From Kordia sp. (lineage in GTDB: Bacteria; Bacteroidota; Bacteroidia; Flavobacteriales; Flavobacteriaceae): a DNA stretch of 64,000 nt. The position numbers were made by a program, and so were the translations under genes. Under the pieces are notes generated by a model. The model searched no databases, was not told where the DNA came from, and saw nothing but the letters and a program-made list of their open reading frames with translations. The stretch covers positions 1 through 64,000 of the forward strand of contig NVVR01000010.1 in assembly GCA_002733415.1 (NCBI GenBank), written 5' to 3'. Positions 1 to 64,000 of this stretch are shown one piece after another (positions within the stretch are counted from its first letter, which is position 1; each line of letters starts with the position of its first letter).

Positions 1-99
1 CAAATGCCAGCATCTGATTACTGGTTTAAAATTATTTACATAGAAGGAAGCGACAGTGCTCAAAAAGAGTTTAAAGCGCATTTCTCCTTAAAGAGATAA
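1..99 (+). CDS. 3' end of a T9SS type B (gliding-motility C-terminal) cargo protein, partial
   Basis: Only the last 32 codons are in the window; the 5' part lies outside. The peptide contains MPASDYWFK and ends in KEFKAHFSLKR before TAA. This is the usual end of the gliding-motility-associated C-terminal domain (type B sorting signal), which directs secretion through the type IX system in Bacteroidota. The passenger part and so the function of the protein cannot be seen. A strong terminator follows 25 bases downstream, consistent with a gene end. The class call rests on pattern recognition of this short tail. Confidence 0.8.
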   Translation, partial: QMPASDYWFKIIYIEGSDSAQKEFKAHFSLKR

Positions 100-123
100 G
101 TAATAAGATTTCTTAAAAATTAA

Positions 124-153
124 AATGCCTCATGTTAATGAGGCATTTTTTTT
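124..153 (+). terminator. Rho-independent terminator of the T9SS cargo gene
   Basis: A perfect 10-bp stem (124-133 with 138-147, left arm AATGCCTCAT) has a GTTA loop and is followed by a run of T. It lies 25 bases after the stop at 99. Confidence 0.9.
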
Positions 154-380
154 ATATTTGTTTTTTAAACAATACCTTTTTCCGTTCAAGACATCCCAAC
201 TGATGAAATAAAGGCCGCTACACTGATAGGGTAAAGAACAAAGACATGTTTGTCAATAATTAAGAAATAATAGAATAAGAATTAACCTAATTAGTTCAGT
301 TTAATATTTTTTAGCTGAAGTTTCTTATAAGAGATTGTAAAAAAAACATAGTCTTAAACGGACAATAATAAATTTAAGAT

Positions 381-1052
381 ATGATTGAGACAATTACTAA
401 TTCGTGGGAAGAAAAATTACAGTCAGAATTTGATAAAGAGTATTTTAAAAAACTAACTGATTTTATTGTAACGTCATATCAAAATTCGAAATGTTATCCG
501 ATTAAAAAGGATGTTTTTAACGCATTCAATCAATGCAGTTTTGAAAACATAAAAGTTGTGCTAATAGGTCAAGACCCATATCATGGAAAAGGGCAAGCAA
601 ACGGACTTTGTTTTTCGGTGCATAATGGAATAAAACATCCGCCATCACTAGTTAACATATTAAAGGAGTTAACTGTGAGTTATGATTGTTTATATCCTGC
701 TACAGGTGACTTAACGGCTTGGGCAAAACAAGGAGTATTATTATTGAATGCAACACTAACTGTTGAAGAATCAAAAGCTGGAAGTCATCAAAAACAGGGG
801 TGGGAAACATTTACGGATGCTGTAATCAAGAAAGTTTCTGATGAGAAAGAAGACGTTGTTTTTTTACTTTGGGGTGGTTATGCGCGTAAAAAGGTAAAAT
901 TGATTGATGAATCAAAACATTTCGTTTTAGAAACAGGACATCCTTCACCATTGAGCGCTAATAGAGGCTATTGGTTTGGTAATGAGCATTTTTTAAAAAC
1001 TAATGTTTATTTGGTATCTAAGAATAAACCGGAAATCAATTGGTTGTTATAA
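381..1052 (+). CDS. ung: Uracil-DNA glycosylase (family 1)
   Basis: Removes uracil from DNA as the first step of base excision repair in the cytoplasm. The 223 residues match the usual family length. The water-activating loop GQDPYHG is at 63-69 (catalytic Asp65), the uracil-binding LLLNATLTVE segment at about 120-129, and the minor-groove loop GHPSPLSA at 186-193 with His187. The ATG at 381 gives the complete N-terminus. The 3' end overlaps the convergent gene at 1047 by 6 bases. No terminator of its own is visible, so transcription probably runs into the antisense of its neighbour. Confidence 0.97.
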   Translation: MIETITNSWEEKLQSEFDKEYFKKLTDFIVTSYQNSKCYPIKKDVFNAFNQCSFENIKVVLIGQDPYHGKGQANGLCFSVHNGIKHPPSLVNILKELTVSYDCLYPATGDLTAWAKQGVLLLNATLTVEESKAGSHQKQGWETFTDAVIKKVSDEKEDVVFLLWGGYARKKVKLIDESKHFVLETGHPSPLSANRGYWFGNEHFLKTNVYLVSKNKPEINWLL

Positions 1053-1901
1053 ACTGTAAATTAATTCTTCATAATTTACTTTTCTAGGAATAATATCTAA
1101 ATCTAACAGTCTATCTTGAATTTTAGCAACTGTTTTTCTGTCCAAGTTTTCTTGTGACCATTCTGTAATTCCCAGCCATTCTTGAACATCCTCTAATTTT
1201 TGATCATAACGGTGAGAAATCATACGGTCAATACTAGGAATCATTTTAAACTCTTCAGTAGTATCGTTTATAATTTCAAGTATATCTTTAATTACCGCTT
1301 CATTTTCTTCTAGCATTTCATTTCGTACAGCGATTACAAAACAAGGCCAAGGAGTAGGGCAATGATCTACAACTCTAAATGTACCATTATCAACATAAGG
1401 TTTTGTGGTGAATTTTTCCCACATAAAATAATCACCAATTCCATTTGGTAGTCCAAGTACAGCGCCATCTAAATTTTTGATAACTTCAAAATCTAAATCT
1501 TCTTTAGCATTCCACCCATTTTTTTCAGCATTTACATAAGCCATTAAATGTGATCCTGAGCCGTAGCGACTAATAGCTGCTTTCTTTCCTTTTAAATCAT
1601 CTATTGTTTTATAAGGAGAATTTTCAGCAACATGAACTCCCCAAATTAATGGTGATTTTGTGTATATCTGAATAATTTTACATTCATTTCCATCGATAAT
1701 ATCGCGTATAATTCCTTCAGTAAGGATTACAGCCATATCAATTTCTTTATCACGTAACGCTTTACACATCTGACCAGTTCCGCCAAAATAATCATGCCAA
1801 CGTAAATTTATATCCTTTTCATGATAGGATTTATCACGTAAGGTTAAATACCAAGGTAAATTGAAATGTTCCGGAACTCCACCTATTTTGATGTTTTTCA
1901 T
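1047..1901 (-). CDS. Periplasmic-binding-protein-like (type 2) protein without signal peptide
   Basis: A 284-residue protein with the fold signature of ABC transporter substrate-binding proteins of the NMT1/ThiY-like class. It has an early IGGVPEHFNLPWYL segment, the DIAVILTEG-like hinge (here MAVILTEG), and LKGKKAAISRYGSGSHLMAY, a typical second-lobe start. It begins MKNIKIGGVP with no signal peptide or lipobox, so it is predicted to be cytoplasmic and not a classical transport component. No permease or ATPase is nearby. A nucleoside phosphorylase gene lies 35 bases upstream on the same strand and may be cotranscribed. The ligand is unknown; a small-molecule-binding or enzymatic role (compare THI5) is possible. 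Confidence 0.75.
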   Translation of the reverse strand: MKNIKIGGVPEHFNLPWYLTLRDKSYHEKDINLRWHDYFGGTGQMCKALRDKEIDMAVILTEGIIRDIIDGNECKIIQIYTKSPLIWGVHVAENSPYKTIDDLKGKKAAISRYGSGSHLMAYVNAEKNGWNAKEDLDFEVIKNLDGAVLGLPNGIGDYFMWEKFTTKPYVDNGTFRVVDHCPTPWPCFVIAVRNEMLEENEAVIKDILEIINDTTEEFKMIPSIDRMISHRYDQKLEDVQEWLGITEWSQENLDRKTVAKIQDRLLDLDIIPRKVNYEELIYSL

Positions 1902-1936
1902 AGTACTAAGATATATGCTTTTCTATTAACGGATGG

Positions 1937-2806
1937 TTATTTAACTAATTTATCTAAACAATATACAATTAAATCCTCAACCAATTTGTCAGGGTTTTCA
2001 GAAAACTCACCAGTTGCTCGGTTAGCTAATATAGCATTCATAGATACTGCTTTGTGTCCTAGTAATTTAGCTAAGCCATATATCCCAGCAGTTTCCATTT
2101 CTAAATTAGTAATTTGTTTTCCTTCAAAATTAAAATCAGCTAATTTATCATTTAATTGATCATCCTGCAGACTCAATCGTAAAACACGCGATTGCGGTCC
2201 GTAAAACCCCACGTTAGTGGCAGTAAAGCCATTAATAACTTTATCAGACTTAAATTTTGCCCCTAGTGATTCATCATAAGCAACCACATACGGATCAGAT
2301 TTTTCTTTAGCCCAATTAGTTTGTTCCATTAATGCTTTTGACATTTCGATATTCTGAATGTGCTTACTATCATAAAAATGTAGTAAACTATCAAATCCAA
2401 CAGCTAGTTCAGAAATTAAAAATGTATCAATTGCAATGGTATTTGTAATAGTACCAGAAGTGCCAATTCGAATAATGTCCAATGAAGTATGTTCAGGCTT
2501 TATGGTACGGGTTTTGAAATCAATATTTACTAGTGCATCTAATTCATTAAATACAATATCAATATTATCAGTCCCAATACCTGTAGAGATTACAGTAATA
2601 CGTTTTCCTTTATAAATTCCTGTTTCGGTTTTAAATTCTCTTTTTTGTTTTGATACTTCAATAGTTTCAAAGTATTTTGTGACACTCGAAACTCGATCAG
2701 GGTCACCAACAGTAATTACAGTAGTTGCCAAATCTTCAGGCAGTAAATTTAAATGATAAATACTCCCATCAGGGTTTATGATTAATTCTGATTCTTTTAT
2801 AGCCAT
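1937..2806 (-). CDS. Nucleoside phosphorylase, uridine phosphorylase-like (PNP/UDP family)
   Basis: Phosphorolysis of a nucleoside to free base and ribose-1-phosphate in nucleoside salvage. The 289-residue protein has the family start VGDPDRVSSV (phosphate-binding Gly and Arg), a STGIGTDNIDI segment, RIGTSGT in the middle, and NLEMETAGIYGLAKLLGH in the substrate-specificity region, where the Glu-Met-Glu triad binds ribose. It is slightly longer than E. coli Udp (253) and resembles the Bacteroidota uridine phosphorylase-like group, so the exact base preference cannot be read. It forms a same-strand group with the SUI1 gene upstream and the binding-protein-like gene downstream. Confidence 0.92.
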   Translation of the reverse strand: MAIKESELIINPDGSIYHLNLLPEDLATTVITVGDPDRVSSVTKYFETIEVSKQKREFKTETGIYKGKRITVISTGIGTDNIDIVFNELDALVNIDFKTRTIKPEHTSLDIIRIGTSGTITNTIAIDTFLISELAVGFDSLLHFYDSKHIQNIEMSKALMEQTNWAKEKSDPYVVAYDESLGAKFKSDKVINGFTATNVGFYGPQSRVLRLSLQDDQLNDKLADFNFEGKQITNLEMETAGIYGLAKLLGHKAVSMNAILANRATGEFSENPDKLVEDLIVYCLDKLVK

Positions 2807-2844
2807 TTTATAAATGTAGATTGAGGATCTTGTGGGGATGTTTT

Positions 2845-3168
2845 TTAACCGCCAACTCTTTTTACCTTAAAACCTTTAGCAATTAATAATTCCATAATTT
2901 TATCACGGTAATCACCTTGTATGATAATGGAATCGTCTTTAAAACTACCACCAACACTAAGCTTCTGTTTTAATTCTTTAGCAAGTAATTTAAAATCAGC
3001 TGTTGCTCCGGTGTATCCATCAATTATAGTAGTTGGTTTTCCTTTACGTTTCACATATTTACATAACAAAGGTTCATCCTGCATCCAAATTGTTGATTTG
3101 TCTTCTTTAGGAATTTCCGTTTCTTTATGTTCAGGAAATAAGTTTTTTAACTGATCTTTAAAATCCAT
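2845..3168 (-). CDS. SUI1/eIF1-like translation initiation factor (YciH type)
   Basis: A 107-residue protein with the SUI1 core in its C-terminal 60 residues: KPTTIIDGYTG, ELKQKLSVGGSFKD and IIIQGDYRDKIMELL, ending in GFKVKRVGG. The VGGS and QGD motifs are diagnostic of the fold. In bacteria these proteins (YciH) are thought to influence start-codon selection at the ribosome. The N-terminal 40 residues are charged and likely disordered. It lies 38 bases upstream of the phosphorylase gene on the same strand. Confidence 0.92.
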   Translation of the reverse strand: MDFKDQLKNLFPEHKETEIPKEDKSTIWMQDEPLLCKYVKRKGKPTTIIDGYTGATADFKLLAKELKQKLSVGGSFKDDSIIIQGDYRDKIMELLIAKGFKVKRVGG

Positions 3169-3262
3169 GTTTATTTAGTTTAAATGGCTTATTCGTTTAT
3201 GAGTTTAGAAAATTATGACCTTAAAAAGGTACAATTAATTTATAAGCTTATAAACTATAAAC

Positions 3263-4213
3263 TTATTTTTTAATTAATCCTAATTCTATCAGGCGTTCAG
3301 TTAAAAAGTCTCCTGCTGTGATGTCTTCAAATCCTTTTGGGTTTTCAGAAGTAACACAATTATCCAAACAATTTAATGGCATCTCACTTACAGGGTGCAT
3401 AAAAAACGGAATAGAATAACGAGAAGTTCCCCATGATTCTTTAGGAGGGTTTACAACTCGGTGTATGGTAGATTTTAAACGGTTATTTGAATGACGCGCT
3501 AACATATCACCAACATTAATTACCAATTCATCTGGTTCAGCAATAGCATCAATCCATTCACCAGCATGATTTTGTACTTGTAGTCCTTTACCATGTGACC
3601 CCATTAATAATGTAATTAAATTAATGTCGCCATGCGCTGCTGCACGAACTGCATTTTTAGGTTCCTCAGTAATAGGTGGGTAATGAATTGGACGTAAAAT
3701 ACTATTTCCGTTTTTGAGATAGTTATCAAAGTAAAACTCATCTAAATCTAAAAACAAAGCCAATGCACGTAATACATAAACTCCTGTTTTCTCTATCATT
3801 TGATATGTTTCTTTACCTACAGCGTTAAATTTAGGCAATTCATTTACGGTTACATTATCAGGGTATTCAGCTGCCAGAGCTGGATTATCTTCTACATACT
3901 GTCCAAAATGCCAAAATTCCTTTAAATCACCTTCTTTTTTTCCTTTAGCAGACTCTTTTCCAAAAGAAATATAACCACGTTGCCCACCAATACCATCAAT
4001 TTCATAAGAACGTTTAGTTTCCACAGGTAAACTAAAGAAGTTTTTAATTTCTCCGTATAAGTTATCAACTAAATTTTCGCTTAAAAAATGTCCTTTTAGT
4101 GCAACAAAACCTATTTCTTCGTAAGCTTTTCCTATTTCATTAATAAACTTTTGTTTTCTTATTTCATCTCCCGAGATAAAATCAGCTAGATTAACACTTG
4201 GTATATTTTGCAT
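3263..4213 (-). CDS. 2-oxoglutarate/Fe(II)-dependent oxygenase, isopenicillin N synthase-like
   Basis: A 316-residue non-haem iron oxygenase. The N-terminal DIOX_N region (IPSVNLADFISGD) is followed by the jelly-roll core with the iron ligands His194, Asp196 (AAHGDINLITLL) and His251 (STIHRVV), and the 2-oxoglutarate-binding Arg265 in RYSIPFF. Such enzymes hydroxylate or desaturate small molecules; the substrate is not evident. The gene is divergent from the E1 fusion gene with 187 bases between start codons, so both promoters should lie there. It has no operon partner. Confidence 0.9.
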   Translation of the reverse strand: MQNIPSVNLADFISGDEIRKQKFINEIGKAYEEIGFVALKGHFLSENLVDNLYGEIKNFFSLPVETKRSYEIDGIGGQRGYISFGKESAKGKKEGDLKEFWHFGQYVEDNPALAAEYPDNVTVNELPKFNAVGKETYQMIEKTGVYVLRALALFLDLDEFYFDNYLKNGNSILRPIHYPPITEEPKNAVRAAAHGDINLITLLMGSHGKGLQVQNHAGEWIDAIAEPDELVINVGDMLARHSNNRLKSTIHRVVNPPKESWGTSRYSIPFFMHPVSEMPLNCLDNCVTSENPKGFEDITAGDFLTERLIELGLIKK

Positions 4214-4400
4214 TTTTTCGAATTTATTAAAATAGTTAATAACTTTTATTTAGTAAAACACTTGAGGCCTCAAAAATAAGAAAAAACATGTAGTATTCAT
4301 AAAGTTAAAGACTAAGGAGTTATTAACAATTCATAAAAAAAATGTATTCGTTTTGATACTAATATAATTTTCTTCATTTTTGATACATAAAATAGAAATA

Positions 4401-6407
4401 ATGAACCCAACCATAACCGAAAAAACACAAATAACTTTCGATAGAAAAGACGTATCTAACGAAACTTTATTGCAATTATATAGCGCAATGCTAAAACCTC
4501 GAATGATAGAGGAGAAGATGTTAATTTTATTACGCCAAGGACGAATTTCAAAATGGTTCTCTGGAATAGGCCAAGAGGCTATTTCAATAGGTGTTACTTC
4601 TGTTTTAAATAAAGAAGAATACATCTTGCCAATGCACCGTAATTTAGGGGTGTTTACCACTCGTGAAATCCCTTTATACCGATTATTCTCACAATGGCAA
4701 GGAAAAGCAAACGGCTTTACTAAAGGTAGGGACCGTAGTTTTCACTTTGGAACACAAGAATTTAATATTGTAGGAATGATTTCTCACTTAGGACCACAAT
4801 TTGGTTTAGCTGATGGAATTGCTTTAGGAAATTTATTAAAGGATAATAAGCAAGTTTGTGCTGTATTTACTGGAGATGGAGGGACAAGCGAAGGAGATAT
4901 TCATGAAGCACTAAATGTTGCATCTGTATGGGGTTTGCCTGTACTATTTTGTATCGAAAATAACGGATACGGATTATCTACACCAGTTAGCGAGCAATTT
5001 AATTGTGAGCATTTAGCTGATAGAGGTAAAGGATATGGAATGGAAAGCCATATTATAGATGGTAATAATATTTTAGAAGTATATACTAAGGTACAATCTT
5101 TGGTTGAAGATATGCGCGTTAATCCACGTCCGGTTTTACTAGAATTTAAAACGTTTAGAATGCGTGGGCATGAAGAGGCTAGTGGGACAAAATATGTTCC
5201 GAAAGACTTAATAGATGCTTGGGCTATTAAAGATCCGATAGAAAATTTCAAACAGTTTTTAGAAAACGAAGGGATTTTAAATGATACAATTAATGACGGT
5301 TTAAGAACACAATTTAAACAGGAAATAAATGATAATTTAGCACTTGCTTTTGATGAGCCTAACATTGAAGTTGATTTAAGTACTGAGTTAAATGATGTTT
5401 TTCAAGAGTTTAATTATGAACATGTTGAGAAAAATAATGAAACAGAAAACATTCGTTTAGTAGATGCAATTTCAAAAGGCTTGTATCAGTCCATGGAAAA
5501 ACATGAGGACTTGGTTGTTATGGGACAAGATATAGCAGAATATGGAGGTGTTTTTAAAATAACCGATGGTTTTGTTGAAGCATTTGGAAAAGACAGGGTT
5601 CGTAACACACCAATTTGTGAATCTGCTATTATTGCTGCTGCTTATGGATTATCTGTAAGTGGAATTAAATCGGTTATGGAAATGCAATTTGCTGATTTTG
5701 TGTCTTCAGGATTCAATCCAATAGTAAATCTATTGGCAAAATCTTATTACAGGTGGGGACAAAACGCCGATGTTGTTGTGCGTATGCCATGTGGAGCAGG
5801 AGTTGGAGCTGGACCGTTCCACTCACAAACTAATGAAGCTTGGTTTACAACAGTTCCGGGATTAAAAGTTGTATATCCAGCATTTCCCGCAGATGCAAAA
5901 GGATTATTAGCAACATCAATTGAAGATCCTAATCCGGTTATGTTCTTTGAACATAAAGCGATATACAGAAGTGTGTATCAAGATGTACCAACCGATTACT
6001 ATACTATTCCTTTAGGAAAAGCAAGTCTTTTAAAAGAAGGTACTGATATTAGTATTATTACTTTCGGAGCAGGTGTACACTGGGCTTTAGAAACCTTAGA
6101 AAAAAACCCAACTATTTCTGCGGATTTAATTGACTTAAGAACTTTAGCTCCTTTGGATAAAGAAGCAATATTTGCCTCAGTTAATAAAACGGGTAAAGCT
6201 ATTATTTTACAAGAAGATAACGAGTTTGGATCATTTGGTTCTGATTTATCAGCGTTAATCATGGAAAACTGTTTTGAGGCTTTAGATGGACCTGTAAAAC
6301 GTGTGTCTAGCATAGAAACACCAATACCTTTTTTACCAACATTGGAAAAACAATACCTTGCTAAAGATAGATTTGAAGATGAATTAAAAAACTTGTTAGC
6401 ATATTAA
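4401..6407 (+). CDS. 2-oxoacid dehydrogenase E1, fused alpha and beta subunits
   Basis: Thiamine-diphosphate-dependent decarboxylase (E1) of a branched-chain 2-oxoacid or pyruvate dehydrogenase complex. The alpha part (to about residue 330) carries the ThDP motif GDGGTSEGDIHEA near 158 and ends with ENNGYGLS. The beta part starts near 348 and includes GQDIAEYGGVFKIT and CESAIIAAAYG. The fused arrangement of about 670 residues is common in Bacteroidota. I chose ATG 4401 (668 residues) over an in-frame TTG at 4380 because the extra seven residues match nothing expected. E2 and E3 genes are not in the window. A hairpin terminator follows at 6425. Confidence 0.92.
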   Translation: MNPTITEKTQITFDRKDVSNETLLQLYSAMLKPRMIEEKMLILLRQGRISKWFSGIGQEAISIGVTSVLNKEEYILPMHRNLGVFTTREIPLYRLFSQWQGKANGFTKGRDRSFHFGTQEFNIVGMISHLGPQFGLADGIALGNLLKDNKQVCAVFTGDGGTSEGDIHEALNVASVWGLPVLFCIENNGYGLSTPVSEQFNCEHLADRGKGYGMESHIIDGNNILEVYTKVQSLVEDMRVNPRPVLLEFKTFRMRGHEEASGTKYVPKDLIDAWAIKDPIENFKQFLENEGILNDTINDGLRTQFKQEINDNLALAFDEPNIEVDLSTELNDVFQEFNYEHVEKNNETENIRLVDAISKGLYQSMEKHEDLVVMGQDIAEYGGVFKITDGFVEAFGKDRVRNTPICESAIIAAAYGLSVSGIKSVMEMQFADFVSSGFNPIVNLLAKSYYRWGQNADVVVRMPCGAGVGAGPFHSQTNEAWFTTVPGLKVVYPAFPADAKGLLATSIEDPNPVMFFEHKAIYRSVYQDVPTDYYTIPLGKASLLKEGTDISIITFGAGVHWALETLEKNPTISADLIDLRTLAPLDKEAIFASVNKTGKAIILQEDNEFGSFGSDLSALIMENCFEALDGPVKRVSSIETPIPFLPTLEKQYLAKDRFEDELKNLLAY

Positions 6408-6424
6408 TATTCGTTAAACAACTC

Positions 6425-6465
6425 ATAAAATAAAAGCTATAATTAAATTATGGCTTTTATTTTAT
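6425..6465 (+). terminator. Long hairpin terminator overlapping the next gene's apparent start
   Basis: A nearly perfect 19-bp stem (6425-6443 with 6447-6465, one T:G wobble) with a 3-base loop. The 3' arm contains GCTTTTATTTT. It lies 18 bases after the E1 stop and would terminate that transcript. The ATG at 6450 of the following gene falls inside the 3' arm. Confidence 0.75.
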
Positions 6466-6812
6466 ATATTTACTTCGTGAAATTTTTTACATTCATATTA
6501 GCTATGATATTTCTTGCAACTCCAATGCAAGCACATATTGATGTTATCGCATATGATGACGTGTCTACTCACGAGTATTTTCATGATAACGAGTTAAATC
6601 ATAAACATCATGATCATGATACAGATGATGATAAACAAACAGAACATCATCATCATTGTGTAGATATAAGCGTTTCTGTTGCTTATATCCCTTCAGAATT
6701 GAATTATGATTTTATAGTCATTCCTAGTAACAATGAAATTATCGATTTTTATACTAGAAAACACACTTCTAAAGATTTAGAGTCTTTATTCCAACCACCA
6801 CAGTTTGCTTAA
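6450..6812 (+). CDS. Small exported His/Asp-rich protein of the metal efflux locus
   Basis: Up to 120 residues: a signal peptide ending near TPMQA, a metal-binding-looking His/Asp cluster (NHKHHDHDTDDD, then EHHHHC), and the tail SLFQPPQFA. Small His-rich proteins of this kind often precede CusA/CzcA-type genes in Bacteroidota, so a periplasmic metal-binding or sensing role is inferred, not shown. The start is uncertain. ATG 6450 lies in the 3' arm of a terminator hairpin; the in-frame GTG at 6477 would give a more typical signal peptide (KFFTFILAMIFLATPMQA). The RND efflux gene follows 184 bases downstream. Confidence 0.7.
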   Translation: MAFILYIYFVKFFTFILAMIFLATPMQAHIDVIAYDDVSTHEYFHDNELNHKHHDHDTDDDKQTEHHHHCVDISVSVAYIPSELNYDFIVIPSNNEIIDFYTRKHTSKDLESLFQPPQFA

Positions 6813-6996
6813 TTGAATTACTGTCATTTTCGTGAATACGGAAATCTTATAGTATTTACTCTGAAAATTCGAGTAAGTAAATATTTCAATTAATTACAAT
6901 CAAAAATAGAAACTAGAATTAATCTTTCCTCTTTTCACGATAGTTATCGGGATTAAGAGCAAAGCGATCTTCTTTCTTTTTTTTAATAAATAAATC

Positions 6997-9900
6997 ATGA
7001 TTAATAAACTTATTGAGTTTTCAATCAATAATAAATTTATTATTGCATTGTTTACGCTTGCACTTATCGTTGGTGGAATATATAGTGTTAAACAGGTTCC
7101 TGTAGATGCAGTTCCAGACATTACCAATAATCAAGTACAAATTATCACACAAGCACCTAACTTGGGTACAGAAGATATAGAACAATTTGTTACCTATCCG
7201 GTTGAAGTAGCAGTGGCTAATTTACCAGGGGTGACGGAAATTCGTTCAATTTCTCGTTTCGGGTTATCTGTAGTGACAATCGTATTTAGTGACGATATGG
7301 ATACGTATTTACCAAGACAATTAGTATCTGAAAAGCTTACTGAAATAAAAGCAAACATTCCTAAAGGGTTTGGAACTCCGTTTATGGGGCCAATATCTAC
7401 AGGATTAGGTGAGATTTATCAGTATACTTTAGAGGTAGCTCCAGAATTTAAAAATAAATATGATGCTACTGAATTACGAACCATTCAAGATTGGATTATC
7501 CGCCGACAAATGGCTATGGTTCCTGGGGTTGTAGAAGTAAATGCTTTTGGTGGAAATGCCAAACAATACGAAGTTAGTATTGATCCTAATGAATTAAAAG
7601 CTATTGGGTTAACAATTAATGATGTTTACGAAGCCTTAGAAAATAATAATCAAAATACGGGTGGTGCATATATAGAGAAAAACCATTTAGCTAATTTTAT
7701 TCGAGGAGAAGGGTTGGCGCGTAGTTTAGACGATATTAAAAACATAGTTGTAGCTAATAAAGGAGGAATCCCTATAACGGTTAAAGATATTGGAACAGTA
7801 CAATTCGGAACTGCTACCCGTTACGGAGCATTGACCAAAAACGGAGAAGGAGAGGCTGTTGGAGGAATGATTTTAATGTTGAAAGGAGCAAGTACCAATA
7901 AAGTAATTAAAAATGTAACCAATAGGGTTACTGAAATACAGAAGTCATTACCTGAAGGAGTTACGATAAAACCATTTCTTGACAGGAGTAAACTTATTGC
8001 CAATACCACTTCTACAGTTAAAACAAACTTAGCAGAAGGTGCTTTAATCGTCATCTTTATATTAGTATTTTTCTTAGGGAGTTGGCGTGGTGGACTGATT
8101 GTTGCATCAACAATTCCTTTGTCATTATTGTTTGCTTTTATACTTATGAATGCCTTTGGTGTTTGGGCAAACTTAATGAGTTTAGGAGCCATTGATTTCG
8201 GTATCATTGTAGATGGCGCGGTAATTATAGTAGAGAGTACGGTATTTATGATTTATCAACGCATTCAGAAAAAAGGAAGTATTACTGCTCAAGACAGCGA
8301 TGAAATCACTTATAAAGCATCTTCTAAAATGATGAACACTGCCTTTTTTGGACAGTTTATCATCCTGATTGTTTTTTTACCAATTCTTGCCTTAGAAGGG
8401 ATTGAAGGGAAAATGTTTATTCCTATGGCATTGACGTTTAGCTTCGCTATGATAGGAGCAATGGTGCTTTGTTTGACCTATGTCCCAATGATCACCTCAG
8501 TGTTTTTAAAAGCGCCTAAAGATGTTTCAAAAAAATATTGGGGAGATAAAATTGTCCATTGGTTAGAAGATAAATATGAAAATGGATTGGTAAGAGCTTT
8601 GAAAAAAGGGAAACTAATTGTCATATCATCAATTATATTGCTTGGAGTATCAGGATACGTTTTTTCTAAAATGGGTGGAGAATTTATTCCGCAATTAGAT
8701 GAAGGAGATTTAGCTTTTCACGCCATATTAAAACCAGGAAGTTCATTATCAGAATCCATTGCAACTACTACAAAGATTGAGAAAATAGTAAAAGATGAAT
8801 TCCCTGAAGTAATCGATATTATTAGCAGGATAGGAGTAGCTGATGTGCCTACTGATCCCATGCCTATGGATATTGCTGATGTATTTGTAATTTTAAAACC
8901 TGAGAGCGAATGGACACGTGATATTTCTAAAGATGAATTGATATCATCAATGAAACAAGCAGTAGAACAAGTTCCAGGAGTAAATTTTGAATTTACGCAA
9001 CCGATTGAAATGCGTTTTAATGAGTTAATTACCGGTGTTCGTGAAGATATTGCTGTAAAACTATACGGTGATGATTTGGGAATTTTAGCCGAAAAAGCAG
9101 AAGAGATAGGGAAAATAGTTGCTACGGTAGATGGAGTTGCAGATATGAAAGTAGAAGCTATTTCGGGACAGCCACAAATTACAATTAAATACAACAGAAG
9201 GAAGTTAGCGCAATACGGATTACAAATAAATGAACTGAATAAGTTGATTGAAACAGCTTTTGCTGGTGGTGTTGCAGGAACTATTTTTGAAGGAGAAAAA
9301 CGTTTCGATTTAGTAGTTAGATTAAAGAAAGAGTTGCGACAAGACTTAAGTAATGTTAAAAACTTATTTGTGCCATTGCCAAGTGGAACGCAGATCCCGT
9401 TAAAAGAGGTAGCTGATATCAGTTACAAGTCTGGTCCAATGCAAATTAGTAGAGACAATACTAATCGTAGAACCTATGTAGGGATTAATGTTCGTGGTCG
9501 GGACATAAAATCCTTGGTAGAAGAAATTCAACAAAAAATTGAAGCACAAATAGAGCTCCCTTCAGGATATTATATCCGTTATGGAGGTGCATTTGAAAAT
9601 TTAGAACGTGCAACCAGTAAATTAAAAACCGTCGTGCCAATAGCTTTAGGATTGATATTTGTATTGATCTTTATGGCGTTAAAGTCATTTAAGCAAACCA
9701 TGATGATTTATATGGCAATTCCATTAGCAACTATTGGAGGAGTATTTTCATTACTATTTCGCGACATGCCTTTTAGTATTTCAGCAGGAGTAGGTTTTAT
9801 AGTATTATTTGGTGTTGCCGTTTTAAATGGGTTGGTATTAATAAGCGGATTTAATGAATTAAAAGAGGAAGGTGTTACTGATATTGATCAACGTATTAAA

Positions 9901-11325
9901 CAAGGAACAAGAAGGCGTATCAGACCTATTCTGTTGACAGCTTTGACTGATATGTTAGGATTTTTGCCAATGGCTTTGTCTACTTCATCAGGAGCAGAAG
10001 TACAACAACCTTTAGCAACCGTAGTTATTGGAGGATTATTAACTTCTACCTTATTAACATTGTTTGTAATTCCAATTCTATATAGATGGATGGAAAATAT
10101 AGAAGAAAAAAAGATAAAATTACAAATACCAAATAAAGCAATAGTAACAGTCTTATTAGTAGTAGGGTTTGGGGTGGCCCAAGCGCAGCAAACTGTAAGT
10201 ATGGATGAAGCAGTGGCTATGGCTGTAGAAAAACATCCTTCCATGGAAGTAGCAAATTTATCTATAGCAAAAACAGAAGCATTGAAAGGTACTGCTTGGG
10301 ATTTTGGGAATACGCAACTATTTACTGGTGCAGATGAAGTAGGTAATAATAACAATCCAACCTATACAACTATAGGAATTGGTCAAACGAACATTGATGT
10401 ATTTGGTATTGCTTCAAAAAGCAAGTTAGTCAGAGCCAATATTAAAGTTGCTGAAACTAGCGCAATACTAACTCGTTTACAATTAATAAGAAAGGTGAAA
10501 TCAGCTTGGATTAAATCTTATATAGCAAAACTTCAATTTGATTCGTATGTTGAAATTGATTCTGTGTACTCAGGTTTGAATAAGGCACTTGATTTGCGCT
10601 TTGAAACAGAATTGATTTCAAAACTAGAATTTAATATACTAGTAAATCAAGGGGCTTTAATTCAGTTAAAAAAAGATAAGGCTTATACCAGTTATCAAAA
10701 TAGTTTACAAGAATTAAACAATTGGTTGTTGTCTGATGAGTTACTTGAAGTTACGGTTACTGATTTGTCTAATTTTAATGCTACGGCAATTGTTTCTCAA
10801 ACAGAATTAAAGAATCATCCCTTGCAAACGTATTGGCAAAATGAACTAGAAGTGGCTACTGCAAATAAGAAAGTTGCTACTGCTCAGTTTATGCCTAAAT
10901 TATCTGCTCAGTATGGGGTTCAGCGAATTGGAGATCAGACAGGATTTAATAGTTATCAAGTAGGTATTCAAATTCCATTGGTTTTTATGAAAACACGAGC
11001 AAAAGCAAAAGCAGCTCAATTACAAGTAAAACTAACTGAACAAGAAAATAAAACCAAAGAATTGCGGATAAACAATTTGTATACTACATTAATAAGTGAG
11101 TGTAAGCAATTGGAAGTTAATTGGGCTTATTATAAGAATAATGCGCTACCATTGGCAAAAGAGCAACGAAATGGAGCTTTATTATCTTACAAAGAAGGAG
11201 CTATGGATTATTTAGCTTTTTTACAAAATATGAAAGCAGCCATAGCATTAGAACTTGAATCATGGAAAGTATTACAAGAATATCAAGAAACAAAAATACA
11301 ATTAGCGTATTTTTTGAATGAATAG
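6997..11325 (+). CDS. CusA/CzcA heavy-metal efflux RND pump fused to a TolC-like outer membrane protein
   Basis: Proton-driven export of heavy-metal cations. Residues 1 to about 1040 are the inner-membrane RND pump: the start MINKLIEFSINNKFIIALF, the periplasmic loops, and a transmembrane helix around GAIDFGIIVDGAVIIVES, which holds the proton-relay acidic residue typical of the HME family. A hydrophobic signal-like stretch (IVTVLLVVGFGVAQAQ) at about 1048-1063 links to a TolC/OEP domain (about 1065-1442) rich in long helices. Fusion of pump and outer-membrane channel in one chain of about 1440 residues is known in Flavobacteriia. The adaptor gene follows 105 bases downstream. Metal specificity (Cu/Ag or Co/Zn/Cd) cannot be assigned. 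Confidence 0.93.
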   Translation: MINKLIEFSINNKFIIALFTLALIVGGIYSVKQVPVDAVPDITNNQVQIITQAPNLGTEDIEQFVTYPVEVAVANLPGVTEIRSISRFGLSVVTIVFSDDMDTYLPRQLVSEKLTEIKANIPKGFGTPFMGPISTGLGEIYQYTLEVAPEFKNKYDATELRTIQDWIIRRQMAMVPGVVEVNAFGGNAKQYEVSIDPNELKAIGLTINDVYEALENNNQNTGGAYIEKNHLANFIRGEGLARSLDDIKNIVVANKGGIPITVKDIGTVQFGTATRYGALTKNGEGEAVGGMILMLKGASTNKVIKNVTNRVTEIQKSLPEGVTIKPFLDRSKLIANTTSTVKTNLAEGALIVIFILVFFLGSWRGGLIVASTIPLSLLFAFILMNAFGVWANLMSLGAIDFGIIVDGAVIIVESTVFMIYQRIQKKGSITAQDSDEITYKASSKMMNTAFFGQFIILIVFLPILALEGIEGKMFIPMALTFSFAMIGAMVLCLTYVPMITSVFLKAPKDVSKKYWGDKIVHWLEDKYENGLVRALKKGKLIVISSIILLGVSGYVFSKMGGEFIPQLDEGDLAFHAILKPGSSLSESIATTTKIEKIVKDEFPEVIDIISRIGVADVPTDPMPMDIADVFVILKPESEWTRDISKDELISSMKQAVEQVPGVNFEFTQPIEMRFNELITGVREDIAVKLYGDDLGILAEKAEEIGKIVATVDGVADMKVEAISGQPQITIKYNRRKLAQYGLQINELNKLIETAFAGGVAGTIFEGEKRFDLVVRLKKELRQDLSNVKNLFVPLPSGTQIPLKEVADISYKSGPMQISRDNTNRRTYVGINVRGRDIKSLVEEIQQKIEAQIELPSGYYIRYGGAFENLERATSKLKTVVPIALGLIFVLIFMALKSFKQTMMIYMAIPLATIGGVFSLLFRDMPFSISAGVGFIVLFGVAVLNGLVLISGFNELKEEGVTDIDQRIKQGTRRRIRPILLTALTDMLGFLPMALSTSSGAEVQQPLATVVIGGLLTSTLLTLFVIPILYRWMENIEEKKIKLQIPNKAIVTVLLVVGFGVAQAQQTVSMDEAVAMAVEKHPSMEVANLSIAKTEALKGTAWDFGNTQLFTGADEVGNNNNPTYTTIGIGQTNIDVFGIASKSKLVRANIKVAETSAILTRLQLIRKVKSAWIKSYIAKLQFDSYVEIDSVYSGLNKALDLRFETELISKLEFNILVNQGALIQLKKDKAYTSYQNSLQELNNWLLSDELLEVTVTDLSNFNATAIVSQTELKNHPLQTYWQNELEVATANKKVATAQFMPKLSAQYGVQRIGDQTGFNSYQVGIQIPLVFMKTRAKAKAAQLQVKLTEQENKTKELRINNLYTTLISECKQLEVNWAYYKNNALPLAKEQRNGALLSYKEGAMDYLAFLQNMKAAIALELESWKVLQEYQETKIQLAYFLNE

Positions 11326-11405
11326 TTTTTGTTACTGATATCACACTGAGCTTACCGAAGTGTTGTCAATAACAAAAAAAACAATTAAGTTTAATTAAAA
11401 AGAGA

Positions 11406-11423
11406 CTCCCGATTACACGGGAG
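11406..11423 (+). other. Small GC-rich hairpin before the adaptor start codon
   Basis: CTCCCG (11406-11411) pairs with CGGGAG (11418-11423) around a 6-base loop, seven bases before the adaptor ATG. It stands out in AT-rich sequence and could affect translation initiation. A regulatory role is only inferred. Confidence 0.35.
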
Positions 11424-11430
11424 ATAAAGC

Positions 11431-12696
11431 ATGAAAACAACAACAATATATATAACAATGTTATTACTAGGATCATTAGTAATAACAAGCTGTAAGCATG
11501 ATAATACCGAAGCTCATAACCATGATGCAGAAGGAAATCATATAGAAACATCAGCTGTAAAACCTACTCATGATTCGCATGAAGGTCATGATCTTGAAAC
11601 TACTAAAAAAGTCACAGATGATGAACACGCACATGAAGAAGAAATAAAATTAACACAAAAACAAATTGACATTCTTGATATTAAAATAGGGGAGCTTACG
11701 CTGCAAAATATGGGCGGTTTTATTGAGGTGAATGGTAAATTAGGGGTTCCTCCTCAAAATGAAGCTATAGTTACTAGTATTTTAGGAGCGAATATCAGTA
11801 GTATTAAGGCTGTTGAAGGTGATGAAGTTAAAAAAGGACAAGTATTGGCTTATATCAGTCATCCATCAATAATCACCATGCAAACGGATTATTTGAAAAC
11901 CTATAACAAGCTTACTTTTTTAGAGCAAGATTACAATCGACAGAAAAAATTATACGAGGCTAATGTTGGCTCTGGACGTGATTATCAATTAGCACAATCG
12001 GAATTTTCTAGTGCTAAAGGATTAGCAAAAGGACTAGCAAGTCAGTTAAGCTTATTAGGGATTTCTGCTAAAAGTGTACGTAACGGAAATATTTCCCAAG
12101 TAGCTCCAGTAAGAAGTCCGATAAACGGATTTATTGAAAAGGTTGAAGTTAAAACCGGACAGTATGTACAGCCACAGACTCCTTTATTTGAAGTGGTGAA
12201 TCCCGAGCATATTCATGCCGATTTAATGGTATTTGAAAAAGATATAAACAAAGTAGAAAATGGTCAAACTGTCCAATTTACAATTGAATCATTAGGAAAT
12301 AAAGAGTTGACAGCGAAAATTTACTCTGTAGGAAAATCTTTTGAAGAGGGGCCAAAAGCATTACATGTACATGCTGAAATTGAAAATAAGGATAAGAATT
12401 TAATTCCTGGAATGTATGTAAGTGCGCGAATAATTACTAAAAACACATTGACCCAAGCACTTCCTGAAGATGCTGTTTTTCAAGAAGGAGATAAATATTA
12501 TATTTTTACTGCAGAAAAAGAAAATGATGGAAAATGGGGGTTCATTCCTAAAGAAGTGTTGATTAAAAATACGAGTAATAGTCTTATAGCATTTGATTTT
12601 GTAGTGCCATTGGAAAAAGGAACTTTAGTGGCACAAAGTGGCGCGTATTACTTAATGGCGGAATTGAAAAAGAGTGAAGCTGAGCATACGCATTAG
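11431..12696 (+). CDS. RND efflux periplasmic adaptor (CusB/CzcB type), lipoprotein
   Basis: Membrane-fusion protein joining the RND pump to its channel. The signal peptide has a lipobox at LVITSC (Cys21), so it is probably anchored as a lipoprotein. Residues 22-75 form a His-rich, probably metal-binding extension (HNHDAEGNH, HDSHEGHD, DEHAHEEE). A biotinyl-lipoyl-like core (INGFIEKVEVKTGQYVQ) and a beta-barrel region follow, and the C-terminus ends SEAEHTH. It is the last gene of the metal efflux operon, after the CusA-TolC fusion. Confidence 0.93.
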   Translation: MKTTTIYITMLLLGSLVITSCKHDNTEAHNHDAEGNHIETSAVKPTHDSHEGHDLETTKKVTDDEHAHEEEIKLTQKQIDILDIKIGELTLQNMGGFIEVNGKLGVPPQNEAIVTSILGANISSIKAVEGDEVKKGQVLAYISHPSIITMQTDYLKTYNKLTFLEQDYNRQKKLYEANVGSGRDYQLAQSEFSSAKGLAKGLASQLSLLGISAKSVRNGNISQVAPVRSPINGFIEKVEVKTGQYVQPQTPLFEVVNPEHIHADLMVFEKDINKVENGQTVQFTIESLGNKELTAKIYSVGKSFEEGPKALHVHAEIENKDKNLIPGMYVSARIITKNTLTQALPEDAVFQEGDKYYIFTAEKENDGKWGFIPKEVLIKNTSNSLIAFDFVVPLEKGTLVAQSGAYYLMAELKKSEAEHTH

Positions 12697-12982
12697 AGTT
12701 TTTTTAGATATGGAAAGCTTTGTTTCTTTATTAATTTAAAGACATGAAGCTTTTCTTGTTTTAGACCAATTGGATTTTAAAACTCGCCAATAAATAAACA
12801 ATAATTATTTGATAGTGTAATGTGTTTAAGAGCTCAATATTACTAGTTGTTTTTAATGCGCTGCGTTTAATTCGATACAGGAATGAGGTCGTTTAAAAGT
12901 AGCGTTTTTGCATTATAGACAAAAACTATCGGTAAATGTTACTTCTCTTTAAGCTAGGTAGTTAAAGAGGTCAACTAAAGCA

Positions 12983-14161
12983 TCACTTTAAGCTAGGAAA
13001 TAGTATATTAATACTCACGCGAATTGGTTTTAGTATTCCATGGATTAAATTAAAGCGTGATAACGTAGCTATCAAATATAACATGATATATCCGTAAGCA
13101 AATATTGATTTAAAGAAAAAACTATTTGCTTCTTGTTCATTCCAAGCAAAGGCTACATACAAATAACTAGTCATAAATATCATTAGTAAACTAATGATTA
13201 AGTAAATTTTGATAGCGTCATTATCTATGCTAATATATTTATTGTAAAAGTTTGAACTGTTTATAGTATTGTTTTTCATCAGAAACCAAATATGAACCGT
13301 GGCTAAAAAGAATAGGGTAGTGAGTCCTTCATAATCTGAAACAGCTTTGTTTATCAGCCAAAAATCATAAAACCCATGTGATAACATCGCAAATAGGTAA
13401 AAACTTATAAATACTAGAATTGGGTTTAGTTTCGTCTTTTTAAATTTTATTAAAAACAATCCATATCCAATTACGGAACTAAATGTCATATGTGCTACTG
13501 TAGCGTACAAAGCACGTGCATTTATGATGTCCAAACCATAACTATTCAGATACATTGCGTTTTCTACAAAAGCAAATCCTAGTGCTGATGCTGAAGCATA
13601 AAAGATATAATCATAAGGTTCGTTAATAGCTTTTGTAAATTTCAACATGATTAAAAAAGGGATAAACTTTATGGTTTCTTCAATAAAACCAATTCCAAAA
13701 ACACTGTAAAGAAAGCTATAAGCAGGTAATTCTGAATCTGTAAACCCTAGTTGGTGTATTACTCCATATGGAATTTCAGAAAAACAAGTAATTAAAATTG
13801 AAAGCAATAAAATTAACGCGATATACCTTTTTTTCTCTTTTTCAAAAATATCTAACTTAATTATATACAATAACCAGATTAAACTAATAGCGAATGAAAC
13901 AGCAATGGAATAGTATAATTTATTTTCATTTAATTGATTATCTGTGAGATGAAAAACTTCTTCTATTGTAGTGGTATTGATTATTAACAATGGAATACCG
14001 ATTAAAAGAAGTATCAATAACAATGATTTAAATCGTTTAAGGCTGAAAAAAGCAACTTTATCAGGAGAAACTTTAAAGTCTATAAACTGTTGTATTATCC
14101 ATTTAAAAACGAGTATAACACCAATAACATCTAACAATAAGAAAATCACATTTTGTTGCAT
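12983..14161 (-). CDS. PrsW-family intramembrane metalloprotease
   Basis: A 392-residue polytopic membrane protein with about ten hydrophobic segments. The PrsW motifs are visible: EETIKF in the segment GIGFIEETIKFIPF, FAFVENAMY in the next helix, and conserved His residues in ATVAHMTFSS and LSHGFYDFW, which would bind zinc. PrsW cleaves the anti-sigma factor RsiW in Bacillus; the substrate here is unknown. The C-terminal part (about 290-392) has further helices beyond the minimal domain. It is a single gene; an imperfect stem (CTCTTTAA with TTAAAGAG) lies just beyond its 3' end near 12943-12967. Confidence 0.88.
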   Translation of the reverse strand: MQQNVIFLLLDVIGVILVFKWIIQQFIDFKVSPDKVAFFSLKRFKSLLLILLLIGIPLLIINTTTIEEVFHLTDNQLNENKLYYSIAVSFAISLIWLLYIIKLDIFEKEKKRYIALILLLSILITCFSEIPYGVIHQLGFTDSELPAYSFLYSVFGIGFIEETIKFIPFLIMLKFTKAINEPYDYIFYASASALGFAFVENAMYLNSYGLDIINARALYATVAHMTFSSVIGYGLFLIKFKKTKLNPILVFISFYLFAMLSHGFYDFWLINKAVSDYEGLTTLFFLATVHIWFLMKNNTINSSNFYNKYISIDNDAIKIYLIISLLMIFMTSYLYVAFAWNEQEANSFFFKSIFAYGYIMLYLIATLSRFNLIHGILKPIRVSINILFPSLK

Positions 14162-14376
14162 GAAGTAAAAATAGGTTATTTTGATTAATATTAGAATAAA
14201 GACCGTTGCACTGTTAGAATTAAGAGCTTTTCGTTGAAAGAAATACTCCTATTTTTATATTTTCATTTCTGATGCTACTTTATATAAGAACAATAAAAAA
14301 AAGAGTTTTTATTTAGAATATAAGGAGAAATCGTATAGTTTGTTTATTAAAGCATCTTTAAAGCTTTCTAGCAATA

Positions 14377-15069
14377 TTATGAACTCCATTTAAACTGTAG
14401 AAACATTGTTTTCCAGTTAGAAGGGAGTTCGGCTGAAATCAATAGTGTTTCATTAGTAAATGGATGTGTAAATTCTAGTTGTTTTGCATGTAAAAATAAA
14501 TTGGAGCAAGTAAATTCAGTTTCAAACATTCTGTTGTGAAACCTGTCGCCGTATTTAGGATCACCAATTAAAGGATGAGATATTTTATTTAAATGAATAC
14601 GCAATTGATGTAAGCGTCCAGTTTTTGGCGTTAATTCAACCAAACTATATCTTGACATGGCATAAGGGTGCACAGGAATGTTTAATTCAACAGTTTTTAG
14701 ACGTTTAAAATAGGTAAGTGCATCTTTATGTACATTCGCGTCTCTACCTTTAACAGGAGAGTCTATTTTACCTAATTCTGCAATATGACCACGCACCAAT
14801 CCGTAATATGTTTTCTGAATTTGATTGGTAACAAATAGTTCTTGAAAAGGCGCAACAAATTCTTTCTTCTTGGCAAATAGTATAATACCTGAAGTTTTTC
14901 TATCCAAACGATGAATAGGATAGAAGGGAAGTCCATACGCATCAAATAAGAGCTGTATTAATGATTTTTCATCAGATTGATTTCTAGCCATACTAGAATG
15001 ATGTACCAAAACATTATTAGGTTTGAGTACTGCTAGGATGAATTCATCTTCAAAACATATAGTTACCAT
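14377..15069 (-). CDS. RluA-family pseudouridine synthase (TruC/RluC-like, no S4 domain)
   Basis: Isomerises uridine to pseudouridine in tRNA or rRNA. The 230 residues contain the catalytic motif HRLDRKTSG (Asp in HRLD, near residue 56), TYYGLVRG, and the KTGRLHQLRIHL motif. No S4 RNA-binding domain precedes the catalytic domain, so it belongs to the short TruC-like group; the exact RNA target is not assigned. Its start is 1 base after the stop of the upstream MFS gene on the same strand, so the two are almost certainly cotranscribed. Confidence 0.93.
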   Translation of the reverse strand: MVTICFEDEFILAVLKPNNVLVHHSSMARNQSDEKSLIQLLFDAYGLPFYPIHRLDRKTSGIILFAKKKEFVAPFQELFVTNQIQKTYYGLVRGHIAELGKIDSPVKGRDANVHKDALTYFKRLKTVELNIPVHPYAMSRYSLVELTPKTGRLHQLRIHLNKISHPLIGDPKYGDRFHNRMFETEFTCSNLFLHAKQLEFTHPFTNETLLISAELPSNWKTMFLQFKWSS

Positions 15070-15070
15070 G

Positions 15071-16261
15071 TTAAGTCAATCGTTTTAATAGATAATAAAT
15101 TAGGACTGATAAGCAACCACAGAATGCAAAACCAATAAACATAGGCAGGGCAGTGGTGTTAACAAAACTTCCAATAAAAGTTCCTAAAGGAACTGAAAAA
15201 AGCGTAGCAATAAATCCGGTTATTGCAGCACCAATACCAGCAATATGTCCTATGGGTTGCATCATTAGCGCACGAAGATTTCCAAAAATAAATCCGATGA
15301 AAAAAAACTGCATTCCGAAAAAGAGGAGGAGTATTTCAATAGATGGATTTACAGTATTATAAAAAATAATTACATAGAGTACAGAAACTACTGCAAAGCC
15401 CATTAAAGCCCATTTTAATATAGGCTCCATACCGTATTTCATTACAATTTTCCCATTTAAAAAAGTTGCTGCACCAACAGTTAATGCCAAAGAAGCAAAT
15501 ATATACGGAAACTCATCCACCAAACCATACTGTAATTGAAACACCTGCTGTGAAGCACTTAAATAAACCATAAAGGACCCTGTTATTAGGGCAGAAATAG
15601 CAGTACAAGCAACAGTTTGCTTAAAACTAAAAACTTCTTTAGTACCAGTAATAAAAACCTTTAGGGTAAAAGGAATTCTATTGGCCTTTGGTAAGGTTTC
15701 AGGTTGTCGAATAGCAAACCAAAACCCTATAATAACTGCAAAAAGAAGTTGCACATAAAAAATAGCTTGCCAAGAGTAATAATCCAATATAAACTTACCT
15801 AAAGCAGGGGCTACGGTGGGGACAATAATAAAGATCACGGTAACAAATGACATTATTTTCGCCATATAGTCACCTTCATAACTGTCTCTAATTATAGATA
15901 TACTAATCGTTCTTGGGGCAGATAGTGCAATTCCTTGTAATATTCTACCAGCAATCATAATTGTTAGTGATTCAGAAAAAACACAAATAAAACTAGCAAA
16001 CACAAATAAAATAAAACCTACATAAACCATTTTCTTTCGTCCGTAAGTATCAGATAAGGGGCCAAAAAACAATTGACCAATCCCTAAACCTAAAAAGATC
16101 ATGGTTACCAATAACTGACCATCAGTAACTTTTTTAAAACCAACCGTTATACCTATTTGGTCTAAAGCAGGTAACAATGCATCAATAGATAAAGCAACCA
16201 TTGCCATTAGAGAGGCCATTATAGCAATAAATTCTAATTGAGAAGTCTGTTTTTTTTGCAT
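15071..16261 (-). CDS. MFS multidrug exporter, Bcr/CflA type
   Basis: A 396-residue, 12-helix major facilitator transporter in the inner membrane. The loop 2-3 signature appears as GQLFFGPLSDTYGRKKMVYVG. The N-terminal LEFIAIMASLMAMVALSIDA and the motif GRILQGIALSAPRTIS in helices 4-5 are typical of the drug:H+ antiporter-1 Bcr/CflA group. The substrate is not known. It is the first gene of a two-gene unit with the pseudouridine synthase; the promoter should lie in 16262-16400. Confidence 0.9.
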   Translation of the reverse strand: MQKKQTSQLEFIAIMASLMAMVALSIDALLPALDQIGITVGFKKVTDGQLLVTMIFLGLGIGQLFFGPLSDTYGRKKMVYVGFILFVFASFICVFSESLTIMIAGRILQGIALSAPRTISISIIRDSYEGDYMAKIMSFVTVIFIIVPTVAPALGKFILDYYSWQAIFYVQLLFAVIIGFWFAIRQPETLPKANRIPFTLKVFITGTKEVFSFKQTVACTAISALITGSFMVYLSASQQVFQLQYGLVDEFPYIFASLALTVGAATFLNGKIVMKYGMEPILKWALMGFAVVSVLYVIIFYNTVNPSIEILLLFFGMQFFFIGFIFGNLRALMMQPIGHIAGIGAAITGFIATLFSVPLGTFIGSFVNTTALPMFIGFAFCGCLSVLIYYLLKRLT

Positions 16262-16436
16262 GCCACAAAGGTATCAATATATTAGAATAGGATAATAAAT
16301 ATGTATATATATTATCTATAAATTTATAATAATAGATTATTAATACCCTAATAAATCACATCTGTTCAACTATAGGAAGTATTCATTGAACGAATTATAG
16401 TATTAATCAACGCTATTATAAGTTAACTTTGTTTAA

Positions 16437-16580
16437 AGCAATTTCAGTATATGTCTTAACTCCTGAAAGTAACACTTAAAACCAATACTTTCAAAAAGTC
16501 CCCAAAGACTATATGTTATGGTAAATTATTAAAATCAGAAACCAACTTTATATTTGATGCAATATAAAGTTGGTTTTTGA
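16437..16580 (+). ncRNA. Candidate small RNA ending in an orphan terminator
   Basis: A 16-bp perfect stem (16539-16554 with 16561-16576, left arm AAACCAACTTTATATT, loop TGATGC) followed by TTT makes a good intrinsic terminator, but no protein gene ends before it on the plus strand. A Bacteroidota-like -7 box (TAACTTTG, about 16423-16430) lies about 110 bases before the stem; I did not find a convincing -33 element. The implied transcript is about 145 nt. I do not recognise a known RNA family. Confidence 0.35.
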
Positions 16581-16640
16581 TCGTAGTATTTTTTGTAATA
16601 AAAGAAGTACATCACAAATATCCTATTTTACATAATATAA

Positions 16641-17494
16641 ATTATAGTTCAAATGCTATTATGAGTAAAATGGCGAATACGATAGTATTTTACATAATTA
16701 CAGATATCATGTCGTTAGACTTATATCGACAGTAATTATGTAACAGCCATTTTACGACCTACATATTATTAAACATTCGAAAGCTATAATTGTCTATTAT
16801 GTAAAATATCCCACAATGTTATACTTTCATTACTATCTGTAGTACTTGGGTGTTTGTACATTCATGGTTTTGTGCTTTCGTTTAATTTCAATATTCTGTA
16901 CAATGGTTCAGTATTTTTGAAATAAACGATTTATAAGAATGTTGCTAACTAAACATTTGCATCTATAATTAGTCATTATGTAAAATTGCCGCTCGCCAAA
17001 GGCGCTCGATTGTTTATTTAAAATAATTAGGCTTTGCCTTAATTTTTTAAAACTCAATTTGCCAACGCTTCCAGCCACCAAAAAAAGCAAAACTTTTTAG
17101 TTTCGTATTTAAGTTTAGAATTGATTAGATAATTAAGTTAACAAAAAAATAGAATGTTTTCGTGTAATTGCCGCAACAGTATAAAATTTTCCTACCGCAT
17201 TTATCCTAACTTTAAAATTTCTATACACTTGCTATATTTTCGTTACTACAAGAACCTTTAAATATTTTTCTCATTATCTTTTGTCTTAAAACAAAAGAAA
17301 CAAAAATTCAAGGCTACATATACTTTTGGAAACAATTAACGGCTCATTTCACTATATTTTAGAAAACTTTTGAACTTACTTAGTTTCTTTACAACTAAAA
17401 TTTAAAAAGCGAAAACCTAATTATATTCGGTTCTCGCTATCTAAAATATGTACGCTCCACTCACCTATTGTTTTAACCAAAATTCTATGAGGCC
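16641..17494 (+). repeat. Long intergenic repeat, copy A (854 bp)
   Basis: Non-coding repeat closely matching copy B. It starts at ATTATAGTTCAAATGC and ends at AATTCTATGAGGCC. Landmarks in order: a GTAAAATGGC...GCCATTTTAC inverted repeat, GTCTATTATGTAAAATATCC, the GC-rich block GCCGCTCGCCAAAGGCGCTC, TTTCTATACACTTGCTAT, AAACAAAAGAAACAAAAATT, and a terminal hairpin ending GGTTCTCGCT. It lacks the roughly 150-bp head found in copies B, C and D. It lies directly downstream of the LRR-Roc-COR gene, whose 3' end is at 17535. No believable coding frame is present. Confidence 0.85.
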
Positions 17495-17534
17495 ACTTAG
17501 ATTTGTTTTAATATTTATATCAGACGACATAATT

Positions 17535-20309
17535 TTAATTAATTTTAATAAGAAAATGATAAACTTCGGATATAACGTTATCTCTCTGATGCATTGAGAT
17601 AAGCACTTTTATATTTTCATTTTTACTTAAATCATGATTCAAACTATATGAAATAAGTTTTGCTTTTTCATTGTATTCTGGATTAGATGGTAAATCTTTT
17701 ATATAATTTATGTACTTTTCTGTAAATTCAGAAAATTTCTCAGTAAATGAATAAATAAGCATGAAGTTTCTTGATAGGCCACTTGTATCGTAATCTATTA
17801 ACAACTTATTTAAATGTGCAATAATTGTTTTATTTCCAGAGTTAAAAGAACCTAGTTTCATTGCTTCGATTATAGCTACTGGCATATGCTTACTATTCCT
17901 AACCATAATATCTAATTCACCACTATGCTTTTTAGCTATACCGCTTCTAGTTTGGTCTGTAATTGTATAACCTTTTGATCTAAGATTATCCGTGAAGTTA
18001 TCAGTTATTAAATCTTCTAAATTAGCAATATTTTTCCTTTCTAAAATCCTAGTTGATATTTCCAAGATATCATAAGTTAAATCTTCTTTAGTAAAACCAA
18101 AATTAGGTTCATACTTTTCATGAGACATATCATATGGCCCAATCAATTTAGAGAGGTTTATATTTTTTAAAAACAATTGACATTGGACTGTTTGTAAATT
18201 TGCTGTTCTAGCTCTTTCAAGATACTCATAATCAAACATGAAGGGGTCGTCTGATTTTATACACTCCTCACAATTGCATTGAATTGTAGTTTCATGATGT
18301 GGGAAATTTAATGTTTGGTTGATAATATCTAATTCTCTTTTAATAATACCTAATAAGGTAGCCTTAAGTTCACCAGATACTTTAATTTTTATAGTTCTTG
18401 AAAATTGATTACTTTCTATAATTCCAATTGAATTATTATGTTTTACGTATAAGCCGTTTTTCCAATAATAGTCTTCATAAATAGAATCTTTTAATCTTAC
18501 AATTAATCTAGAAAGTATTCCAGCTGGCATAAAATCATATTTATAAATTAAACTGATTGGGTCAATAATTTCAATTCCAGATTCTGGAGAACTTGGTTTT
18601 AATAGTTCAGGAACAATAAAAGTTCCTTTCCTAATCTCAAAACAAAGTTCAAATTTCTTCATCAATTCAATAATATAACTCATTTGTTGTGAATCGTATT
18701 CTGTAAGATGTTCCTCTAATATTTCATTATTAAACTCGCCAAAATTTCTTATAATATCATTTAAATCGAGTATTCGATAAACACAATTTGTTGCCCATTC
18801 TGGTTTTAAAAATACAACTGGTTTTAAAATAGGGTTATCAATAAAGTGAAGGAAAACTCCTAAGTCATGAAAGTAATTACTTAAGTGTTTCGATTCTGCC
18901 TTGTTTAATCCATAACTATGGCAAATATCAATGTAGCACTCATATGAAATATAGTTGTCTTTTAATTCTTCTAATTCTTCTCTTATATTACTCCATACTT
19001 CAGGAAGCTTATCTCCAATATGTGGGAGAGTTATTATATTAGCTTTAATACTTTCAATAAGCTGATCGATATTAGTTCCATTTTGAGCACTTACCGCCTT
19101 AAAAGCTTTAATATTAGGGAACTTTTCTTTCAATGATTTTTCGTCAATTTCTTTTATCCTCTCATCTATTTTATTAAGGACAATTATTACTGGAGAAGAA
19201 CTACTTAACATTTGGATAATATTTAACCAATAGTCAAAATTAATTAAACTTTCATCCTTTCTAGCCTCCCAAACAAATAAGTAAATAGACCTTTTTGTTA
19301 GAAAAAATTGATGTGTAGAATGATAAATTTCCTGCCCTCCAAAGTCCCATGCATTTAATCTTATTCTCTGTTTACCTTCTTTCTCTGTTTCACAATTTAA
19401 ATGCCATTTAAATATATCAATCCCCTCAGTAGTTAAAGTATCAGGGTTACTACCATTAATCATTTTATTAATTAAAAAGGTTTTTCCGACTGCTCCTTGT
19501 CCAACAACTAATAGTTTTGCTTCATTTAATCTAACTGATACACCTAAGTGTAGGTAATAGTTTAAAACACCTTTCAAACCTTGATTTGAAATTTCAATAG
19601 GTACATCTCCTATTGGGTTACCATTTAAATTTAATTCTTGAAGTTTACTAAGCTTTGCAAAAGATTTTGGCAATGATATAATATTATTACCTGTTAAATT
19701 TAAATAACGTAACTCTGTAAGCTCACAAATTTCTTCTGGTAATTCAGTTATATTATTAAAACTTAAATCTAATTGTCTAATAGTTTTAAGATTTTTAATT
19801 TCTTCAGGTAAAGTTTCAATTTTATTAGATGATAAATTAAGTGATTTTATTTTTTCAAGAAGTATAGATTTTGGAAATTTACTAATACCGTTATCACTTA
19901 AGTTCACTTCTTTCAATTTATCAAAAGAAGAAAAATCTACTCTAAGGGTGCCTAAATTATTTGATGATAAATCTATTTTCTCTAATGAATCAGAAAGTTT
20001 TTGCAGTCCAATTAAATCTGTAACTCTATTATCTTTAAAATTTAAAACTTTTAGCTTTTTACATAACGTAATTACTTCAGGAAATATAATAAATTTATTA
20101 TTACTTAAATTTAAGTTTTCTAACTGTTCAAAGTTTTCAAAAAAGTCGGGTAATTCAGTAATACTATTATTAAATAAATTTAAAAATTTTAATCTATTGA
20201 AATTACTTAATTCATGCGGTACTTCTTTAAGTCTACCACTCTCTAATCTTAAATCTTTAACTTTATTAGGGTTTTTAGGATTTATTTTCTGTTTAATGTC
20301 TGGCTTCAT
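17535..20309 (-). CDS. LRR-Roc-COR (ROCO) GTPase with C-terminal nuclease-like domain
   Basis: A 924-residue STAND-like protein. Residues about 15-245 are ten or so leucine-rich repeats. The Roc GTPase spans about 258-425: P-loop GQGAVGKT at 270-277, DFGGQ at 322-326, NKID at 389-392. A COR dimerisation region follows (about 435-690), with a CNCEEC cysteine cluster at 678-683. The last 180 residues hold a separate domain with GELDIMVRN (797-805) and VAIIEAMKL (811-819), which resembles the Asp...Glu core of PD-(D/E)XK-like nucleases, although the usual Lys spacing (E-x-K) is replaced by E-A-M-K. No kinase or TM segment is seen. It is flanked by direct repeats A and B and nothing else. A defence or other conflict role is inferred from architecture and setting. 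Confidence 0.85.
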   Translation of the reverse strand: MKPDIKQKINPKNPNKVKDLRLESGRLKEVPHELSNFNRLKFLNLFNNSITELPDFFENFEQLENLNLSNNKFIIFPEVITLCKKLKVLNFKDNRVTDLIGLQKLSDSLEKIDLSSNNLGTLRVDFSSFDKLKEVNLSDNGISKFPKSILLEKIKSLNLSSNKIETLPEEIKNLKTIRQLDLSFNNITELPEEICELTELRYLNLTGNNIISLPKSFAKLSKLQELNLNGNPIGDVPIEISNQGLKGVLNYYLHLGVSVRLNEAKLLVVGQGAVGKTFLINKMINGSNPDTLTTEGIDIFKWHLNCETEKEGKQRIRLNAWDFGGQEIYHSTHQFFLTKRSIYLFVWEARKDESLINFDYWLNIIQMLSSSSPVIIVLNKIDERIKEIDEKSLKEKFPNIKAFKAVSAQNGTNIDQLIESIKANIITLPHIGDKLPEVWSNIREELEELKDNYISYECYIDICHSYGLNKAESKHLSNYFHDLGVFLHFIDNPILKPVVFLKPEWATNCVYRILDLNDIIRNFGEFNNEILEEHLTEYDSQQMSYIIELMKKFELCFEIRKGTFIVPELLKPSSPESGIEIIDPISLIYKYDFMPAGILSRLIVRLKDSIYEDYYWKNGLYVKHNNSIGIIESNQFSRTIKIKVSGELKATLLGIIKRELDIINQTLNFPHHETTIQCNCEECIKSDDPFMFDYEYLERARTANLQTVQCQLFLKNINLSKLIGPYDMSHEKYEPNFGFTKEDLTYDILEISTRILERKNIANLEDLITDNFTDNLRSKGYTITDQTRSGIAKKHSGELDIMVRNSKHMPVAIIEAMKLGSFNSGNKTIIAHLNKLLIDYDTSGLSRNFMLIYSFTEKFSEFTEKYINYIKDLPSNPEYNEKAKLISYSLNHDLSKNENIKVLISMHQRDNVISEVYHFLIKIN

Positions 20310-20379
20310 AAAGATTATTTAATGAGAGAATATATTTATATCAAATATAATATAATTTAGCTATTATATCAATTATCAA

Positions 20380-21383
20380 TCATCCCATTCCACACACATT
20401 ATACTTCCCTCCTACGTCGTCGTATAAAAAGTGTTTCATTAACATTGTCAAAGAAGTTTTTGTTATTTTTTTTGAAGAAAACTATTGATTAGTAAACTTT
20501 GCTTTTACAAAGCAAAGTTACATAACGCGGAACATTATAGTTCAAATGCTATTATGAGTAAAATGGCGAATACGATAGTATTTTACATAATTACAGATAT
20601 CATGTCGTTAGACTTATATCGACAGTAATTATGTAATAGCCATTTTACGACCTACACATTATTAAACATTCGAAAGCTATAATTGTCTATTATGTAAAAT
20701 ATCCCATAGTAATTGTAGTTTCATTACTATCTGTAGTACCTGGGTGTTTATACATCCATGGTTTGTAGCTTTCGTTTAATTTCAATATTCCGTACAATGG
20801 TTCAGTATTTTTAAAATACGTGATTTATGAGAATGTTGCTAACTAGCATTTGCATCTATAATTAGTCATTATGTAAAATTGCCGCTCGCCAAAGGCGCTC
20901 GATTGTTTTATAAAACCTAAATGTTATCACATTTTATTTTACACACAATTTGCCAACACTTCCAGCCACCAAAAAAAAAGCAAAACTTTTTAGGTTGTAT
21001 TTATGGGTAGAATTTGATTGGATATTTACGTTATAAAAAAATAGAATGTTTTCATGTAGTTGTCGCAACAGTATAAAATTTTCCTACAACATCATCCTTG
21101 CTAAAAATTTCTATACACTTGCTATAATCTCGTTACTGTAATATCTTTTAAAAGTTTTTTCTTTATCTTTTGTCTTGAAACAAAAGAAACAAAAATTCAA
21201 GGCTACATATAATTTTGGAAACAATTTACGGTTCATTCCGCTATATTTTAGAAAACCTTTGAACTCCTTTAGTTTATAAATAGCTTAAATTAAAAAGCGA
21301 GAACCCAATTATATTCGGTTCTCGCTCTCTAAAATATGGATGCTCCACTCACCTATTGTTTTTGCCAAAATTCTATGAGGCCG
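20380..21383 (+). repeat. Long intergenic repeat, copy B with head (about 1.0 kb)
   Basis: The most complete copy. The head (20380-20533) starts near CACACACATTATACTTCCCT and carries the stem ACTTTGC-TTTTA-CAAAGCAAAGT, then ATAACGCGGAAC. The body (20534-21383) matches copy A closely from end to end, including the GCCGCTCGCCAAAGGCGCTC block and the terminal AATTCTATGAGGCC. It is in the same orientation as A, so A and B bracket the LRR-Roc-COR gene as direct repeats. The interval from 20322 to 21515 contains nothing else apart from the promoter regions of the flanking genes. Confidence 0.88.
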
Positions 21384-21515
21384 AAATAGATTTTTAAAAT
21401 TAAAACATTCACCTAACAAATAATAAACATCATATTAAAATATAGCTTATCTTTAATTGGATGATCATTGGATATCTCGACTAATTAGTTAAATCAATTA
21501 ACACTTAAGATACAT

Positions 21516-23744
21516 ATGGTAAAAAAAAGTGGTAAACATCATAAATTCGGAACGTTTTTAGGCGTTTATACTCCAAGTATATTGACCATTCTTGGTTTGA
21601 TCATGTATTTGAGGTTTGGTTGGGTTGTTGGAAATGTTGGTTATATAAATACAATCATCATAGTTTTAATGGCCAGTTCTATCACATTCATTACCGGCTT
21701 AAGCGCTTCGGCAATCGCTACCAATATAAAAGTGGGTGTTGGGGGCGAATATTATATGATTTCCAGAAGCCTTGGTCTTGAGCCCGGTGGCGCTATTGGG
21801 ATTCCCTTATACTTATGCCGTACACTAAGTGTTACCTTCTATTGTTATGGTCTTTCAGAGGCTATATTGGTTCTATGGCCGGAAAGTCAAGACCTTTTAT
21901 TTGGATATTCCTTACAAGGACTTACCATTATATTCATTATTTTAGTCACTATCCTATCGGGTAAAAGTGCCAAGCTAGTACTAAAATCACAAATCCCAAT
22001 ATTGATTATTGTAGGGGTTTCAATTCTTGCATTGATTATTGGTGTGCTTACAAAAGACCTCCACGCTCCTACTACGATTGCCTCTTATAGTACAGCGCCG
22101 GAAGGATTTTGGTATGTGTTTGCAGTTTTCTTTCCTGCTGTTACAGGATTTACGGCTGGAATTGGTTTAAGCGGGGATTTAAAAGACCCTCAAAAATCAA
22201 TTCCAAAAGGTACGCTTGCAGCTGTAGTTACGGGAGCAGTAATTTATCTTATTATTCCATTGCTCCTAGCAATTACTGGTGCGCTTACTTTAGAGCAAAT
22301 GGCAGATCCTGATGCAGGGGTTACTACCTGGACGCGATTAGCCGTTTTCGGACCTTGGATTATTTATCCTGCAATATGGGGAGCTGTGATTTCTTCTGCC
22401 TTCGGTAGTATATTGGGAGGGCCAAGAATACTTCAAGCTTTATCGATGGACGGATTGGCTCCAAAGTTCTTATCCAAGCTTTCTTCATCTGGGCAACCTA
22501 CTGTTGCTACCTGGATTAGCGGGGTCATTGCGATAGCTGCTGTTTTTCTTGGTGGATTAAATACAATCGCTCAATATGTTTCAGTACTGTTTTTAACACT
22601 CTATGTGGCTGTTAATGTGAGTGCAGCTGTTGAACAACTTATCAAAGAACCTTCTTATCGTCCAAAAATACACGTACCTTGGTTTGTTTCACTCCTAGGT
22701 GCTATTGCAGCAATGGTGGTAATGTGGTTGATTGATCCATTGGCCTTCGTTTTTGCTTTGGGACTTGAGTCAGTGATTCTATTTTATTTATTTAGTAAAA
22801 AACTGGAGCAGCAATGGGGTGATGCCTCTACTGGAATATGGATGCATATGAGTCGGTATGCGTTACTACGATTGAATACTAAAAAAGTTCATACTAGAAA
22901 TTGGCGTCCCATTATAATTTTATTTGTTCATGAATTAAAAGATCATATGCAATTAGTTAAATTCACTGAAATGCTCGGGCAAAACAGTGGGCTGTTAACG
23001 ATCTCTAAACTTGTCACTTTTGAAGATACTTCTGAATTAGATAGGCGTGATAAGATTGCATTTGAAATGCAAAAAGACCTTGAGGCAGAAGGCTTACAAG
23101 CTTTAACGGAAGTTAATGTGGTAAGCGATTTAAAACATGGTATGTATCAGGTGGCAGTCTCACATGGTACTGCGGGTGTAAAAACCAACACCGTTGTCTT
23201 TGGGTGGTCTAGTAACAAAGAGGGTAAAATACAAGAGTTACAAGTTATTCATGATCTCTCCAAGTCTAGGAAGAATATATTGATGGTCCATTGCAACAAA
23301 CCATTTACCACCAAATTAAATAAGCGAATTGATATTTGGTGGAGAGGAGAAAATAGAAATGGAGACCTAATGCTGCTTCTTTCCTATTTAATACGACTAA
23401 ATAGAAAATGGAAGAAGGCGGTAATCAACATTTTTTCTATTGTTAATTCTGAAGCTGAAAAATATGAGAGGGAACGTCATATACTGTTTTCTATTAAAGA
23501 AGCACGTATTGAAGCTGAAATTCATGTTTTACTTAAAGTAAGTGATGATATACTCGGAACCCTTATAAAGAAAAGTGCCAAAGCTGACCTTGTTTTTACT
23601 GGGTTAGCTCATGGCAATAGTGATTTCAATTCTCGTATAGAAATCATTGAACGTATTGCCAATAACTTGAAAGTAGTTGTTTTTGTACAGAACAACGGAA
23701 TGGAAAGTGAAATTCCGGTTATTTTTGGTTTAACAAAAACTTAA
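21516..23744 (+). CDS. SLC12-like cation-chloride cotransporter / APC-superfamily permease
   Basis: A 742-residue inner-membrane transporter. The first 430 or so residues hold about 12 membrane helices starting FGTFLGVYTPSILTILGLIM, with the SLC12-type sequence MYLRFGWVVGNVG in helix 1 and FFPAVTGFTAGIGLSGDLKD in helix 6. The remaining 300 residues are a soluble cytoplasmic domain, as in eukaryotic and bacterial cation-chloride cotransporters. The transported ion is not known. The gene looks more GC-rich than its neighbours and sits between repeats B and C with a universal stress protein gene, suggesting a transferred osmotic or ion-stress module. Confidence 0.85.
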   Translation: MVKKSGKHHKFGTFLGVYTPSILTILGLIMYLRFGWVVGNVGYINTIIIVLMASSITFITGLSASAIATNIKVGVGGEYYMISRSLGLEPGGAIGIPLYLCRTLSVTFYCYGLSEAILVLWPESQDLLFGYSLQGLTIIFIILVTILSGKSAKLVLKSQIPILIIVGVSILALIIGVLTKDLHAPTTIASYSTAPEGFWYVFAVFFPAVTGFTAGIGLSGDLKDPQKSIPKGTLAAVVTGAVIYLIIPLLLAITGALTLEQMADPDAGVTTWTRLAVFGPWIIYPAIWGAVISSAFGSILGGPRILQALSMDGLAPKFLSKLSSSGQPTVATWISGVIAIAAVFLGGLNTIAQYVSVLFLTLYVAVNVSAAVEQLIKEPSYRPKIHVPWFVSLLGAIAAMVVMWLIDPLAFVFALGLESVILFYLFSKKLEQQWGDASTGIWMHMSRYALLRLNTKKVHTRNWRPIIILFVHELKDHMQLVKFTEMLGQNSGLLTISKLVTFEDTSELDRRDKIAFEMQKDLEAEGLQALTEVNVVSDLKHGMYQVAVSHGTAGVKTNTVVFGWSSNKEGKIQELQVIHDLSKSRKNILMVHCNKPFTTKLNKRIDIWWRGENRNGDLMLLLSYLIRLNRKWKKAVINIFSIVNSEAEKYERERHILFSIKEARIEAEIHVLLKVSDDILGTLIKKSAKADLVFTGLAHGNSDFNSRIEIIERIANNLKVVVFVQNNGMESEIPVIFGLTKT

Positions 23745-23827
23745 GTAAATCTAATTTATTTACAGCTAGTTAAAACTAAGCTAAATCAATAGAGCATAAT
23801 TAATTGATTAAAAACAAGTATATTGTT

Positions 23828-23998
23828 ATGTATACAAAATCGAAATACCCTGCCATAAAAATGATGAGATGGACAAGCCTTAAGCCTATGGGAATGGAAA
23901 ATATATTGGTAGAATTGTCCAGATTACTTGAAAAATTAGAACGTTTCAAGAATTTTCCTAAACCCCACAGCAATCTATCGCATAATTTATTACATTAA
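23828..23998 (+). CDS. Short open frame of unknown significance (56 codons)
   Basis: ATG 23828 to TAA 23998 encodes a basic peptide with a short amphipathic stretch (ENILVELSRLLEKLERF). It lies 84 bases after the transporter gene and 200 bases before the universal stress protein gene. I recognise no family, and the composition is equally compatible with a decayed gene or chance. The rest of 23745-24199 is AT-rich and shows nothing else. Confidence 0.25.
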   Translation: MYTKSKYPAIKMMRWTSLKPMGMENILVELSRLLEKLERFKNFPKPHSNLSHNLLH

Positions 23999-24199
23999 TA
24001 GAATTGTTTGAAAAATCCATGGGCAATAAAATTTTATTTCTTTTTTTTTTGTAACTTATATACTTATTAGATTGTTATATATATAGTTAGCAATAAAATA
24101 ATTGTTGAGGAATGATTATTTTCAATTCAAAACTTATAATTTATGGAGTATATTTATAAAAATCGTTTTCTTGTAAATTAACAAATTATTAAAATCTAT

Positions 24200-25042
24200 A
24201 TGAATTCAATGAAAAAGATACTAATCCCAACTGATTTTTCGGAAAACGCATGGTCTTCATTGATCTATGCGGTTAATATGTTTAGAAAAGTTGAATGTAC
24301 GTTCTTTTTGCTGCATACAATCATTATGAGGGAAAGTTCTATAACCAATTTTTCTAATAACAAGCTTAACACTTCCAAAGAAAAGGCAAATAATGAATTA
24401 ATTAAATTAAAGAAAAATGCTGAAAATATAAAACTTAATCCCAATCATAAATTTGAAATTATATTAAGTTTTTATCACTTAGATGATGCTATAAATTTCA
24501 CTTCAGACAAACATGAAATTGATTTTACAATTATTGGGACAAAAGGTGCTAATAATACCATAGAATCTATTTTAGGAAGTAATACTACCAGGGTGATCAA
24601 AAATATTAAACAAATTCCTACCATAGTTGTACCGAATGAATACCAATTTAAGGGTTTAAATAGAATTGTTATGTTATCTGATTTAAATCATACAATGGAT
24701 GATACATTACTAGTACCTGTAAAGAAACTCTCGGAAGACAATAATTCTAAACTTAGTCTTTTACACCTTTCTAAAACAGAAAAACTAACAGACAATCAAA
24801 CCGAGGAATTAAAATCATTGGAAACTATCCTTTCTAAATATAATTTTAGTTTCCACCAGATTTCAAACTATACCAATAAAGCACAATATGTTAATGAGTT
24901 TATAGAAGAAGTAAGTGCTAATATGTTAGTTCTAATATATTATAGAAATACTGTTTTAGAAAAGTACTTTAAAAAGTCATTAACTACAACTATGTGTCAA
25001 AATCTTAAGACACCCATGTTAATACTCCCCAATAAAAATTAA
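24200..25042 (+). CDS. Universal stress protein, two tandem Usp domains
   Basis: A 280-residue protein with an N-terminal UspA domain (MKKILIPTDFSENAWSSL...) and a second, more degenerate copy from about residue 155 (LNRIVMLSDLNHTM...). The first domain keeps the ATP-binding pattern G-2x-G-9x-G-S (GTKGANNTIESILGS) near 113-127; the second does not obviously keep it. The tandem form is usual in Flavobacteriia. It probably modulates stress physiology in the cytoplasm. The neighbouring ion transporter in the same repeat-bounded segment suggests a common osmotic or ion-stress setting. Confidence 0.9.
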   Translation: MNSMKKILIPTDFSENAWSSLIYAVNMFRKVECTFFLLHTIIMRESSITNFSNNKLNTSKEKANNELIKLKKNAENIKLNPNHKFEIILSFYHLDDAINFTSDKHEIDFTIIGTKGANNTIESILGSNTTRVIKNIKQIPTIVVPNEYQFKGLNRIVMLSDLNHTMDDTLLVPVKKLSEDNNSKLSLLHLSKTEKLTDNQTEELKSLETILSKYNFSFHQISNYTNKAQYVNEFIEEVSANMLVLIYYRNTVLEKYFKKSLTTTMCQNLKTPMLILPNKN

Positions 25043-25092
25043 GCCAGTTAACATTTTAGTTTTTAAATAAGGCCTTCAAGTATATTGCCTAC

Positions 25093-25254
25093 CTACATAC
25101 CAGGCTCAAGTGCTTTTATTTGTTCTACACCATCTTCTAAATTACTAAACGTAGTAAGAACATTAATGTTATGAGTAGTCCTTTCTAATAAATTAGTTAG
25201 CACGTTTCTTGCACTTTGTTCATTGTCTATTAATATTGCCTTAATTTGATTCAT
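25093..25254 (-). pseudogene. Response regulator receiver fragment (LytTR-type), truncated
   Basis: Starting at ATG 25254, about 53 residues match the first half of a receiver domain: MNQIKAILIDNEQSARNVL with the acidic pocket, then LEDGVEQIKALEP. The frame ends two residues later, before the phospho-acceptor Asp block would appear. The rest of the receiver and the output domain are absent. The initial in-frame ATG at 25275 adds seven unsupported residues. It is a decayed remnant between the Usp gene and repeat C. Confidence 0.75.
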
Positions 25255-25338
25255 ATATACAAATATAATAGGCATAGTTACTTATAGTAATTGACTTTGC
25301 GAAAAGCAAATTGGGTTTGTGAGTGTGTAGGTTAACGA

Positions 25339-26254
25339 AACCATTTCACACACATTCCCACTTCTCTCCTATAGTCGCTTCGGGCAAAGAGTATTCCATT
25401 ACATTTTTTAAGAAACATTTGAGTAGAAAAAAATAAGAAACTGTAGTCGTTCAAACTTTGCTTTTGCAAAGCAAAGTTACATAACGCGGAACATTATAGT
25501 TCAAATGTATTATAATAGTTTATTATGGCTGTTTAACCATTTTAAGCTATAATTGTCTATTATGTAAAATATCCCAAGATGTTTTTAGTTTCATTAATAC
25601 CTGTAGTACTTGGGTGTTTATACATTCATGGCTTGTAGCTTTCGTTTAATTTGAATATTCTGTACAATGGTTCAGTATTTTTTAAATAAACGATTTATAA
25701 GAATGTTCACGTTTATCATTTGCATCTATAATTAGTCATTATGTAAAATTGCCGCTCGCCAAAGGCGCTCGATTGTTTTATAAAACCTAAATGCTAATGC
25801 ATTTTATTTTACACACAATTTGCCAACGCTTCCAGCCACCAAAAAAAGCAAAACTTTTTAGCTTATTAATATGGCCAGTATTAATTGGATATTCTCGTTT
25901 AAAAAGTTTTCAAAATGTTTTCGTGTAGTTTCCGCAACAGTATAAAATTTCCCTACCGCATTATCCTTGCTTTAAAATTTCTATACACTTGCTATAATCT
26001 CGTTACTATAATAACCTTCAAAATATTTTCTCATTATCTTTTGTCTTAAAACAAAAGAAACAAAAATTCAAGGCTTCATATACTTTTGGAAACAATTAAC
26101 GGTTCGTTACACTATATTTTAGAAAACCTTTGAATTAACTTAGTTCATTTATAGCTTAAATTAAAAAGCGAGAACTCAAGTACATTTGGTACTCCCTATC
26201 TAAAATATGGTCGCTCCACTCACCTATTGTTTTAACCAAAATTCTATGAGGCCG
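25339..26254 (+). repeat. Long intergenic repeat, copy C with head (internal deletion)
   Basis: The head starts near ACCATTTCACACACATTCCC and includes the stem around CTTTGCTTTTGCAAAGCAAAG and ATAACGCGGAAC. The body starts at 25493 and lacks about 80 bases that in A and B hold the GTAAAATGGC inverted repeat. It then follows A and B to AATTCTATGAGG, ending at about 26254. Same orientation as A and B. Its right end abuts the broken end of an amine oxidase pseudogene. Confidence 0.85.
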
Positions 26255-26262
26255 TTTAAAAG

Positions 26263-27081
26263 AAAATATTTACTGGATAAATAATTCTAGATATTGATGT
26301 CCTTTTCCTATCAATTCTTTAGCAAGAATTTTTCCAGATTCAGATATACCAGCTTAAAAAAAATCTCTCAAGATTGATTTTGCTTTCGTCTTTTCACTTG
26401 GAGTTGAGTTATCATTTTTAAAACTATTTAATGCTTCAACAAGTTCTTGCCTTTTTTCTTTGCTATCAATATCATCATAAAAAAGTTTTAAAACCTCCCG
26501 ATCATTTTCTTTTAACTCATGATAATGTGGGTTTTCAGGAAAGTCTTCTAGTATTTGCCATGCTTCACCAGCACTTACTGTTGATAAAAATGGTGCCTGA
26601 AAACCAACGGTGTCTACCATCATTTTTAAACACTCTTGTGAGTATCCCATCTCTTTTAATAAACCGCCTAATTGCCATTTGTTTAGTGTTACACCATTCC
26701 ATTTAAAGTCAAGGCGAAACTTTTGCCAAAACTCTGGAGTAGGATTTGAAGGCGCTCCATCAACACCATTAGCTTTTAAAATTCGGTTATAAATAACACT
26801 TAAAATGGTACCTGGGTTTTGATTTTGTTCAGCTGGTGCAAGATCATATAACTGTCTCCAAATCGCATACCTCCTTCTTCATCTCTAACCACAGAATCAT
26901 TACCTTTATCTGTCTTTATTTTTATTTAATCAGTATCTAAACGTCCGCCAGTTCTGTTTAAACGTTCTAGAATAGTGACTTTTAATTTTGAATTCTTTTT
27001 AAGAAGACGCCAAGCTGCATACAGTCCAGATACTCCTGCTCCTACAATAATAACATCTGATGTTTTTGCAATGTTTTTCAT
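26263..27081 (-). pseudogene. Flavin amine oxidase fragment with nonsense, frameshift and C-terminal truncation
   Basis: ATG 27081 starts MKNIAKTSDVIIVGAGVSGL, a perfect FAD-binding Rossmann start (GAGVSG), and continues to ERLNRTGGRLDTD. There a TAA stop occurs; the same frame resumes with KTDKGNDSVVRDEEGGMRFG. A frameshift then moves the homology to YDLAPAEQNQNPGTILSVIY and on to the intact-looking stretch at 26354-26650. A second stop follows and the gene ends at the edge of repeat C, so the C-terminal FAD-binding half is missing. The intact amine oxidase at 44103-46241 is a different, longer member of the superfamily. Confidence 0.85.
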
Positions 27082-27898
27082 TTTGAATGTATTTTTTATT
27101 GGTTATAAGTTTATAATTATTGCGTATTAAAATTGTATTATACAATTAAAGAAAACTGTATCTAATCGGCTCTTTCACTATACTTAAGAAGTAAAATTGG
27201 TTTCTAAAATATAGCTACAGTAGTTTAATTATATTTCTTGTTTTTAATGGAATAAATTTATTAATTGCCTTTAAAATATTTAAGCGTATAAATACCTGTT
27301 TTAAAGTACTTATACGCTTAAATATTGTAGTTATAAATATGAAAAGTTTTTGAAAGAATGTGAAATTAAAAACTTAAATTTTACCGAATACAGCTCATTT
27401 TTATTGAAGAATTGAATAAAAAAAGGCATCAATTTTAAACATAATAATATAGATATTTGCCCCTTTTGGGATACATGTTTTTAGGAGTAAGTAGTCGATT
27501 ACACAAAAAAAAATCAGAATTCAATCTTAAACCCCTCAAACATTAGAGTTTGAAATTAGTTTATATGCAATTTAAATTTTACTAGTTAGCTTAACTATTA
27601 CTTCGTTATCATATCCTGAAAAACGAAATGCATTTAAATTTCGATAGTCTATTATTACTATTGGTGTATTACTAGAAGCTACTGATTATTTTTATTTTAA
27701 AGTTATGCAAGATTCTGTTTGCATCTAGATACAGATTAGTAATATGTTGTTAATTAATTTAAAGTTTTAAGTGCTATTTATAATATTATAAAAGGATATT
27801 CTTATCATGAATTCACCAAGTCAAATAAACTTATAATATTCAATAGATAAGATAATTGTCAGGTCCTAAATATAATCGTTCAATTCATCTGTATTTAT
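27082..27898. other. Gene-less AT-rich interval with one strong inverted repeat
   Basis: No convincing complete gene. A 17-bp perfect inverted repeat (27275-27291 with 27310-27326, arm AATATTTAAGCGTATAA, 18-base spacer) lies about 200 bases upstream of the amine oxidase pseudogene start and has no T run. On the minus strand near 27590-27705 a short open stretch reads TPIVIIDYRNLNAFRF before a stop; it may be the tail of a lost gene. Confidence 0.5.
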
Positions 27899-27940
27899 CT
27901 AAAACACTTTTTAGAGAAAATGCTCTAAAGAGTGTTTTAG
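27899..27940 (-). terminator. Terminator of the sigma/anti-sigma operon
   Basis: An 18-bp stem (27899-27916 with 27923-27940, one T:G wobble, loop AAAATG), 10 bases beyond the anti-sigma stop codon. There is no long T run on the minus strand. Confidence 0.7.
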
Positions 27941-27950
27941 CCTTTGTTTA

Positions 27951-28766
27951 CTATTTTAAATCTTTTTTAATTTTTAAAGCCTGTTTATAATTATAGTTAT
28001 TTTTATTTGATAAAATAACATTTAAAGTCTCTTGTGTTTTTCTCTTATTATCTTGCTTTAGATATACCAATAACTTATACCAATTACCTCTTGAACTTGC
28101 TATTGTATCTAGTTGTATAAATACATCAAAAACTTGTAAGGCTTCATTATAATTGCCATTAAAAAAATATGAAGCCCCTACTTTTAATAAGCTATAAGCA
28201 TGAAACGTTTCACTCCCATTTTGCATAATTTCATAATGACTTGTAATAGCATTATAGTCTTTAGATTCATATAATTTTTCTATTATGGCAACTTCATCTC
28301 CTTTTTCAATTAAGGATGGAATGCCTTCCCAGTCGGCATAATTATTATAATGATCTTCTAGGGAATCATTTCCTAACAAATAAGGAAGATTAATACTCGC
28401 AAACAACAAAAAAGAAGCCGCTATTGCTACAAAATAAAATTTCTTACGTTTGTTTAGCTTCTTATTAATTACATTATAATACTCTTCTTCTGCTTTTTTA
28501 ACATTAATAGACACATTTTGCAACGTTGCACTTTTCAATTCCTTTTTAATATTTTGCAATGCTTCTCCATGACTTCTTTTATCTAAAGTATGCCAATCTT
28601 TTTCGTTAAAAGATTCTTTCAATGACATATAAATAAATACCTCCTCCTTTAATATTTCATCTGCTTCCATTCTACTTTCAAAAGATAACTTATCTTTCAA
28701 GGACATCATGTCATTTATATATGCATCTATCATTTCATGCATTTTGTCTTCTTTATTTGAATTCAT
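27951..28766 (-). CDS. Membrane anti-sigma-like protein with C-terminal TPR domain
   Basis: A 271-residue single-pass protein. The N-terminal 108 residues are soluble and resemble the cytoplasmic part of Bacteroidota anti-sigma proteins (MIDAYINDMMSLKDKLSFESRM...), without a zinc motif. A single TM helix spans about 109-131 (KKFYFVAIAASFLLFASINL). The extracytoplasmic C-terminal 140 residues contain TPR-like pairs (LLKVGASYFFNGNYNEALQV). It starts on the last base of the ECF sigma gene (1-base overlap), which indicates coupled expression. I infer that it holds the sigma factor inactive and that its TPR domain senses or is cleaved outside the cytoplasm. The family call rests on context and topology. 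Confidence 0.75.
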   Translation of the reverse strand: MNSNKEDKMHEMIDAYINDMMSLKDKLSFESRMEADEILKEEVFIYMSLKESFNEKDWHTLDKRSHGEALQNIKKELKSATLQNVSINVKKAEEEYYNVINKKLNKRKKFYFVAIAASFLLFASINLPYLLGNDSLEDHYNNYADWEGIPSLIEKGDEVAIIEKLYESKDYNAITSHYEIMQNGSETFHAYSLLKVGASYFFNGNYNEALQVFDVFIQLDTIASSRGNWYKLLVYLKQDNKRKTQETLNVILSNKNNYNYKQALKIKKDLK

Positions 28767-29320
28767 TATGCTTGTTTTTTATAACGGAAATCCGCTTTTA
28801 TTAATTGTACAACTTTGGCTCTACATTTATAAACACGCTGTCTAACTACATTTATTGAGTTATACGACAAGTCTTTCATTATTTCTTCATAGCTCATTCC
28901 ATTAAAGTAAATACTCAGTATTTCTTTACAATTATCAGATAATAATTGAAATTTCTCTTGGTAAAACTCTAAGTGTTTTTGCTCTATAGTAAAAGTAGCC
29001 AAACTATCTTCTTTATTAACTAGTGGTAATACTCCGTCTTTCATTACCCATTCTTTTTTATTTTTTAATGTACTTCTCCAAATATTCTTACATATAGTGA
29101 ATAAATAGGCCTCAAAAGAGGCTATTTGTAAAGGAGACTCTCTATGCTTCATTATTAAATACATTAATGCGTCATGAAAAACATCTTGTACATCCTCATG
29201 CCTGCCATTATTTCTCAATATAAAAACCTGTATTTTAGGGTGAAAACGATTATATATATCCAATATTATCTTGTTATCGCCATCTATTAGAGCTTGTAAA
29301 TACTTCTCGCTTTCTTGCAT
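28766..29320 (-). CDS. ECF-type RNA polymerase sigma-70 factor
   Basis: A 184-residue group IV sigma factor. Region 2 is at about 25-90 (DVQDVFHDALMYLIMKH, FEAYLFTICKNIWRS) and region 4 at about 125-178 (LSDNCKEILSIYFNGMSYEE, then a helix-turn-helix ending VRQRVYKCRAKV). No region 1.1 or 3 is present. It is the first gene of the sigma/anti-sigma operon, transcribed away from the S8 peptidase gene with 279 bases between start codons. A GGGTAATG promoter-like element lies in that interval pointing toward the S8 gene. I infer that this sigma factor reads the GGGTAATG-N16-ACTWG elements. Confidence 0.93.
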   Translation of the reverse strand: MQESEKYLQALIDGDNKIILDIYNRFHPKIQVFILRNNGRHEDVQDVFHDALMYLIMKHRESPLQIASFEAYLFTICKNIWRSTLKNKKEWVMKDGVLPLVNKEDSLATFTIEQKHLEFYQEKFQLLSDNCKEILSIYFNGMSYEEIMKDLSYNSINVVRQRVYKCRAKVVQLIKADFRYKKQA

Positions 29321-29368
29321 AGTTTTATCAGAGTAAAGTCAAAAATAATTGAAATTTATTTAATTTGC

Positions 29369-29400
29369 GGGTAATGTTTTTAATTATTTTATACTAGGTA
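29369..29400 (+). promoter_or_regulatory. Putative ECF promoter upstream of the S8 peptidase gene
   Basis: GGGTAATG at 29369-29376, a 16-base spacer, then ACTAGG at 29393-29398. The same -35-like octamer and spacing occur at 33993 and 35877. The predicted start would leave a leader of nearly 200 nt before ATG 29600, longer than at the other two sites. Confidence 0.6.
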
Positions 29401-29599
29401 GTATTATGACAATTTTCAAGATAATTTTATATAACCTATTTTTTTAATATAAATGTATAATATGAACATATCAAGAAATCAAACCATATGCCCTCCTGAT
29501 TTCAACCATACCATTGTAAAGATAATGACTCACACTTAGTCAATAAAAAAACAAATATTATAGACTAAACTAATAATAACAATACTAAACCTTATAATA

Positions 29600-30892
29600 A
29601 TGAAAAAATTAATAATACTTGTACTATCTTTTTCTTTTCTTTTTTTTGCTTGTTCTGATCTAGATAGTGATGGTTTTATGTATAATAGCCATTCCATTGA
29701 AAATGTAAGAATTAAACCCTCTCGATTAGGTAATAAAAAGCCTAAAAACATCCCTGTACTTTCTAAAACAGAACTTATAATACAATATGTACCTGGAACT
29801 ACAGCAATACAAAAATCTAATTTAAGAGGATTATATAATGTAATATCTTATGAAGTTTGTGCCTCTTGTATGGACTTTAATCTTGAAAAATGGAATTTTG
29901 GACCTGATGTAGATTTAGAATCTAAACTGGGATCTATAATGCCTGAAGAGGAAGATGGTGGTATTGAAGGTATTATTAATGTTGATAAGGAGTTTTATTT
30001 TGAGTATGAAACAGAAAACTATACATTAACAGGTGGTACAGGTAACACATCATATACTTCTAAAATGGTAAGCCCTAGTACTAATTCTATTACTATAGCA
30101 GTTTTAGATACAGGGATAGATGTTAATTACTCAGTATTTGATAGAAATAGATTTTTACATAATGGTAGTACAGATCCTATAAATGAAATTGTTTCTGGAT
30201 GGGACTTCGTTAATGATGATGACAATTGCTACGATGATTATTTAGATTTACATGGGACAGCAGTAAGTAGTATTATTAGCAACTCTTTAGACCAACTAAA
30301 CATTCCTCATAACATTCTTCCAGTAAAAGTATCTAACTCGGAAGGTAAATCATCACGTTTTGAAGTAATTTGTGGAACTGCTTTTGCTATAGAGCGTGCA
30401 GATATTATAAATATGAGTTTAGGTTGGTATGATTATGATGGTAGTGGAATAGATTTTGCGGATGATATTTTACAAACCATTATTGCGTCACACATGCACG
30501 ATGTATTAGTTGTAACTTCTGCTGGTAATTGGGCAAATAATAACGACGGTTGGGGTTCTGATTTTAAACATTATCCTTCTAACTATGATTTAAAGAATGT
30601 TACTGCTATAGCTGCTAGTAATGCTAACAGCACAGATATAGCTTACTTTTCTAATTACGGGCAGTCTACTGTAGATTTCTTTGCCAAAGGACAAGAAATC
30701 CCGTTTGATAGCACCTATATAAACGGAACCTCGTTCTCTGCTCCGGTTGTTTCTGCTGTAGCGGCTAAATATTTATATAATTCAGGAATGTCACTAAGCC
30801 CCAGTGGGATTATATCTAAACTTAATTTAGGAGGAGATTATTTATATACTTCTAAACCCACTTTCTACTCTAAATTGATAGAGCTAGATTAA
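29600..30892 (+). CDS. S8 (subtilisin-family) serine peptidase, lipoprotein
   Basis: A 430-residue exported protease. The signal peptide has a lipobox ending FFAC (Cys18). A propeptide-like region follows to about residue 160. The catalytic triad is complete: Asp170 in VLDTGID, His218 in DLHGTAV, Ser378 in NGTSFSAP, with the oxyanion Asn310 in SAGN. No T9SS tail or extra domain is present, so it is probably a membrane-anchored protease on the extracytoplasmic side. It is divergent from the sigma/anti-sigma pair, preceded by the GGGTAATG element, and followed by its own terminator and then the CHAT gene. A role in anti-sigma cleavage or effector maturation is inferred. Confidence 0.93.
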   Translation: MKKLIILVLSFSFLFFACSDLDSDGFMYNSHSIENVRIKPSRLGNKKPKNIPVLSKTELIIQYVPGTTAIQKSNLRGLYNVISYEVCASCMDFNLEKWNFGPDVDLESKLGSIMPEEEDGGIEGIINVDKEFYFEYETENYTLTGGTGNTSYTSKMVSPSTNSITIAVLDTGIDVNYSVFDRNRFLHNGSTDPINEIVSGWDFVNDDDNCYDDYLDLHGTAVSSIISNSLDQLNIPHNILPVKVSNSEGKSSRFEVICGTAFAIERADIINMSLGWYDYDGSGIDFADDILQTIIASHMHDVLVVTSAGNWANNNDGWGSDFKHYPSNYDLKNVTAIAASNANSTDIAYFSNYGQSTVDFFAKGQEIPFDSTYINGTSFSAPVVSAVAAKYLYNSGMSLSPSGIISKLNLGGDYLYTSKPTFYSKLIELD

Positions 30893-30899
30893 ATTTGGC

Positions 30900-30939
30900 A
30901 ACAAACGTAAATCTAGTAAGTTTACGTTTGTTACTTTTA
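30900..30939 (+). terminator. Terminator after the S8 peptidase gene
   Basis: A perfect 12-bp stem (30900-30911 with 30921-30932, arm AACAAACGTAAA), 7 bases after the stop, followed by ACTTTTAT. It may only partly separate the S8 and CHAT genes. Confidence 0.8.
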
Positions 30940-31125
30940 TTATAAACAATCCCCAAATAGGGAATTTAATAAGCTTAAAAATTATATACAGTAACTAGAA
31001 TACACTATTTAAAAGAAAAATTTAAAGTTAATTTAGTCAAGTTTAAATATTATGAGCATAATATTTATCTTGCAATCATTTTTTTATTAAATCAAATATT
31101 TGTTTTAATTCAATATTCTTTAAAT

Positions 31126-33849
31126 ATGTCTTTGTTTATAAGCCGGCTATTATCTTGTACTATAATACTTAGTTGCTTTAGTAGCATAGCACAAAAAAAA
31201 AATCACCCAAAAGTTTTATCCATAAAAAAAGACAAGTCATTAAATAACTATGAAAAAACAGCAAAAACAAGAGCTCTTTTAATAGATTCTGATTTTTTAA
31301 TTAATATTGAAAATATTAGTGATGTATATCATCAAATAGGAACATATTTATATTATAATAAAGACTATAATCAAGCAATATTAGAACTACAAAAAGCTAT
31401 TGATATTAGAGAAACAACTCCAGAATTAAATTATAAACTGGACAATAGCTTATATAATATTGCTCAACAATATCGTTTTATAAATAACATTGAGCAACAC
31501 GAATATTTTTTAAATAAAATAATTAAAAATGGTAACCACAACAGGTATACTTATAAAGCATACAATAAGTTAGGAGAGTTATTTATAATAAATGGAGATT
31601 ATTTTAGAGCCTTACAATATTTTGAAATAGTAATTAACTCATTTCCTAGCTATAATGATCAAAAAATTTTAATACTAGCATACAAATACGCTATTACAGC
31701 ATACAGCTATATTAATAATTTATCGAATGATGACTTGATTAAAGTTGAGTTGTATTCTCAGAAACTTGAAAGTATTGATCAATCAATAAACATTGGCTTA
31801 AATAATAATTTGGCTAAGATTTATAAAGGAATTGGTCATAAAGAAAAAGCTATTGAGTACTTAAAAAAAATACTACCCATAGCATTAAAAAGGAAAAGAT
31901 ATAACGATGCTGGAACTATAAGCCATAATATTGCCGTATTATACTCTGAATCAAAAAATAATGCACTAGCGAATAAATACTATAAAAAAGCATTAGGAAT
32001 TACTAATAATATAATAACTATAGCTGACACTCATTACAATCAGGGATTTTATTTACAAACTAAAACTTCTATAGACAAAAATGCGTATTATGATAAGGCA
32101 TTAAATATTGCTCTTAAACTTAAAGATACTATCAAACCTCTTGACTATTTACCTTCCATTGATGATATTAAAGCGTCACAATATAAAATAGACATATTAG
32201 GCTATTTAATTAATAAAGCTAATAATTTTGTTATAGCTTATAATGAAGAACATAAAAGAATATACTTAGAACACTCTAAAAGCACTTTATATTTAATTGA
32301 CCAATTGGTATCCTTAATTAGATTTGAAAGTTCCAGTAATGACTCTAAACTCTTCTGGATTAACAAAGGGGTGGATTCTTATATGTTAGCAGTAAAAGTG
32401 TGTTATTTATTAAATGACACTGCTGCGGCTTTTTATTTTATGGAAAAAAATAAATCACTACTTCTGTTAGAAAACTTAAATGCTACTCATGAAAAAGAAA
32501 GGTTAAAAATTCCTGATTCTATATTAAAAAGAGAATTTAATTTGCGTTATGCTATCTTATCCATAGAAAATAAACGTCATAAAACTTCTAATAATAATAT
32601 ACAAACTAAATTATACTTAGAAAAAGAAAATACTTATGCTCATTTTTTAGATTCAATTAGAACACTTTACCCTACGTATTTTAATTCTAAGAAAGAACCT
32701 GAAATTTTGTCATTAGAAGAGCTTAGAAAAAGGCATGTTTCCAAAACGACTAATTATATAGAATATATTCTAAACGATGAATTAGGCTATGGATTTTTTT
32801 GCAGTGAAGGGCAATCAATACTTTTTGAAATAAAAAACATTCCCGAATTATTAAATGCAATTGACACTTTAAAGACATTACTAAACCACCCTATTATTTA
32901 TAGTAAAGATAATAAGCTATATAACGAAACAGCTTTTTCTATTTATAAAAAAGTGTTTCCGTTTAGAAACTCCCTACAACTAATTTCTAATAAAAAATTA
33001 GTTGTGGTACCAGACTATAAGCTTAAAAGTTTACCTTTTGAAGCCTTAATTACCAAACCAAACAACACAGATTTTATTCAAGGTTATTTAATTAAACAAA
33101 ATATTGAAGTCTCTTACTATCAATCTGCCTCTGTTTTTAAGCAGATTGAAAAACAAAATCGTTCAGCTAAAAAGCAACTTATAGCTTTTGCTCCTATTGT
33201 ATTTAATTATGATTCGTTACCAAGTTTACAACGTAGTAAAACAGAAATGGACCATATTTCCTCCTTACTTCCTACTACGCTATTAAAAAATGAAAAAGCA
33301 ACAACTACTGCCTTTATTTCTAGTTTAAACGATTATGATATTGTACATATAAACACGCATGCTGGTATTAATGATGATAACGAACCATGGTTAGCTTTTT
33401 CAGATAAAAAAATACACCTTAAAGAATTATATGGTATAAATAATCAAGCTAATTTAGTAATATTAGATGCTTGCAAAAGTGCTTCTGGAAAACTCTTAAA
33501 AGGTGAAGGTGTTATGAGTTTATCTCGAGGATTTTTCTATAGTGGTTCAAAAAGTGTTATTGCATCGCTATGGAATGTTAATGAAAAGTCTAATAATAAA
33601 ATTTTAATTTCTTTTTATAATGGTATAAAACAAGGGCAAACAAAATCCAAAGCTTTACATAATGCCAAATTAAAATATTTAAGTAATCACCAAAACAGTG
33701 AATTATCTCCATATTTTTGGTCCTCACTTATACTTACTGGTGATACAAAAGCCATAGATTTCAATAAGACCTCCAATCTATACCTTATTCTTATTGGAGT
33801 CATATTCCTTATTCTAATTCTTTTTTTGAAGAAATTAAAAGTCTACTAG
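31126..33849 (+). CDS. TPR-CHAT cysteine peptidase with signal peptide and C-terminal membrane anchor
   Basis: A 907-residue protein. A signal peptide at 1-23 ends SSIAQ. TPR-like repeats fill about 50-400 (YNQAILELQKAIDI, KEKAIEYLKKILPIAL, NALANKYYKKALGI). A helical linker follows, and the CHAT caspase-like domain occupies about 590-875. The catalytic dyad is His745 (HINTHAG) and Cys783 (ILDACKSASG); SLSRGFFYSGSKSVIASLW and SPYFWSSLILTGD are family signatures. One TM helix (LILIGVIFLILILFL) plus a short basic tail KKLKVY close the protein. The topology puts both TPR and CHAT domains outside the cytoplasm, on the same side as the anti-sigma TPR domain. Its target is unknown; the anti-sigma protein or the lipoproteins encoded downstream are candidates. 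Confidence 0.92.
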   Translation: MSLFISRLLSCTIILSCFSSIAQKKNHPKVLSIKKDKSLNNYEKTAKTRALLIDSDFLINIENISDVYHQIGTYLYYNKDYNQAILELQKAIDIRETTPELNYKLDNSLYNIAQQYRFINNIEQHEYFLNKIIKNGNHNRYTYKAYNKLGELFIINGDYFRALQYFEIVINSFPSYNDQKILILAYKYAITAYSYINNLSNDDLIKVELYSQKLESIDQSINIGLNNNLAKIYKGIGHKEKAIEYLKKILPIALKRKRYNDAGTISHNIAVLYSESKNNALANKYYKKALGITNNIITIADTHYNQGFYLQTKTSIDKNAYYDKALNIALKLKDTIKPLDYLPSIDDIKASQYKIDILGYLINKANNFVIAYNEEHKRIYLEHSKSTLYLIDQLVSLIRFESSSNDSKLFWINKGVDSYMLAVKVCYLLNDTAAAFYFMEKNKSLLLLENLNATHEKERLKIPDSILKREFNLRYAILSIENKRHKTSNNNIQTKLYLEKENTYAHFLDSIRTLYPTYFNSKKEPEILSLEELRKRHVSKTTNYIEYILNDELGYGFFCSEGQSILFEIKNIPELLNAIDTLKTLLNHPIIYSKDNKLYNETAFSIYKKVFPFRNSLQLISNKKLVVVPDYKLKSLPFEALITKPNNTDFIQGYLIKQNIEVSYYQSASVFKQIEKQNRSAKKQLIAFAPIVFNYDSLPSLQRSKTEMDHISSLLPTTLLKNEKATTTAFISSLNDYDIVHINTHAGINDDNEPWLAFSDKKIHLKELYGINNQANLVILDACKSASGKLLKGEGVMSLSRGFFYSGSKSVIASLWNVNEKSNNKILISFYNGIKQGQTKSKALHNAKLKYLSNHQNSELSPYFWSSLILTGDTKAIDFNKTSNLYLILIGVIFLILILFLKKLKVY

Positions 33850-33922
33850 TACACAAATAAATTACATTAAAATACTTCCTTAACAATATTGAATAGTTAA
33901 TCTTCTATTTTCAATATATGCT

Positions 33923-33966
33923 ATTTTTCATGTGTTAAAAAAAGTTTTTTTTGACACATGAAAAAT
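33923..33966 (+). terminator. Long bidirectional hairpin after the CHAT gene
   Basis: A 22-bp stem (33923-33944 with 33945-33966, a T:G and a terminal G:T) whose inner arms are A-rich and T-rich; outer arm ATTTTTCATGTGT. It lies 73 bases after the CHAT stop and 26 bases before the next GGGTAATG element, so it insulates the peptidase genes from the exported-protein genes. Confidence 0.75.
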
Positions 33967-33992
33967 TAATGTTTCTTTTTCTGAAAAATTAC

Positions 33993-34022
33993 GGGTAATG
34001 AAATTCCAATTTCAATACTTGT
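33993..34022 (+). promoter_or_regulatory. Putative ECF promoter of the exported lipoprotein pair
   Basis: GGGTAATG at 33993-34000, a 16-base spacer, then ACTTGT at 34017. Downstream the leader carries TAGATCGATC, then CCGAAAAAC and TTAAAAGAGTA, before ATG 34098. The same elements in the same order follow the site at 35877. Confidence 0.7.
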
Positions 34023-34097
34023 GTGTAGATCGATCTAAATTATACGTGCAAGCCGAAAAACGTAACTTAAAAGAGTAGGTAAATTATAACACATATT

Positions 34098-34721
34098 ATG
34101 AAAATTAAAAAACTAATCGTAACACTTTCAGTAGCAACTATTTTATTAAGTAGTTGTAGCAATGACGAAAGCATTGATACACTTCCATTAATTAATAGTG
34201 AGTTGTCTAGTCCTAATCAAGAAAATGAAAAAATCACAATACATATTGTAGAAACCGATGATATTGTTGAAGTAAACTCTATAGAAGAGGCTGTGTATTT
34301 TATTGAAAATAAATACAGTGATAAAGTATGGGCAAATAGCACTCTAGAAAAAATACAACTATTAAAAAACGAACTTGATTATTCTAAAAACTTAAATTTA
34401 GAAGACCCAACTATAGAAGAAGAATATGCTAAACACATAAAAAGTAAATATAGTAAGAGTAAAATAAGTACTAGTGGTATACTTTGGGATAACTCAAGCC
34501 TTACAGGGTTTTTAAGTGTCACTACCGTGCCTTTTAACCTAAAAAGTAGTAAGGTAAATAGAGCGTCTGCTTGGCAATGTATTACTCCTGGAGCAGTTAT
34601 TCTTTGCGATAAAAAATGGTTTAGAGGTAAAAAAGTTATAGTTGTTGGATTACCTATACTTTCAGTTCAATTAGGAGGTGCTTATTATAACTTTGATAAT
34701 CAAACAGATTCTTTCTTCTAA
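34098..34721 (+). CDS. Lipoprotein of unknown function in the CHAT/S8 locus
   Basis: A 207-residue exported protein. The signal peptide has a lipobox at LLSSC (Cys20), followed by an acidic segment (NDESIDTLP). I recognise no domain. The middle is charged and helical (TLEKIQLLKNELDYSKNLN) and the last 60 residues are more hydrophobic with two Cys (AWQCITPGAVILCDKKW). It is the first gene after a GGGTAATG element and is followed 99 bases later by another lipoprotein gene without an intervening terminator, so the two are probably cotranscribed. It is a candidate target of, or partner for, the locus peptidases. Confidence 0.8.
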   Translation: MKIKKLIVTLSVATILLSSCSNDESIDTLPLINSELSSPNQENEKITIHIVETDDIVEVNSIEEAVYFIENKYSDKVWANSTLEKIQLLKNELDYSKNLNLEDPTIEEEYAKHIKSKYSKSKISTSGILWDNSSLTGFLSVTTVPFNLKSSKVNRASAWQCITPGAVILCDKKWFRGKKVIVVGLPILSVQLGGAYYNFDNQTDSFF

Positions 34722-34820
34722 TATAAAATAAAACAATTTTATAAAAACAAATTGGTACAAATCAAAGGAGTACCCAAAAAAAACTTTAACAGAGTTGGAA
34801 ATTAATTCACAACAAATATT

Positions 34821-35780
34821 ATGAGAAAAATAATAAACAAACATATCCTTTTAACATTTTTTAGCTTTTTTTGTCTTTTATCATGCACTGAAGAAGAATT
34901 ATTATTTGAAGAAAAAGAAGTTAATACACAAATAGTAAACCTTAATACTTTCGAAGGTGATTACTTTAAAATTAAATCAGATGGAAATATACTTATATTC
35001 AAAAGTGTTGATGATTATGCGAAAGTAGTTACAAACCCAACTGATGAAATGCGTAATGAATTTATTGGTAAAGTTTCCAATATGAATCACATTACTTATG
35101 CAAAAAAGAATAAAAATAGCAAAAATAAATCTTTAATCAAAGATGACTATTTTTCTCAAATCTTAAATAAAGATAATGCTGTACAAATTGGAAACTATAT
35201 TTATAAGGTAAATAAAGAAAATGAAACTGTATTTGTTTTACCAACTGAATTTAAGGATCAATATTCAGATTTAATAAATGAAAATTTAAATAATATAAAT
35301 ATTCAGCAATATTCAACTGATGATGATGTTATTAGTTTAGTTGAAAGTGGTACGTCATCATTATTTGAACGTTGTAAGGAAGATGCAGCTGGAGCAAGAA
35401 ACCAAGCAAAAGGGTTTCTTACTCCTGGTAATAGATTATTTACCATGTATGCTAATTATGAAAAATTTGGAATTTATTGTTCAGCAAGCCTAATTGTTAC
35501 CTCTAGTGCTACATTTGGACAATACAATAGAATATACATCCAAATGGAAAACATTTGGCATAAAGCTAAATGTAGAGGTGCTGTAGGACCATATTCTCAA
35601 CCATGGTGGAGCGGAGGAAGCCAAAACGGCTATTCAAAAGGTTTTCAAGTTTATAGTGGTACTCGAAGGTTAAATGGTTACCATTTAAAAGCTAGAGCTA
35701 GGTATGAAGAAGGTACTACTTCAAATTATACAACCTACTTTACAAATTGGTCTGAAATTGAAGCTAATAGCCCATACTAA
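34821..35780 (+). CDS. Lipoprotein of unknown function, paralogue of the frameshifted gene at 38398
   Basis: A 319-residue exported protein with lipobox FFCLLSC (Cys22). Residues about 50-85 (ILIFKSVDDYAKVVTNPTDE MRNEFIGK, broken here for length) have a clear counterpart in the product of 38398-39524 (ILEFISFKEFYFAINSFSDM, then NEEQRILWGK). A GNYIYKVN turn lies in the middle, and the C-terminal 120 residues are rich in Tyr, Trp and Gly (QPWWSGGSQNGYSKGFQVYS), as in secreted binding domains. Function is unknown. It is cotranscribed with the preceding lipoprotein gene and closed by a strong terminator at 35801. Confidence 0.8.
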   Translation: MRKIINKHILLTFFSFFCLLSCTEEELLFEEKEVNTQIVNLNTFEGDYFKIKSDGNILIFKSVDDYAKVVTNPTDEMRNEFIGKVSNMNHITYAKKNKNSKNKSLIKDDYFSQILNKDNAVQIGNYIYKVNKENETVFVLPTEFKDQYSDLINENLNNINIQQYSTDDDVISLVESGTSSLFERCKEDAAGARNQAKGFLTPGNRLFTMYANYEKFGIYCSASLIVTSSATFGQYNRIYIQMENIWHKAKCRGAVGPYSQPWWSGGSQNGYSKGFQVYSGTRRLNGYHLKARARYEEGTTSNYTTYFTNWSEIEANSPY

Positions 35781-35800
35781 CTAAGAATTTATACTACCCT

Positions 35801-35835
35801 AAACCGTCTAAAAAAGGAATTTTAGACGGTTTTTT
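35801..35835 (+). terminator. Rho-independent terminator of the lipoprotein pair
   Basis: A perfect stem AAACCGTCTAAAA with TTTTAGACGGTTT, followed by TTT, 20 bases after the stop at 35780. Confidence 0.92.
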
Positions 35836-35876
35836 GGTGCTTATAAACTTTTTAAAAATATTTATTTGAAATAAGT

Positions 35877-35906
35877 GGGTAATGAAATTTGAATACTGCT
35901 ACTTGT
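35877..35906 (+). promoter_or_regulatory. Putative ECF promoter of the T9SS cargo gene
   Basis: GGGTAATG at 35877-35884, a 16-base spacer, then ACTTGT at 35901, followed by TAGATCGATC, CCGAAAAAC and TTAAAAGAGTA before ATG 35977. It matches the site at 33993 far beyond the promoter core. Confidence 0.7.
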
Positions 35907-35976
35907 TTATAGATCGATCAAAAGGTGGACCCCGAAAAACCTATTTAAAAGAGTAAGGAACAAAAAAATAACCAAA

Positions 35977-38322
35977 ATGAAAAAAAGTAGTTTATTTTTA
36001 ATGGGGCTCTTTATGTCCTTTCTTACATATGCACAATCATGGGATTATGTAAATTATGAAGATGGTAGTTATCTTAGTGCAATGAACGCTACTATAGACC
36101 AATCTGACAATGTATATACTTACGGATCAAATGTAGGTTTTACACGTGCAATTAGGCGCTTCGATAATGCAGGAAACTTACAGTGGACAAAAGATATATC
36201 TTCACTTTTAAGCTACACTGGTAATACAGGAGAAGGTGGTATTGAATATAAAGGGGCAAATATTTATGCTGTAGGCTCAAATGGTACAAATAAAGGAGCT
36301 ATAGTAAGTACAGGGGTTTCTGGTGCTGCAATCCCTAGTACATGGGACCAATTAACAGGAAGTAATTCTAGAATATTAGATATTAGGATAAAAGGAAATT
36401 TCTTATATGTCGTAGGGCATTTTGGATCTCACAATACCCCAAGCTCTACAATCAGTTTTTTTGATGGAACAACACTTACTGGTAATAGATCAAGTACTTA
36501 TATAGCTAAGTATACTATTACACCAACAAAAACTTTAGTTTGGGCAAAAAAAATAGATGCATCTAATATCACTAGAGGAACTAATATTGATGTTGATAAT
36601 GATGGTAATGTATATATTACTGGAGATTTCAGAGGTACTGCTATATTTTATAATGGTGTTACACCACATATTTTCACCTCTTCTACACCATCATCTACAG
36701 CCACTCCTGATACTTTTCTAGCAAAATTTGATGCCAATGGTAACTTTAATACAACATTTGGTTTAAAAACAGATGGTTTAACAAACATGTACAACTGGAG
36801 AAGTTATGATGTTGAAGTTAGTGATACTAACAATGCTATATATTGGGCCGAAGACACTAAAGTTGTTGCTTATGATAAAAATGGGGCTGGTAGTTTTTTA
36901 TGGTCTAGGAATATAGCACCAAAACCGTATAGTATTGAAACAAATAACTGTGGGGATGTTTATGTTACTGGTGCCACTTATGACCCCGTTAACAAATCTT
37001 CAAATTCATCTAAAGCTCCTTGTGGTTATACATACTTTGCTACATCATTAAATAATACTAATGGTGTAAGTATTTGGGGATCTAACTCAACATCTTGTTC
37101 ATCATTTGGATCTGAAGCTCTTATAGACTCTAATAACAAGGAAATTTTAGTAGGGTCATATTTTACAAGCGGTGTTTCTACTCCTTTAACAATAGATGGT
37201 AGTTATGCATCTGGAGGTGCAAGAGGTTATTTTATAGGTAGATATGATGATGCAGCGGTAAATAATTGCTGCAAAGAAAATATTGTTATTAATATTCCAA
37301 CTAAAATTAAAATTTGTGATTCGAATTTTGAGGAAATTTGTGCACCAGTAGCTCCAGTAGGAAACTCTTATTCATACCAATGGTGGGGTCCACACCCAAC
37401 TTTAAATATGAGTATACTTTTATCAACTTCTATGTGCTTTACTCCTACACAATATGGAACATATAAACTTGATATTGTTGATCAAAATGGTTGTATTACC
37501 ACCTTTAAATTTTCAATTTTAGAAGCCGTAGGTCCAACTATTTCTATTGATGATATTTATTATTGTGGTAAAGCACCTAGAATGGTTGGGTTTAACTACA
37601 GTCCTATAAAACCCACTATGTATAGATATTCTTTTGAGTGGACATATAATGGAAATCCTATAGGGTCTTCTGGAGATTACCAAATCCCTAATCAAGGTGA
37701 TGGAGAATACTGTGTAACAATCAACTGGCCTTCTAATACAGGTTGGTGTTCATCTACGACTTGTTTTATTGTACAACAATGTTGTAAGCCAGATCCATCA
37801 TTTAATACTTATTTTAGTGCTTCTCCAACAGCAAATAACTTAGTTATTAGTAATATTCCTTCTTATGCAGCGAATTACGAAGAAGAAACTTATAATGTAT
37901 ATAGACAATGTACCGGAGAAACTAGTTGGACTCAAATACATACAGTTACAAGAACTGGAGCTGATATGTACACTCCAATATCTTTAACTGTAGACCATAC
38001 ATGTAAATACAGAATACTACACATCATTAATCAAACATGCATGCAAAAATGCTTTGTATCTAATGTATATCTTAATGAAACAAGAAAAATAACTGTAGCA
38101 CCTAACCCTGTAAAGGATCATTTTAAAATTAATATAGAAGACTTTAAAACTGTAAAAGAAGCTAGTGTGAAAATTCTAGACGCTAGTGGTATTCTATTTT
38201 ATGAATCATCTATTACTTCTAATGATTTTAAAGTAAATACTACTAGTTGGAAAACCGGTTTGTATTTCTGTAAATTACAAATAGACGATAAAGAATACAT
38301 GAAAAGAATTATTAAAAAATAA
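35977..38322 (+). CDS. T9SS type A cargo protein with beta-propeller-like N-terminal repeats
   Basis: A 781-residue secreted protein. The signal peptide ends LTYAQ (about residue 20). Residues 25-425 hold repeated short motifs such as NVYTYGSNV, IYAVGSNGT, FLYVVGHFG and NVYITGDFR, typical of SBBP-like beta-propellers. Cys-rich Ig/PKD-like segments follow (about 430-690). The C-terminal 75 residues (VAPNPVKDHFKIN...GLYFCKLQ...MKRIIKK) form a type A sorting domain, predicting export through the type IX system and surface attachment or release. It has its own GGGTAATG promoter element. A ligand or enzymatic role is not evident. Confidence 0.88.
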   Translation: MKKSSLFLMGLFMSFLTYAQSWDYVNYEDGSYLSAMNATIDQSDNVYTYGSNVGFTRAIRRFDNAGNLQWTKDISSLLSYTGNTGEGGIEYKGANIYAVGSNGTNKGAIVSTGVSGAAIPSTWDQLTGSNSRILDIRIKGNFLYVVGHFGSHNTPSSTISFFDGTTLTGNRSSTYIAKYTITPTKTLVWAKKIDASNITRGTNIDVDNDGNVYITGDFRGTAIFYNGVTPHIFTSSTPSSTATPDTFLAKFDANGNFNTTFGLKTDGLTNMYNWRSYDVEVSDTNNAIYWAEDTKVVAYDKNGAGSFLWSRNIAPKPYSIETNNCGDVYVTGATYDPVNKSSNSSKAPCGYTYFATSLNNTNGVSIWGSNSTSCSSFGSEALIDSNNKEILVGSYFTSGVSTPLTIDGSYASGGARGYFIGRYDDAAVNNCCKENIVINIPTKIKICDSNFEEICAPVAPVGNSYSYQWWGPHPTLNMSILLSTSMCFTPTQYGTYKLDIVDQNGCITTFKFSILEAVGPTISIDDIYYCGKAPRMVGFNYSPIKPTMYRYSFEWTYNGNPIGSSGDYQIPNQGDGEYCVTINWPSNTGWCSSTTCFIVQQCCKPDPSFNTYFSASPTANNLVISNIPSYAANYEEETYNVYRQCTGETSWTQIHTVTRTGADMYTPISLTVDHTCKYRILHIINQTCMQKCFVSNVYLNETRKITVAPNPVKDHFKINIEDFKTVKEASVKILDASGILFYESSITSNDFKVNTTSWKTGLYFCKLQIDDKEYMKRIIKK

Positions 38323-38336
38323 TATAATCTATACAG

Positions 38337-38381
38337 CAGTGTATAAAATTTAAAGTCATATAATTTAAAGTTTATACACTG
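38337..38381 (+). terminator. Hairpin between the T9SS gene and the last lipoprotein gene
   Basis: An inverted repeat, CAGTGTATAAAATTTAAA with TTTAAAGTTTATACACTG, starts 15 bases after the stop and ends 17 bases before ATG 38398. It has no long T run, so it may attenuate rather than end transcription. Confidence 0.6.
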
Positions 38382-38397
38382 TAAAATAAATACCATT

Positions 38398-39524
38398 ATG
38401 AAAAAAACAGCAGTAACAATTAAACAATTTTTTATTCTACTAATTACTTGCACTTTTATTTGCAGTTGCGACAAAGATAATATAGAGGATTTTGAAACAC
38501 CACCTGTTAATTCTACATTTAAAATTAATGAACAAGAGTACAGCTAAGAGATGGAATACTTGAGTTTATTAGTTTTAAAGAGTTCTATTTTGCTATAAAT
38601 TCTTTTTCAGATATGAATGAAGAGCAAAGAATTCTATGGGGGAAAAAATATAATTTTGAAACCCAACAAATAATAATGGACAAAATTAGTATGGCTGAGG
38701 ATAGATTTGATGAAGAGTATTTCTCAGGCATTGATGAAGGAGCAACTCTAAACGAATTAGAAAACTTAAATAAACCTATTGCATTTTCAAATCTTTACAA
38801 CCAATATTTAAATGAAGGTTTCATTCAGCAAACTATTGAAGAAGATGGCTCTTATGGCTATTCATTAAGAGTAAATTATGAGCCTTCTGCTTTTGTATGT
38901 AACGAAAAAGGATTTGTTATAATTGAAGGTGATTTATATCACTATACGCAACATGGTGTAAATTCAAAAGTTTACGAAAATCCAAATGATAAAACTTTAA
39001 TGCTATCTAAACAACAAAAATCTAGCTCAATAATGGGGTTAAATGATTTTTATATTGATAATATATTTACAGCACAAGGTACACCAGGAAATAAAACGTG
39101 GTATTATGATTCTGCTAAGCATCGATTCTACCATTATGTATGGTTCAGATCTAGTGAATTAACAACTCATAAAATGCAATCTATTTTCATTACTTTATCT
39201 AAAGCTGAAAGAAAGCGTTGGGGAAAATGGAAAACTAGAAACAATTATTTACCAATTACTAATATAACAGGAGACTGGGATTATTCTTGGGATTATTGGT
39301 TAAATGGAAATACATTTTCTTTTTCAAATGTATTTTCTCCTTGTACTAATTCTAGTCCTATATATATGAGAGGCCCATCTAATCACCGAGGAGGCTATTT
39401 ATGCCCAAGTGGATTAATTACTAGTCCATATCAAATAGCTGATCCAATGAGAATATTTGGTATGCACATTCAAGGGAATTTTAATGGAGAGACTGATACT
39501 TATCAGACAAACTATTATCACTAA
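38398..39524 (+). pseudogene. Frameshifted lipoprotein gene, paralogue of 34821-35780
   Basis: ATG 38398 encodes a signal peptide with lipobox FICSC and continues to FKINEQEYS before a TAA at about 38546. From about 38545 another frame carries on with LRDGILEFISFKEFYFAINS and runs into the long open frame from 38613 to 39524 (303 residues, DMNEEQRILWGKKYN...). The two halves together match the layout of the lipoprotein at 34821. A one-base indel around 38540-38550 therefore splits a protein of about 375 residues. It may be a true mutation, a phase-variable site or a sequencing error. The C-terminal part is rich in Trp and Tyr. Confidence 0.8.
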
Positions 39525-39533
39525 TTTTAAAAC

Positions 39534-39573
39534 AAAAAAAATCGATTGAATTTATATTCAATCGATTTTTTTC
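39534..39573 (+). terminator. Rho-independent terminator at the end of the CHAT/S8 locus
   Basis: Stem AAAATCGATTGAAT with ATTCAATCGATTTT around a TTAT loop, ending in a T run, about 10 bases after the stop at 39524. Confidence 0.92.
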
Positions 39574-39590
39574 TCAACTTAAACTACTTA

Positions 39591-39762
39591 CTATAGACGC
39601 GCATGTAGTACCTTTTTTCTATAATTTCTTAAAGGTGTTTTACTTTTTAATAGCTTCGTAAAACCTCCATTTATATTTACATGATTTATAAAACCTAACC
39701 GATTATACAATGATATTACTTTTACTGATCTAAAACTTCCTGCACAATACACATAATATTTT
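39591..39762 (-). pseudogene. C-terminal fragment of a rhodanese domain
   Basis: An open minus-strand stretch of about 55 codons reads YYVYCAGSFRSVKVISLYNR and then GFINHVNINGGFTKLLKSK, ending at TAG 39591. CAGSFRS matches the rhodanese active-site loop (C-x-x-G-x-R-S), and NINGGF matches the following strand. There is no start codon and stops lie directly upstream, so only the last third of a rhodanese domain survives. Confidence 0.7.
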
Positions 39763-39823
39763 TATTAATATATCAACCGTAGCTTAGTTCACAGCTATAA
39801 ATTATGACATTTATCAGCTCAAA

Positions 39824-40009
39824 CTAATATTGCTCTAATAAATAATTTATCAAATCTGTTGTTGTCACAATACCTACCAATTTACCATTTTCTTCTACTG
39901 GAAGTGCATGAAAATTTTCTTTAGCTAAAATTTTAGCTACATCATATATATTATCTGAAGAGTTCACCGTTACTACATTTTTAACCATAACCTGTTGTAA
40001 GCTAAACAT
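39824..40009 (-). pseudogene. Single CBS domain, probably the C-terminal half of a two-CBS protein
   Basis: 61 codons: MFSLQQVMVKNVVTVNSSDN, a helix KILAKENFHALPV, and a second strand LVGIVTTTDLINYLLEQY. This is one complete CBS motif. Flavobacterial proteins of this type carry two CBS domains in about 140 residues, and this sequence corresponds to the second one. The region upstream of ATG 40009 is occupied by a WD40 fragment on the opposite strand, so the first CBS domain has been lost at that junction. It may still be translated from the internal Met. Confidence 0.6.
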
Positions 40010-40010
40010 A

Positions 40011-40496
40011 TTTGATTATAAACTACAGTTACAAAAATCAATAAAAGTTCATGATAATTGGATATGGGATGTAGCAATACATCCAAATGGTACTATAATA
40101 ACTTGTGGTGAAGATGGTACTATCAAGATAACAAACATAGTAACTAAGGGGGTAAAATGCTTATATCGTGGTACTGAACCGATATTCTGTTTACACTTAA
40201 ATGAGAACAGTAACGTATATGCAGGTTCAAAAAATGGGACACTAATAAAAATTGATATTGTAAGTCAAAATATAAGCAAGACAAAACTTCATAATGATGG
40301 TATTCGGTCAATAATATCTCATAATGATAATGTACTCACTTGTGCTGAAGATAATATTGTAATGAGTTATAATACTAACACCAATTACAAATCCATAATA
40401 ACTAAAACTGAAAATTTCATTCAAGACATAATATGCTTGGGAAATACCATTTATAGTGCTGGATTTGATGGGGTAATATCGGTTAGTTCATTATAA
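40011..40496 (+). pseudogene. C-terminal fragment of a WD40-repeat protein (copy 1)
   Basis: An open plus-strand frame without a nearby start codon reads HDNWIWDVAIHPNGTIITCG, then EDGTIKITNIV, CLHLNENSNVYAGSKNGT and AEDNIVMSYNTNTNYKSI, ending FDGVISVSSL at TAA 40494-40496. This is three to four WD40-type blades. The N-terminal part is missing at the junction with the CBS fragment. A related tail occurs at 43869-44060. Repeat copy D begins about 70 bases downstream. Confidence 0.75.
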
Positions 40497-40563
40497 AATA
40501 GCAAAGAAACTTCTTAAAAGAAGCCGTTTTCAACACACAGGTTTTTAATGCACCAGAGCTAAT

Positions 40564-41150
40564 CAAACCATTTCATACACATTATAACTCCCCTCCTTTT
40601 CTCGGGTCGTATAAAAAGTATTTCATTACATTTTTAAACAGTGTTTTGAGTCAAAAACTTTTCATTAAAAATGAAGAAGTAGACTTTGCTTTTACAAAGC
40701 AAAGCTACATAACGCGGAACATTATAGTTCAAATGTATTGTGATAGTTATTTATAGCTGTTTGACCATTTTAAGCCATAATTAGTCATTATGTAAAATTG
40801 CCGCTCGCCAAAGGCGCTCGATTGTTTTATAAAACCTAAATGCTATTGCATTTTATTTTAAACTCAATTTGCCAACGCTTCCAGCCACCAAAAAAAGCAA
40901 AACCTTTTAGGTTCGTATTTAAGTGTAGAATTGATTGGATATTTACGCTATAAAAAATAAGAATGTTTTCGTGTAATTCCCGCAACAGTATACGGCATAA
41001 TTCTGAAAGTCTGATAGACTTTTGAAATTGTGAGCGAGCCTTGGGCGACTGTGTGTAGCTTTAAAATTTCTATACACTTGCTATATTATCGTTACTATAA
41101 TAACCTTTAAAAGCTTTCTCATTTTCTTTTGTCTTGAAACAAAAGAAAAT
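40564..41150 (+). repeat. Long intergenic repeat, copy D (3' truncated, with a novel internal segment)
   Basis: The head starts near ACCATTTCATACACATTATA and contains CTTTGCTTTTACAAAGCAAAG and ATAACGCGGAAC; the body starts at 40721. It lacks the GTAAAATGGC inverted-repeat part, keeps GCCGCTCGCCAAAGGCGCTC, and has a unique insert of about 65 bases at 40991-41056 (CGGCATAATTCTGAAAGTCT...). The match stops after TTGAAACAAAAGAAA at about 41149, so the terminal hairpin and AATTCTATGAGGCC end are missing. The rest of 40497-41241 shows a degraded WD40-tail terminator and nothing else. Confidence 0.8.
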
Positions 41151-41241
41151 TAATTTCAAATATTTTTTCATTATTTCCAAGTAATACCTAGTAATTTCTT
41201 TATACGTTGAATAGTCTGTATATTTCACAATACCATTTGAT

Positions 41242-43308
41242 TTATTTAGCTACTTCAACTTTCATTGGATTATCTAATGCCCATTGATCAATTCGAACAC
41301 CAGTAACTTGCCAACTCACTTTGATATTTGATTGGTTTGTTTTAATTATAAATGTATTGTCTTCAATATTAATTTCTTCCCATATAATTGCTTGTGCAAA
41401 AGTTTTATCCATTATCGTTAATTGATATTTAAAATCTCCATTTAACGCGGACATATAATCTGGTAATTCTACTGTATAATACCCTTTATTATCTGTCGTT
41501 ATATTACCACTATATATATTAACACGTTCATTACTTTCTATAGAATTATGTAATAAAAACATATCATTTGGTTGCAATGGATGATCTATTTTAAACGCTT
41601 TTGCTGGAGCAGAGATAGATGTTGTAACTGTTAAATCACCAATTGTAGCAGTTGGAACAACAAATGTAGTTCCTACAGTTAAATCTGAACTAATCTCTAC
41701 ATCTCCTTCAAAAACACCTGCAAGCTTATCTGTACTTGCTGCTATAACTCTTAAAGCTGAACTCCCAGAATCTGTTGCCGCTGAAGTAATCAATACTGCC
41801 GAATCTGCCATTGTACCTATTTCTGCAAGATCAAAATGTGCTGCTCTTCCTTCTGTAGATGAAAAAGATAAATCATTTTGTTCTACAGATAAACTAGTAC
41901 CTACATTAATTCCTGGAATATAAGACGATTCAATATGTAATCCGTTACCAAGCCCCTCATTTATAATTTCAACAGCGGCTAATGTATTTGCAGCATTATC
42001 TGCTTTAAAATAACCTGCATGACCAAAGCCAGAATGCAATGATAAAATTCCTGGTTCTGTATTACTATCACCTCCAACCTCAGTATTTATCATAGAGATA
42101 TCTATACCCGGTCCTTTACCATTAGAAGTAACTCTAACTGTAGGTAAAGAATTTACTTTTCCTGTTATTTCATCTACAGTGTTAAAATGTGCTGCACCAC
42201 CAGCTCCCATATTTAATACATTTAATGTATTCATTGTATTGCCATTATTATCATCAATAACAAATTCTCCTGCAGCACCTAAGCCCATGGTTCCAGAAAA
42301 CAAAGCTGTTTCAGTCGTTGTTGTATTTATATTTAAAATTTCTATACCTTTTCCTGTTCCAGAATTATCAACATAAACTCCGTCTCCTGAACCGGCTTGT
42401 GAAACCCATAAGGCTTCATCAGTTCCAGCTGAATTTCCATTAAAAACATGAAGTCCTGTACTTGTTCCTGCATTATTAATAAGTGCAGCAGTACCTGTTC
42501 CTGCATGAGAAATCCTTAATGCGTTATCTGTATTTACAACATTACTATTAACAATATCAATAGCTCGTCCAGTACCTGTATTAGTTATAAGCACACCTTT
42601 TCCTGCTCCAGTTTGAGATACTTCTAATGCCTCACCAACACCATTATGAGTCGCGTATACAGCCGAAGCTGTACCATTATTACTTCCCCAAATTCCGTAA
42701 GCATCACCACTTCCATAACCATAAATTCCTGTCTGACCAATTGTTGTAGTTCCAGAAATGTATAGGCCTGTCAAAGTAGGATCCGCTGTGATTTCTAATC
42801 CATAATCTCCTGTTGCTACTATTTTTACTCTTCCAGCATCTGCGCTAATAATTCTTCCATCTCCTGCGCTTACTCCTTCATCATATGCTTCATCTAAAGT
42901 ATTTCCTGTTTCTACTCTTAGAGCCGTTAAAGCATAAGGCACACTCATCATTTGTGTAGTTCCTAAACTTACATAAGTACTTCCTCCAGTTGCATCTATA
43001 CTAGTTTCTAAGAAATATGAGTCATTCCCCCAATTTATGGTAGTAAAATCATCTATAGTTGTTCCTTGTCCAACGACAACACTTAGTACTCCTTGGTTAC
43101 TTGTAATAACAGAATGAGTTTCTGTGTAAACTACTGCTCCTGCAATAATAGTTTGATGTAATTGAAATTCTAAAGATACAGCTGTATTTGCAATAATATT
43201 TCCTAAGTTGTCTCGAACTACAGATTGATAATTAAATCCTTGAGGTGCTTGAGCAAAAGAACTAGCAGTAAATAAAACTACTAATAATACTGAATATAAA
43301 TTCTTCAT
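41242..43308 (-). CDS. Exported surface protein with collar-like repeats, unknown function
   Basis: A 688-residue protein from ATG 43308 (an in-frame ATG ten codons earlier only lengthens the N-terminus before a normal signal peptide). The signal peptide MKNLYSVLLVVLFTASSFAQ is followed by APQGFNYQSVVRDNLGNIIA, a very common N-terminal module of exported Bacteroidota proteins. Residues about 190-540 consist of imperfect Gly/Asn-rich repeats with motifs such as VYVDNSGTGKGIEI and ALWVSQAGSG, like tail-fibre or collar-type beta repeats. The C-terminal 150 residues form a compact domain (PLQPNDMFLLHNSIESNER). No T9SS tail is obvious. It lies between repeats D and E. Confidence 0.8.
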   Translation of the reverse strand: MKNLYSVLLVVLFTASSFAQAPQGFNYQSVVRDNLGNIIANTAVSLEFQLHQTIIAGAVVYTETHSVITSNQGVLSVVVGQGTTIDDFTTINWGNDSYFLETSIDATGGSTYVSLGTTQMMSVPYALTALRVETGNTLDEAYDEGVSAGDGRIISADAGRVKIVATGDYGLEITADPTLTGLYISGTTTIGQTGIYGYGSGDAYGIWGSNNGTASAVYATHNGVGEALEVSQTGAGKGVLITNTGTGRAIDIVNSNVVNTDNALRISHAGTGTAALINNAGTSTGLHVFNGNSAGTDEALWVSQAGSGDGVYVDNSGTGKGIEILNINTTTTETALFSGTMGLGAAGEFVIDDNNGNTMNTLNVLNMGAGGAAHFNTVDEITGKVNSLPTVRVTSNGKGPGIDISMINTEVGGDSNTEPGILSLHSGFGHAGYFKADNAANTLAAVEIINEGLGNGLHIESSYIPGINVGTSLSVEQNDLSFSSTEGRAAHFDLAEIGTMADSAVLITSAATDSGSSALRVIAASTDKLAGVFEGDVEISSDLTVGTTFVVPTATIGDLTVTTSISAPAKAFKIDHPLQPNDMFLLHNSIESNERVNIYSGNITTDNKGYYTVELPDYMSALNGDFKYQLTIMDKTFAQAIIWEEINIEDNTFIIKTNQSNIKVSWQVTGVRIDQWALDNPMKVEVAK

Positions 43309-43370
43309 AAGATTGGTTGTTTTATCAAAGATATACAATTATATTTTATTAAGAGTCTATTTGAGAGGGT

Positions 43371-43873
43371 TGTATAAAGAGTATTTACTCGCTCCTTTCC
43401 TATTTTAATAAATAGGAGCTCGTGAACCCTAAAGGGTGTCATTAACATTTTAAAGAGTGTTTAAGGTCTAAAATTTTTCAAAAAAAAGGAGTAAAGTGAT
43501 TTTACTTTATCAAAGCAAAGTTACCCCGTTTCGAGAACGGGACAAGCGCAACGCGGAACATTATAGTTTAAATGCTACTATGAGTAAAATGGCGAATACA
43601 ATAGTATTTTACATAATTACAGATATCATGTCGTTAGACCTATATCGACAGTAATTATGTAATAGCCATTTTACGACCTGTTCATTATTAAACATTCGAA
43701 AGCTATAATTGTCTATTATGTAAAATATCCAAAGATGTTTATAGGTATTGTATAAGCTACAGTACTTGGGCGTTTAAACATTTATGGTTTGTAGCTTTCG
43801 TTTAATTTGAATATTCTGTACAATGGTTTAGTATTTTTTAAATAAACGATTTATAAGAATGTTAACGTTTATC
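43371..43873 (+). repeat. Long intergenic repeat, copy E (head diverged, 3' truncated)
   Basis: The body starts at 43560 with ATTATAGTTTAAATGC and keeps the GTAAAATGGC inverted-repeat part almost unchanged, continuing to TTATAAGAATGTTAACG; it then breaks at about 43873 into a WD40 fragment. The head is altered and carries a small insert with CCCGTTTCGAGAACGGG. The GCCGCTCGCC block and everything 3' of it are absent. Same orientation as the other copies. Confidence 0.8.
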
Positions 43874-44060
43874 AATACTTACTTATGCAGAAGATAATAA
43901 AGTAGTGAGCTATAACTTTAGTACTAATTACAAATCCATAATAGCTACTACTGAAAATTTTGTTCAAGATTTGATAAGGTTTGAGGATCTGATATATACT
44001 ACAGGTTTTGATGGTGTAATATCAGTTAGCCAATTGAAGAAAAGAAAAGCAACTTCTTAA
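43869..44060 (+). pseudogene. C-terminal fragment of a WD40-repeat protein (copy 2)
   Basis: An open frame without a start reads LTYAEDNKVVSYNFSTNYKS, then ENFVQDLIRF and FDGVISVSQLKKRKATS before TAA 44058-44060. It corresponds to the last 60 residues of the fragment at 40011-40496, so the two derive from related genes. Its 5' end coincides with the break in repeat E. Confidence 0.75.
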
Positions 44061-44078
44061 AAAGAAGCTGCTTTTAAT
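44045..44078 (+). terminator. Terminator of the WD40 fragment, facing the amine oxidase gene end
   Basis: Arms AAAAGCAACTTCTT and AAGAAGCTGCTTTT with one mismatch around a short loop. It overlaps the stop codon of the fragment and could serve both strands; a degraded version follows the first WD40 fragment at 40501-40535. Confidence 0.7.
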
Positions 44079-44102
44079 CCTTAAATATTTAAACTACTAT
44101 AT

Positions 44103-46241
44103 TTACACTAACGCCGCATCTTTCTTAAGAGATGGTACTACGTCTGGAGCTGACAATGCTCCCCATGTTTTTTCTAATTGTTTTATTTTATCTGTTTCTC
44201 CAGCTTGTTTTAGGATATTATTAACTGCGTTATAAGCCGAATCCAAAGCGCCTACAATCCATCCATGATGAACAGAACAACATTCTCCAGCAAAATTTAA
44301 ATGCCCTTTAAATTCTGGCGTTAATAAGGTAGGATATAAGTTTTTAAATTGCCCAGGAGCAAATAATGCAAATGCACCTCCATTAGCATGATTATCCCAG
44401 AACCAGGTTTTAGTGGTTATTTCTGGTTTGTAGCCAGAATATAAATCATAAACGTTTACTTCTGGGTATAAATAAGCAATACCTTTTAAGCATTCATTTA
44501 CACGTTCTTCATCTGTTAAAGCTCCCATACGTTCCGCATCTTGTGCCCAACAATATATTTGTAACACGCCACTTTTTGCTTCATAACCATATGAAGGATA
44601 TACAATTTGACGGTTAGAGCGATCAGATACTGCTACTCCTAATCCTTTATTTTGTCTGTTTCCTAAGGTTGCCCAAAATTGTTCATCAAATGTAATAAAT
44701 GCTTTAAATGACGGCATATAATTACATTCTCGAATAGCTCTAGCTTTAGAAAAAGATAAATTGTCAAAGAAATTTGTCTTTAATTCTCCACTTAAATAAG
44801 CGCCATTAGGTAAAGTACTTATTACATAAGGATATTTCTTTTCAATTATCTCTACTTCTCTTTCATCACTATCATTAGTAACACTTAGAGATACATTCAT
44901 ACCTCCATATCCATTGAATAATGATTCATCATAATCTACTTGCGTAACTCTATGATTCATAAAAACACGTTGCTTAGATTTTGAAGGCGTTCCTGCTACT
45001 GGAGGAATAGCATCAGCCTTAGGCACTGTTGCAGGTGCTTCAGCAGCTTTTGTTAAATTATCTGGTGAATATCCTTTTTTTCCGTCAGCTCCCTTAATCA
45101 TACCTATTAATTGCTGAGCTCGAATACCATCTTCATGTAATACTCCATCTTCTAAATCTAAAACAGCTCTACAAGCATCTGGAAAATGTTGCATTCCATT
45201 ATCAACAGTAACCATGTATACATTTGGGTCTTCCGGTGCATATGAATTTTTACTACCTTCCCAATCATAAACTGCTATCACCATTTCTACAAAGGATACA
45301 GAATACATCCCTGTACCAACATTTAAAGTCTCTAAATAACTAGCTATATTATATGATAAATGATCAGATTCCTTTCCCATTTCTGGATTGTAGTACTCGC
45401 CTAATTCTCCTAATGTAAATACATTAGTTAAATACGCCCACATAGAATAATTATCATATGCCATTAGCAATGCAAATCCTTTAGAAAAGGACTCATTAAT
45501 TACCGTAATAAAGCGTTCATTAACTTTATCCAAAACCATATTAATTGGCAAATATGGAGTGCCATCAGAAGCTTTTGCTTCAGTTACCCAAACCATAGGT
45601 AGATCACCACCTTTATCTATTCCAAAATTTAAAGAGTCTAAAGAAGCATCATGTGCCTCAATAGGTGATTTCATATTGTTATATCTCAAACGTTGTACAT
45701 CGGAATTGTAATAAAACTTTCGCCATTTAATGATTTTGTCATCTAGCTTGTTTCTTTTTAAAACTGAATTTACTGATAGCGCTAAATGTTGTACAGGCAA
45801 CATATCCTCAGAGAATTGAGGGATACGCATACCTCCTACTTCTCCGTACAAACCAGCTTTATTCACGTCTTTTTCGTCATATTCCTCAGAGTACCATGTA
45901 TCTATTCTTCCTCCAACTCTACCTGAAGCCTCAAAAACTTCACATTCTATTCCCAATGACTGTAATATTAAACCTGAATACAATCCTGCAAACCCTCCTC
46001 CAATGATACCTACAGTTGGTATTTCAGATTTTTCTGATGAATCTAAAAAAGTGCTTTTAAAGCGTTTTCCATCGTTTTTAGAACGTTGATTGCTTAACTC
46101 TTTTGTATAATTTTCACCATAATTTTCTATAATCCATTGTGAAAATGCTTTTTTAACTGATCCTGAAGAGTGTTCTTTAACTCTATTATTTGCGCTAGCT
46201 TTTAAATGTTTTTTCCCAGGTTTAAACGATAAATAACTCAT
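44103..46241 (-). CDS. Flavin monoamine oxidase / L-amino-acid-oxidase-like FAD enzyme
   Basis: A 712-residue FAD-dependent amine oxidase. The dinucleotide-binding motif GIIGGGFAGLYSGL is at about 76-89, with the acidic strand end EVFEA and the GG motif GRVGGRIDTWYS after it. VGGMRIPQ follows. The C-terminal FAD motif is HLNFAGECCSVHHGWIVGAL, near 655. Enzymes of this class oxidise amino acids or amines to the imine with release of hydrogen peroxide and ammonia. The protein is longer than typical MAO (about 500), with an N-terminal extension of 70 residues and no signal peptide. Substrate unknown. It is a single gene with a decayed relative at 26263-27081. Confidence 0.88.
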   Translation of the reverse strand: MSYLSFKPGKKHLKASANNRVKEHSSGSVKKAFSQWIIENYGENYTKELSNQRSKNDGKRFKSTFLDSSEKSEIPTVGIIGGGFAGLYSGLILQSLGIECEVFEASGRVGGRIDTWYSEEYDEKDVNKAGLYGEVGGMRIPQFSEDMLPVQHLALSVNSVLKRNKLDDKIIKWRKFYYNSDVQRLRYNNMKSPIEAHDASLDSLNFGIDKGGDLPMVWVTEAKASDGTPYLPINMVLDKVNERFITVINESFSKGFALLMAYDNYSMWAYLTNVFTLGELGEYYNPEMGKESDHLSYNIASYLETLNVGTGMYSVSFVEMVIAVYDWEGSKNSYAPEDPNVYMVTVDNGMQHFPDACRAVLDLEDGVLHEDGIRAQQLIGMIKGADGKKGYSPDNLTKAAEAPATVPKADAIPPVAGTPSKSKQRVFMNHRVTQVDYDESLFNGYGGMNVSLSVTNDSDEREVEIIEKKYPYVISTLPNGAYLSGELKTNFFDNLSFSKARAIRECNYMPSFKAFITFDEQFWATLGNRQNKGLGVAVSDRSNRQIVYPSYGYEAKSGVLQIYCWAQDAERMGALTDEERVNECLKGIAYLYPEVNVYDLYSGYKPEITTKTWFWDNHANGGAFALFAPGQFKNLYPTLLTPEFKGHLNFAGECCSVHHGWIVGALDSAYNAVNNILKQAGETDKIKQLEKTWGALSAPDVVPSLKKDAALV

Positions 46242-46563
46242 GTTTTATTGGTTTTAGTTGTATTTCTTATACTCACGTAATTCGTGATGATAACAAAGTT
46301 ACTTTTTTAAAAATATACTTACAATAGGTGTAAATACCTGATTTTTCCTTTTTATTCATATTTACCTTTCTTATTATAAATCAGCATAAAATAACGGTCT
46401 ATACCAAATACGATATTGAGCTAAGTGAAATATGAATTATTAGAGGTGATAACTATAAAAGGATTTAAAAATTGTACTAAATAAAATATAACATTTACTA
46501 TTGGCTATTCTTTAAGGTTTGAATTTTATCGTTTACATTTAAAAAAAACCTAATATTGTACCA
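46242..46563. other. Intergenic interval of about 320 bases
   Basis: AT-rich sequence upstream of the amine oxidase gene. It must contain that gene's promoter and the decayed 3' end of the OsmC-like fragment. I see no repeat copy, no strong hairpin and no open frame of note. Confidence 0.5.
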
Positions 46564-46752
46564 TCAAAACAGTAAACAATATACAACTCCAATACAAAGG
46601 GTATTTAGCCACACCACAATTATGGGAAGGCGAATTATTGGGACTACCACCCATTTGTCCGTTATACCATAATTTGAAATAGCTTCTGCTGGCTTTTCTG
46701 TGATAAGCTTTATATATTGTTCAAGCTCATCCAAATTTATTCCGTTTAACAT
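46564..46752 (-). pseudogene. N-terminal remnant of an OsmC-like protein
   Basis: The first 35 residues (MLNGINLDELEQYIKLITEK, then AISNYGITDKW) resemble the start of flavobacterial OsmC-family peroxide-reductase-like proteins. After TDKW the match is lost and the frame runs through hydrophobic codons to a stop. The rest of the roughly 140-residue protein is absent. It lies 17 bases downstream of the SDR gene on the same strand, so it was probably the end of that operon. Confidence 0.5.
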
Positions 46753-46769
46753 AGTTTTTTGGGTTTAAA

Positions 46770-47525
46770 TTAATTTCTACCGGCCATAACACCACCATCA
46801 ATATCCCAAATAGCACCTGTTACCCAAGAACTTTCGTCTGATAACAAAAAGGTAATGGTTTTTGCAATATCCTCTGGTCTTCCAACACGCCCAATCGGAT
46901 GAAAATCATTAAACCCTTGTAGAGTTTCTTCAATTTTATCTTCTTCAATAAATGACCCATAAATTGGAGTGACAACAACTGCTGGTGATACCGCATTTAC
47001 TCTAATGTTATATTCTGCCAATTCCATAGCAAGATGTTGTGTAAATGCATGAAGTCCTGCTTTTGCCATTGAATATGCCGAAGATGGTGTTGCTTTTATA
47101 GATTGTTTCCCCCACATAGATCCTATATTTACAATAGATCCACCTCCGTTTTTTTTCATTATATTCGATACGGCTTGAGTAATAAAAAAGAAAGCTTTGT
47201 TGAAGTTGTGATAAATATCGTAATCCTGTTCAGTGTGTTCTATAAATGGTTTCGGGCTAAAATACCCTGCAGCATTTACTAAATACTTTATATTAGGTAA
47301 TGTTTCATTTAGGTTGTTTGAAAATTCATGAACTGCAGTTAGATTGAATAAATCCAATCCTACCGTTTTAACAGATCCTAATGCTGTCAGTTCGGCTTCG
47401 GCTTTTGCAAGGTTCTTATCAGCTCGACCAATAATAGTTACTTCAATGCCTTCTTTTAATAAACGTTCTGCGGTAGCTTTTCCAATTCCGGTTGTTCCAC
47501 CAATAATTAATGCTTGTTTTTTCAT
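46770..47525 (-). CDS. Short-chain dehydrogenase/reductase (SDR), classical type
   Basis: NAD(P)-dependent oxidoreductase of 251 residues. Cofactor motif GGTTGIGKA at 9-17, NAAG at 84-87, catalytic Ser136, Tyr151 and Lys155 (YSMAK), and a C-terminal PEDIAKTITFLLSDESSWVT typical of the classical family. Substrate unknown. It lies 83 bases downstream of the AraC-family regulator gene on the same strand, which may control it. Confidence 0.93.
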   Translation of the reverse strand: MKKQALIIGGTTGIGKATAERLLKEGIEVTIIGRADKNLAKAEAELTALGSVKTVGLDLFNLTAVHEFSNNLNETLPNIKYLVNAAGYFSPKPFIEHTEQDYDIYHNFNKAFFFITQAVSNIMKKNGGGSIVNIGSMWGKQSIKATPSSAYSMAKAGLHAFTQHLAMELAEYNIRVNAVSPAVVVTPIYGSFIEEDKIEETLQGFNDFHPIGRVGRPEDIAKTITFLLSDESSWVTGAIWDIDGGVMAGRN

Positions 47526-47608
47526 TTTATATATGTTTTATTATCCTGGTACAAAGATGTAGCAGATTAAAACCATAAAATGGCAAAATGAAGACGGTGA
47601 ATGGTAAA

Positions 47609-48472
47609 TTACGGTAATTGCGCTTGAAACTCACTTGGATTGTGTCCTGTATGCTTTTTGAAGTACTTTGTGAAATAAGTGGCCTGATCAAAGCCCAAAT
47701 CGTATGCCACTTCTTTTATTGATAATTTATGATTTGATAACAATCGTTTTGCTTCCAATATTTTTCTATCATGGATAACAATAGCTGGTGTATTATAAAG
47801 ATATTTTTTTGTGATACCAGTTAATTTTTTTGAACTAATACTTAGCAACTCACTAAAATTATCTATGCTCAAAAATTCATTAATATGTTTATCTATTAGC
47901 TGTTTAAATTGTACGGCAATCTCATAATCCACATCAATAGTATAATCTATTGCATGTTGTTGCTTTTTAATACGTTCTATTAGGGTTAGTATTGCTTGAA
48001 ATAGATAATAAGATTGCTGCACATAATTATAGTCCTTATTATGTGTCTCTTCTGAAATTTGGTTGGTCAGTTGCTCAAACTTTATTAATTGTGATTTAGA
48101 TGGATTTATAAATGCATTACCTATTTCAGTGAAGAGTAAGTAGTTGAGTTTAGTTTCGGAATCACTATCATATTTATTAATAAATGAATCATTAAAATGA
48201 AACAAGTAGCCTTCATTTTTAGAATCGGGGCAAAAATAATGTACTTGACTTTTTTTTATAAAAAAAATAGTGTTTTCTGGATGATCTACAATTTCGTAAT
48301 CTACATAATGTCTTCCAGCACTTTTAAACCATAAAATCTGATAAAAACTATGCCTATGGGCTTTTATGGCATGGTCAAAGTTTTTTTTAAAATAAGGTTC
48401 AGCGTCTTTAACCTCAAAATGAAGCTTGGAATAATCGTTTTTGTGAAGATGGTATTCTTGAATCTTTTTCAA
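47609..48472 (-). CDS. AraC-family transcriptional regulator
   Basis: A 287-residue regulator. The N-terminal cupin-like sensor half (HRHSFYQILWFKSAGRHYVD) is followed by a C-terminal double helix-turn-helix (about 190-287), ending with the signature KEVAYDLGFDQATYFTKYFK and HTGHNPSEFQ. The ligand is unknown. It is the first gene of a short unit with the SDR gene, and repeat fragment F lies upstream of its start. Confidence 0.93.
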   Translation of the reverse strand: MKKIQEYHLHKNDYSKLHFEVKDAEPYFKKNFDHAIKAHRHSFYQILWFKSAGRHYVDYEIVDHPENTIFFIKKSQVHYFCPDSKNEGYLFHFNDSFINKYDSDSETKLNYLLFTEIGNAFINPSKSQLIKFEQLTNQISEETHNKDYNYVQQSYYLFQAILTLIERIKKQQHAIDYTIDVDYEIAVQFKQLIDKHINEFLSIDNFSELLSISSKKLTGITKKYLYNTPAIVIHDRKILEAKRLLSNHKLSIKEVAYDLGFDQATYFTKYFKKHTGHNPSEFQAQLP

Positions 48473-48526
48473 CTAATTCTATCCTTTATACAAAAGTATA
48501 CTATTCAGTGTAATTAAAGCTATTTA

Positions 48527-48660
48527 TTCATTCCATACACATTATGCTTCCCTCCTACGTTGTCTCAAAAAGAGTATTCCATTAACATCGTAAAGAAACT
48601 TTTTAGAATAAATTTTTAAAGAAGGCATTAGTATTGCTTGGCTTTTACCCAAGTAAAGTA
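48527..48660 (+). repeat. Head fragment of the long intergenic repeat, copy F
   Basis: Only the head is present: CATTCCATACACATTATGCT, CCCTCCTACG, GAGTATTCCATTAACATCG and a diverged version of the CTTTG stem. It stops where the other copies continue with ATAACGCGGAAC and gives way to a 20-bp palindrome. Same orientation as A to E. Confidence 0.7.
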
Positions 48661-48708
48661 ACATCATGTCGAATTATGACTCACTTTAGTCATAATTCGA
48701 CATGATGT
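48661..48708. repeat. Perfect 20-bp inverted repeat with 8-base spacer
   Basis: ACATCATGTCGAATTATGAC (48661-48680) pairs with its exact complement at 48689-48708. There is no T run. It sits where repeat F breaks off and 31 bases beyond the 3' end of the NAD-kinase-like pseudogene, so it could be a bidirectional terminator or a mobile-element end. Confidence 0.8.
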
Positions 48709-48738
48709 ATAAATTACGGAAAGTTATCCCTTTTAAAT

Positions 48739-49363
48739 TTAGGTAATAATAACCAAACTAGCTTTTTCTTTAGCCATTCCTATTTCCACTTCACTACCTG
48801 AATTGAAGTTAATAAAATCAGCTTCTATACTATCGTTAAATAACGCCTTTTGAAGCAATATGTGATTAAATTTTAAGCGTTTTCCTTTTAGTAATAACTC
48901 CATTGCCTAACCCTACTTGTGATTGTTTACTCAAAAAAGGCTCTCATACTACAAACACCAATTTATCATCATCCCAATTAAGTATAGTTCCACAATCAAC
49001 GTTCTTTTTATTTTTAATGCGATTAATATTGTTAGTCATATTAAAAATAGAACTTAACCAACCTGTAGATCCTGCTCCAGTAGAAACTATAATACCACTT
49101 GATGATTGCTTTTCTTGCTGTCCGGTAAATACTATGGTATACCTTGATGACATGTGTGTTGCTACACCTATACAAAAATCATTAAAAGCATATAGTGTTT
49201 GTCCATCATTCAATTGCGCTTTCGCCATAGTAACCTCCATTGTATCATAATTATGGTTGATAACGTTTTTAATCAGTCTACTTAAGTCATTAGGTGAATG
49301 TTTTAACAATGTACCATCATAACGTTTAATATCCGGGTTTACACCAATAATAGGTAAGCCCTT
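48739..49363 (-). pseudogene. NAD-kinase-like protein remnant (stop plus frameshift, N-terminus missing)
   Basis: From 49363 the minus strand reads GLPIIGVNPDIKRYDGTLL and runs into LSRLIKNVINH, YAFNDFCIGVATHMSSRYTI and SSGIIVSTGAGSTGWLSSIF. The segment STGAGSTGW matches the diacylglycerol/NAD-kinase fold. After LVFVV a TGA interrupts, the frame continues EPFLSKQSQVGLGNGVITK, and a shift then joins it to LKFNHILLQKALFNDSIEAD, which ends at TAA 48739. The front half is lost; upstream, 49364-49440 has a further open scrap (FSGALRTFTCSMASGTHYQL) of unknown origin. Confidence 0.7.
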
Positions 49364-49463
49364 TTAATTGATAATGTGTTCCACTTGCCATAGAGCAAGT
49401 GAATGTTCTTAATGCTCCACTAAATGAGTTATTAATTTCATATGTTTATAGGTTTAAATATTT

Positions 49464-50909
49464 TTATTTTTCAATGAGTATCGATTTTTCTAAATCTGTA
49501 AAAGGTATAACGGTTTTTACTTTGTGATTTTTTACTGGCCAAGATTGAATTATAGTTTCTACATTAAGATTTAACTCTATAATAGCATTATATAAACCAA
49601 GTTGTCTATTTCCTGCCTTTGTAATTGCCCCTTCATTTGGTATCCAACATAAATCATCTTGAAACAATAATTTATCACTAGGAAAATAGTATATTAAATA
49701 GTCTTTTGTATGCGCAGATTTGTTCCCAATAAAATATATTTCCATTTTCTTATTTGTCCCTAATACAAGACTATCTGTAATAACTTGAGTTTTTAGCTTC
49801 TTTTTTTCTAATTGTAAACTATCTGGAGTTAACGTATGTGGTGCTTCTGCTATATATTCAACATAGTTTTTACTAATATCTGTACATAAAATGGTAGCTT
49901 CTTTATGAACAAATGCTCTTAACCCTCCTAAATAATGCGGATGATGATGCCCAAACACAAAATATTTTATAGGTTTTGAAGGTGCTATTTTTTTTACTTC
50001 TGAAATGATTAACTCGCCATTTTTTGAATTTATTGGAGCTTCAGCAACAAGTATATAATCATCTAATTCAACAACCATAACTCTATCATTTGTGTGTTCT
50101 AAATCGATAAAATGAATATAATCGTTGTATTTAATTGTTTTTATTTTTGTTACTTCTTTCTCTTTAGGTTTTTCTAATAATTTAACTTGGTTGTCAATTG
50201 TTGAAGTCAAAATTTCAACAATATCAATAACTTTTCCATTTATTTTTTCAATTTTTATATGAGCAGGATAGATATAGAATTCACTTTTGATATAAGATGA
50301 GTACATAAATGATGTTGTAATGTCTCCATACAATTCATCATCACTTAAATAGGTGATTTTATCAACGAGGTTATTAGACTTATTGATGAAAAGTTGTATT
50401 GGATATTCATCAATATTTAAAGTATATATTACTTGTTTATCAGTAGAGGAAAATTCAATGTTTTTCTTATTATTTTTAAAATGGTACAGTAATGTTATTG
50501 GTGTATAACGTGCTGTATTAATAAGCTTTTCAATATATAATTCTTCTGTAACTGGTAGAAGCTCCTTATCTCCATAATCTAGATACAACAGCATATTATT
50601 TGTAATGTCAGTTTTAGACACATAAACGCTTCCTCGACTGTTTATTAACGAATCTTGTTTTTGAAAAGTGTTTTTATCTACCCAAAAACTCCCCTTGCCA
50701 TTATAGGTATTAGTTGCCCAAGGTTCGGCTAAATGTCCCAGGTTATTTAATTGCTCTTTAAAATTAAATCTTACGAGACTTTTATCATCACTTTCTCCAT
50801 ACAATAGTATACTGTTTTCTAAATAATTAGTTTTAGAGCAAGACTGTAATACAATGGTTAACAGTATTAATAACTGTGTTGTTTTACTTTTCATATTCTT
50901 TTTATTCAT
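49464..50909 (-). CDS. Lipoprotein with degenerate metallo-beta-lactamase-like domain
   Basis: About 481 residues. The signal peptide ends in LQSC, a lipobox. The C-terminal half resembles an MBL fold: the strand YILVAEAPINSKNGE, then GHHHPHYLGGLRAF in the position of the HxHxDH zinc motif (with His and Tyr in place of Asp and His), KSAHTKDYLIYYFPSDKLLF and FQDDLCW. Catalysis is therefore uncertain. Three in-frame ATG codons (50921, 50909, 50894) precede the signal peptide. I prefer 50909 or 50894; 50909 overlaps the upstream gene by 8 bases. It is part of a minus-strand run of exported proteins. Confidence 0.75.
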   Translation of the reverse strand: MNKKNMKSKTTQLLILLTIVLQSCSKTNYLENSILLYGESDDKSLVRFNFKEQLNNLGHLAEPWATNTYNGKGSFWVDKNTFQKQDSLINSRGSVYVSKTDITNNMLLYLDYGDKELLPVTEELYIEKLINTARYTPITLLYHFKNNKKNIEFSSTDKQVIYTLNIDEYPIQLFINKSNNLVDKITYLSDDELYGDITTSFMYSSYIKSEFYIYPAHIKIEKINGKVIDIVEILTSTIDNQVKLLEKPKEKEVTKIKTIKYNDYIHFIDLEHTNDRVMVVELDDYILVAEAPINSKNGELIISEVKKIAPSKPIKYFVFGHHHPHYLGGLRAFVHKEATILCTDISKNYVEYIAEAPHTLTPDSLQLEKKKLKTQVITDSLVLGTNKKMEIYFIGNKSAHTKDYLIYYFPSDKLLFQDDLCWIPNEGAITKAGNRQLGLYNAIIELNLNVETIIQSWPVKNHKVKTVIPFTDLEKSILIEK

Positions 50910-52161
50910 ACGTTTTACCATTAAATTTTAATACTGCTGTTTCTGCGGTAATTTTATCTTTAGAATCGCAATCGCCATTCTCGTTTATATAAGCTTTGCT
51001 TTCAGTAATCTTGCTTTTTACTAAAATATTAAAATACCCATTTGTCTTTTCTTTAGACATAATGAGTATGCTTTTAATATCTGTAAATTCTCCAGCACAA
51101 TTGGTGTCCCATTCTCCTCTAGAGTTTATTACATCATAGTTTTTTAAAATATTTTTTAAAGCACTTCCAGATTTTACAAACAAAGAAATGGTTTCATTGC
51201 TGTATGGATTTGCATGAGAACTCCCATAAAAAAATACGCTAACGCCAAAAGCTCTTCTGTTTTCTGCAACAATGTAATGTGCTGTATCTATTCTTATTCT
51301 TTCTAGTTTTACTGCATCAGAAGCCCAATTATTATTTTTATAACTTTCAAAATAACGATGTTTAATATCACCTGTGGTACTGTCTACAATTAGTATATGG
51401 CTATTTAGTTCAAAATAGTGTTCGCCTTCATCAACTATTTCTGGAATAACGATAATACTCTCTTTTGAATCTCCAAATATTACATAAGTAAGTAAGTCTG
51501 TTTTAATTTTTTGTTTAGTTAACCCTAGTTGTTTGATGACATTATTAATCATTATTTCTTCTTCTGAAATGAATGTTAATTCCCCATTGGCTTTAACTTC
51601 ATAAATATCTGTTAATTGGTGCTTTTCGTCTGTCCATTCTGTATAATTTATAGTAATTTTATTTTTTTCAATTTTAGTTTCTATTTTAAACAATCCCTCA
51701 GCTATTTCATCATAAGAGATGACTTTAGAATCAATTATATTTCCATTCAAATCGTAATTGATGAGTACAGATTCCATTTCGTGTTCTCCCTTTAATATGG
51801 TTAAAACTATAGAATGAAACTCTTTTGAAAATTCAATTTTGTAAGAAGCAGTTGCTTTATAATTGTACCCTTCTTTATAAAAATTAGGATACACTTTTTC
51901 TAATTTAAGTGCCTCAATCTCCTGCTTGTTATAGATATCTATTTCCTTGAAATTGTCAAAGTTTGTAGAATCAATTAATGGTGTTTCTTTAGTTTTAATT
52001 TCACTAATGATTTTATCAAAACTTACATCGTCAACCTTTTTAGGCGAATCAATTACAAAATCAACCACATCTTTCGCCTTAACAATAGTCTCTTTCTTTT
52101 CTTTTGTGTTTTGTGAACAAGAGATAAGCACAAACAGGAATAAAATATGTTGAATCTTCAT
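50902..52161 (-). CDS. Lipoprotein of unknown function (419 residues)
   Basis: Signal peptide MKIQHILFLFVLISC with Cys15 as the lipidation site, then a Lys/Glu-rich linker (QNTKEKKETIVKAKDVVD). The remaining 380 residues are predicted beta-rich, with alternating strands such as YNYKATASYKIEFSKEFHSI. I recognise no family. The gene abuts the MBL-like gene downstream and lies about 60 bases from the split lipoprotein gene upstream, suggesting one transcript. Confidence 0.75.
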   Translation of the reverse strand: MKIQHILFLFVLISCSQNTKEKKETIVKAKDVVDFVIDSPKKVDDVSFDKIISEIKTKETPLIDSTNFDNFKEIDIYNKQEIEALKLEKVYPNFYKEGYNYKATASYKIEFSKEFHSIVLTILKGEHEMESVLINYDLNGNIIDSKVISYDEIAEGLFKIETKIEKNKITINYTEWTDEKHQLTDIYEVKANGELTFISEEEIMINNVIKQLGLTKQKIKTDLLTYVIFGDSKESIIVIPEIVDEGEHYFELNSHILIVDSTTGDIKHRYFESYKNNNWASDAVKLERIRIDTAHYIVAENRRAFGVSVFFYGSSHANPYSNETISLFVKSGSALKNILKNYDVINSRGEWDTNCAGEFTDIKSILIMSKEKTNGYFNILVKSKITESKAYINENGDCDSKDKITAETAVLKFNGKTYE

Positions 52162-52222
52162 TTTTTTATGGTATTATTTATAAAGCCAAATCTTTGGGTT
52201 TGGTACGTCATCTTTATCATTT

Positions 52223-53890
52223 TTATATTTTGTTAGCTGCTGCCTTTATTTTTCCTGCTATATCTATTTTAAACCATTTCTTCTCTAAAATTAATATACT
52301 TCCCTCAATTTCTTCTTCTTTTAGAACTGATATCATGAAGTCCTTACTAATTTTGAATTTAGTTGTAATACCACCACTTTCAGTTTCTTTATGAGTGTAC
52401 AACATAATGTTATCGATTATATTTAGAGTGTCATTTAAAGTTAAGAGGTACAACTCAGATTGTCCTGATTCCATAAATCCTGATACAAGCAATAATCTTG
52501 TTTTTCCTAATGACGGAAGTTTGGCAAACTGAAAATCTGTTAAGTGATCAAATTCTGTAATGTCCAGCGTTTCTTCAATTGTGCTGAAATCTTTTAATTC
52601 AATAGCAAAATCATAAGAGAATTTAATTGGTAAAGAAATCGTTTCGTACTCTTCAATAGCTTGTAATATTGGTGTCAGACTATTCTTAGAAAGATTTAGA
52701 TGTTCTCGTCCTTTAATAGTTGACTTCTCATTTACTAAATCACTTTCTCTATATTTTTTAAAAACAAAAAAGAATCCATCTTGAGCAGTGATTATATGCC
52801 TATCATTGAATACAACAATATTATCGAATGGGAAATCTTCATTTGTTGAAAATAAATATGATGAATTATTTTTTTCTCCCAATTCATCTTCAATACACTG
52901 TTTAGCACCCTTATAAAAGAAAGAATTCCAATCTAGTAAGCTTTTAATTTTCGTAAAATCAAGGTTTATTTCTTTATTTAAATAAACTATCTCTGCTTCT
53001 TCTGAAGTAAATGCTGCATTAGAATTATCACAAAACTGAAAACTTCTAAAGAAAATAAAGTTCTCAAACTCATCATTATCTTGGACTACAGCTGACTCAT
53101 CCGCTTTAATTTCATTAATAATTTTGTTAAAACTTAAATACTTATCGTTTTTCCAATAAACATCAACAATATCAAATGTTCTATCCTTTTTATTCAGTTT
53201 GTATTTTATGGTGTTTCCTTTGAAACAATTCTCTGACTCCTCTTTATTTAATGCTCCAGATATTTCAACTATATCCTTATCGCTAAAGTTGTAGTTGTAG
53301 GATACCAGATTATTTTCTAATAATTCAATACAATCTGTTGTGTTATTTATAAGTAACTTATATTCAAATCCACCAAACCAGTTTATCATTTTTAATGGAG
53401 TTATTTTATTGTTTATGAAATTAAATGTTTGAATATTGTTTCTATCTCCAACAATGTTATTCGTTACTATAAAACTGTGGTTTTCGTTAAATTCATAGAT
53501 AGATAATGTCCAAAATCCATCCACAACTTGAATTCCTAATGTATTTGGTTTTAGATACTTTATGTTATTATACATTTTAGTTGAATCAATTAAATAATTA
53601 TTTTTTTAGATTGATTCAACTGCTTTTATTCTGTCTTTTTTAGGCCACCACCAACTATTCATTGTAGTTTCGGGTAATAGTTTAAGAATATTAAGAAGCG
53701 TTTTATTTTTAAGATAATCAATTGCGATTGTATCTCTAAATGCCGTATCTATTTGTATTTCAGTTATTGAGTTTTTGTCAATAATTTCACTTTCTTTCTG
53801 CTTATTTACTACCGAATTTATTTTTTCTTTATGGTTACAAGAGTATAGTCCAATTGCGAAAATAAGTAATATGGTACATCTGTAATTCAT
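52223..53890 (-). pseudogene. Lipoprotein gene split by one in-frame TAA (94 + 450 codons)
   Basis: ATG 53890 gives a lipoprotein signal peptide (IGLYSC) and 94 residues ending DRIKAVESI at TAA 53606-53608. The same frame continues without shift through KNNYLIDSTK to the Met at 53575 and then 450 residues to the stop at 52223. The downstream part has no signal peptide of its own although all neighbours are exported, which supports a single ancestral protein of about 555 residues interrupted by a nonsense codon. No known domain is recognised; it is beta-rich. Both parts could still be made if translation restarts at 53575, but that product would stay in the cytoplasm. Confidence 0.7.
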
Positions 53891-53945
53891 TTTTTTAGCT
53901 ATAAATGTCAATTTTTGGTTTGACAGAAAACCTTATTTGTTTTTA

Positions 53946-54788
53946 TTACCGTTTACCATCTGGATTGTTTTCAAAGGTTTTGGGGTTTGGCTTCAATTTA
54001 TTATCAATCCATTTCAACTTTAGTTTTATTTTTGATGATTTTCCCCAATCAGATTCGCTTTCTTCTGTTTTACTATCCGAAAATTCTCCTTCTTCTTTTA
54101 TGTAAATGATTTTGCCTTTAACACCCAAAGAGTCATTAGGAAAATATAACTGCTCCGATTCCCAAATTCCAATATCGTTTCCTGATGTTAACTCAATTAC
54201 TTTATGTAGTTTTTTAGTGTCGAAAAAAAGGTAATAACCACCAGAATTTGCACCACCCGATTCAGGAATATAATTGATGTAAATAATATTGCTAATTTCT
54301 TGTAGTCCTTTATTATCAAATAATTTTAAACAAAATCCATTATTATCTCCTAAATGAACAGATTTGTTTTCAAAATATGCTGTTTTGGTATCCAAAAGCA
54401 CTCTTGTTACAATGTATAATCTATCATCAATTTTTTCAAGATTAATAAAGCAACTTAAATTGTTTTTTTTAACTCTAGTCAAGGAAATTAAACCGCCAAT
54501 GATATAGCCTACTTCGTTTTTATATTTTATTTTATACCAAGGAGATTCAATGCCTTTAAAGGTTGTTTTTACGTTACTTTTTTCAAGAACCTCTAAACAG
54601 TTTCCAATTTTTAGTACAGCTACTATTTCCGCTTCAGAAGAGGGTGCTATTCTAAGTCTTACATTGTCTCCAAACAAGTACGCTATATCTCCATTTTCAA
54701 ATTTTTTATCTATACCAAGGTATTCACAGTCTTGAGCATTATTATAATTTGAATATAATAGGAATAATATTAAAAGTATTTTGTTCAT
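53946..54788 (-). CDS. Exported protein with bacterial SH3-like domain
   Basis: A 280-residue protein with a signal peptide ending NYNNAQ (about residue 18). Residues about 35-95 look like an SH3b domain (DNVRLRIAPSSEAEIVAVLK, then GNCLEVLEKS and WYKIKYKNEVGYIIGGLISL). The remaining 180 residues are unassigned, and the C-terminus is charged (KTEESESDWGKSSKIKLKLK). It may bind cell-wall or other surface ligands. It belongs to the same-strand group of exported proteins and lies 4 bases from the next gene upstream, so the two are cotranscribed. Confidence 0.75.
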   Translation of the reverse strand: MNKILLILFLLYSNYNNAQDCEYLGIDKKFENGDIAYLFGDNVRLRIAPSSEAEIVAVLKIGNCLEVLEKSNVKTTFKGIESPWYKIKYKNEVGYIIGGLISLTRVKKNNLSCFINLEKIDDRLYIVTRVLLDTKTAYFENKSVHLGDNNGFCLKLFDNKGLQEISNIIYINYIPESGGANSGGYYLFFDTKKLHKVIELTSGNDIGIWESEQLYFPNDSLGVKGKIIYIKEEGEFSDSKTEESESDWGKSSKIKLKLKWIDNKLKPNPKTFENNPDGKR

Positions 54789-54792
54789 TTGT

Positions 54793-55620
54793 TTACTGTT
54801 TATTTATTAACTCCATAAGATTGTATTTTCTGTTTAAAATAGGAAGAGCAGTTTCTCCTAAGTTTGTTTGCACTTCTGAAATGCATATATCATCGTATTT
54901 AGTACCTTTATAATAAGTTTTAGGTTCTAAAGTGATGCTATCATTTGTTTTAAAAATAGCATTTACTTTAAACTCTTGGACTAATGGTGTATCATTTAAA
55001 ATTACGGATTGTACGTATTGATTATTAATATATATATTCAACCCTTTAACTCTACCATTTTCATAAAAAAGTTCTTTCGATTTAACATAGCCATTTATTA
55101 AACTCAGTTTTATAGGGTTCATAACAACCTCATTTGCTTTTAGTAAGTTTTTGTTTGAGTATTTACCGCTCAAAAATGATTCCTCTAAATCCAGTTGTAC
55201 ATTTATTTTTACTTTTGCATTAGATTTAAAAACAAATGCAGTAGAATAATCGGTGTCCGATATATTTGTTATTGGGTATTTTTCATTATTAAAGTTGGAA
55301 CTGATTTTAAAAAATAAATTTTCATTAAAAGTTAAGTCTGTATTTGAACAACATCTTCCAAATAGTTTATCAGACCAAGCACTGTGTATTTCTATTCTTT
55401 CTTGCCTGTAGTAGTCAAAAATGCTTGGTAAGTCTTTGTCTGTATATCGTTTTATTTCTTTGATGCTTACAGAGTCAATTTTAGCAAAGTAAACTATTTG
55501 TTCGTTATTAGGCTGAACGGAATCAGTAAGTGGCAAAGGTTTTTCTACATCTTGTTTTTTATTTGAGTTACAACATATAAACGCCAACGAGAAGATTGCT
55601 ATGTAAATTAGTTTATTCAT
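54793..55620 (-). CDS. Lipoprotein of unknown function (275 residues)
   Basis: Signal peptide MNKLIYIAIFSLAFIC with two adjacent Cys (CC) at the lipobox. A Lys/Asn/Pro-rich linker and a beta-rich body follow; no family is recognised. Cys pairs around GRCCSNTD may form a disulfide. It lies 4 bases upstream of the SH3-domain gene and 52 bases downstream of the next lipoprotein gene. Confidence 0.75.
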   Translation of the reverse strand: MNKLIYIAIFSLAFICCNSNKKQDVEKPLPLTDSVQPNNEQIVYFAKIDSVSIKEIKRYTDKDLPSIFDYYRQERIEIHSAWSDKLFGRCCSNTDLTFNENLFFKISSNFNNEKYPITNISDTDYSTAFVFKSNAKVKINVQLDLEESFLSGKYSNKNLLKANEVVMNPIKLSLINGYVKSKELFYENGRVKGLNIYINNQYVQSVILNDTPLVQEFKVNAIFKTNDSITLEPKTYYKGTKYDDICISEVQTNLGETALPILNRKYNLMELINKQ

Positions 55621-55672
55621 TTTTTAAAAAAGTGTAAATATTGCGGCTATACTCATTTTAATACATAGTTTT

Positions 55673-56152
55673 TTAATTTTCCAAAACAAAATAGTCGAGA
55701 ACTTTCCATTCTTCATTTTCTTTTACGAATTTCCCACTACAACCTATACCTTCTACTTTATAAGAGAGTTCAAAATCAGTTGTGTCTTTTATAATATTTA
55801 TTTTGTCAAATATTAAATAGTCTTTAATACCTTCTTTTTCTAGCTCTGACACTAATAGTATTCTAATTTTTTGTCCAAACTTATTTAGATTAAAACTTTT
55901 TCTAATCAATCCCGATTCCAATATTTTTATAGGTAACCTTTCTTTCAATTCAGGATGATAAACCCATTGAAGGTCTGGTAAATCAAGTATACTTTGAATA
56001 ACTAATTCATTCTGATTTAATTCCAATTTCATGAACTCTGATTGAGTGATTGTATTTTCAGAATCAGATTTTTTTTCAATTTTTACTTTCTGTGAATTCT
56101 TGCAGGAAGTCAATAAGAAAATCATCAATAAAATTCCAACTATATTTTTCAT
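55673..56152 (-). CDS. Small lipoprotein of unknown function (159 residues)
   Basis: Signal peptide MKNIVGILLMIFLLTSC with Cys17 as lipidation site, then a basic and Ser-rich linker. The body of about 120 residues ends FVKENEEWKVLDYFVLEN, a pattern seen in small NTF2-like or lipocalin-like exported proteins. That similarity is weak and I assign no function. It is part of the exported-protein run. Confidence 0.7.
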   Translation of the reverse strand: MKNIVGILLMIFLLTSCKNSQKVKIEKKSDSENTITQSEFMKLELNQNELVIQSILDLPDLQWVYHPELKERLPIKILESGLIRKSFNLNKFGQKIRILLVSELEKEGIKDYLIFDKINIIKDTTDFELSYKVEGIGCSGKFVKENEEWKVLDYFVLEN

Positions 56153-56217
56153 TTCGTGAGTTTTATCAATATTTTCTTTTTTTTCCTAAAATTTGGGTTC
56201 TACTACAAATAGTCTAT

Positions 56218-56565
56218 CTAAATAACATCAACAACTTTTTCTAATATATAATGCGTTACTCCTACAACAATAGCAATGACGAGAAGAAGAATAAAACGAA
56301 TAACTGTTGATTTTTTATTAAGCTTTAATTTTTTTTTTAGGTAAAAAACATCAATAGGAATAAATAACAATGCAATAACACTTCCACCTATTAACCCTAC
56401 ATAAACCAAGACTAAGTTAGACATCAAGTTAAGCAGATGCATAAATCCAGTTGATGATGGTTCACCCGCTGGTCCTAAGAGAATTCGCATATAGCCAATA
56501 CCCAGTAGCAATGCTACTACTATCCAAATTAAATATGCTAGAATCTGTTTTAAAACATTCTTCAT
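56218..56565 (-). CDS. Small integral membrane protein (115 residues)
   Basis: Three predicted membrane helices: about 8-30 (LAYLIWIVVALLLGIGYMRI), 45-72 (LVLVYVGLIGGSVIALLFIP) and 88-106 (RFILLLVIAIVVGVTHYI). A basic loop KKKLKLNKKST faces the cytoplasm. No family recognised. It lies 24 bases downstream of the gene at 56590. Confidence 0.7.
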   Translation of the reverse strand: MKNVLKQILAYLIWIVVALLLGIGYMRILLGPAGEPSSTGFMHLLNLMSNLVLVYVGLIGGSVIALLFIPIDVFYLKKKLKLNKKSTVIRFILLLVIAIVVGVTHYILEKVVDVI

Positions 56566-56589
56566 TTTATATACTTTATTACGGTATTA

Positions 56590-56976
56590 TTACACAGAAA
56601 TTTTATGAAACACCTGTTCCATTTCTTCAAAAGCTTTTTTCTGCCCAGGAGCAAGTACAGCTTGCTTAATAATACCTGTTACAATTTGAATTATATCTTT
56701 ACGTGCTCTAACACTCTTTCCAAAATAGGTATCCATTATTTTGTTTGGTATAATGTAAGTCATTTTTAAAGTGTTTTCATTTTGAAAAAACACTTTCATA
56801 CCATGCATTGAACTTTTTTTAAGCACAATACATTGCTCCATTTGTCCGTTAGCATCAGTTCTGTGCTCCCAAATATCATAGTCTTTAGAGCATTCAAAAG
56901 AAGAGGTGCTTTTTAAAAAATTATGAAGTGTGTCTAACGAGTTGTATTCGTTTTTAACTGTGATTGTTTTTTCCAT
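56590..56976 (-). CDS. Unrecognised 128-residue cytoplasmic protein
   Basis: No signal peptide or TM segment. It starts MEKTITVKNEYNSLDTLHNF and continues with CSKDYDIWEHRTDANGQMEQ, then a C-terminal helical part KAFEEMEQVFHKISV. A truncated, stop-containing copy of its first 45 codons is found at 58587-58710, so the gene has been duplicated locally. It is followed at 24 bases by a small membrane protein gene. A toxin-antidote or immunity-type pairing is conceivable but nothing in the sequence proves it. Confidence 0.7.
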   Translation of the reverse strand: MEKTITVKNEYNSLDTLHNFLKSTSSFECSKDYDIWEHRTDANGQMEQCIVLKKSSMHGMKVFFQNENTLKMTYIIPNKIMDTYFGKSVRARKDIIQIVTGIIKQAVLAPGQKKAFEEMEQVFHKISV

Positions 56977-57053
56977 TGGTATGTTTTGTTATTTGATTAG
57001 TAAACAAACCACCTTTAGGGTGTAAAAATGGTTTGCCTCTGTTTAGTTTTAAT

Positions 57054-58496
57054 TTAAAAAGCTCTTACAGCTCTTGCAAAATATGAATTACCATCTTTAC
57101 CACCTCCAGCTAGAACTCCTGTAGTAAGGTTAACAAACCTAGCAGAACTGGTATTAATTTCAGTAGAACTCCAATGAAATTGATATGTTATTTGTCCTCC
57201 ATTTGCTGCAATTTCAGTGTTAACAATACCTATGTTTAAATACATAGCATATAATTCATCTTCACTAGGTAAAAACCAATCATCATAACCATTAAGACTC
57301 AAGTTAGCAATTTGATCCACAACAGTTCCAACTGTTGTACAGGCCGCTTCAATTGCTACTGTATTGGTAGCTCCACTTCCTATAACTGAATCAGTTCCTA
57401 CACTTATGCTATCACATCCCCATACTCCTGAAATAAATTGATTACTTACAGCACATACCATACCATGTGTATTATCTGTTGGGTCAACCCAAAATACAAC
57501 ACCACCATCACGAAAATCTCCTATTGCTGCAGGTTCAGCTATATCATTTAGATTGATCGTTACAACAGACGTTTCTGTGCTTACCGAATTATCAACTGAA
57601 ATATTAGCTGTAATAGTTGGGTTTGTTTCAAAATCGAATAAAGTAGCATCAGTAACGGTTAATTCTCCTGTACTTGCGTTTATGCTTAAAGCACCTGTAG
57701 GTGTTTGAGAGATTATACTATAACTTAAAGTCCCGTCACCATTAGCTTGAACCGTACCTAGAGAATCTCCATTTGTTGGATTTTCATCTATAGCTGTTGT
57801 AAAATCTTGAATACTTAATTCATTTACATTGTTAAGGTTAATTGTAGCAGTTATAGTTTCTGTAGTTCCAGAATTATCAACTAAAATATCTGCTGTAATT
57901 GTAGGATTAGTTTCAAAATCGAATAAAGTAGCATCAGTAACAGTAAGCTCTCCTGTGTTTGCATCTATACCAAGAGCTCCTGCTGGCGTTTGGGTTGTTA
58001 TACTATAAGTTAATGTCCCGTCTCCAGTAGCTTGGACAGTTCCAACAGCATCGCCATTGGTTGGATTTTCATCAATTACTGTAGTGAAATCTTGAACATT
58101 TACCTCACTTAAGTTATTTATATTAATGGTTACAGTTGCATTATTTGCAGCTCCATCAACAGAAACAGTTGCTGTTAGTACTGGGGTTGTTTCAAAGTCG
58201 AATAACGTAGCGTCAGCAACCGTTAACTCTCCAGTACTTGCATCTATATTTAAAGCTCCTGTTGGTGTTTGTGTTGTTATACTGTATACTAAGCTACCTC
58301 CGCCAATAGTTTGCGTAGTTACTACAGTGCCAATAACTTGCCCTACTGTAGGGTTTTCATCAATGGCTACTGCTAAATCTTGAACGCTTATTTCGTTATT
58401 CGCTACAATTACTGCATCATCGTCGTTACCACAACTTATAAATAGTAGGGTTGTTACTATAAAAACTATGTTTAAAATTGTTTTTAATTTTTTCAT
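57054..58496 (-). CDS. Lipoprotein with three cadherin-like repeats and a DUF1566-like C-terminus
   Basis: A 480-residue exported protein. Lipobox LLFISC (Cys22), then GNDDD. Three tandem cadherin-like repeats of about 95 residues carry AIDENPTVGQVIG, VIDENPTNGDAVG and AIDENPTNGDSLG, and each contains STGELTV- or NTGELTV-type turns. From about residue 335 a C-terminal domain of the DUF1566/Lcl type appears (GDFRDGGVVFWVDPTDNTHG, LNGYDDWFLPSEDELYAMYL, FARAVRAF). The protein is probably surface adhesive. It has a paralogue at 58746-59705 sharing signal peptide, first repeat and leader. Confidence 0.88.
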   Translation of the reverse strand: MKKLKTILNIVFIVTTLLFISCGNDDDAVIVANNEISVQDLAVAIDENPTVGQVIGTVVTTQTIGGGSLVYSITTQTPTGALNIDASTGELTVADATLFDFETTPVLTATVSVDGAANNATVTININNLSEVNVQDFTTVIDENPTNGDAVGTVQATGDGTLTYSITTQTPAGALGIDANTGELTVTDATLFDFETNPTITADILVDNSGTTETITATINLNNVNELSIQDFTTAIDENPTNGDSLGTVQANGDGTLSYSIISQTPTGALSINASTGELTVTDATLFDFETNPTITANISVDNSVSTETSVVTINLNDIAEPAAIGDFRDGGVVFWVDPTDNTHGMVCAVSNQFISGVWGCDSISVGTDSVIGSGATNTVAIEAACTTVGTVVDQIANLSLNGYDDWFLPSEDELYAMYLNIGIVNTEIAANGGQITYQFHWSSTEINTSSARFVNLTTGVLAGGGKDGNSYFARAVRAF

Positions 58497-58500
58497 GTTA

Positions 58501-58596
58501 TTGGTTGTTTAAATTAAGTTCTTTTTTATTTTAAAAATTATATAATTCCTTTTTAAGGCTTAAGAAAAAGCGGTTTTTTTAGCTTGAGCAGACTAC
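58501..58596. repeat. Duplicated leader segment, copy 1
   Basis: About 96 bases directly upstream of the lipoprotein start at 58496 match 59708-59803 upstream of its paralogue with only a few differences, from TTGGTTGTTTAAATTAAGTT to AGCTTGAGCAGACTA. This defines the edge of the duplication. Confidence 0.9.
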
Positions 58597-58710
58597 TATG
58601 CTCCCAAATATCATATTCTTTAGAGCACTAAAAAGGTGAGGTACTTTTCAAAAAGTTTTGTAGCATATCTAATGAGTTGTACTCTCTTTTAATTGTGATT
58701 GTTTTTTCCA
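58587..58710 (-). pseudogene. Truncated copy of the 56590-56976 gene
   Basis: ATG 58710 starts MEKTITIKREYNSLDMLQNF and continues to STSPF, where a TAG occurs; the same frame then reads CSKEYDIWEHSS. This matches the first 45 codons of the gene at 56590-56976, after which the similarity ends at the duplicated leader sequence (58500-58596). Confidence 0.85.
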
Positions 58711-58745
58711 TTTAATATTAGTTTTAAACAAGAAGTAATGTGTTT

Positions 58746-59705
58746 TTATTCATAAACAGAATATTCTATAACAACTTTAGGGTGTAAATCAGAATCTGCA
58801 TTATCACTAGAGGCAAATAACATTCTTCTTGTTGAAGTATTTGTTTCATCTTCTAGTCTTAACATAAAACCATAGTTATTTGATGGATTAGCGATCATAT
58901 AACTAGTCATATTGGTCACATCAATATCTAAATAATTTTGAACATTCATTGTAGAATTCACTAATACAACTTCATCGTCAACAGTAGTTATTGGTTGACT
59001 ATTCCATGTAACTGTATCTTCTTCCCAACTACTGGTTACACGTTGTAAAAGTGACGTATTTATACCTGAATGAGTACCGTTTGCTGTTGAGTTATAAGAA
59101 TATAAAGATAGTTCTACACTTTGTACCGTTGCGCCTGCTGGTATTTGAGAAAAATCGAAACGAATTAAATTTCTGGTTTCTTGAGAATTATACATTCCTG
59201 CCATAAAATCTGGATGAGTTGCTAAATTTTGGTCTGCATTATATTCATAAATAAATGCATCCTTTCCATCAGAAACATCTGGTCTAATTGTTTCGGTATA
59301 GTTTACTAATATATCTGGAAGATTATTCAAATTAATAGTAACCATTGCAGTATTTGTAACTCCAATTAAAGAAATGGTTGCTGTAATTGTTTGGTTAGTT
59401 TCATAATCAAATAACGTAGCATCGGCAACAGTTAGTTCTCCTGTACTTGCGTTAATATTTAAAGCTCCTGTTGGTGTTTGTGTTGTTATACTGTATACTA
59501 AGGATCCTCCGCCAACAGTTTGAGTAGTTTGTACTGTTCCAACTACTTGCCCTACTGTAGGGTTTTCATCAATAGTTACTGCTAAATCTTGAACGCTTAT
59601 TACATTATTCGCTACAATTATTGCATCATCGTCGTTACCACAACTTATAAATAATAGGGTTATTGCTATAAAAGCAATATGTAAAAGGATTTTCATTTTT
59701 TTCAT
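58746..59705 (-). CDS. Lipoprotein with one cadherin-like repeat and a DNRLRE-type C-terminal domain
   Basis: A 319-residue exported protein. The signal peptide, lipobox LLFISC and first repeat (IDENPTVGQVVGTVQTTQTV) are nearly the same as in the paralogue at 57054. From about residue 135 the protein changes to a DNRLRE-like carbohydrate-associated module: YTETIRPDVSDGKDAFIYEY, RNLIRFDFSQIPAGATVQSV, SWEEDTVTWNSQP and HPKVVIEY. The shared front with different rears indicates domain shuffling after local duplication. Confidence 0.88.
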   Translation of the reverse strand: MKKMKILLHIAFIAITLLFISCGNDDDAIIVANNVISVQDLAVTIDENPTVGQVVGTVQTTQTVGGGSLVYSITTQTPTGALNINASTGELTVADATLFDYETNQTITATISLIGVTNTAMVTINLNNLPDILVNYTETIRPDVSDGKDAFIYEYNADQNLATHPDFMAGMYNSQETRNLIRFDFSQIPAGATVQSVELSLYSYNSTANGTHSGINTSLLQRVTSSWEEDTVTWNSQPITTVDDEVVLVNSTMNVQNYLDIDVTNMTSYMIANPSNNYGFMLRLEDETNTSTRRMLFASSDNADSDLHPKVVIEYSVYE

Positions 59706-59707
59706 GT

Positions 59708-59803
59708 TGTTGGTTGTTTAAATTAAGTTCTTACTTTATTTTAAAAATTATGTAATTCCATTTTAAGGCTTAAGAAAAAGCGGGTTTTTTAGCTTGAGCA
59801 GAC
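59708..59803. repeat. Duplicated leader segment, copy 2
   Basis: Matches 58501-58596. In this copy the segment ends exactly at the stop codon of the BspA-type gene (59803), while in copy 1 it runs into the truncated gene copy, so it marks a recombination point. Confidence 0.9.
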
Positions 59804-61731
59804 TAATTAGCAACAAACTTTTTAGTAACTGTTCCTTTATTAAAATCTAGCTTTAAAATATAGATTCCGCCTGCTAAAAATCTTGTATCTATATTGATTT
59901 CCTTTCCTGTAGTAACTTTAGCTCCTGTAATACTATAAATTGTATAGTTTTCTAATCTAATGCTATTGGAATGCGTTATATTTATTGCATCCGTAGTTGT
60001 GATTACGGTGATGTCATTAGATAACTCAAAATCAGAAACTCCTAAAGCATCTTGAGTAACCGGGTTAAAACCTGTCCATAAGGCACCTGAATCGTTAACG
60101 TACGCGTCCATAACAGCAGTACCACCTGGTATGTGTAGGTGAATAGTACCACGATTACTAGTACTACCAAAAGTATCATTTGTACCAGTAGTTATAATTG
60201 GTGGTGTTGTGCTTTCAGAAAAAACATCTGTTAAAGTGGCTATAGAAAAAGCGTAATCTCCAATACTTGTAACACTACTTGGTATGGTAACACTTGTAAG
60301 TTGAGCAAGAGAAGGATTCATAGCAAAAGCAAATTCGCCAATACTCGTAACGCTATTTCCTATAACTAAATTAGTCATCTCATCGTTAGATACAAAAGCA
60401 TTATCTCCAATAGTCAAAACACTATCTGGTATCGTAACACTAGTTATATCATTATACCCAAAAACGTAATCACCTATACCTATAAGACCATTTCCTATAA
60501 CTAAATTACTTATTGCATTAGATTCAAAAGCTCGTTGACCAATATTTGTAACACTATCTGGTATGGTAACACTAGTTATACTATTAAAACGAAAAGCGTA
60601 ATCACCAATAGTAGCAACATTATTCCCTATTACTAAATTCGTCATGCCATTATTAACAAAAGCTATATTCCCAATACTAATAACACTATCTGGAATGATA
60701 ACACTAGTTAAATTATTATTATTTCTTATAGCATTATCACCTATAGTAGTTACACTATCAGGTATACTAATACTAGTTAAGCCTTTATTATTAAAAGCAC
60801 TATTGCCAATTTCAGTCACACTAAAATCTGTACAACCACTAGTAACAGTAGCAGGTATGTTAACAACTGTACCTCCAGCAGTATTATAATCAGTAACAGT
60901 TACTTCATTGTTTGGGTTGGCATTGATTTGATAGGTTATATTACCTACTACAAAAGTACCAGAAAGTCCTTCTGCAACACTATTAAAGCCTGTCCATTGT
61001 GCAGTTGCGTATGCAGTTGCTGTACCAGTTGGTATAGATAGGTCGATATTACTACGGCTTCCTCCAAAAGAATCAAGATTAGTATTTCCTCCTACCGTTA
61101 TACCTACAGTTGGAGGTATAGTACTTTCAGAGACAACACAAGTTAATGGATTACCAAAAAAAGCACCAGCTGCAATAGAAGCAACATTATTAGGTATAGT
61201 AACACTAGTTAACTGATTATTTCTAAAAGCATTTAGTCCAATTGTAGTTACATTATCTGGAATTGCAACATTGATTAGCGAACAGCTTATAAAAGAAAAT
61301 TGAGCTATGGATATTAAATTATTACTAAGCACTACATTAGCCAATAGAGGATTCTCTCCAAAACTAAGATTACTTAATTGCGTAACACTATCAGGAATTG
61401 TAACACTTGCAAGTAAATTAGCTTGAAACGCTCGAGAACCAATAGATGTAACACCATCTGGAATAACAATACTTGTTATTTTCTCAGTTGATCCAAAAGC
61501 TAAAAAAGCCTCATCACCAATTTCTGTAACGTTATATGTTGCAGAATTATAGTCTACGGTAGCAGGGATATTAACTGTTGCACCGCCATTTGCATAATCA
61601 TAATCTGTAATTTCAACATTAGTTGTAGATGGAATAACTGTATATTCAATAAAATTACTATCTGTAAACGTTTGTGAATACCCTATTGTTGCTACACATA
61701 GCGTAATTAAAATAAGTAGTGCTTTTTTCAT
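59803..61731 (-). CDS. BspA-type leucine-rich repeat protein with T9SS type A tail
   Basis: A 642-residue secreted protein. Signal peptide ends IGYSQ (about residue 20). Two blocks of BspA-type LRR_5 repeats (about 65-215 and 285-510) carry cores such as LTSVTIPDSVTNIGQRAF and LVIGNNVATIGDYAFRF. Each block closes with a TATAYATAQWTGFNSV- or DAYVNDSGALWTGFNPV-like linker. The C-terminal 70 residues (NYTIYSITGAKVTTGKEINI, GGIYILKLDF, KKFVAN) form a type A sorting domain, so it should be exported by the type IX system and act as an adhesin or surface scaffold. Confidence 0.92.
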   Translation of the reverse strand: MKKALLILITLCVATIGYSQTFTDSNFIEYTVIPSTTNVEITDYDYANGGATVNIPATVDYNSATYNVTEIGDEAFLAFGSTEKITSIVIPDGVTSIGSRAFQANLLASVTIPDSVTQLSNLSFGENPLLANVVLSNNLISIAQFSFISCSLINVAIPDNVTTIGLNAFRNNQLTSVTIPNNVASIAAGAFFGNPLTCVVSESTIPPTVGITVGGNTNLDSFGGSRSNIDLSIPTGTATAYATAQWTGFNSVAEGLSGTFVVGNITYQINANPNNEVTVTDYNTAGGTVVNIPATVTSGCTDFSVTEIGNSAFNNKGLTSISIPDSVTTIGDNAIRNNNNLTSVIIPDSVISIGNIAFVNNGMTNLVIGNNVATIGDYAFRFNSITSVTIPDSVTNIGQRAFESNAISNLVIGNGLIGIGDYVFGYNDITSVTIPDSVLTIGDNAFVSNDEMTNLVIGNSVTSIGEFAFAMNPSLAQLTSVTIPSSVTSIGDYAFSIATLTDVFSESTTPPIITTGTNDTFGSTSNRGTIHLHIPGGTAVMDAYVNDSGALWTGFNPVTQDALGVSDFELSNDITVITTTDAINITHSNSIRLENYTIYSITGAKVTTGKEINIDTRFLAGGIYILKLDFNKGTVTKKFVAN

Positions 61732-62254
61732 CAGAAATTTGTTTTGTATTCCCCTTGAAAAAGGGGGCTTGGTTAATTTAAAAGTTAAAGTGATTCTCAG
61801 CTATCTTTAAGAGTTCACTATTAATCTATGAATCAAAAATATTTAATCAATTACAACTAAACCATGTAAACAGAAGCTTTGTGACGAAACCTATATAAAA
61901 AAGTGATGAAAACTATCGGCCTGAAGAGTGAGGTTGTTTTTTGTAAAAATTAAAATTTAAGAATGAACTATTAACTCCAAATTGTATGGTAAAGATCAAA
62001 ATGGTTAATCATTATATCGGATAAATACAGACTACCTTTGTATAGAAGTTAGCTTGATTTTAATAGGATAGCTTTTAAAAAATAAATTTTTGCCATTTCG
62101 ACATTAGGAAAAATCACACAAGAAACTCAGCTATATTATTTCTTACAGTAAACTATAGCCGAATGCGATTTCTCACACCACTGTGCTGCGTTTCGAAATG
62201 ACATTTTAATAAAATCAATTTTAAGAAGAGCCTTTTTTTAACTATTAACTGCGA
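61732..62254. other. Gene-less interval with a small palindromic interspersed element
   Basis: AT-rich sequence between the BspA-type gene and the LytTR gene. At 62094-62200 an element is bounded by CATTTCGA (62094-62101) and its complement TCGAAATG (62193-62200), with an inner GGAAAAATC and GATTTCTC pair. Elements of this shape are scattered in flavobacterial genomes. Nothing else is visible. Confidence 0.5.
62094..62200. repeat. REP-like palindromic element
   Basis: 107 bases with terminal inverted 8-mers CATTTCGA/TCGAAATG and partly complementary interior. It is the only copy in this window, so its repeat nature is taken from recollection of similar elements in related genomes. Confidence 0.45.
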
Positions 62255-64000
62255 TTAGAACTGTATTTTATCTAGCTGTTTTAAATAGGTTTCTCCCACA
62301 GGAATAATATACTCTTTTATAGTTACAGAATTTTTAGATTTACCCGTAACTTGATCAATACGTATAATATAGGAACGATGTACGCGTAAGTATTCTAAAG
62401 CATCTGGTGTAGTTGCAATAAAATCGCCTATTTTACACCGAATAGTATATATTTTATCTGAACAGATAATATCTAAATAATTACCTGAAGATTTTATATA
62501 CAGTATTTCGTTGGTAGAAATTTTTATTCGCTCCCCATTCATTCTAATCTCTATATATTTTTCATCACGCTTTAATCTCTTTATAAGTAATCTAACAAGT
62601 TCTCTAATTACATCCTTATTATATGTCAATACACGTATTTTAAAAAAAGCATACACAACCCCTCCTAAGGCTAAAAAACATCCTATGTAAAACCACCCAG
62701 TTTTCCAAAAAGGAGGTGTTATAATAAATTTATATTCTAATTGTTTTTCAGTATAACATTTACTTCCTATACATGGGATAACCTGAAAAGTATATGTTCC
62801 ATACTCAAGGTTAGGAAAATTAATACTTCTGTTTTTAGTACTACTCCACTTGTTATCTATTTCTTTTAGTCGATATTGATATTGTAAGTTGTTATTTTTA
62901 GCATATGAAATTCCTTGAACAAAAAAGCTTATTTTATTTTCATTATAATTTAATTTAGGAATTTCATTATCAGAATAAATTACATCATTAACCTTCACTT
63001 CTTTTAGCTCAAAGTAAATATTATCTAATTGTTTATTATCTAATACTTTTTTTGGCATATAGCATAAGCCATTTTTTGTACCAACCCATAATGTATCATT
63101 TATAATTTCTACATCCTCAACCTCATTACTCAATAATCCAGCATTTTTATCAATACTAGTTACACTAAAGCTAGTATTATTAAACACTATTCTATTCAAA
63201 CCTTTATTTGTACAAGCCCAAATGGTAGTATCATTTTCTACATGTATTTCATTAATTATATTACTTGTTAAGCCATTTTTTTTTGAGATGTTGTAAATAT
63301 TTTTGCCATAAATAACAACACCAGCACTTTGAGTTGCAATAAAAAAGCAATCTCCACTCGTACTAACATCTATATCGTCCGATCTATATCCTAATAATTC
63401 TGATTCTTTAGATAACGTTATTATACTATCATTTAATTTTTTAAAAACCCCAAAAGGCGTAGCTATTAAGGTATCCTTTTTCCAAACACTCACATCTTGT
63501 ATCCGATAAGGGAACGGAGTATATTTATTTTTATTTATTGCAGAGTAACCAGATGGTCCACTCGTAAAAATAGTTCCGTTTAACGATGGTTCAGATAATT
63601 TAATTGAATATGTATTAGCTACGAACTCATTGTTTTTCTCAATTGTATGATTAAAGAATACATAAGTCTTATCAGATATAGAATCGTATTCAACTATTGA
63701 AGGCGTAGTAATACTTGCTTCTTTTTTAAGCTTAAACACTCTATTGGTTCCTATTTTAGCGAAATCTCCATTTTTATACCCAATTAATAATTCATTATTT
63801 TTTTTTACCAAAGAATTGATATGAAAAGAGGTACTATTTTCTGGCTGTTTAAAAACAGCTATCGAAGGGTTTTTAATATAATATACTCCTGAGTTAAGCG
63901 TAGTAAACCAATAACCACCTTCATGATCTATTAAAAAATTAGTGACAGATTTACCTTTTAAATACTCTTGTATAATTTTTCCTTTACTATTTATTATTTT
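62255..64000 (-). CDS. LytTR-type regulator with two-component propeller, Y_Y_Y domain and TM segment (5' partial)
   Basis: The last 581 codons of a larger gene whose start lies beyond the window; the frame is open to base 64000 (…EGGYWFTTLNSGVYYIKNP). Propeller repeats of the sensor type (SGDCFFIATQSAGVVIYGKN, TIWACTNKGLNRIVF, DTLWVGTKNGLCYM) are followed by a Y_Y_Y domain (YQYRLKEIDNKWSSTKNRSI), a TM helix (GWFYIGCFLALGGVVYAFF) and a C-terminal LytTR DNA-binding domain (EILYIKSSGNYLDIICSDK, LEYLRVHRSYIIRID). There is no histidine kinase module, so signal reception and DNA binding are in one chain. The target genes are not known; the neighbouring exported-protein genes are candidates. Confidence 0.9.
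   Translation of the reverse strand, partial: KIINSKGKIIQEYLKGKSVTNFLIDHEGGYWFTTLNSGVYYIKNPSIAVFKQPENSTSFHINSLVKKNNELLIGYKNGDFAKIGTNRVFKLKKEASITTPSIVEYDSISDKTYVFFNHTIEKNNEFVANTYSIKLSEPSLNGTIFTSGPSGYSAINKNKYTPFPYRIQDVSVWKKDTLIATPFGVFKKLNDSIITLSKESELLGYRSDDIDVSTSGDCFFIATQSAGVVIYGKNIYNISKKNGLTSNIINEIHVENDTTIWACTNKGLNRIVFNNTSFSVTSIDKNAGLLSNEVEDVEIINDTLWVGTKNGLCYMPKKVLDNKQLDNIYFELKEVKVNDVIYSDNEIPKLNYNENKISFFVQGISYAKNNNLQYQYRLKEIDNKWSSTKNRSINFPNLEYGTYTFQVIPCIGSKCYTEKQLEYKFIITPPFWKTGWFYIGCFLALGGVVYAFFKIRVLTYNKDVIRELVRLLIKRLKRDEKYIEIRMNGERIKISTNEILYIKSSGNYLDIICSDKIYTIRCKIGDFIATTPDALEYLRVHRSYIIRIDQVTGKSKNSVTIKEYIIPVGETYLKQLDKIQF

Follow-up and report, generated by a model that had tools for sequence, protein, structure and literature searches.

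The window analysed here is a stretch of 64,000 nucleotides within contig C89 (85,310 bp) of a Kordia draft genome (3.72 Mb in 97 contigs). A single gene on the minus strand (17535-20309) lies between two direct repeats, A (16641-17503) and B (20495-21392), both on the plus strand and matching each other with an E value of 6e-309. This arrangement was described in a sequence-only reading of the same DNA and is upheld, except that the repeats are not nearly identical as supposed there: A and B share 88% identity overall, unevenly distributed, from 66-75% in some parts to 99% across the first 173 bp. Nor are they a private pair, an idea rejected on finding 19 matched pieces in the same genome. 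A and B are two of seven copies, some partial, of a non-coding element on C89, here termed E and about 850 bp long at this locus. Beyond a permease gene and a stress-protein gene comes a third copy, C (25454-26257), which is almost complete; the copies at 40683-41158 and 43501-43874 are partial, and further pieces are found past the window at 71.4 kb and 80.6 kb of the contig. Every copy on C89 is on the plus strand, and more pieces occur on contigs C79, C51 and C40. Adjoining A on its left, 28 bp at 16624-16651 form a dif-like site with an 11-6-11 layout. The features of the array are listed below.

16624-16651, no strand assigned: most likely dif (site alpha), reading TATTTTACATAA-TATAAA-TTATAGTTCA on the plus strand; left end of the array
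16642-17503, plus strand: element E, copy A (repeat A), with its right end (RE) at 17441-17494
16784-16804, plus strand: inverted dif-like site 1 of copy A
16963-16983, plus strand: inverted dif-like site 2 of copy A
17535-20309, minus strand: cargo 1, LRR-Roc-COR STAND-type protein, 924 aa, its conserved C-terminal domain being a candidate effector
20495-20546, plus strand: LE of the next (second) unit, hairpin AACTTTGCTTT-TAC-AAAGCAAAGTT followed by the core
20518-20540: LE core of the second unit (attP-like/attR), TTACATAA-CGCGGAACA-TTATAG
20535-21392, plus strand: element E, copy B (part of repeat B), RE at 21329-21382
20677-20697 and 20856-20876: dif-like sites in copy B
21516-23744, plus strand: cargo 2a, SLC12/amino acid permease
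24200-25042, plus strand: cargo 2b, universal stress protein
25457-25505, plus strand: LE of the third unit, core at 25477-25499
25494-26257, plus strand: element E, copy C, about 110 bp missing, RE at 26200-26253
25547-25567 and 25726-25746: dif-like sites in copy C
26354-39524, no strand assigned: cargo 3, nine ORFs
40683-41158, plus strand: degenerate LE and E, model positions 3-86 and 346-707
43501-43874, plus strand: degenerate LE and E, model positions 5-355

In order, the array reads dif-E-[LRR-Roc-COR]-LE-E-[permease, Usp]-LE-E-[nine ORFs]-LE-(partial E)-..., with decay of the copies growing distally; in arrays elsewhere decay is less ordered. Two of the cargo 3 ORFs are, judged by eye, presumably subtilase-like (430 aa) and TPR-CHAT-like (907 aa), the latter giving no match in PADLOC. 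An Rfam scan of the window returned two DUF805b RNAs and nothing else, and a site based on a known RNA was rejected on this result. The hairpin inside E is absent from the output of a terminator scan.

The product of the gene between A and B comprises, by Pfam, an LRR region (residues ~1-240), a Roc domain (265-382), COR-A (436-570) and COR-B (585-723). The GTPase motifs are intact (VVGQGAVGKT, WDFGGQE, NKID), as the sequence-only reading had stated, and with LRR, Roc and COR-A/COR-B in one chain the protein belongs to the ROCO proteins. Its LRR, Roc and COR regions are like those of bacterial LRR-Roc-COR structures, matching PDB entries 6hlu, 8r4b, 4wnr and 3dpu (E 6e-76 to 5e-57). Unlike these structures, the protein and its plasmid homologues in Spirosoma and Photobacterium carry an extra C-terminal domain, a domain outside COR that the same reading had also noted; approximately 200 C-terminal residues have no Pfam match, and a conserved domain spans about 740-924. 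In three aligned homologues D785, Q786, G790, K794, G797, E798 and D800 are invariant, as are I813, I814, E815, H832, K835 and Y840-T842. The domain might, speculatively, be a nuclease-like effector, and its motifs GExDI...IIE in this three-row alignment could conceivably be read as PD-(D/E)XK. Single-sequence AlphaFold gives it a mean pLDDT of 44, a sequence search of the PDB with it returned no match, and no relatives were found in viral contigs with either the domain or the whole protein. The domain occurs in two of 298 family genomes, including this one.

The Spirosoma plasmid homologue (44.5% identity over 98% of the query) lies near transposase genes, and that of the Photobacterium plasmid (30% over 86%) in a Tn7-like type I-F CRISPR locus. 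PADLOC models gave no match to the LRR-Roc-COR protein at E≤0.01, so its role in defence is one that we infer: the GTPase is likely an antiphage sensor-effector. In the literature searched, no paper combined Roc-COR, bacteria and anti-phage.

Element E is found well beyond this genome. A search with copy B matched 16 of 30 genomes, including its own (E≤0.001). In complete genomes the strong copies are clustered into arrays, with one orientation per array. E begins with the XerC arm TTATAGTxCAAATG, is non-coding, and ranges from 570 to 1,210 bp in 34 copies cut out with both ends. Two flanking motifs are sharply conserved: LE, a hairpin followed by GTTACATAACGCRGWACATTATAGTxCAAA, and RE, CTAAAATATGxACGCTCxxxTCxCCTATTGTTTTxxCCAAAATTxTATGAGGCC. 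The body between them has other conserved blocks as well, including two inverted dif-like sites. The LE pattern occurs in at least 117 stretches of a species-genome collection. Among 80 LE matches listed, 79 are in genera that we take, from recognised names, to be Flavobacteriaceae (Maribacter, Aquimarina, Lacinutrix, Polaribacter, Tenacibaculum, Zobellia and others) and one is in an unplaced Bacteroidia MAG. A plasmid or phage origin of E was rejected, as E is absent from the phage and plasmid collections searched and the LE pattern from viral contigs. In one G150 unit an RT/maturase ORF lies within a ~2.1 kb insert in E; identification of E as a group II intron was dropped because copies without an ORF are common.

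The resemblance of the 28-bp site to dif was judged against the E. coli dif sequence. A search of 199 family genomes with a 28-mer pattern of 22 fixed bases, allowing at most two mismatches, gave a match in 166: 154 have a single one, and 12, the Kordia genome among them, have two or more. The same pattern read backward, as a control, matched in four genomes. The centre, left unspecified in the pattern, is mostly TATAAA, TATTAA or TGTAAA among the matches listed. In the Kordia genome itself a second, weaker match, with two mismatches and another centre, lies at C9:3161. Six sampled complete genomes were examined for GC skew, with windows denser near most arrays. GC3 skew passes from positive to negative in the sampled interval containing the site or array in G066, G245, G138, G150 and G017, being weak in G245 and G017 and showing further small sign changes in G245 and G150. 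In G193 the whole and intergenic skew turn at the site/array interval, and GC3 turns one window later. The corresponding chance product of 6e-8, which assumes one sign change per genome and a widened G193 interval, is not relied on. On the contig itself the blocks right of the site have GC3 skews from -0.20 to +0.05, against +0.13 on its left.

Near-copies of the site also occur in non-coding DNA of two kinds of ssDNA phage. The match to a Microviridae record has 93.5% identity across 31 nt (E 6e-5), that to Cellulophaga phi12:2 has 96% across 26 nt (E 2e-3), and the centre is TATAAA in each; the search listed 198 records at E≤10, mostly at chance level. The two records, one from Cellulophaga and one from ascidian gut, are annotated Microviridae. 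Among viral contigs the dif 28-mer itself is present in one. PhiCjT23-like prophages of Flavobacterium are reported to be flanked by dif motifs, and dif has been shown earlier for some Flavobacterium (PMC9719478) and predicted for 19 Bacteroidetes genomes (PMC3025954). Given the distribution of the 28-mer, the change of skew, the phage near-copies and the dif-flanked prophages, the site at 16624-16651 is most likely the chromosomal dif.

Arrays in the family follow the general pattern dif-[E-cargo-LE]n, with a dif-like core in each LE. Copies A and B agree from the XerC arm TTATAG rightwards and diverge leftwards: left of TTATAG, A carries the left arm and centre of dif, and B carries GTTACATAA-CGCGGAACA of LE. 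Behind the last TTATAG of an array, in the four compared, the sequence agrees with the first E for no more than a few to 20 bases. A first site was looked for at 27 array loci and was dif-like in 21. Sixteen start at a canonical site (left arm unchanged or with a single change), and five (G009_C32, G150_b, G150_c, G086_b and G082) start at a degenerate left arm with another 6-bp centre and an unchanged right arm, TTATAGTACA, the canonical site being elsewhere in each of these genomes; at the other six none was found. An example of a degenerate left half is AATTTGACATAA-GAACAA. Arrays also exist off the terminus, in G150 at 0.74 and 1.09 Mb.

At the right end, the last LE is bare, with no E behind it, in 10 of 20 loci that have an LE. 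Whole or partial E comes after it in the other 10, including G000_C89 and G014_C35, which run towards a contig end. Five bare LEs sit within arrays, so that the geometry is not always clean, and among 80 LE loci listed, in named genomes, E was detected to the right at 33. A half-site, TTATGTAAAATAGA, lies beside the cargo end in several arrays, with LE opposite, and is not conserved in the Kordia window. Taken from sequence, the regular junctions are what repeated integration by host XerC and XerD would leave.

The sequence-only reading had noted that recombination between A and B would delete or circularise the gene. The junctions point to site-specific integration and not to A/B exchange alone. 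In a rival explanation the repeats provide homology and nothing more: RecA-dependent recombination between E copies, for instance after natural transformation, would insert, swap or delete the cargo, dif being merely a tolerated place near the terminus. E copies in the Kordia genome, at 85-88% identity across hundreds of bp, are alike enough for some exchange, the examined arrays have no recombinase inside, and E trees do not follow the genomes, as exchange would give. Against this, many E copies of one genome are just 60-75% identical, the divergence of A from B begins at the border of the XerC arm and not inside E, and the five insertions at other sites keep a dif-like arm, six bases and an arm, with the left half alone replaced. 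Exchange by homology is thus unlikely as the main explanation.

The two further dif-like sites and the conserved blocks within E, and its place at a canonical site in 16 of the 27 loci, would also suit an element native to the terminus with a structural or regulatory task, for instance as an accessory sequence for Xer or segregation, which became duplicated and gathered genes by ordinary insertion. A resident element is difficult to reconcile with the distribution of E, as strong matches to copy B occur in 45 of 249 family genomes (E≤1e-25) against 166 of 199 for the 28-mer, and near the 28-mers of G017 and G082 marginal traces of E alone are found. The arrays at secondary sites also speak against such an origin, as does identity of E between genera (91-92%), which exceeds that of leuB. 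Such an origin is very unlikely, and site-specific integration of mobile units remains the preferred reading of the junctions.

Comparison of E with its neighbours bears on the history of these units. The E copies of G009, G008, G082 and an Aquimarina are 91-92% identical to each other, and copies inside one genome range from 60 to 88%. Between G009 and G150, E is 91% identical and the adjoining gene, presumably leuB as named by eye, 79%; between G009 and G086 the order is reversed, with 64% for E and 84% for leuB. In these alignments the histories of E and the neighbouring core gene are discordant. G245 and G150 have a common right-flank gene (67% protein identity) next to arrays of one type whose cargo differs.

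The sequence-only reading held that a gene fixed and syntenic in all relatives would count against an exchangeable slot. Comparison across genomes speaks for such a slot, as the cargo differs and a search of 58 relatives found no full-length copy of the LRR-Roc-COR gene; in G005 a homologue matches query residues 93-698 in pieces. In the congener G002 a conserved two-component gene pair, whose proteins are 63-64% identical to those of Kordia, lies approximately 2.8 kb from dif versus about 53 kb here. The MFS gene of the left flank (78% identical) is approximately 13 kb from dif in G002 versus 0.4 kb here, and therefore the left side has changed too.

Cargo varies by genome and includes restriction-modification (RM), Pycsar, IetS, Tmn, NACHT and nSTAND proteins as well as metabolic genes. 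Among 30 proteins in or beside slots, chosen by hand for size and interest and in several cases from one slot, 17 have a PADLOC match (E≤1e-5; 5, 8 and 4 in three sets of 10). These include type I RM with a PtuA-like ATPase, C5 and Eco57I-type methylases, two IetS subtilases, PDC-S60 with nSTAND, a caspase, a QatA-like KAP ATPase, PDC-M60A, Tmn, a Pycsar cyclase and PDC-M33A, and Pfam adds NACHT and nSTAND proteins. In an unselected set of LE-proximal proteins, the first 20 of 35 eligible, 8 match PADLOC versus 3 of 20 random ORFs (E≤1e-10; one control ORF of 2,010 aa, L121, was skipped for size). This enrichment is suggestive and not significant (one-sided p 0.08), and one of the eight matches is a WYL regulator and another a weak helicase match.

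Many slots carry metabolic or envelope genes. By Pfam, GH31 is found in G150_b and a TcA-like gene in G193; by eye, we take genes in G148 to be agmatinase/arginine decarboxylase-like, those in G008 to be oxidoreductases, and an operon on the Kordia contig to be for arginine. As this non-defence cargo is real, the term defence array describes only a tendency. The earlier view of the locus as an exchangeable slot for defence cargo therefore stands in part: slots in relatives do hold known or candidate defence systems, but the enrichment is not significant, metabolic cargo is common, and the Kordia protein itself has no PADLOC match.

The orientation of the cargo genes is regular. Of 29 closed RE-to-LE slots, 24 have their RE-proximal ORF on the minus strand (p 5e-4), and a left ORF, present at 69 among the 80 LE loci listed, is on the minus strand in 52 (p 3e-5). 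Slot genes thus mostly end beside RE, much as cassette ORFs end at attC, and an integron-like system with an unlinked dedicated integrase, E and LE serving as attI and attC, would also have candidates for its enzyme among the several PF00589 proteins found in all 10 genomes searched. Yet E separates the units, the landing site is dif-like at most loci, the arms and spacing are Xer-like, and no array-specific integrase was found in the 10 genomes, where no PF00589 gene lies inside an array (E≤1e-10) and one lies ~7 kb left of the G150_c array. The integron cassette array was rejected on the last of these grounds and on the landing site, and an integron-like system of the unlinked kind is scarcely credible.

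The dif-like site near the skew terminus, the geometry of the arrays, the position of the junctions and the cargo differences between genomes, all read from the DNA itself, together suggest that the locus is probably a tandem array of non-autonomous, Xer-exploiting (IMEX-like) mobile units stacked at the chromosomal dif. Each unit would consist of E, cargo and an LE-half (the hairpin, then GTTACATAACGCGGAACA), and its free form, circular or single-stranded, would carry LE as attP. Host XerC and XerD would link it to dif where the central region meets the XerC arm, an integration that would restore dif on the left and leave LE on the right. As dif is restored, a next unit could land there again, and stacking would give dif-E-cargo-LE-E-cargo-LE-chromosome. 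In this scheme catalysis by Xer, the free form and the travel of units are presumed. Of the features of an IMEX, a seat at the chromosomal dif and, across the arrays of 10 genomes, the lack of its own recombinase are found here, and a dif-like attP with dif rebuilt on one side is represented in sequence by the LE core and alpha.

The chemistry may resemble that of CTXphi. The centre of LE is 9 bp long (CGCGGAACA) and differs from the TATAAA of dif, so plain XerCD exchange should fail, and a XerC-only or folded-ssDNA route is assumed. The inverse sites, mostly with 7-bp centres, lie ~50 to 360 bp from LE. CTXphi is reported to have two inverse attP sites, with 12-bp and 5-7-bp centres and 90 bp apart, which, once folded as single-stranded DNA, are joined by XerC (PMC4246890). 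Because the inverted dif-like sites of E near LE reproduce the layout of CTXphi attP(+), XerC-first integration, possibly of ssDNA, would be the likeliest chemistry. In predicted folds, LE or alpha pairs with site 1 or 2 over at least 12 bases in 31 of 38 cases and not at all in 6; these six include copies B and C of Kordia, where LE is unpaired with site 1 in the lowest-energy fold. Such pairing is expected and is no proof of use, as both sites are dif-like and pair by construction.

Elements of this general kind are already known. CTXphi-type IMEX likewise insert at dif via host Xer without their own integrase, as far as the accounts used here go (PMC4246890, PMC5357621), and CTXphi shares the two inverse dif-like sites with unequal centres (12 and 5-7 bp, versus 9 and mostly 7 here). 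Unlike in CTXphi, no phage, Rep or conjugation gene was recognised among slot proteins (29 run against Pfam, 50 against PADLOC), nor in particular any filamentous-phage gene among the 29, and the units combine a long conserved non-coding E with defence or metabolic cargo and are spread across a bacterial family. Legionella LME-1 also sits at the terminus dif, where the site is intact upstream of the element and altered downstream, but it uses the single recombinase XerL, and the portion of PMC9765430 drawn on describes no stacked cassettes with a common non-coding body. In Acinetobacter, pdif/xrs modules place single accessory genes or small operons between Xer sites; these are plasmid-borne with mostly inverted short sites and, in the accounts cited, are reported not to form excisable modules (PMC7399989, PMC11705084), whereas the present units are chromosomal and have an 850-bp body. 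PhiCjT23-like prophages are tied to dif motifs in the same bacterial family, yet are described, in the account used, as complete small ssDNA phages with capsid and replication genes (PMC9719478), none of which was recognised in the slots scanned. New here are the address of the slot at dif and its probable machinery. In the literature searched, which held few subscription journals and no preprints, no report of defence arrays at dif in Flavobacteriaceae was recognised.

A further reading, put forward tentatively and with rather more doubt than confidence, is that E marks a family-wide, integrase-free cassette platform at dif, in which linked genes are delivered as ssDNA and stacked by XerC, the newest units lying beside dif, and which collects antiphage systems. 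Any gene linked to the ~850-bp non-coding E with its CTXphi-like folding attP could then be deliverable, conceivable routes being natural transformation and carriage as a satellite of ssDNA phages that use dif. Antiphage systems, many of them undescribed, would in that case be gathered at the very site that ssDNA phages use for lysogeny.

The stacked Xer-exploiting units, if correctly read, would link chromosome dimer resolution to the turnover of defence genes, and movement of cassettes that lack an integrase or recognised phage genes becomes testable. The analysis also provides a family-wide dif consensus which, combined with the LE, E and RE motifs, constitutes a sequence-defined address at which to seek novel defence systems across the family. 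The STAND/AAA pair of G086_b and the LRR-Roc-COR protein of Kordia, having no PADLOC match, are candidates for such systems.

Slots of the dif arrays are the spaces between RE and LE that hold the cargo genes. At one array locus (G086_b, L046), the slot contains nSTAND/AAA proteins of 1,316 and 1,772 aa together with a 332-aa protein. None of these three proteins has a PADLOC match, and together they are a candidate for a new system. In the array of the contig that includes the window, two degenerate copies of the non-coding element E flank an operon read by eye as arginine biosynthesis (L001:7945-15968, at ~71.9-80.0 kb of the 85,310-bp contig). In another genome (G193, L041/L042), two giant ORFs are cargo of a dif array, one of them coding for a protein like Tc-toxin A.

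The E body itself can also contain ORFs, as found in one unit of G150:

L033:5692-7197, group II intron reverse transcriptase/maturase

A shorter ORF of 162 aa lies at the equivalent place in the adjoining unit.

A homologue of the LRR-Roc-COR protein is found on the Photobacterium toruni plasmid NZ_CP101696.1 (L254), within a Tn7-like type I-F CRISPR locus where its neighbours are a TniB gene on one side and TniQ/Csy2 genes on the other.

Additional dif-like 28-mers with differing centres (AACGGG, GAATTA) occur in a few genomes (G032:C9, G097:C43/C54 and G236:C10), and are perhaps phage or plasmid Xer sites. Among viral contigs, the arms of the dif 28-mer are matched exactly only in IMGVR_UViG_3300012147_000238 (L250, 2194-2221). 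The Adhaeribacter swui plasmid NZ_CP055154.1 (L255) carries a dif-like 35-mer (88.6%) adjoining WYL, multiubiquitin and ThiF genes.

Two RNA matches were recorded in the window:

34043-34081, DUF805b RNA (RF02914)
35922-35959, DUF805b RNA (RF02914)

A short way downstream of each lies an ORF whose product, by eye, is apparently secreted.
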